Virus record (IMG/VR): IMGVR_UViG_3300042924_002106
Location: 1-24,264 of that record
Length of the DNA stretch: 24,264 nucleotides
Reading direction: 5' to 3' (one strand)
DNA from: a virus
Part shown: one piece after another, positions 1-24,264 of the stretch
How positions within the stretch are numbered: the first letter of the stretch is position 1
Layout of the letters: each line of letters opens with the position of its first letter
Translations under genes and position numbers: made by a program
The notes under the pieces: generated by a model
Database searches by the model: none
What the model was told of the DNA's origin: nothing
The model's input: only the letters and a program-made list of their open reading frames with translations

Positions 1-1
1 T

Positions 2-838
2 GGCGCTGTAGGTAACGTAACTGCAACTCATGCGAACGGTAAGATTACCACAGTTAAGTTTGAGCAAATGCCTGGACATATTATTGGTGGATCAGGATAC
101 TCTCAAGAAATTTTACCGACAGCAAACGTTCTCTCTACTACAGGAAATGGTGCCAATATCGTTGTTACTGCGGTTCTTGGTGACGGCGAATCATTAAGAG
201 CAACCACAGATACGATTGGTACAATTCTTAAGCTGACACTGTTGAATGGTGGATCAGGTTATGAAACTCCTCCAACAATCAATCTAAAAGCACTTGGTGA
301 TGGCACAGCACAGGCAAGCTCAAACATTCTCACAGGCGTTTACTTCTATGCTGGTCGTTACATAAATGATGATGGACATCTTTCAAGCTTTAACTTCTTG
401 CAAGATAGAGACTATTATCAAAACTATTCTTATGTTGTAAGACTTGATGCATCACTAAGAGAATATCGTAAGGCTCTTCTTGATCTTCTACATCCAGCAG
501 GCATGAAGTTGCTTGGCGAATATCTATTTGAAGATACGGATGTTGCTGGAGATACCATTGTCAGTAATCATCCTGCAACTTATAACACAAGCTACTCATA
601 TGCATATGGAAATTATGTGTCTACTGTGGCATCAACAAATGTTCGCATAAACATATCATCACACGGATTGAGCAAGAACGATGCTGTTTACATCGAATTT
701 ACCTCTGGCAACATTTACAGCAATGCTATAAACACTGGTTACTACACAGTAAATGGTGCCAATGCAGGAACGTTCTTCATTACCTACGAGAATAATATAA
801 ACGCTAATGGTAATGCTCTCATCTATTATGCGACATAA
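2..838 (+). CDS. Baseplate/virion structural protein, 3' end only (gene 7 position)
   Basis: The reading frame is open to the left edge, so this is the last 278 residues of a longer gene; the ATG at 68 is internal. Two GGSGY-type beta repeats (from about 86 and 245) are followed by a conserved block with GRYINDDG, LQDRDYYQ and LLHPAGMKLLGE (about 350-530). The last 70 residues are a beta-rich tail with HGLSKNDAVYIEFTSG. I associate this combination with structural proteins of T4-like aquatic phages. It lies directly before gp8, where T4 has gene 7 (a baseplate wedge protein), so a baseplate wedge role is inferred from position. I see no direct similarity to T4 gp7. The stop codon is part of a late-promoter-like motif serving gp8. 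Confidence 0.6.
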   Translation, partial: GAVGNVTATHANGKITTVKFEQMPGHIIGGSGYSQEILPTANVLSTTGNGANIVVTAVLGDGESLRATTDTIGTILKLTLLNGGSGYETPPTINLKALGDGTAQASSNILTGVYFYAGRYINDDGHLSSFNFLQDRDYYQNYSYVVRLDASLREYRKALLDLLHPAGMKLLGEYLFEDTDVAGDTIVSNHPATYNTSYSYAYGNYVSTVASTNVRINISSHGLSKNDAVYIEFTSGNIYSNAINTGYYTVNGANAGTFFITYENNINANGNALIYYAT

Positions 839-841
839 ATA
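834..841 (+). promoter_or_regulatory. T4-type late promoter -10 motif before gp8
   Basis: The octamer CATAAATA differs at the first base from the T4 late consensus TATAAATA. It ends 25 bases before the gp8 ATG, a spacing like that of the stronger copy before gp13. It overlaps the TAA stop of the preceding gene at 836-838. T4-like phages read late genes from such motifs with gp55 sigma and the gp45 clamp. Neither protein is encoded here, so use of the motif is inferred. Confidence 0.5.
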
Positions 842-866
842 ATCAACAAAACATTTGGAATTAAAT

Positions 867-2198
867 ATGGTATCGGTAATCTCTAAAAATATCTCAGTTT
901 TTTCCGCAAAGCAATTTGTTGAATCTGTTTCTGAAGAAGCAAACACCAAGTTGTATTTGACTTATGGAAGACCACTAGCATGGTCAAACGATGCTTCTCC
1001 TACTCAAGCAAACTCATCAGTGACCAGCTTCTATGAAGTATGGAATAACATGATAGGCGGCAAGAGAATTACTGGTAATGACGTTAGACTTGTTGCCCCT
1101 AGATATGACTGGTCAGCAAACACTGTTTATCCTGCTTATGATCATTGCACATGTTCTCTTCTACTTTTTGCAGCAAATGTCAAGTTCTATGTTCTAACTT
1201 CGGATTGGAATGTTTACAAGTGTATCGCAAATAACTACGGGGCACCATCCACAACAAAGCCAACATCTGTTCAAGTGAATGATACTTTCCAGACAGAAGA
1301 TGGATACATTTGGAAATACATGTATACTGTGTCAGCATCAGATAGATTGCGCTTTACCACAGCAGATTATATTCCTGTTAGAAAACTTACTCTAGATGAT
1401 AACACTCTTCAATGGGACGTTCAACAGGGTGCAGTTCATGGCGCACTAAATTACATAAAAGTTACTAACGGCGGATCGAACTATTCTAACGCCAATGCAA
1501 TTTCTATCGCAATTACGGGCGATGGTACATCGACAGCAAATGCTTATGCGACAATAAACGTGTCAACAAATACGATTTCGGCCATCGTTGTAGATGATGT
1601 CGGTCGTGATTACACTTATGCTACAGCTACAGTCACGGCAGGCGTAGGTTCGGGCGCAGTGCTTAGACCAATTATCAGTCCGCCAGGAGGACATGGGTCA
1701 AATCCAGAAACGGAACTTGGCGCATCAAATGTTATGATCAACGTTAGAATTAAGGGAAGTGAAGGAGATAAGCTTCCAACGACAAACGATTTCAGACAAA
1801 TTGCTCTTATTCAAGATCCATATTTATTGTCAACAAACACGGTAACATCGAATACTGTTTTCTCTCAGACAGTAAAGATGAACGTTAACGGTTCTTCTAC
1901 AAACTTTGTTGAAGATGAAATTGTTTTCCAGGGCGCATCACTTGAAACTGCCACATTTAGAGCGACAGTTGTTAAGTGGGATGCACCAAACTTATTGCTA
2001 GAGTTGACAAATGTTGCTGGAAATCCAACGACAGATTTGTTGAAAGGTGTCTCAAGTAGAGCATCGTGGTATGTAAACACGATTAGGTTTGAAGACTTTG
2101 AGCCTAATTCTGGACAACTCTTATATATAGATAATATAAAACCAATTATTAGATCGGCCGACCAGACGGAAGATTTTAAGATCGTGCTAAAGTTTTAG
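867..2198 (+). CDS. gp8: Baseplate wedge subunit gp8
   Basis: 443 residues; T4 gp8 has 334. It forms part of the wedge that surrounds the baseplate hub. Conserved gp8 features appear in order: LYLTYGRPLAWS (about 29-40), VAPRYDWS (about 76-83), TEDGYIWKYMYTV (about 143-155), NDFRQIALIQDP (about 307-318) and the C-terminal ADQTEDFKIVLKF, which matches the DQTEEINILFTF end of T4 gp8. Two insertions explain the extra length: a GGSxY-type module (about 197-266) and a small beta module (about 334-406) that also resembles a segment of gp14. I chose ATG 867, with a weak TTTGGA at 854-859, over the in-frame TTG at 855. The next gene starts 15 bases after the stop. Confidence 0.9.
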   Translation: MVSVISKNISVFSAKQFVESVSEEANTKLYLTYGRPLAWSNDASPTQANSSVTSFYEVWNNMIGGKRITGNDVRLVAPRYDWSANTVYPAYDHCTCSLLLFAANVKFYVLTSDWNVYKCIANNYGAPSTTKPTSVQVNDTFQTEDGYIWKYMYTVSASDRLRFTTADYIPVRKLTLDDNTLQWDVQQGAVHGALNYIKVTNGGSNYSNANAISIAITGDGTSTANAYATINVSTNTISAIVVDDVGRDYTYATATVTAGVGSGAVLRPIISPPGGHGSNPETELGASNVMINVRIKGSEGDKLPTTNDFRQIALIQDPYLLSTNTVTSNTVFSQTVKMNVNGSSTNFVEDEIVFQGASLETATFRATVVKWDAPNLLLELTNVAGNPTTDLLKGVSSRASWYVNTIRFEDFEPNSGQLLYIDNIKPIIRSADQTEDFKIVLKF

Positions 2199-2202
2199 AG
2201 GT
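2197..2202 (+). promoter_or_regulatory. Ribosome binding site for the DUF4815 giant protein
   Basis: AGAGGT lies 11 bases before ATG 2214, slightly farther than usual, and its first bases are the end of the gp8 TAG stop. It supports ATG 2214 as the start. Confidence 0.55.
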
Positions 2203-2213
2203 AAATTAAAAAG

Positions 2214-5200
2214 ATGGCAAAAGCAAATATAGCAAACACTCAGGTTGTTCCAGTAGAATCTACTGTGTTTCCTTACTATGACGATTTTAGTGAGGACAAG
2301 AATTTTCATAGAATACTGTTCAGACCTGGATATGCTGTTCAAGCAAGAGAACTAACACAGCTTCAAACAATTCTTCAAAATCAGATTGAAAGATTTGGTT
2401 CTCACATTTTTGCTGAAGGATCACTAGTTCTTGGTGGACAAATCTCTACAGATTTCTCTACAAACATGATCACTCTAAACTCTCAGTTTGCAAATACTGA
2501 TATTAACTTAGTTGATTTTTCTGGACAAGTAATCAACGAAGTTACAGGAGATAAAAAAGCTCGCGCTAAGGTTATTGCCATCGACTCTAGCGTAGCTACT
2601 GCTCCTGTTCTTGCCATCAAGTATCTTTCTGGTTCCGAATTTGCAAACAACGATACTATTCAGGTAAATAACACAACAACAAATGCCTCAATTTCTCTCG
2701 TAACAAATTCTATCAAGGGATCAACGGTTCAGGTAAGAGAGGGCATCTTCTTTATCTCTGGTTACTTTGTAAAAGCACCAACACAGACTATCATTCTAGA
2801 AAAGAATAGCGCAACGCCTTCATATAGAGTTGGACTAGAACTTCAAGATGATATCATTACTGAAGATAGTGATGCTTCACTGTTAGATCCAGCGCAAGAA
2901 TCATATAACTATCAGGCACCTGGTGCAACAAGATATCAAGTAAATCTTGTACTGTCAAAGCGTCCTTTAAATGATGATTCTGATACAAGCAAGTTTATTG
3001 AACTTCTTCGTGTAAGAAATGGTGTAATTCAAAAAGTTATAAAGTATCCAACATACTCTGAAATTGAAAAAACTTTAGCTCGCAGAACATACGACGAATC
3101 TGGAGACTATACAATTGATCCATTCCTCATTGAATTGAAGGCAAACACTCAAAACACAAGTCTAGTTCGTGCTATTCTTGATCCAGGTAAAGCCTATGTT
3201 AAGGGATATGAATTTGAAACAATTGCTCCAACAGACATCATTGTTGAAAAAGCAAGAACAACTGCTCCAGTAGAAAACTACAATCTTTCTATGCCAGGTG
3301 GTAACTATATCATCGTAGAAAAAATCCGCGCAAAGGGTAACTCGTTCTTCAATACATCTATTCTTGAAAAGGCGGATATTCATTGCGTTAAGCACGCCAA
3401 TGTAGCAACATCTTCTACCAATGCTTATAATTCAACAAAGATTGGTACGACATATATCAAGAATATGACATATGATAGTTCTACATTCAATCAAAACTCA
3501 GACGCTTATCGCTACAAAGCGTATCTGTTTGATACCAACTTTGTTTCTTTGACAAGTGACAATGCGTTTTCTAATGCAAACAGTGTGATCTTCAGGGCTA
3601 ACGCATATATTATTGGCAGTGGTGCTTCTACAAGAACCTATGTTCTAAATGATCTTGCCAACTTTACTGGCGAATTTAGACTTCTATATAACGTGTATCT
3701 TGCACCAAATGAAATTCGTCTTTATCAGGGCAATGACTCGAGTCAGACCGATCTCATTGGTTCAGCCAACGCTGTAAACAACTATTTTACTGGCGTATTT
3801 GCTCCTACAGAGGGCGAAATTCTAGAACACGAAAGACTTGGCGGCAGTCGCTTCGTTGGTGTTCTTGGTAGAGGACCAGCTTTAGGTATTGATGATCAGG
3901 GTCGTTTTGGCATCATTCGTGCTGGACACGGAACATCAAAGAACTATTATAAAGTAGAAGTTCTTGGCGGTTCGCCATTCGAATTTTCATATTCTGTTCG
4001 TCAGAACAACGCAACACAATTAATACAGTTGGCAAACTTGGCAAATGCTACAGCGGCCGCCAGAGTATCATCTGTAAACGGTGCTTATGAAGATGTTGTA
4101 CTTCGCATCTATGAAGGTAATGCTAGAGGTTATAAGGGAACAATTACAGCTTACAACGGTACAACTCGTACCGCTACTGTAACACCTGCATTTACTGGTT
4201 TACTTCCAAATACATCATCGAAGTTCTCTCTCACTTTTGATGAGACTGATATTGAATCGATTGTTACTGGAACAACAAACAAAGATGCTGTTGCTGATAT
4301 CTCCATATCATCTAAGGTTGGCGGAATAGAAGACGGCGATTCATTTATTGAAGATAAATCATTCTCGCCTTTAATTTTCCAATTGCCAAATGCTCCTGTT
4401 GCAGCAAACTCAATTGCAGAACAAGAATTTTCTTATAACAAGCTGTTCTCTTCAGTGGAGTTTAACAGTAGCGGTATCGCTCAAATTTCAGCCGATACTG
4501 GCGAAGCATTTGTTGGTGATGGACTTCTTAGCGATTCTGAAATTCTAGAAAACTATACAGTTATCATCACAAATAACAGAGGATCTACAAACGTTGCAAA
4601 CGGTCAGTTGTTAGCATTTACAAGAAGTGGATATTCTATCACTGTTGATGCTGGAACTGGTATTGCTAACTTGACAACAGGAATTGCATCTGCTGATATT
4701 CCTGATGGATTTACAGCTAAAGTTATTACTAGACAGAATATCAACACAGGCAATAAGAGACTTCAAAAGACAAAAACTAGAATTGCAGGTAATAATGTTC
4801 AACTGCTTTCTTTCACTGCCGCTGACGGCAGATTTGGTGCAAGCAACACATCGGTATATCTAAATGCTGGTCAGGTCTTTATCACTAATCCAAATAAAGT
4901 GAATGGTCAGGGTGACAATCTTTATATTTCAGACGTTGCTAATCTTGTTAGGGTTTATGAATCAGCAACTAACGCGATTGCAGCAAATACCAGATTCTCT
5001 GGTGGCGGCCTAAGCGATGTAACAAACAAATACACTCTAGATAATGGACAAAATGACAGCTTCTATGATCATGCCAAAATCATTTTAAGACCTGGAGTAG
5101 CTCCTCCAAAGGGAGCTATTGTTGCAGTTGTAAACTATTTCAGACATGATTTAACACCTGGTGATGGATATTTCAGTGTTGATTCTTACAACAGCATCGA

Positions 5201-8200
5201 TTACGGTCAAATTCCAGAATTTACAGACAAGAAGACTGGTGAAATTTATAGACTTAGAGATTGCATCGACTTCCGTCCTGCGAGAACAAATGCAACTAAC
5301 ACAGAATCAACTTTCAGTCTAACAGGAAATAAAGTTCCTATTCCAGATTCATCTTTTGATCTTGACTATGCTTATTATTTGCCGCGCATTGACAAATTGG
5401 TATTGACGAGAGAACGCGATTTTGAAGTGATCAAAGGCAAGCCAAGAAGAAATCCTCAAGAGCCAAAAGAGGGCGAAGATGATATGCTTCTTTATACCTT
5501 GACAATTCCTCCTTATACTTTTTCTCCTAAGGACATTGAAATTAAGTTCCATGAGAACAGAAGATATACAATGCGCGATATCGGTCAAATTGATCGTCGT
5601 GTTAAGAATCTTGAGTATTATGCTACGCTTTCGTTGCTAGAGAAGCAAGCAACTGATAAGCCTGTTTTTGACAATAGAGGATTAGAAAGAACGAAATATG
5701 GTATCGTTGTAGATTCTTTCGGCGGTCATGCTGTCGGTGACGTAAGAAATCCAGACTACAGAATAGCTATTGATAAGAATGCTGGTGAAATGAGACCTAG
5801 CCACCATACTCGAAACATAGATTTAGACTATGAAAGAAGTGGCGCATATGCAGATGTTGATAGAAAAAACAATGTCTTCATTCTAAAGCACACTGAAGAA
5901 GAGTATATAACTCAGCCATATGCGACAAAGAATATCTCTGTAACTGACTTCTTAATTGCCAAGTTTGATGGTAATTTGAAGCTAGTTCCAGAAAGCGATA
6001 TCTGGCATGAAGATGAAATTCTTCCAGACGTTATCGTAAACATCGGTGGCGAAAACGATGCATGGAAAACAATCAGCAGAGCTTTGTCTCTAATTGAAGA
6101 CGAAGATAATCCTTTTGGTAAAGAGTGGAATGATTGGGAAACAATCTCTACTGGTAAACCAAGACTATTGAACTCTGTGTCTGATACTGACGTTTCAAAA
6201 TCAAATTGGGTACAAACTCCAAATCCAAATGATAATAAAAACAGACAACAGCGAACTGTCACAACTACAACAACCGTTTCAAACACATATAGCGTGAAAG
6301 TTGAACAAAGCAGAACAGGAACGCAGACATCACTTACAACTGAAGTTGTTAATAAATCTTTGGGCGCTAAAGTTGTAGACTCAAGCATTATTCCTTACAT
6401 TCGCTCTAGACCCATCAATTATCTGTCCGAAGGACTAAGACCTGAGAGAAGATATTTTCATTGGTTTGACAATACAAACATTGATGAATACATCGCTCGT
6501 CCGAATGAAATTGTAATCAACAAGCTAAACAGTATCAGATTCCGCGGACTTGAAAGCGGAGAAGGCGAACAGCTTGTTTCAGGACAAAATTCTGCTCCGT
6601 TAATTTTGGTTAATGGTAGAACATTATATGTAGGACCTGAAAATGGCGATGATTTCCAAAACTTTGATGTGACATCTGATACATACTTTGTTTCTAAAGG
6701 TAGAACTGCGAACAATAACGCGGCTACCTTAACACAAAGGTCGGAATCATACACATTCACAAAGAACGGCACAGTATTCATATTCTACAATACATATGCC
6801 GCTCTAAATTCTGTTGAAATTTACAGATCAAACGGTACTGTTAATATATCTAACACTGCTCCTATCTTTGTGGCCAATTCAACATATACCGATGGTCGTA
6901 AGCCAAATAAAGCAGAACTTAGAGCGTATCTATCTATTCCTTATTCTGGCGCCAACGTTGCTCCTTCACGCTTTATTGGTCCGTTCGGTCAACCAAGCGA
7001 ATTGGGAGAAAACGATCAAAACAGATTTGGTATTTTTGAACTTGATTTTGACAAGTCTGAGGGCAACACAATTCACGTTGTTGTAGGAAATAATCAAGTT
7101 TCTGGTAGAGGAAGTCCCTATCAGTATGCAATCTCATTGAACAGAAAAGAAAGTGAGTTGTTAACTGTCGGACAAACAATTATAGGTTCTATCACAGGTG
7201 CAACAGCTAATATTGCAAGTATCAATCACTACACTGGAAGCGCAAGACCTATCTCTGGAACAACAGCCACAAATAGAATTGCTCTTGCTAGAACAGCAAG
7301 TTCGGTAAATAATTACTATGTTGGCAACACAGTGTTTATTGTATCAGGACAAGGCGCAGGACAAAGTGCGTTAATCACAAGTTACAATGGCACAACAAAG
7401 ATAGCCACAGTTAACGTTGCTTGGACATCTGTTCCAATCTCTAACTCAATTTACTCAATAGGTCACAACCAATCAAATGAAGATGGTGATCTTCCAGGAA
7501 CGTTCTTCATTCCTGCAACAGAAGATTTGAAGTTTAGAACTGGTGAACGTCTAATGAAGGTTACCGATTCTGTACAGAATGATGATGATGATGCAACATC
7601 TAAAGCTTCAACTCTTTATCATGCTATGGGTCTATTGAACACTAAGCAGGGTGATGTATTAAGCACAAGAGTTCCTGTAATTGATACAAAAACTATCACT
7701 AAAAATAGAACAGTAACCGACAGATTTAATACAACTGAAGTAACTACAGCAGAACAAAATGAATTTAGAATTTATAAAGATCCTATTGCACAAACATTTA
7801 TGGTATCTAGTGCTGAATATCCGCAAGGTCTCTTCTTAACATCTGTTGATCTTTACTTTGCAAGAAAAGATGATAGATTGCCTGTTTATGTTGAATTAAG
7901 ACCTACTGTAAATGGTTATCCTTCTTCTAGTATAATTCATCCTCACAGCACTGTTACGCTTAAGCCAGCTAGTGTAAATGTTTCAACTGTGCCAAGCGTA
8001 ACACAAGCTAACACAGCAACAACATTTACATTCAAGTCTCCAGTTTATCTGCCACCAGGCGAACATGCCTTTGTTGTCGGATCTGACTCGGCCGAATATG
8101 AAGTGTTTGTGTGTGAAGTTGGTCAAACACAAATTGGAACTGGTGCTAGAATTTCTAAGCAGCCATATTTAGGATCATCATTTAGATCGCAAAACTCTAC

Positions 8201-9248
8201 AACTTGGACACCTTTCCAATTTGAAGATATTATGTTCAAACTGAACAAGGCAAGATTTACGCTGGGAACAGGAACTGTTCTTCTGACAAATGCCAAAATA
8301 AATACCAAAAAGAATTATGATGGTGTTTATTTGACAACAGAAGAATTGAAGTTTGCGGGAACAAGTATCTCTTATGAGCTAAAGACTAACGTCGATAACT
8401 ATTTCGATATCATTCCAGACAGAACAACAATGTTCCAGCCATCTGGCGGCTCTTATACTCAGAGAGAAGTTGGTCCTGGACAAGGAACTATGAACGTTCG
8501 CGTCAGAATGACAACAACAAATCCTGATTTGACGCCAGTTCTTGATCTTGACCGTGTTTCAGTAAAAGCCATTGAAAACATTGTAACTAATGGTGGAATA
8601 ACAGACGGTCTAATCAAAGTAAAAGAAGGTGGTACTGGTTATAATGCAGCATCAATTTCTATTACTGGAGGCGGTGGTGTAGGAGCCAATGCCTATGCAC
8701 GAATTACAGATGATGGAGAAATTGAAGCCATTGTCGTAACTGCTCCAGGATCAGGTTACTTTGGAACGCCAACAATTACAATAACAGGCGATGGCTCTGG
8801 AGCAGTTGCTTCATTTAACTCTGAAGAAAGCGGTTCTGGCGGTAATATGAAAGCCCGCTATATTACCCGTAAGGTTACACTCGCTGACGGATTTGATGCT
8901 GGTGACTTGAAGGTTTATCTTGATGCTTACAAGCCTACTGGTACAGACTTATCTGTTTACTACAAGGTATTGAACAGCACAGACAATACAGAGTTTGAGC
9001 AAAGACCATATATACAAATGACACAAGTAGGCAAAGATGTTCGTTCTAGAGATGAATCTGAGTTCATTGAATACGAATTTGTTCCAAATGTAAGTGAGGG
9101 CAAGATCAAGTATAATCCAAATGATGATCAGAATCAGTTCAAGACTTTCAAATACTTTGCTATCAAGATAGTATTGACAGCACGATTCTCAAGTATTGTT
9201 CCTAAAGTTAAGAACTTGAGAATTATGGCATTACCAGAAAGCGATTGA
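2214..9248 (+). CDS. Giant DUF4815-type baseplate/tail structural protein
   Basis: 2344 residues. The N-terminus has the DUF4815 signature of T4-like aquatic phages: VFPYYDDFSEDKNFHRILF, PGYAVQARELTQLQ and QNQIERFGSHIF (about 19-65), then DPGKAYVKGYEFET near 324. A second conserved part holds YYLPRIDKLVLTRER (about 1053) and RDIGQIDRRVKNLEYYATL (about 1120-1138). A Thr-rich TVTTTTTVSNTY linker lies near 1350 and RPINYLSEGLRPERRYFHW near 1400. A beta-sandwich-like block with DPIAQTFMVSS and PVYLPPGEHAFVVGSDS spans about 1855-2020. A GGTGY/GSGYFGTP module lies near 2138-2200. A short GxYNGTTxxATV module occurs twice (about 4129-4230 and 7348-7425). DUF4815 has no assigned biochemical role. Position after gp8 suggests the baseplate periphery, replacing T4 gp9/gp10, and it may carry the fibres. 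I see no enzyme motif. Confidence 0.85.
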   Translation: MAKANIANTQVVPVESTVFPYYDDFSEDKNFHRILFRPGYAVQARELTQLQTILQNQIERFGSHIFAEGSLVLGGQISTDFSTNMITLNSQFANTDINLVDFSGQVINEVTGDKKARAKVIAIDSSVATAPVLAIKYLSGSEFANNDTIQVNNTTTNASISLVTNSIKGSTVQVREGIFFISGYFVKAPTQTIILEKNSATPSYRVGLELQDDIITEDSDASLLDPAQESYNYQAPGATRYQVNLVLSKRPLNDDSDTSKFIELLRVRNGVIQKVIKYPTYSEIEKTLARRTYDESGDYTIDPFLIELKANTQNTSLVRAILDPGKAYVKGYEFETIAPTDIIVEKARTTAPVENYNLSMPGGNYIIVEKIRAKGNSFFNTSILEKADIHCVKHANVATSSTNAYNSTKIGTTYIKNMTYDSSTFNQNSDAYRYKAYLFDTNFVSLTSDNAFSNANSVIFRANAYIIGSGASTRTYVLNDLANFTGEFRLLYNVYLAPNEIRLYQGNDSSQTDLIGSANAVNNYFTGVFAPTEGEILEHERLGGSRFVGVLGRGPALGIDDQGRFGIIRAGHGTSKNYYKVEVLGGSPFEFSYSVRQNNATQLIQLANLANATAAARVSSVNGAYEDVVLRIYEGNARGYKGTITAYNGTTRTATVTPAFTGLLPNTSSKFSLTFDETDIESIVTGTTNKDAVADISISSKVGGIEDGDSFIEDKSFSPLIFQLPNAPVAANSIAEQEFSYNKLFSSVEFNSSGIAQISADTGEAFVGDGLLSDSEILENYTVIITNNRGSTNVANGQLLAFTRSGYSITVDAGTGIANLTTGIASADIPDGFTAKVITRQNINTGNKRLQKTKTRIAGNNVQLLSFTAADGRFGASNTSVYLNAGQVFITNPNKVNGQGDNLYISDVANLVRVYESATNAIAANTRFSGGGLSDVTNKYTLDNGQNDSFYDHAKIILRPGVAPPKGAIVAVVNYFRHDLTPGDGYFSVDSYNSIDYGQIPEFTDKKTGEIYRLRDCIDFRPARTNATNTESTFSLTGNKVPIPDSSFDLDYAYYLPRIDKLVLTRERDFEVIKGKPRRNPQEPKEGEDDMLLYTLTIPPYTFSPKDIEIKFHENRRYTMRDIGQIDRRVKNLEYYATLSLLEKQATDKPVFDNRGLERTKYGIVVDSFGGHAVGDVRNPDYRIAIDKNAGEMRPSHHTRNIDLDYERSGAYADVDRKNNVFILKHTEEEYITQPYATKNISVTDFLIAKFDGNLKLVPESDIWHEDEILPDVIVNIGGENDAWKTISRALSLIEDEDNPFGKEWNDWETISTGKPRLLNSVSDTDVSKSNWVQTPNPNDNKNRQQRTVTTTTTVSNTYSVKVEQSRTGTQTSLTTEVVNKSLGAKVVDSSIIPYIRSRPINYLSEGLRPERRYFHWFDNTNIDEYIARPNEIVINKLNSIRFRGLESGEGEQLVSGQNSAPLILVNGRTLYVGPENGDDFQNFDVTSDTYFVSKGRTANNNAATLTQRSESYTFTKNGTVFIFYNTYAALNSVEIYRSNGTVNISNTAPIFVANSTYTDGRKPNKAELRAYLSIPYSGANVAPSRFIGPFGQPSELGENDQNRFGIFELDFDKSEGNTIHVVVGNNQVSGRGSPYQYAISLNRKESELLTVGQTIIGSITGATANIASINHYTGSARPISGTTATNRIALARTASSVNNYYVGNTVFIVSGQGAGQSALITSYNGTTKIATVNVAWTSVPISNSIYSIGHNQSNEDGDLPGTFFIPATEDLKFRTGERLMKVTDSVQNDDDDATSKASTLYHAMGLLNTKQGDVLSTRVPVIDTKTITKNRTVTDRFNTTEVTTAEQNEFRIYKDPIAQTFMVSSAEYPQGLFLTSVDLYFARKDDRLPVYVELRPTVNGYPSSSIIHPHSTVTLKPASVNVSTVPSVTQANTATTFTFKSPVYLPPGEHAFVVGSDSAEYEVFVCEVGQTQIGTGARISKQPYLGSSFRSQNSTTWTPFQFEDIMFKLNKARFTLGTGTVLLTNAKINTKKNYDGVYLTTEELKFAGTSISYELKTNVDNYFDIIPDRTTMFQPSGGSYTQREVGPGQGTMNVRVRMTTTNPDLTPVLDLDRVSVKAIENIVTNGGITDGLIKVKEGGTGYNAASISITGGGGVGANAYARITDDGEIEAIVVTAPGSGYFGTPTITITGDGSGAVASFNSEESGSGGNMKARYITRKVTLADGFDAGDLKVYLDAYKPTGTDLSVYYKVLNSTDNTEFEQRPYIQMTQVGKDVRSRDESEFIEYEFVPNVSEGKIKYNPNDDQNQFKTFKYFAIKIVLTARFSSIVPKVKNLRIMALPESD

Positions 9249-9249
9249 T

Positions 9250-9492
9250 ATGAGTGAAAAAGTTCAAATTGAAGGCAAATCAAATCTTGTCCGAGACATC
9301 AATTCAAAGGCCTTACTCAATACGGATTTAAGGTCTTTGAATGAATATCAGTTGAAGAAAAAGATGATGATTAGTATGGAACAAAATGAAAGTGAGATAA
9401 ATAACATAAAAGAACGTTTAAGTAAAATAGATTCGCTAGAATCTGATTTGAAAGACATTAAAGATTTGCTTCAAAGGATAATCAATAAATGA
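9250..9492 (+). CDS. Small coiled-coil protein, possibly virion-associated
   Basis: 80 residues, charged, with no signal peptide or membrane segment. The N-terminal half has SNLVRDINSKALLNTDLRS, a pattern I associate with small uncharacterised proteins of T4-like aquatic phages. The C-terminal half (about 45-79) is a strong heptad coiled coil with I/L at core positions (INNIKERLSKIDSLESDLKD). It starts one base after the giant DUF4815 gene, and its stop overlaps the start of fibre 1 (ATGA at 9489-9492), which indicates translational coupling. The context suggests a linker or assembly factor between the giant protein and fibre 1. That is inference; the function is unknown. Confidence 0.7.
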   Translation: MSEKVQIEGKSNLVRDINSKALLNTDLRSLNEYQLKKKMMISMEQNESEINNIKERLSKIDSLESDLKDIKDLLQRIINK

Positions 9493-12400
9493 CCGCTATT
9501 GCCAATGTAAGTTTAACAAACACATTTGATGAATGGAGAACTATTACCAATCAGTTGGTCTTTTTGGCCAATGAAGTTGAAGCAAATGGAAATCTTGTAA
9601 GAGTTCAATCTAACACTTCTGCTATCAGAGTTACCGCCAACATTGGTCGAGGCGATATCATTTATATAAGTGCGAATGTAAGTTATAACATTGCAGATCA
9701 ATCTAGAGCAAATCTAGCATCTGCTAATGTTGTTAATGCAGTTCACAATGTTCTTACAGTTGCTTTTGCTCAAGCAAACACATCATATAACCATGCCAAC
9801 GCTGCATTCTTTCAAGCTAATCAGGCTTTCTTAGAAGCAAACACTGCCGAAACATGGGCTGTAGCTGCTTTTAATCGCGGTAACAACGTATTTATACACG
9901 CAAACTCTTCATATAATCAAGCTAATCAAGCATTCTTTCAAGCTAATCAGGCTTTCTTAGAAGCAAACACTGCCGAAACATGGGCTGTAGCTGCTTTTAA
10001 TCGTGGTAATACCGTATTCACACACGCCAATTCTTCTTATAATCAAGCTAATCAGGCATTTTCACAAGCTAATGCGGCAAATGTTCTAGCATTTAACTCA
10101 GCGGCAGGAGCCAATGCTTGGGTAAATACGGTTTATGGTTTTACTAATACTTATACTAGAGCAGTAGGAACAGCAGGCAATACTTATGCAGAAACAACTG
10201 CCGCTGGTGCTAATGCCTATACTAGAGTAGTTGGTACAGCAGGCAACACTTATGCTGAAGCGACTGCCGCTGGTGCTAATGCCTATACTAGAGTAGTTGG
10301 TACAGCAGGCAACACTTATGCCATGACAATTGGAACGTCCTCTAATGCTTGGACAAATACTGTATTTGGATTATCAAATGCATATACACAAGCAGTAGGA
10401 ACAGCAGGCAATACTTATGCAGAAACAACTGCTGCTGGAGCAAATGCCTATACTAGAGTAGTTGGTACAGCAGGCAATAACTATACTATAACTGTTAGTG
10501 CGGCATCTAATGCTTGGACAAATACTGTATTTGGATTATCAAATGCATATACACAAGCAGTGGGCGCAGCAGGCAATACTTATGCTAGAGTGGTTGGTAC
10601 AGCAGGCAACACTTATGCACAAGTTATTGGTTTAGCATCAAATGTAATGTTAGGAGATGCCTTTTTCCAGGCAAATCAAGCTTTTGCGGTGGCAAATAAT
10701 GCGGCTGGAAATACTACAATCTTGATTGGCAGTGCCTTTGGTCAAGCCAATCAAGCATTTAATACTGCCAATACAGCGGCAGCAAATGCTTTAGGTGCCT
10801 TCTTAAGATCAAATATAACATTTACTCATGCTAATGCTGCCTTCTTCCAGGCAAATCAAGCCTTTGCTGTGGCTAATGCTGCACCAGCTAATGCTGCCTT
10901 CTTCCAGGCAAATCAAGCTTTCAATACTGCAAATACATCAGCAGCAAATGCTCTAGGCGCTTTCTCTAGATCAAATATAACATTTACTCATGCTAATGCT
11001 GCCTTCTTCCAGGCAAATCAAGCTTTTGTTGTGGCCAATACCGCAAATATCAGAGCAGAAGATGCCCACTCACGAATTGACACATTAGTTTTGACAAGCA
11101 ATAGTAACACCGCAATTGTTACTGATATTGCTTTGAGTGCATTTAATAAGGCAAATTTAGCAAACATAACTGCTGAAAATTCTTTTTTCCAAGCTAATCA
11201 AGCATTTTTCCAAGCTAATCAAGCGTTTGCGAAAGCCAATTCAACAACATATACATCAAATGTGGTAATTTCAGTAACAGATAATACAAATGCTGCGCTT
11301 AGAATTACACAAACAGGTACCGGTGATGTAATTAGAGTTGAAGACTCTGCTACCGATGCTACTCCTTTTGTAATAAATTCTTCTGGTTATGTTGGCATAG
11401 GTGCATCAAGTCCTTCAGTGGCGTTAGATGTTGAAGGAACAACAGTAGAATCATTTGTTGGTACTGGTAGTGTTTCTGGAAACGTTTTATCTGTAACAAT
11501 AGTGACATCGGGAACGCTCTCTGTTGGAGACTATATCACATTTGATAATTTTGGTCTGAAATTTGGTGCTTATATTAGAACATTCAGCACGGGTTCGGGT
11601 GGAACAGGAAATTATTTCTTAAGTGAATCTGGATCAGTATCGTCTAGTACCTTTAGATCGGCAGATTTGAGAGATAGAACGATAAGTATTACTAAGAATG
11701 ATTCCGTTATTCAGCCTGGCGAACCCATTGGTCTAATTCAGTTCAAATCGACAGATGCTTCAATCGACACGAAAGATGAAACAAGAGCGTTCTTAGGCGC
11801 TCAAGCGATATCACTCGATGGATCAGTTGATCTTATTTTAGGAACAGCAGTAGGAACAAACTCTGCATCCGAAAGACTTAGAATTACGAAAGATGGCGCT
11901 CTGTCATTTAACGGAGCAGCAGTGGGTGCGGCTGGCACAATTTTGAGATCGCAAGGCGCATCTTTGCCTATGATCTACGAAGCCGATAAGGCATACGATC
12001 AAGCTAACGCTGCCAATGTTCTAGCATTCAACTCTGCTGCTGGTGCTAATGCATGGGCTAATGTGATTGGTGTAAATGCAAATGCTTATGCAAACGTTGT
12101 CGGTCAAAGATCAAACAACTTTGCACTTTCTCTTGGTACACAATTTAATAGCATTAACACTTATGTTACATTAACAGGAACTGCTGTTAATGCTATTACT
12201 GGCTCAGCTTTTTTCCAGGCAAATCAAGCATTTGCTCAAGCTAACGCTGCCAATGTTCTAGCATTCAACTCTGCTGCTGGTGCTAATGCATGGGCTAATA
12301 CAATTGGTGTTAGATCAAACAACTTTGCACTTTCTCTTGGTACACAATTTAATAGTCTTAATACATATGTTTCATCAACAGGAACTGCTGTCAATGCTAT

Positions 12401-14702
12401 AAGTGGTGCAGCTTTCTTCCAGGCTAATCAAGCCTTCTTTACTGCAAATAATGCTTTACCTAAAACTGGCGGCACGATTAGTGGTGATTTGATCATTAGT
12501 GGCAACATTACTATTTCAGGCAACACGACATACACAAATACCCAGACTCTTCTGATTGGTGACAATATTTTTGTGTTGAATGCCGATCTGCCTTCAACTT
12601 CTGCGCCTTCAGAAAATGCTGGTATGACTGTCAATAGAGGTAATGCTGCTAATGCTGAAATTGTTTGGAATGAAACTGACGATAGTTGGACATTCAATAG
12701 CGGCACAGGAACATATCTAAACTTAGCATCAAACACAGATGTTTATACAATTGGTCTTGCATCAAATGCTTACGCAAATGTTATCGGCCAAAGATCAAAC
12801 AACTTTGCACTTTCTCTTGGTACACAATTTAATAGTCTTAATACATATGTTTCATCAACAGGAACTGCTGTCAATGCTATAAGTGGTGCAGCTTTCTTCC
12901 AGGCTAATCAAGCCTTCTTTGTTGCTAATACTTCTGGCGATGAAGCTGCTGGTGCATTCTTAAGAGCTAATGGCGCATTTAATCAAGCTAATCAGGCATT
13001 TGCGAAAGCCAACTCAACATCATTTACATCTAACGTAGTCATTTCTGTTGCAGATAGCACCAATGCAGCACTAAGAATTACACAGACTGGTACAGGCATT
13101 GCTCTGCTTGTTGAAGACAGCACGAATCCCGATAGTACCCCAACAGTCATCACGGACGCAGGACGGATCGTCACTGGCAGTGATACAGCTTACAGTGTGG
13201 ATAACACATATGGCGGCCAAATTACCCCGCGTATCCAGACCCACGGCACCACGACTGAGAGTGCGGCACTCGCTGCAACATTGTGGACGACCTCGGGCGC
13301 TGGTAGTCAGGCAGTTCTTTCCAAATCTCGCAGTGGAACAATCGGCACCAACACAATTGTGCAAAACAACGATGATCTTGGTGCCATTGTATTTGATGGC
13401 GATGATGGTTCCTTGTTCACTGTTGCTGCATCCATAGTTGGATCTGTTGATGGGACACCTGGAGCAAATAATATGCCAGGTAGACTCGTTTTCAGCACAA
13501 CCGCTAACGGCGCATCAGTCCCAACAGAACGTATGCGTATTACTGCTAATGGTAATATTGGCATTGGCACAACATCTCCATCAGCAAATCTTCATGTTGT
13601 TGGCAATGCAATAATTTCTACTGCTCTATCAGTAGGCACAATAAATGTTGCTCCAGCAATTGGTGCAGCATTTGATAAAGCAAACGCAGCTAACGTCTTA
13701 GCATTTACATCTGGTAATGAAGCTCAAGGTGCATTCTTGAGATCAAACGTTGCATGGCTTCATGCCAATGCGGCTTTTTTCCAGGCAAATCAAGCCTTCG
13801 CTGACGCTAATACTGCCGAAGCGTGGGCAGCAGGCGCTTTCTTAAGGGGTAACGTTGCTTTCAGTCAAGCTAACCAGGCATTTGCTGTTGCTAACACATC
13901 TGGCGCTGAAGCTGAAGGTGCCTTCTTAAGAAGTAACGTCACATTTGCTCATGCTAATGCTGCTTTCTTACAGGCTAATCAGGCTTTTGCGAAGGCTAAC
14001 GCTGCTAACGTACTTGCATATAACGCATCACTATCTACGGTTAAAGCCACAAATCTTGATGGTGGTGCTACAGGACAAATTGCTTATCAGACAGCAGCAG
14101 ATACTACAGGCTTCTTAAGTGCCGGCACGTATGGTAAAGTATTAAAATCTTCTGGATCAGGTGTTGCTCCTATTTGGGATACAGTTCCAACTTATGCAGA
14201 TAGTTATACTCTTTTCGGAACATCAGGTATTTCTGGAACTGCAACTGAAGTAAGTGGCTTAAATGCAACTTATGTGGAATATGCTGTGCCAACATGGGCA
14301 AGAAAAATTACAATCTTACTTAATCAACTTGCTCCTGATGGAACAGGAAATGATATTGGTATTAGACTGGGCGATTCAGGAGGCATTGAGACAACAGGAT
14401 ATGTTGCTGGTTCAGCAATATTGACTGGCGGTATAGGTAATTATCACGCAACATTTACTAATGGATTTTTCATTAACGCATATACTTATGGAATAACTTA
14501 TACAGGATCTATAGTTCTTACCAGAATGGGCGGTGAAACAACTTGGATATGTTCTGGTGTTTTGACTGATGATGGTACCGGCACTATGATGTTAATATCA
14601 GGAAGAAAAACTCTATCGGGCAATATTACTACGGTGAGAATCCTTGCTGAAGGTGGTACAACATTTGATATTTTAGGCGGTTTTTCAGTAGCATATGAAT
14701 AA
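9489..14702 (+). CDS. Long tail fibre 1, heptad/hendecad repeat protein
   Basis: 1737 residues. A short non-repeat head (about 1-85, starting MTAIANVSLTNTFDEWR) is the likely virion anchor. The shaft alternates heptad tracts (AFFQANQ-type; about 90-200, 395-590, 1390-1515), an 11-residue tract (VGTAGNTYAET-type; about 205-390) and mixed tracts. Three beta modules interrupt it: about 587-836 (with VGIGASSPS), 988-1080 (LPKTGGTISGDL, ISGN repeats) and 1176-1390 (with NIGIGTTSPSANLHV). The NLDGGATGQIAYQTAADTT segment near 1520 is a motif common just before fibre tips. A beta-rich tip fills about 1570-1737. No S74 peptidase/chaperone domain is visible at the C-terminus. Repeats and module order indicate a host-recognition fibre; the receptor is unknown. 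A chaperone-like gene follows 11 bases later. Confidence 0.87.
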   Translation: MTAIANVSLTNTFDEWRTITNQLVFLANEVEANGNLVRVQSNTSAIRVTANIGRGDIIYISANVSYNIADQSRANLASANVVNAVHNVLTVAFAQANTSYNHANAAFFQANQAFLEANTAETWAVAAFNRGNNVFIHANSSYNQANQAFFQANQAFLEANTAETWAVAAFNRGNTVFTHANSSYNQANQAFSQANAANVLAFNSAAGANAWVNTVYGFTNTYTRAVGTAGNTYAETTAAGANAYTRVVGTAGNTYAEATAAGANAYTRVVGTAGNTYAMTIGTSSNAWTNTVFGLSNAYTQAVGTAGNTYAETTAAGANAYTRVVGTAGNNYTITVSAASNAWTNTVFGLSNAYTQAVGAAGNTYARVVGTAGNTYAQVIGLASNVMLGDAFFQANQAFAVANNAAGNTTILIGSAFGQANQAFNTANTAAANALGAFLRSNITFTHANAAFFQANQAFAVANAAPANAAFFQANQAFNTANTSAANALGAFSRSNITFTHANAAFFQANQAFVVANTANIRAEDAHSRIDTLVLTSNSNTAIVTDIALSAFNKANLANITAENSFFQANQAFFQANQAFAKANSTTYTSNVVISVTDNTNAALRITQTGTGDVIRVEDSATDATPFVINSSGYVGIGASSPSVALDVEGTTVESFVGTGSVSGNVLSVTIVTSGTLSVGDYITFDNFGLKFGAYIRTFSTGSGGTGNYFLSESGSVSSSTFRSADLRDRTISITKNDSVIQPGEPIGLIQFKSTDASIDTKDETRAFLGAQAISLDGSVDLILGTAVGTNSASERLRITKDGALSFNGAAVGAAGTILRSQGASLPMIYEADKAYDQANAANVLAFNSAAGANAWANVIGVNANAYANVVGQRSNNFALSLGTQFNSINTYVTLTGTAVNAITGSAFFQANQAFAQANAANVLAFNSAAGANAWANTIGVRSNNFALSLGTQFNSLNTYVSSTGTAVNAISGAAFFQANQAFFTANNALPKTGGTISGDLIISGNITISGNTTYTNTQTLLIGDNIFVLNADLPSTSAPSENAGMTVNRGNAANAEIVWNETDDSWTFNSGTGTYLNLASNTDVYTIGLASNAYANVIGQRSNNFALSLGTQFNSLNTYVSSTGTAVNAISGAAFFQANQAFFVANTSGDEAAGAFLRANGAFNQANQAFAKANSTSFTSNVVISVADSTNAALRITQTGTGIALLVEDSTNPDSTPTVITDAGRIVTGSDTAYSVDNTYGGQITPRIQTHGTTTESAALAATLWTTSGAGSQAVLSKSRSGTIGTNTIVQNNDDLGAIVFDGDDGSLFTVAASIVGSVDGTPGANNMPGRLVFSTTANGASVPTERMRITANGNIGIGTTSPSANLHVVGNAIISTALSVGTINVAPAIGAAFDKANAANVLAFTSGNEAQGAFLRSNVAWLHANAAFFQANQAFADANTAEAWAAGAFLRGNVAFSQANQAFAVANTSGAEAEGAFLRSNVTFAHANAAFLQANQAFAKANAANVLAYNASLSTVKATNLDGGATGQIAYQTAADTTGFLSAGTYGKVLKSSGSGVAPIWDTVPTYADSYTLFGTSGISGTATEVSGLNATYVEYAVPTWARKITILLNQLAPDGTGNDIGIRLGDSGGIETTGYVAGSAILTGGIGNYHATFTNGFFINAYTYGITYTGSIVLTRMGGETTWICSGVLTDDGTGTMMLISGRKTLSGNITTVRILAEGGTTFDILGGFSVAYE
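9806..10057 (+). repeat. 126-bp tandem repeat, two copies (fibre 1 heptads)
   Basis: Copies at 9806-9931 and 9932-10057; the first 72 bases are identical and later differences are few. 126 bp is 42 residues, exactly six heptads, so gain or loss of a copy keeps both frame and coiled-coil register. Confidence 0.9.
10201..10332 (+). repeat. 66-bp tandem repeat, two copies (fibre 1 hendecads)
   Basis: Two copies (10201-10266 and 10267-10332), identical over the first 55 bases. 66 bp is 22 residues, or two 11-residue repeats (AGANAYTRVVG + TAGNTYAExxA). A further partial relative lies near 10432-10490. A nearly identical segment of about 56 bp at 10341 recurs at 10506, 165 bp (five hendecads) away. 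Confidence 0.9.
12312..12440 (+). repeat. 129-bp perfect direct repeat, left copy
   Basis: Identical to 12792-12920, 480 bp downstream (160 codons, in frame). It encodes RSNNFALSLGTQF through SGAAFFQANQAFF. The two copies flank the LPKTGG beta module of fibre 1, so recombination between them would remove the module cleanly. Confidence 0.93.
12792..12920 (+). repeat. 129-bp perfect direct repeat, right copy
   Basis: Right partner of the copy at 12312-12440. The base before the left copy and the bases after each copy differ, so the identity has sharp limits, as expected after a recent duplication or gene conversion. Confidence 0.93.
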
Positions 14703-14707
14703 AAGGA
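14703..14707 (+). promoter_or_regulatory. Ribosome binding site for chaperone-like gene 1
   Basis: AAGGA directly after the fibre 1 stop and six bases before ATG 14714. The equivalent gene after fibre 2 has the same arrangement. Confidence 0.6.
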
Positions 14708-14713
14708 AAAAAT

Positions 14714-14944
14714 ATGGAAGATCAAGATAAAATAAATTATGAAAATAATTTAAATAAAGTACGCAATCGTAGAAATTTTTTGTTAAGCGAAAGCGATCTA
14801 TACGTTCTTTCTGATAGATGGGATTGGTATACTCAAGATCAAAAAGATGCCTGGAAAAAATATCGTCAAGATTTAAGAGATATGCCTGAAACTTTTTCTA
14901 AAAATCCAAGTTGGCCTCCAACTTGGCCAACAAAACCGGAATAA
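14714..14944 (+). CDS. Tail-fibre assembly chaperone-like protein 1 (Phage_tail_APC type)
   Basis: 76 residues. The core reads SESDLYVLSDRW, then a YT..QK.A...YRQDLRDMPETF block, and ends in a Trp/Pro-rich tail (WPPTWPTKP). The LP/S-DRW, YRQxLRDxPET and WPxxP pattern is that of small phage tail-assembly chaperone-like proteins placed directly after fibre genes. It is paralogous to the 98-residue product of 21737-22033 but lacks that protein's first 30 or so residues. It probably helps fold, trimerise or attach fibre 1, inferred from family and position. It could instead be a minor fibre-associated component. Confidence 0.75.
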   Translation: MEDQDKINYENNLNKVRNRRNFLLSESDLYVLSDRWDWYTQDQKDAWKKYRQDLRDMPETFSKNPSWPPTWPTKPE

Positions 14945-14947
14945 CAA

Positions 14948-15286
14948 ATGGCAACTTTTGAAGAACTCTATATTGATCAAGGCACAGACTACTCTAAGAA
15001 GATAGTTCTTAGAGACGAGTCAACAAACTCATTGATCAATGTGTCGGGCTATACTGTTCGCAGTCAAATGCGTAGATCATTCTATTCAACGAATGCTTCC
15101 GCAAATATCACTTGCACGATAACAGATGGAGCAAATGGAGAGATTACACTTTCACTTACTCCAAATGTTACATCAAACATTAAAGCTGGTAGATATATCT
15201 ATGATGTTGAAACTGTAGATGCTAACAACATTACTACTCGTATTCGTGAAGGTATCATCAACATTTATCCAGAGATCACACGATAA
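14948..15286 (+). CDS. Ig-like/BppU-N-like structural protein, function unknown
   Basis: 112 residues, beta-rich. Recognisable segments are LYIDQGTDYSKKIVLRDE (about 7-24), LINVSGYTVRSQMRRS (about 29-44), a GEITLSLTPNVTSNI strand pair and RYIYDVETVD (about 82-91). The order 'input, SGYTV, NGxITLSL, AGRYxYDVE' resembles the N-terminal domain of BppU-type baseplate proteins, and similar small proteins occur in T4-like aquatic phages. The stop overlaps the PAAR start (TAATG at 15284-15288), suggesting coupled expression with the spike tip. A baseplate or spike accessory role is inferred. The Shine-Dalgarno is weak. Confidence 0.6.
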   Translation: MATFEELYIDQGTDYSKKIVLRDESTNSLINVSGYTVRSQMRRSFYSTNASANITCTITDGANGEITLSLTPNVTSNIKAGRYIYDVETVDANNITTRIREGIINIYPEITR

Positions 15287-15609
15287 TGCCAGGCGCACAT
15301 AGAGATACAGATAGCAGATTTTGTGGAGCAAAGACTAAAGCTGGTGGGCAAGGAACTGTAAGAGTAAACGGTCTTCTTTGGGCAGTAGAAGGCGATGTTG
15401 ACACTCACTGCGATCAAGGATCATTAAGTGCAGTTTATGGCGCACTAAACGTTCGCATCGAAGGGAAACTCGTTATTTGTGCAATGGGAGACATGGCTGC
15501 TCCAGATAAGCTAGGTTGCTTCATCAAACATCCAACAGGTGCTACAAATCCAAAAGGACATTCAAACGATGTGATCGTATACGGAGGAGCTGCTGGCGGC
15601 GGTTCATGA
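15286..15609 (+). CDS. gp5.4: PAAR-type spike tip protein (T4 gp5.4-like)
   Basis: 107 residues; T4 gp5.4 has about 97. PAAR proteins form a small metal-stabilised cone that caps the gp5 tail spike and pierces the outer membrane. The sequence has the PAAR layout: an N-terminal MPGAHRDTDS, then VNGLLWAVEGDVDTHC (about 28-42), NVRIEGKLVICAMGDMA (about 55-71), GCFIKHPTG (about 77-85) and a NDVIVYGG end. His41, Cys42, Cys78 and His82 are candidates for the metal site; which of them bind is not shown by sequence alone. The gene sits between the two fibres and overlaps its downstream neighbour (ATGA at 15606). A Gly-rich end (GGAAGGGS) closes the protein. Confidence 0.83.
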   Translation: MPGAHRDTDSRFCGAKTKAGGQGTVRVNGLLWAVEGDVDTHCDQGSLSAVYGALNVRIEGKLVICAMGDMAAPDKLGCFIKHPTGATNPKGHSNDVIVYGGAAGGGS

Positions 15610-15941
15610 CTTGGTATTTCAATGAGATTGTTCGCTCAGGCAACTCACAGGCAAGAATCAAGAACTATTATCCAGACACAGGGTTAATAGTTCTTTATGA
15701 TATAAAGGGAGTCATAGAAGCTGGCTCAACCATTGTTGGTGATGAATCTGGAACAACAACAACTTTAACGAATTTTGTTATTGCAAGAGAGTTTGATTTA
15801 GGATATGAACCAGATTATTGGGACTATATACTAGAGAATGGAATTTATGACGATAGTGGCGACTTCATTGCCCTTGATGCTCACTTCACAGGCAAACCAA
15901 GTCAAGATTATCAGACAACTTATTGGATTGTATTAGGTTAA
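15606..15941 (+). CDS. Small beta-rich structural protein, function unknown
   Basis: 111 residues. I chose ATG 15606, which overlaps the PAAR stop as ATGA. An upstream in-frame ATG at 15516 would add 30 Lys/Arg/Cys-rich residues that are only the PAAR gene read in another frame. Residues about 8-58 (ARIKNYYPDTGLIVLYDIKG, then GSTIVGDESGTTTTL) look like the small beta module found in gp8 and gp14. The C-terminal half is acidic and aromatic (GYEPDYWDYILENGIYDD). Its stop overlaps the fibre 2 start (TAATG). Tight linkage to PAAR and fibre 2 suggests a spike or fibre attachment role; this is inference. Confidence 0.62.
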   Translation: MTWYFNEIVRSGNSQARIKNYYPDTGLIVLYDIKGVIEAGSTIVGDESGTTTTLTNFVIAREFDLGYEPDYWDYILENGIYDDSGDFIALDAHFTGKPSQDYQTTYWIVLG

Positions 15942-18900
15942 TGGCAGTAGCAATTTCAAATTTAACGGCTTATTGGGCAACATCAGCCAGCAGTGTGAAT
16001 ACTGCTATCAAAATGAATGCCAATGATGTTGTATCAGCGGCAAATTCTAAGTTACTAGATTTACAAGTCAATGATGTTTCTAAGTTTGTTGTATTTAAAA
16101 GCGGAAACACTGTTGCAAACGGAATTATAGTAGCAAATTCGTTTGTTACATCTGGCGGAATAAATCTCATCTCTGCTATTCAAACTATCAATGTTGGCAG
16201 TGGTGATATCGGTCCTGCCTTCTTTCAAGCCAATCAAGCGTTTTCTCAAGCTAATCAGGCTTTTGCTGCCGCCAACTCATCTTCTCCTCAATCAATTGGC
16301 GATGCGTTTGGTCAAGCCAACCTTGCGTTTGCCAAAGCCAATGCAGCTAATGTTCTAGCATTTAACACAGGTGCAGGCGCTAATGCATGGACTAATACTG
16401 TTTATGGCTTTATCAACACATACACTCAAACCGTAGGTACCGCTGGTAATGCTTATGCGAGAGAAGTTGGCACAGCAGGTAATGTTTATGCGAGAACAGT
16501 CGGTACAGCAGGTAACGTTTATGCAAGAGAAGTTGGCACTGCTGGAAATACATATACTCAGACTGTCGGCGCTGCATCAAATAGCTATGCAGACTCTCTA
16601 TTTGCATCATCAGGCGGATCAGCAGGACAAGCATTTAATAAAGCTAACACTGCCAACATTACAGCCGATCAAGCATTTAATAGAGCTAACGCAGCCAACG
16701 TTCTAGCTTTTAACTCTGCCGCAGGGGCTAATGCATGGACTAATACTGTTTATGGATTCATCAATACATATACTCAAACAGTTGGTACTGCTGGAAATAC
16801 TTATGCTCAGAGCGTTGGTGCAGCATCTAATCTACTAGTTGGTGCTGCTTTCTTTCAAGCTAATCAAGCCTTTGCTGTTGCTAATACTTCTGGCGCTGAA
16901 GCTGAAGGTGCCTTCTTCCAAGCTAATCAAGCATTTAATACTGCCAATACAGCGGCAGCAAACGCTTTAGGTGCGTTTACAAGATCAAATGTTGCATGGT
17001 TTCATGCTAATGCTGCCTTCTTCCAGGCAAATCAAGCTTTTGCTGAAGCCAACACTGCTGAAACATCAGCTTCGGCAGCATTCAATAAAGCTAATTCCGC
17101 CAATGTTCTAGCGTTCAATAGTGCTGCTGGTGCTAACGCATGGACCAATGCTGTTTATGGATTTACTAATACTTACATACAAACAGTAGGTGCTGCATCT
17201 AATCTATTAGTTGGCGCTGCTTACTCTCAAGCCAATCAAGCGTTCAACACCGCAAATACAGCGGCAGCAAACGCTCTAGGCGCTTTCTCTAGATCAAATA
17301 TAACATTTACTCATGCCAATGCTGCTTTCTCACAAGCTAATCAAGCTTTTGCTGTTGCTAATACTGCTGGCGCTGAAGCTGAAGGTGCCTTCTTCCAAGC
17401 TAACCAGGCTTTTGCACTAGCCAATGCTGCTAACGTTCTTGCGTTCAATGCTTTGCCAAAAACTGGCGGCACTATAACTGGTAATGTTTCTATAGTTGGA
17501 AATCTTTTCATATCAGGCAATAGTCAGTTTCAAAATGTAACTACATTGTCTATTGGTGATCCACTAATCTATCTGGCCGCAAATAACTATTCTTCTGATA
17601 TTGTAGATATCGGTTTTATTGCAAATTATGTAAACTCCACTGGTTCTAATGTTCATACGGGTCTATATCGTGAACATGAAAACAAGATGTATTACTTGTT
17701 CCAAGGATACGATAAAGAACCTGTTGATAATCATATTGGAGCGTTATCTAACAATATGACATTGGCTGTTCTTAACGCAGATTTGATCACATCAAATCTT
17801 GTATTAGGCGGCATAAACGCTATATCTTGGATATCAGGAGCATTTACAAGAGCTAACACTGCCAATATTACGGCCGATCAAGCATTTAATAGAGCTAACG
17901 CAGCCAACGTTCTAGCATTCAATAGTGCCGCTGGCGCCAATGCTTGGGTTAATACAGTTTATGGATTTACTAATACTTACATACAAACAGTTGGTACTGC
18001 ATCTAATGTCTGGTCTAACACAATCGGTGTATATGCAAATGCTTATGCAAACGTTATTGGAACAAGATCAAATAACTATGCTCTATCTATTGTTGGTCCA
18101 GCATTCAATCAGGCCAATTCTGCTAATGTTCTAGCATTCAATAGTGCTGCTGGCGCCAATGCTTGGGTTAACACAGTATATGGATTTACTAACACATATA
18201 CACAAACAGTAGGTGCAGCAAGTAATTCACTGGCGGTAGCGGCATTCTCTCAAGCTAATCAAGCTTTTGCACAAGCAAACACATCTTCTCCACAAACAGT
18301 TGCAGATGCTTTTGGACAAGCCAATCAAGCTTTTGCTCAAGCCAATGCTGCTAACGTTCTAGCATTTAACAGTGCTGCTGGTGCTAATGCGTGGGCTAAT
18401 ACAATTGGTGTAAATGCCAATGCTTACGCAAATGTTATTGGAACAAGATCAAATAACTATGCTCTATCTATTGTTGGTCCAGCTTTTAATAAAGCTAATG
18501 ACGCTAATGTTTTAGCATTTAACTCTGCCGCTGGTGCTAACGCATGGACTAACACTGTTTATGGATTTATCAACACTTATACACAAACTATAGGTGCATC
18601 ATCTAATGCATGGACTAACACTGTTTATGGACTAAGTAATACGTTTACACATACTATTGGCGGCGCAGCTTTTGGTCAAGCCAACTTAGCTTTTGCTAGA
18701 GCCAATGGTAGTTTTAATCAGGCTAATCAAGCTTTTGCTTTAGCCAATGCCGCTAATGTTTTAGCATTTAATGCTTTACCTAAAACTGGTGGAACTGTTA
18801 CAGGCGATCTTATTCTAACAGGCACCACTATTCTAATTAACAATTCGGCTGGCGCTGGTGGCACAGATGAAGGCGGTGAAATAAAACTTGCAAATCCTAC

Positions 18901-21727
18901 ATCAAATTCTATCCTTTCTGGTCCAATTGCTATTGACATTTATCAAAATAGGATTCGTTTCTTTGAAACAAATAGTCCTAATCGCGGAGCATTTATCAAT
19001 CTAGCTTCTACTAGTGCTGGTGCTGCTACCGATCTTCTAGCGTCACCATCAGCAACAGATACAGTAGCTAGAAATTCGGCAGGTGCAGCATTTGATAAAG
19101 CCAATGCCGCTAACGTTCTAGCATTTAATGCCTTACCGAACACAAACGGCGCAGTATTTAATGGAACTTTAACTGCGAGTGCAAATCTTTCAGCAGATAA
19201 AATAATATCGACAAACAACGGCAATGGTGAAAACTTCAGACTTGGTGATGATGCTTGGATCGGCGATACAAATATTGCTAATGCTTTTCGTATTAAAGGT
19301 CAACAAAACGCATCAATTGGTTACGTTATATTTGGACCAAACGACGGCAAACTTTTAGGTCGTGATGGTACAGGCCCCCTAACATATGACGGCAACAATG
19401 TTTGGCACGCTGGTAATGATGGAACGTCTTCGGGTTTAGATGCCGATCTGCTTGATGGTCAACAAGGTTCATATTACGCCATAGCTACTGATAGTGCTAA
19501 TGCATTCAATAAAGCCAATGGTGCCAACGTTTTAGCATTCAATAGTGCTGCTGGTGCCAATGCTTGGGCTAACACAATAGGCATATATGCAAATGCTTAT
19601 GCAAACGTTATTGGAACAAGATCGAATAACTTTGCTCTTTCTCTTGGAACTCAGTTTGATAGTATCAACACTTATGTTTTGAACACAGGTACTGCTGTTA
19701 ATGCTTATGCAAACGTTATTGGAACAAGATCAAATAACTATGCTCTATCCATTGTTGGTCCAGCATTTGATAAAGCCAACTCAACGACATACACATCAAA
19801 TGTAGTAATTTCTGTTACTGATAACACTAATGCGGCACTAAGAATTACTCAGACAGGTACTGGTGATGCAGTAAGAGTGGAAGACAGTGCAAATCCAGAT
19901 AGCACTCCATTCGTCATTACGGCAACAGGTGATGTTGGTATTGGTGTAACATCTCCCGATACAAAACTCGCAGTTGTAGGTAGTGGTCAAGGACTCAATT
20001 TTAATACTGCCGATAATCTTGGCGCATCAATTCTTGTTGGTGATAGCGGAACAGCAGCTCAAAATGGTGGTTCAATTGTATTCTCTGCATTTTCTGAAGC
20101 ATGGAAATTTGCTGCTATTAAATCACATGTTTTAAATGGCACATCAAATACAGTAGGCGACATTTCTATTCTTACTCGTCGTGTCACGACAGATTCAACA
20201 TTAACAGAAACAGCGAGATTTACATTTACAGGTAACGTTGGTATAGGAACAAATAATCCGCAATACAAACTTGACGTTTCTGGCGCAGTAAATGCTTCGG
20301 CCTTTCTAATTAATGGTATTCCTGCTCTTCCAAATACATCTGGCATTTCTTTTAATGGAAATCTAAATTTTCCAAATGGTAATGTATCTATCGGTTCAAC
20401 CACATCAGAAGGTCTTCTAACTCTTAGAGGTTATACTGGAGGCACTGTAGGTTCTGTTGTCGATAATTTTACAAAAACTCTTGTTATCGGTGGCGCTTAT
20501 AATCAACCTTATAATTCAGGCAATACAGTACTACTTCACATATTAGACTATGATAATGATACTGGTTCTGATGTTTATCCTGTCTACATTGAAGATGAAA
20601 ACAACATTGTTGACTTTTTCATAAACGCAGGAAATAACGGAACAATTAGCACGAAAAAAGTATATGTTGGAGGAAATTTAGGTATTGGCATTACATCTCC
20701 AACATCTAAGTTGCATGTTTCTGGCACAGCAAATATTACCTCTTCACTAGAAGTATTAGGATCAAACATAACATCTGCAATTGCAGCAGGCAACACGTTT
20801 ACACATACTATTGGTGGCGCAGCATTTTTCCAAGCTAATCAAGCCTTCGCTGATGCTAATACTGCTGAAACATGGGCAGCAGGAGCCTTCTTAAGAGGTA
20901 ACGTTGCATGGCTTCATGCCAATGCAGCATTTTTCCAAGCTAATCAAGCCTTCGCTGATGCTAATACTGCTGAAACATGGGCAGCAGGAGCCTTCTTAAG
21001 AGGTAACGTTGCATGGCTTCATGCCAATGCAGCATTCTTTCAAGCAAATCAAGCCTTCGCTGATGCTAACACTGCTGAAACATGGGCAGCAGGAGCCTTC
21101 TTAAGAGGTAACGTAGCGTTTAGTCAAGCAAATCAGGCATTTGCTGTTGCGAATGCGGCACTACCTTCTTCATCGTATACAGCAGCAGATGTTTTAAGCA
21201 AATTATTGACTGTTGATGGTACAGGATCATTATTAGATGCCGATCAGCTGGACGGTTGGCATCAATCACAACTTGGAGGAAAACAGTTAACAGCCGCTTC
21301 TGTAGGAACAGGTACTACGGCAGATTATAGTTGGGTTACTGCAGGATCTATAGATTGGTTAGGGCCGGCACCTGTTCATCTTAGTGTTATGCTTAGAGGT
21401 CTGAGTCATGGCGCAGCAACTTCTCAGCCACTTAGGATTCAGTTTTCGGATGATAAGGGTGTAACGTTTACGACAGCAATAAACATTTCTCCGCCTGTTG
21501 CGGCTTCTACAGCATTAAACGGACACATACTTGTTTACAGACCATCTGCAACAACATCAACTAAAGTTATAGTATGGAATACAAGCCCACAAGATCGTTC
21601 TAGTTCAAACGTAGGAACATGGGAACTTCCAGGCGCTGGCGGTACGGCAGCATTGACTAATGTAAGATTTGGTTTTGCTTCTGGTAACTTTGACGCAGGA
21701 ACAGTTTATGTTTATGCTTATAGTTAA
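15941..21727 (+). CDS. Long tail fibre 2, heptad/hendecad repeat protein
   Basis: 1928 residues from ATG 15941 (TAATG overlap); an in-frame ATG at 15923 adds only six residues from the preceding gene. The head (about 1-90, MAVAISNLTAYWATS) is unlike that of fibre 1. Heptad/hendecad shaft tracts span about 92-503, 632-940, 1183-1283 and 1607-1744. Beta modules include two LPKTGG blocks (about 504-630, 944-1050), a block with VWHAGNDGTSSGLDADLLDGQ (near 1150-1180) and a block of repeated VGIGxxxP/LGIGxxSP motifs (about 1283-1607). The tip (about 1744-1928) has LDADQLDGWHQSQLGG, then a beta-rich domain ending VYVYAYS. No S74 domain is visible. It lies just before gp13, where T4 has gene 12 and wac. 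A chaperone-like gene follows. Confidence 0.87.
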   Translation: MAVAISNLTAYWATSASSVNTAIKMNANDVVSAANSKLLDLQVNDVSKFVVFKSGNTVANGIIVANSFVTSGGINLISAIQTINVGSGDIGPAFFQANQAFSQANQAFAAANSSSPQSIGDAFGQANLAFAKANAANVLAFNTGAGANAWTNTVYGFINTYTQTVGTAGNAYAREVGTAGNVYARTVGTAGNVYAREVGTAGNTYTQTVGAASNSYADSLFASSGGSAGQAFNKANTANITADQAFNRANAANVLAFNSAAGANAWTNTVYGFINTYTQTVGTAGNTYAQSVGAASNLLVGAAFFQANQAFAVANTSGAEAEGAFFQANQAFNTANTAAANALGAFTRSNVAWFHANAAFFQANQAFAEANTAETSASAAFNKANSANVLAFNSAAGANAWTNAVYGFTNTYIQTVGAASNLLVGAAYSQANQAFNTANTAAANALGAFSRSNITFTHANAAFSQANQAFAVANTAGAEAEGAFFQANQAFALANAANVLAFNALPKTGGTITGNVSIVGNLFISGNSQFQNVTTLSIGDPLIYLAANNYSSDIVDIGFIANYVNSTGSNVHTGLYREHENKMYYLFQGYDKEPVDNHIGALSNNMTLAVLNADLITSNLVLGGINAISWISGAFTRANTANITADQAFNRANAANVLAFNSAAGANAWVNTVYGFTNTYIQTVGTASNVWSNTIGVYANAYANVIGTRSNNYALSIVGPAFNQANSANVLAFNSAAGANAWVNTVYGFTNTYTQTVGAASNSLAVAAFSQANQAFAQANTSSPQTVADAFGQANQAFAQANAANVLAFNSAAGANAWANTIGVNANAYANVIGTRSNNYALSIVGPAFNKANDANVLAFNSAAGANAWTNTVYGFINTYTQTIGASSNAWTNTVYGLSNTFTHTIGGAAFGQANLAFARANGSFNQANQAFALANAANVLAFNALPKTGGTVTGDLILTGTTILINNSAGAGGTDEGGEIKLANPTSNSILSGPIAIDIYQNRIRFFETNSPNRGAFINLASTSAGAATDLLASPSATDTVARNSAGAAFDKANAANVLAFNALPNTNGAVFNGTLTASANLSADKIISTNNGNGENFRLGDDAWIGDTNIANAFRIKGQQNASIGYVIFGPNDGKLLGRDGTGPLTYDGNNVWHAGNDGTSSGLDADLLDGQQGSYYAIATDSANAFNKANGANVLAFNSAAGANAWANTIGIYANAYANVIGTRSNNFALSLGTQFDSINTYVLNTGTAVNAYANVIGTRSNNYALSIVGPAFDKANSTTYTSNVVISVTDNTNAALRITQTGTGDAVRVEDSANPDSTPFVITATGDVGIGVTSPDTKLAVVGSGQGLNFNTADNLGASILVGDSGTAAQNGGSIVFSAFSEAWKFAAIKSHVLNGTSNTVGDISILTRRVTTDSTLTETARFTFTGNVGIGTNNPQYKLDVSGAVNASAFLINGIPALPNTSGISFNGNLNFPNGNVSIGSTTSEGLLTLRGYTGGTVGSVVDNFTKTLVIGGAYNQPYNSGNTVLLHILDYDNDTGSDVYPVYIEDENNIVDFFINAGNNGTISTKKVYVGGNLGIGITSPTSKLHVSGTANITSSLEVLGSNITSAIAAGNTFTHTIGGAAFFQANQAFADANTAETWAAGAFLRGNVAWLHANAAFFQANQAFADANTAETWAAGAFLRGNVAWLHANAAFFQANQAFADANTAETWAAGAFLRGNVAFSQANQAFAVANAALPSSSYTAADVLSKLLTVDGTGSLLDADQLDGWHQSQLGGKQLTAASVGTGTTADYSWVTAGSIDWLGPAPVHLSVMLRGLSHGAATSQPLRIQFSDDKGVTFTTAINISPPVAASTALNGHILVYRPSATTSTKVIVWNTSPQDRSSSNVGTWELPGAGGTAALTNVRFGFASGNFDAGTVYVYAYS
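16433..16597 (+). repeat. 33-bp tandem repeat, five units (fibre 2 hendecads)
   Basis: Units start at 16433, 16466, 16499, 16532 and 16565, each encoding VG(T/A)A(G/S)NxYxxx. Synonymous differences between units show that the protein pattern is kept while the DNA diverges. Confidence 0.9.
20821..21135 (+). repeat. 105-bp tandem repeat, three units (fibre 2 heptads)
   Basis: Units start at 20821, 20926 and 21031. The first two are identical across 105 bp; the third differs at scattered bases and more strongly in its last 25 or so. 105 bp is 35 residues, five heptads. A related single unit occurs in fibre 1 near 13770-13870. Confidence 0.93.
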
Positions 21728-21730
21728 GGA
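21726..21730 (+). promoter_or_regulatory. Ribosome binding site for chaperone-like gene 2
   Basis: AAGGA overlaps the end of the fibre 2 stop and lies six bases before ATG 21737, mirroring the site after fibre 1. Confidence 0.6.
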
Positions 21731-21736
21731 ATAAAA

Positions 21737-22033
21737 ATGACAAAATACTTTCACACTGTAATTACATTAGATGGAGTTTTTGAAGTTCCTTTTACTCAAG
21801 AAGAAGCGACTGAAAGAGAATTACAAGAATTTCATGCTACTTGGGCAGGTCTAAGATTTGAAAGAGATCAGAAGCTACAAGAAACTGACGTTTTGGTCTT
21901 GCCTGATCGTTGGATGAGATATACTCCAGAAAAACAACAAGCTATATCAGATTATCGTCAGGCACTCAGAGATTTACCAGAAACAGTGGATGACCCATTC
22001 AATTTTACATGGCCAGAACCACCTAACATATAA
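21737..22033 (+). CDS. Tail-fibre assembly chaperone-like protein 2 (Phage_tail_APC type)
   Basis: 98 residues. An N-terminal beta segment (HTVITLDGVFEVPFTQEEA, about 6-24) precedes the chaperone-like core: RDQKLQETDVLVLPDRWMRY (about 49-68), YRQALRDLPET (about 79-89) and a FTWPEPP end. The core aligns with the 76-residue product of 14714-14944 (shared E.D..VL.DRW..YT, YRQ.LRD.PET, WP..P), so the two are paralogues serving two fibres. A role in folding or attaching fibre 2 is inferred from family and position. Its TAA stop is embedded in the late promoter of gp13. Confidence 0.78.
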   Translation: MTKYFHTVITLDGVFEVPFTQEEATERELQEFHATWAGLRFERDQKLQETDVLVLPDRWMRYTPEKQQAISDYRQALRDLPETVDDPFNFTWPEPPNI

Positions 22034-22036
22034 ATA
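22029..22036 (+). promoter_or_regulatory. T4-type late promoter before gp13
   Basis: An exact TATAAATA followed by CT, as in T4 late promoters, ending 20 bases before the gp13 ATG. It contains the stop codon (22031-22033) of the preceding gene. It probably starts the gp13-gp14-gp15 transcript. It is the only exact + strand copy of the octamer I found. Confidence 0.78.
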
Positions 22037-22044
22037 CTCTATAA

Positions 22045-22050
22045 AGAGGT
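22045..22050 (+). promoter_or_regulatory. Ribosome binding site for gp13
   Basis: AGAGGT six bases before ATG 22057 and downstream of the late promoter; it fixes the gp13 start. Confidence 0.7.
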
Positions 22051-22056
22051 AAAAAA

Positions 22057-22797
22057 ATGGCTATACCAGCAAGCAGAGAACAACACAAAGATTGGTGCCT
22101 AAGACAATTGGGTCATCCAGTTATTCAGATCAACGTTGATGATGATCAAGTTGATGACTGTGTAGACATGTCTCTACAATACTTTCAAGATTTTCATTTT
22201 GATGGAGTAGAACGTTGGTATCTTAAGCATAAACTTACTGCCGAAAACATTACCAATCAATACATTCCAATTACAGAAAACATCATTGGTGTAAATAGAG
22301 TTTTTCCTGTAAGCACGACTAATGCCACGATCAATATGTTTGACTTGCGCTATCAGTTGCGCCTACATGAACTGTATGACTTTACATCCACATCATATGT
22401 CAACTATGTTTTGACGATGCAGCACATTCGCACACTGGACTTGCTATTTTCTGGTGAACAACCAATTCGCTTCAACCGTCACACCGACAAGCTATATTTG
22501 GACATGAACTGGGCAATGGTTCAGCCAGACGAGTGGCTAGTTATTGAAGGTTTCATAATAGTCGATCCTGACACATATACCGATGTATGGAATGATAGAA
22601 TGCTCAAGCGTCTGACAACTTCTTATATCAAGAGAGTTTGGGGCAACAATATGAAGAAGTTTGGCGGTATGCAGTTGCCTGGCGGTATTACTATGAACGG
22701 TCAGCAAATCTATGATGAAGCTGTTGCCGAGATTAAAGAAATAGAAGACTTAATCCGTAACACATACGAAGAACCACCTCAGTTTCTTCTTGGATAA
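22057..22797 (+). CDS. gp13: Neck protein gp13 (head completion)
   Basis: 246 residues; T4 gp13 has about 309. With gp14 it closes the DNA-filled head at the portal and forms the neck where the tail docks. The N-terminal part is diagnostic: WCLRQLGHPVIQINVDDDQV (about 12-31), then DCVDMSLQYFQDFHFDGVER and YLKHKLT (about 34-61). Further along are ITENIIGVNRVFPVS (about 72-86), EWLVIEGFIIVDPDTYTDVWNDRMLKRL (in two parts, about 158-186) and an AVAEIKEIEDLI helix at the C-terminus. Gene order 13-14-15 is as in T4, which strongly supports the call. The gp14 gene starts four bases after the stop. Confidence 0.9.
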   Translation: MAIPASREQHKDWCLRQLGHPVIQINVDDDQVDDCVDMSLQYFQDFHFDGVERWYLKHKLTAENITNQYIPITENIIGVNRVFPVSTTNATINMFDLRYQLRLHELYDFTSTSYVNYVLTMQHIRTLDLLFSGEQPIRFNRHTDKLYLDMNWAMVQPDEWLVIEGFIIVDPDTYTDVWNDRMLKRLTTSYIKRVWGNNMKKFGGMQLPGGITMNGQQIYDEAVAEIKEIEDLIRNTYEEPPQFLLG

Positions 22798-22800
22798 GAC

Positions 22801-23673
22801 ATGGCAACCTCAAATTATTTCAACAATTTTAATCCAGCAACGACAAACGAAAATCTTTTACTAGAGGATTTGATTGTTGAATCTATTCAAATCATGGGAC
22901 ATGACGTTCAGTATCTTCCTAGAGAAGTATATGATTCTGCTGATGATGTATTAGGCGAGAGTGTCAACGCCAAATTTAGTCGTGCATACAGAATGGAAAT
23001 GTATCTAGCCAACGTTGAAGGTTATGAAGGCGACGGCGACTTCTTCTCTAAGTTCGGTCTAGAAATTCGTGATACATCAAACTTTGTTATTTCTCGTAGA
23101 ACGTTTGAAAGATATGTTCCAAAAACTATCGCTATCAGACCTCGCGAAGGTGATCTGATCTATGTTCCTTTGTTAGCTAAAATTTTTGAAATCAAGTTCG
23201 TTGAAGAAGAACTGCTATTCTTCTCACTAGGCAAGCGTAATCCTTATATATATGAATTGCGCTGTGAAGTCTTCCGTTATAGCAACGAAGACTTTGAGAC
23301 AGGAGATGATGCAATTGACGCGATTGAACATTCTTCTGGATATACCATTCAGCTTACATTTGGCAGCGGATCTGGCAATTACATTCTTGACGAAAATGTT
23401 TATCAGGGAGCAAATCTTGCTTATGCTACAGTGGTTGCCGAAGTCAAGCATTGGATTCCAGAAAACAAGATTTTGGAAGTTGTAAACATCAAGGGAGCAT
23501 TTAGTAATACTCTACCTGTTATTGGCGTCACATCAAACACTCGTTATACTCTAACAAGCAGTGATGATTTGGCAGACTTAGTTGATTATGATGATAGTGA
23601 TAACAGAGTTATTCAAAATGAGGCCGCTACATTTATTGATTTGAGTGAAATTAATCCATTTGGAGTTCCATAA
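22801..23673 (+). CDS. gp14: Neck protein gp14 (head completion)
   Basis: 290 residues; T4 gp14 has 256. It acts with gp13 at the head-tail junction. Residues 20-90 match T4 gp14 closely: LEDLIVESIQIMGHDVQYLP parallels VLVAESIQMRGVECYYVP, and ANVEGYEGDGDFFSKFG parallels NSFEGYEGAKSFFSNFG. REGDLIYVPL (about 115-124) matches KEGDLIYFPM. About 183-252 holds a small beta module (NVYQGANLAYATVV, VVNIKGAF) of the type also seen in gp8 and not recalled from T4 gp14; it explains the extra length. The acidic C-terminal tail ends INPFGVP. The stop overlaps the gp15 start (TAATG). Confidence 0.92.
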   Translation: MATSNYFNNFNPATTNENLLLEDLIVESIQIMGHDVQYLPREVYDSADDVLGESVNAKFSRAYRMEMYLANVEGYEGDGDFFSKFGLEIRDTSNFVISRRTFERYVPKTIAIRPREGDLIYVPLLAKIFEIKFVEEELLFFSLGKRNPYIYELRCEVFRYSNEDFETGDDAIDAIEHSSGYTIQLTFGSGSGNYILDENVYQGANLAYATVVAEVKHWIPENKILEVVNIKGAFSNTLPVIGVTSNTRYTLTSSDDLADLVDYDDSDNRVIQNEAATFIDLSEINPFGVP

Positions 23674-24264
23674 TGCTATCAAGTCAATACTTTTATCATC
23701 AGCTAACTCGTAAGTATGTTATTCTTTTTGGTAATATGTTCAATACTATTACCGTAATGAGAAAGAACAAGGAAACTGGCAGTGAAATAGAACGCTTTAA
23801 AGTGCCTATCGTATATGCTCCAAAAGAAAAGTACTTTTCACGACTAAGAGCGGATCCTGATTTGAACAGACCTATTCAGGTTTTGCTTCCTCGCATGTCG
23901 TTTGAACTTGTTGGCTTTCAATACGATGCTACCAGAAAACAAAACTCTCTAATAAGAAATAGTAGTGCAAACACTTCAAGCAAGTTTGCAACTCAATACA
24001 TGGGTGTACCATACAATCTATCTTTTGATCTTCAAATCTATGCTCGTAATGTAGATGATGGTACCCATATTATTGAGCAGATTTTACCTTATTTTGCTCC
24101 TGGTTATACAATCACGGCCAATGTTATTCCTGAGATGGATTTCCTCAAAGACATTCCTATTGTTTTGAACAACGTAACAAACACTATTGAACATGAAGGT
24201 AACTTTGACTCTGTTAGATATGTTTCATGGACACTCAACTTTACAATGAAAGCATACTATTTTG
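23673..24264 (+). CDS. gp15: Tail terminator / sheath stabiliser gp15, 5' part
   Basis: The gene runs off the right edge; 197 residues are visible (T4 gp15 has 272). It too short-overlaps gp14 at TAATG. gp15 forms the hexameric ring that ends tail growth, stabilises the contracted-state sheath top and docks to the neck. Matches to T4 gp15 include YFYHQLTRKYVILFGNMF (about 6-23; T4 YFYNSSFRRYATLMGDLF), VPIVYAPKEKYFSRL (T4 VPITYASKEHFMMKL), PRMSFELVGFQYDATRK, LSFDLQIYARNVDDG and IIEQILPYFAPGYT (T4 IVEQILPYFQPHF). Confidence 0.93.
   Translation, partial: MLSSQYFYHQLTRKYVILFGNMFNTITVMRKNKETGSEIERFKVPIVYAPKEKYFSRLRADPDLNRPIQVLLPRMSFELVGFQYDATRKQNSLIRNSSANTSSKFATQYMGVPYNLSFDLQIYARNVDDGTHIIEQILPYFAPGYTITANVIPEMDFLKDIPIVLNNVTNTIEHEGNFDSVRYVSWTLNFTMKAYYF

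Follow-up and report, generated by a model that had tools for sequence, protein, structure and literature searches.

Two giant tail fibres of an uncultured, marine-type T4-like phage with alternating 7- and 11-residue repeat blocks that probably form segmented coiled-coil rods

The stretch of viral DNA analysed here (the window; 24,264 nucleotides of an IMG/VR contig) carries a T4-like structural gene set in which gp8 is followed by a giant DUF4815 gene, a small gene, and the gene for the first of two long fibres, fibre 1 (1737 aa). An LtfC-like gene, a PAAR-like gene, and another small gene separate it from fibre 2, and 3′ of fibre 2 lie a small gene, a gp13-like adaptor, the gp14 neck gene, and a final ORF that we take from its position to be gp15. 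Matches to gp8, the head-tail adaptor Ad2, and the T4 neck protein/Hc2 mark this as a T4-like tail fibre neighbourhood. The gp14 product is nearest to those of cyanophages, at ~40% identity, and the gene order is comparable to that of S-CREM2 and, in part, to that of phiM9. The DUF4815/phrog_358 protein (2214-9248; 2344 aa) is apparently a baseplate or fibre-network component. Of the genes between the fibres, the LtfC-like one (L-shaped tail fibre assembly protein; 14948-15286) possibly encodes a fibre assembly factor, and the PAAR-like one (15286-15609), whose small product matches the PAAR motif weakly, possibly encodes a spike-tip protein. Judging from the TAATG overlap with the upstream ORF, the most likely start codon of fibre 2 is the ATG at 15941, and the protein then has 1928 aa. 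Both fibres are matched by PHROG tail fibre profiles (9942, 18345, 13173, 32829, and 13481; 32829 and 13481 match mostly over heptad zones of fibre 2), but these entries cover the fibres partially and give neither structure nor period.

A block parse, in which an HMM divided the fibres into heptad, 11-mer, and non-repeat parts, assigned 518 aa of fibre 1 and 597 aa of fibre 2 to heptad blocks and 323 and 367 aa, respectively, to 11-mer blocks. The remainder consists of non-repeat modules, among them the GNVGIGTTSP type, which are presumably beta and divide the repeat blocks from one another. Repeat blocks reappear along the whole length of both fibres, beyond the N-terminal 500 residues (Table 1).

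Table 1 Features of the two fibre genes, with positions in the window and the evidence for each.
Feature	Position	Strand	Evidence
Fibre 1: N-terminal domain, shaft blocks, beta-type modules, C-terminal tip	9489..14702	+	ORF, PHROG, block parse
Fibre 1 heptad block, residues 92-208, holds 126-bp array	9762..10112	+	Autocorrelation, TRF, HMM; AlphaFold2 helix
Fibre 1 11-mer block, residues 209-385, ~16 units	10113..10643	+	Arrays of 33/66/165 bp; HMM; AlphaFold2 low-confidence strands
Fibre 1 second heptad block, residues 386-526, holds out-of-phase ANAAP	10644..11066	+	HMM, spacings; AlphaFold2 helix
Fibre 1 short heptad block, residues 548-584, precedes first beta-type module	11130..11240	+	HMM
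Fibre 1 mixed heptad/11-mer block, residues 835-989	11991..12455	+	HMM, spacings
Fibre 1 mixed 11-mer/heptad block, residues 1080-1175	12726..13013	+	HMM, spacings
Fibre 1 last heptad block, residues 1393-1510; tip exchange site relative to L005/L007	13665..14018	+	HMM, comparison
Fibre 1 C-terminal tip	14019..14702	+	Comparison with near-identical relatives
Fibre 2, 1928 aa (most likely start)	15941..21727	+	ORF, block parse, PHROG tail fibre matches
Fibre 2 first shaft, residues 92-504, heptads and 11-mer blocks	16214..17452	+	Autocorrelation, HMM, spacings
11-mer blocks inside fibre 2 first shaft	16367-16612, 16730-16831, 17135-17203	+	HMM
Fibre 2 second shaft, residues 633-945, mixed	17837..18775	+	HMM, spacings, relatives
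Fibre 2 mixed block, residues 1187-1280	19499..19780	+	HMM, spacings
Fibre 2 last heptad block, residues 1615-1740, holds 105-bp array	20783..21160	+	TRF, HMM, relatives
Fibre 2 C-terminal tip, residues 1741-1928	21161..21727	+	HMM

The initial annotation had described two fibres that alternate between 7- and 11-residue blocks, and both autocorrelation and the HMM parse bear this out. Identity autocorrelation over residues 90-590 of fibre 1 and 92-503 of fibre 2 gave separate 7- and 11-residue peaks in both fibres. For fibre 1, the heptad series (7, 14, 21, 28, 35, and 42) reached z values of 7.0, 6.7, 5.1, 3.6, 6.9, and 8.3, and the 11-mer series (11, 22, 33, and 55) values of 5.5, 7.3, 5.8, and 8.4, with a sub-periodicity of 22 residues; fibre 2 showed peaks at 7 (z 6.3), 14, 21, and 28, and at 11 (z 8.5). 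Sliding windows and the HMM parse placed the two periods in different stretches. The annotated motifs also stand, with AFxxANx for the heptad and V/I-G-x-x-[SGA]-N-x-[YWF]-[AT]-x-x for the 11-mer. In the window, the heptad core is Phe in 59% and Ala in 85% of units, two core positions that recur every 7 residues, and Asn occupies position 6 in 68% of heptads and 99% of 11-mers. At the DNA level, TRF recovered the reported unit lengths of 126 and 105 bp (and also 21 bp) in heptad zones and 33, 66, and 165 bp in 11-mer zones, with one exception, a 57-bp (19-aa) tandem array at 10833-10952 within the heptad zone that holds the sole out-of-phase step, the Pro-containing ANAAP.

Unit spacings were measured from the small residue preceding each Asn. 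At sites picked with the HMM, which favours in-phase positions, 151 of the 152 spacings in both shafts were 7, 11, 14, 15, 18, 21, 22, or 36, all of which are compatible with helix phase; the single out-of-phase spacing is ANAAP in fibre 1. When AN, GN, and SN were counted independently of the HMM, the peaks were again at 7 and 11, and the extra spacings that appeared (3, 4, 5, 8, 9, 10, and 13) were mostly due to additional Asn residues. Read from the small residue, the heptad becomes A-N-x-A-F-x-x and the 11-mer A-N-x-Y-A-x-x-V-G-x-x, and on this alignment the 11-mer reads as a heptad with a 4-residue addition. Seven distinct 15-residue units are present in the window, all seven running into a heptad. 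Among the relatives, a biased sample obtained by sequence search, long 15-residue runs occur in L168 and 19-residue runs in L014, L020, L037, L047, L061, and L161, and 249 of the 281 distinct family units of up to 19 aa have lengths of 7, 11, 15, or 19. With these long runs, the family follows 7 + 4n, matching the consecutive-stutter series of coiled coils (7/2, 11/3, 15/4, and 19/5), of which 19/5 is the most extreme value and is found locally in YadA (PMC4786415). The L168 fibre itself (1939-6327; 1463 aa) mixes 11- and 15-residue Asn-anchored units and carries an S74 domain and a Phage_fiber_2 match.

The distribution of charge bears on which residues form the core. The proposed heptad register, with Phe at a and Ala at d, is consistent with charges that lie symmetrically on both sides of the Phe/Ala core and that in the window fall almost only at position 4 (26%). 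For the 11-mer, positions 1, 4, 5, and 8 had been assigned to a/d/e/h, and this assignment is not supported as it stands, since it includes position 4, which is charged (12% in the window, ~25% in the family, mostly Arg). Positions 5, 8, 9, and 1 show 0% charge, position 9 never being charged, and they are therefore the better core; the two registers are near-equal on hydrophobicity alone. With the 5, 8, 9, 1 core, the 11-mers have an 11/3 hydrophobic periodicity with uncharged a/d/e/h positions. Two further ideas were discarded: a one-residue slip of the Phe/Ala register at each junction, which is a product of the 1, 4, 5, 8 register and vanishes with 5, 8, 9, 1, and anion layers with Asn at d, as in adhesins, since the Asn here sits flanking the core in heptads or outside it in 11-mers.

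The shafts had also been annotated as helical; AlphaFold2 monomer models support this for the heptads and give a mixed picture for the 11-mers. Within residues 85-584 of fibre 1, the heptad blocks are predicted to be helical, with pLDDT ~60-78 mostly in the first block and lower values in parts of the second, and the 11-mer block was modelled with one strand per unit at 11-residue spacing, at a very low pLDDT of 28-48. These strands are compatible with a different and rather unlikely architecture in which the heptads alone are helical and the 11-mers form beta rods (solenoid or beta-spiral), with a strand and a GxxGN turn per 11 residues and a ladder of Asn. Such rods would suit the composition of the 11-mers, which are high in Gly, Thr, Val, and Asn and made of poor helix formers, the 99-100% invariance of their Asn in window and family at a position expected to be exposed in a coil, and the 22-residue sub-periodicity of fibre 1. 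They would also suit the block boundaries: AANVLAFN is found ahead of 11-mer blocks and beta modules alike, and GPAF/GAAF opens heptads after either, so that the borders of 11-mer zones resemble those of separate domains.

Apart from the very low confidence of the strands, several observations argue against beta rods. The fibre of the relative L044 combines the shared N-terminal domain with a homologous shaft of 11-mers, and AlphaFold2 modelled this shaft as a single helix across every 11-mer (pLDDT 62-78). Mean helix propensity is equal in the 11-mers of L044 (0.51) and the window (0.50-0.52). Both the fibre 1 and the L044 model were built from shallow alignments (8 and 12 rows). Hydrophobicity power in the window 11-mer is 0.60 at 3/11 compared to 0.05 at 5/11, the beta harmonic (permutation p ~0.02); 3/11 is weaker in the 11-mers of relatives (0.45, p ~0.10; 5/11 = 0.10), and the helical harmonic is not clear in 19-mers. 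On a helix, charged position 10 would lie opposite Tyr8 and Val1; on a strand, it would share a face with them. The four-residue ladder of 7, 11, 15, and 19 likewise speaks for helices. On this evidence, we lean towards helical 11-mer blocks and think it doubtful that they are beta.

Fibres of close relatives differ by whole units of 22, 35, 42, and 56 aa. Fibre 2 is identical in L005 and L007 apart from 35 aa (five heptads), by which L005 is shorter in the last heptad block, and both lack 22 aa (two 11-mers) of the second shaft of the window; in L006, 42 aa of fibre 1 are missing, and between L019 and L018 the difference is 56 aa. Because such whole-unit changes are expected from recombination between DNA repeats, they point to mechanism rather than selection and leave structure unproven. 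That the repeats are mainly a by-product of tandem duplication, in a flexible or poorly ordered shaft whose period matters little structurally beyond the frame, is nevertheless very improbable, given that, for all the near-identity of the arrays (97% among copies of the 105-bp array) and the varying copy number between otherwise identical fibres, diverged units in distant relatives retain core residues, Asn, and spacing, with charge limited to one or two positions per unit. Tips also differ between relatives: in fibre 1 of the window and L005, the body is identical at 492/501 positions and the tip at 53/184, and the flanking DNA is 96-99.5% identical. The two tips are unrelated, and the regions concerned are window 13665-14702, L005 1505-2359, and L007 1-1295; the exchange point lies within the last heptad block, and the L007 tip is of the L005 type.

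The repeat blocks most likely form segmented coiled-coil rods, and we give a probability of roughly 0.6 to the full reading, in which the two long fibres of this marine-type T4-like phage combine segmented, parallel, probably trimeric alpha-helical coiled-coil rods with beta-type modules and exchangeable tips. Heptad blocks would form left-handed coils with a Phe/Ala core and Asn adjoining it, and in 11-mer blocks an Asn-anchored heptad unit plus one 4-residue stutter would yield an almost straight 11/3 coil, the return to heptads passing through transition units of 11 or 15 residues. Recombination between near-identical DNA repeats could then alter shaft length by whole units and swap tips with the register intact. 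The S74 chaperone domain, which occurs in trimeric fibres, is present in seven relatives of the family, and a Pfam search found none in the window fibres. We infer the trimer, from the S74 domains in relatives and from phage fibres in general, as well as the helicity of the window 11-mers and the direction of twist. Using a helix value of 3.63 residues per turn (PMC4786415), our arithmetic gives ~+3.7 degrees per residue for heptads and ~-1 degree per residue for 11/3, or for fibre 1 ~5 left-handed turns in heptads and <1 right-handed turn in 11-mers. With so small a value for 11/3, the 11-mers would run almost straight, and the earlier suggestion that the shaft switches twist would be an overstatement.

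Extending this model to the whole phage fibre family, we tentatively consider it possible that shafts are built from one Asn-anchored unit in steps of four (7, 11, 15, and 19) and in long uniform blocks, that supercoil handedness and pitch are set per block, and that some relatives have a right-handed 19/5 coil over hundreds of residues. If helical, the family would supply naturally occurring long coils for every stutter period within a single sequence context, and with them a direct test of how period determines supercoil twist and of how a helix passes between periods. The repeats are also the place where shaft length changes and tips are exchanged among close relatives, which may bear on host-range change in uncultured marine phages.

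No account of fibre repeats of this kind turned up in the literature searched. Among phage records, Blast returned no isolate carrying them or the N-terminal domain, a search in which the low-complexity filter may hide some. The repeats were absent from five isolate regions that we inspected; a separate stretch of HTVC008M lay outside its fibre genes. A scan of genome contigs found no relative. Comparison of both fibres, and of two relatives, with PDB sequences gave no match over the repeats, including no detectable similarity to known phage fibre coil segments. Such segments occur in the trimeric phage fibres hyaluronidase 2C3F, P22 tailspike, and T7 gp17, as short heptad and hendecad stretches between beta parts (PMC4786415), and they comprise few units, whereas those of the present fibres span up to hundreds of residues. 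A beta module of fibre 1 (residues 1323-1406, GNIGIGTTSP...) matches the Bdellovibrio fibre proteins 8ond/8oml (E 3e-5 to 5e-5), a likeness confined to that module, with the repeats outside the match. Adhesin stalks are known for period transitions and interspersed beta domains. Trimeric autotransporter adhesins of the YadA, EibD, and SadA type likewise have stalk coils of changing period, with a local 19/5 in YadA (PMC4786415). No Pfam family matches either fibre, those of the YadA anchor and the head and stalk domains included, and, unlike adhesins, the fibres lie amid phage structural genes with no membrane anchor seen and are built from units anchored on Ala-Asn in long uniform blocks.

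Follow-up and report, generated by a model that had tools for sequence, protein, structure and literature searches.

In-frame repeats in two tail fibre genes of an uncultured T4-like phage as probable sites of unit gain and loss and of domain exchange

Results

The repeats that build two tail fibre genes in a virus record of 24,264 bases (IMGVR_UViG_3300042924_002106, analysed over its whole length and referred to as the window) are probably shaft units that serve homologous recombination, by which units would be added or removed in frame and domains and tips exchanged. The longest of these repeats, two perfect 129-nt copies (R2 and R3) on either side of an LPKTGG domain in fibre 1, may by analogy behave like the shorter repeats, at which relatives of the phage were found to differ by whole units.

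Exact repeats are confined to the two fibre genes

The window carries T4-type genes and, judged by this gene content, is a fragment of a T4-like (contractile-tail) phage. Structural genes beside the fibres include Gp8 (PF09215) and a neck protein (PF11649) identified with Pfam, as well as a DUF4815 protein, and PHROG matches include a head-tail adaptor (phrog_211) and a tail sheath stabilizer (phrog_227). Short shaft repeats (AFFQANQAF and the like) make up both fibres, and domains are placed between them; the shaft is rich in alanine and asparagine (Table 1). Pfam gave nothing meaningful on either fibre. Residues 1323-1406 of fibre 1 (approximately 13455-13706) match the solved chains 8ond (bd2133) and 8oml with E values of about 3e-5 to 5e-5, both of which we take to be Bdellovibrio fibre proteins. 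Between the fibre genes, 14948-15286 encodes a protein with similarity to the L-shaped tail fibre assembly families (phrog_3304), and the small product of 15286-15609 shows weak PAAR-like similarity (Pfam E 0.014; PHROG E 0.002). No near or distant DNA similarity to the window was found in the phage records searched, and a comparison of the fibre region with one genome per prokaryote species returned one weak relative.

Exact repeats of at least 20 nt form 73 pairs in the window, all of them inside the two fibre genes, where they cover 2905 of 11019 bases versus 0 of the 13245 other bases. Every pair is in frame, with within-gene offsets that are multiples of 3 and between-gene offsets that equal the frame difference. 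The R2/R3 pair is the longest, followed by the 113-nt pair at 20819/20924. The tabulation of fibre repeats covered loci up to L139; one of these, from another phage (L039:572-11404), is a fibre-like reading frame of 3611 aa in which exact repeats of at least 25 nt form 81 pairs, all in frame.

Table 1 Features of the two fibre genes, in window coordinates
Feature	Position	Strand	Basis or remark
Fibre 1 gene, 1737 aa, repeat-built tail fibre	9489..14702	+	ORF, translation, PHROG tail fiber families
Two 126-nt shaft units, fibre 1	9771..10022	+	Repeat analysis; comparison with L016
R1, older partial copy of the repeat core	12105..12151	+	47 nt identical to 12789-12835
R2, left perfect 129-nt copy	12312..12440	+	Exact repeat; also in L009
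LPKTGG domain (TANNALPKTGGTISGD...YLNLASN)	12441..12743 (right edge approximate)	+	Relatives align over these residues in unrelated shafts
Short shaft piece, domain to R3	12744..12791	+	Translation; resembles the stretch upstream of R1 (family D5)
R3, right perfect 129-nt copy	12792..12920	+	Exact repeat; also in L009
Fibre 1 tip and its tail-fibre-assembly chaperone (14714-14944)	13811..14944	+	PHROG; comparison with L009 and L011
Fibre 2 gene, 1934 aa, same construction as fibre 1	15923..21727	+	ORF, translation, repeat content
66-nt shaft unit and repeat, fibre 2	18537..18631	+	Comparison with L009 and L011
Three 105-nt shaft units, fibre 2 (113-nt exact repeat 20819/20924)	20819..21117	+	Comparison with L009 and L013
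Fibre 2 chaperone	21737..22033	+	Same PHROG families as 14714-14944

Relatives differ by whole repeat units in both fibres

Parts of the window have near-identical counterparts in seven distinct IMG/VR contigs (L009, L010, L011, L013, L014, L016 and L064), with L018-L020, L063 and L169 being duplicates of L009 in IMG/VR, and L015 a duplicate of L016. At 97-99% identity, relatives differ by exactly one unit at no fewer than three fibre repeats other than the 129-nt pair (66, 105 and 126 nt, among the first 141 of 268 pairwise indel entries). L009 and L011 have one fewer of the 66-nt unit near 18540 in fibre 2; near 20966 in the same gene there are two 105-nt units in L009 and L013 and three in L010, L011 and the window; and L016 has one 126-nt unit in fibre 1 versus two in the window. 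In each case the length difference matches the repeat period and comprises complete codons. The shorter alleles follow the left register first and then the right, with the switch inside the sequence that the registers share. The switch is clean for the 66-nt unit (within 18537-18565), nearly clean for the 105-nt unit (within 20966-21009, the exception being site 20932, which is out of order) and, for the 126-nt unit, mixed from approximately 9782 to 9911, where L016 is diverged and the right register also suits a few sites upstream. There were three unit events in 18783 aligned fibre bases, versus a single 3-nt gap, at a chaperone gene end, in 25027 aligned non-fibre bases, counts that rest on block boundaries taken from earlier alignment outputs. 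These comparisons, together with the domain and tip replacements described below, support recombination between in-frame repeats as a process that alters both fibres in nature.

A perfect 129-nt pair brackets the LPKTGG domain

A reading of the sequence without database searches had described R2 and R3 as identical, offset by a whole number of codons and bordered by differing bases, and all of this was confirmed: the copies form an exact maximal block of 129 nt, the offset of 480 nt is 160 codons (0 mod 3), and the bases at both flanks of the block differ. Each copy is exactly 43 codons in the frame of fibre 1, with codon borders at both ends, and the translation of both is RSNNFALSLGTQFNSLNTYVSSTGTAVNAISGAAFFQANQAFF. 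The repeat units at this place number three, since an older, partly matching copy (R1) lies upstream. All 43 codons agree between R2 and R3, and the probability of this by chance given the same protein is approximately 10^-17 to 10^-18 under the codon usage of the window, so the DNA identity is either recent or maintained; protein conservation alone is ruled out as its cause. Protein-identical stretches elsewhere in fibre 1 show codon agreement from 21/21 (12000/12237) down to 9/19 (10065/12237).

The segment between the copies, which begins TANNALPKTGG, had been taken as a whole to be an LPKTGG beta module. The LPKTGG domain occupies only approximately the first 300 of its 351 nt, and the remainder up to 12791 (about 48 nt) is shaft. 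An AlphaFold2 model of the domain, made from 12 sequences, contains strands only (mean pLDDT 60.7, pTM 0.42), is of too low a quality for structural comparison and weakly supports a beta fold; a domain profile search of solved structures gave no match better than E 0.27. The hexapeptide itself resembles a sortase motif by eye only, and its context seems to offer no ground for one.

Related domains occur in other phage contigs within different shaft types, at 41-62% identity to that of the window (96% for the copy in L009), and some of these relatives in unrelated shafts have the left joint TANNALPKxGGT in common. Weaker relatives (33-47% identity) are present in tail fibres of, among others, the marine cyanophages ACG-2014h and S-H9-1, Salicola phage SCTP-2 and Roseobacter phage CRP-207, which share an LPKTGG-type domain with the window but have no near DNA match to it. 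In fibre 2, from 19619 to 19826, an R-like segment is followed by the same downstream domain type with no LPKTGG domain between them. The domain presumably moves between fibres. It is located mid-shaft and not at the C-terminal tip, and so any effect on host binding is one that we infer.

The pair and its domain are retained in a relative

Among the seven near-identical contigs, R2/R3 is spanned by L009 only (IMGVR_UViG_3300045999_001572, from an independent data set). L009 has kept both copies with 0/129 differences each and the same spacing, and differs from the window at 21 of the 351 sites between them. Gain or loss of the LPKTGG domain at R2/R3 was therefore not seen in the one spanning relative, and a degenerate pattern for the repeat core retrieved no further IMG/VR contig at this place. 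Along 12164-13810 the differences in L009 are patchy, with none in 12213-12559, 28 in 12560-12956 and none in 12957-13603, after which they become dense; 45 of the differing codons are synonymous and 14 are not. Within the divergent block, R3 has 0/129 differences with 28/268 around it (Fisher p ~1e-5, a post hoc comparison). We read the patchiness as a mark of recombination between related phages.

No length difference in seven near-clonal pairs

Of nine pairs of related contigs examined in other phages, the seven at 99.9-100% identity had no length difference. Fibre repeats are documented within these seven for L055/L056 (tabulated, with 13 exact repeats that reach 25 nt or more) and L173/L174 (evident from secondary matches). 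Among the matches listed, L061/L062 (99.6-99.9%) differ by one 120-nt unit, and L033/L034 (80-92%) have a difference of 360 nt at two places. With no indel in seven near-clonal pairs, the process looks like evolutionary shuffling rather than fast phase switching, and fibre change appears to run on the scale of lineages. The sequence-only reading had proposed that recombination at the 129-nt pair changes fibre surface domains within a population. Change through repeats was found in kind, as unit indels at neighbouring repeats, but not for the 129-nt pair, where L009 keeps the domain, and change within a population was not borne out by the near-clonal pairs.

Tips and chaperones are exchanged at a shaft motif

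In both L009 and L011, the fibre 1 tip and its chaperone (13811-14920) are replaced by another tip and chaperone (L009:1648-2630 and L011:335-1317, opposite 13811-14944 of the window), and the two contigs have 0 differences from each other there over 1317 nt. On the left the exchanged piece is joined at AAFFQANQAF, and on the right it is joined where the chaperone gene ends. Tip and chaperone are exchanged as one piece, and the right flank is approximately 99% identical to the window. This swap is probably a host-range exchange. For fibre 2, L013 (1-1135) has the same tip with a different preceding domain, joined at the AAFFQANQAF motif. In L065 and L066 the homology to the window first becomes unbroken at 22030, where the gene of the fibre 2 chaperone ends; in L067 it does so at 21179.

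Discussion

In the mechanism that we propose, R2 and R3 would be copies of one shaft segment, 43 residues long, in a modular fibre with inserted domains, arising by duplication (or later conversion) of that segment so that it flanks the LPKTGG domain. Homologous recombination between copies, presumably by unequal crossing-over or by template switching in replication, would add or remove whole units, and would do so in frame because the shaft segments recur at the DNA level in one reading frame. Recombination with other fibres at the same motifs would lead to domain and tip exchange, and recombination of R2 with R3 should delete or duplicate 160 codons that include the LPKTGG domain.

The repeats could instead be left from one past duplication or domain insertion and be used too rarely to matter, the protein needing shaft before as well as after the domain and the identity of the DNA being a sign of recent origin. 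The unchanged arrangement in L009 and the constancy of near-clonal pairs in other phages agree with this, but three or more shorter repeats vary in the same two genes among few relatives, and the lack of differences in R3 amid a divergent block suggests continued homogenisation or exchange; we regard this explanation as doubtful, while giving it real weight. That same contrast, together with the identity of all four copies (two in the window, two in L009) around a domain segment that differs at 21 of 351 sites, could point to gene conversion that holds R2 equal to R3, mostly by non-reciprocal copying and not by deletion of the domain. The statistic was chosen after seeing the data, however, and the identical island in L009 (12752-12931) reaches past R3, by 40 nt to its left and 11 nt to its right, into sequence at which the two copies differ, so ordinary mosaic recombination between phages explains the identity equally well, and conversion as the main process is unlikely. 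A more speculative proposal, to which we give rather little credence, is that R2/R3 is a maintained exchange site: concerted evolution would keep the copies identical, whereas the cassette that they enclose would diverge and could be exchanged or lost, a position like that of an integron served by general recombination alone.

An assembly artefact, in which one true copy was used twice or differing copies were collapsed, deserves consideration for a repeat of this length. A k-mer of 127 nt is common in short-read metagenome assembly; 129 nt barely exceeds it, so that k-mers alone may not resolve the loop, and two of the five contig ends checked fall in exact repeats of these fibres. Such an error is nevertheless very unlikely, as L009, which belongs to another IMG data set, agrees in both copies, in their spacing and in the unique sequence that flanks them, and has a diverged domain in between. 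Action of a dedicated variation system at the domain, such as an invertase or a diversity-generating retroelement, is hardly credible. No supporting evidence for one was found: inverted repeats do not flank the domain, where a single 14-nt hairpin (12146-12198) was the only candidate and site-specific inversion was rejected, and the window proteins scanned with Pfam and PHROGs, covering part of the ORFs of a fragment, included no such enzyme and no reverse transcriptase of a diversity-generating retroelement.

Recombination at in-frame shaft repeats, the reading that we prefer, has parallels in other phages. Tetart 1996, by its title, reportedly concerns duplication of a fibre domain in a T4-like phage, with a change of the adhesin that alters host range. 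Domain duplication as a means of change is alike in the two cases, whereas that case involves the adhesin and host range and ours a mid-shaft domain known from sequence alone. Tetart 1998, again by title, is said to describe change of the fibre tip by recombination at conserved motifs; this is like the replacement of the tip with its chaperone in L009 and L011 relative to the window, except that the motif used here, AAFFQANQAF, is a shaft repeat of which each fibre has many copies. Passages of a study of EfV12-phi1 describe 1.8-kb in-frame tandem duplications in its tail fibre during coevolution (PMC6365445). The in-frame tandem gain of a large fibre segment with varying copy number is shared, whereas EfV12-phi1 is an Enterococcus phage under experimental selection with a much larger unit, and the variants found here are natural and of 66-126 nt, the 480-nt unit having shown no variation so far. 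In the portions of the open-licence literature on fibre evolution covered here (PMC6365445, PMC6027323, PMC6957217), nothing was noticed on this fibre family. By their in-frame repeats and natural unit-length alleles, the window fibres appear to fit a modular tail fibre of the T4/EfV12 type that evolves by internal-repeat recombination.

Short-read contigs of such fibres are fragile at the repeats, and so the domain content of fibres in metagenome phages may be under-described. The swap of the fibre 1 tip and chaperone is more striking than the 129-nt repeat itself, and the two genes are a natural case, from an uncultured phage, where few relatives suffice to read together the gain and loss of units, the exchange of domains and the exchange of tips with their chaperones.
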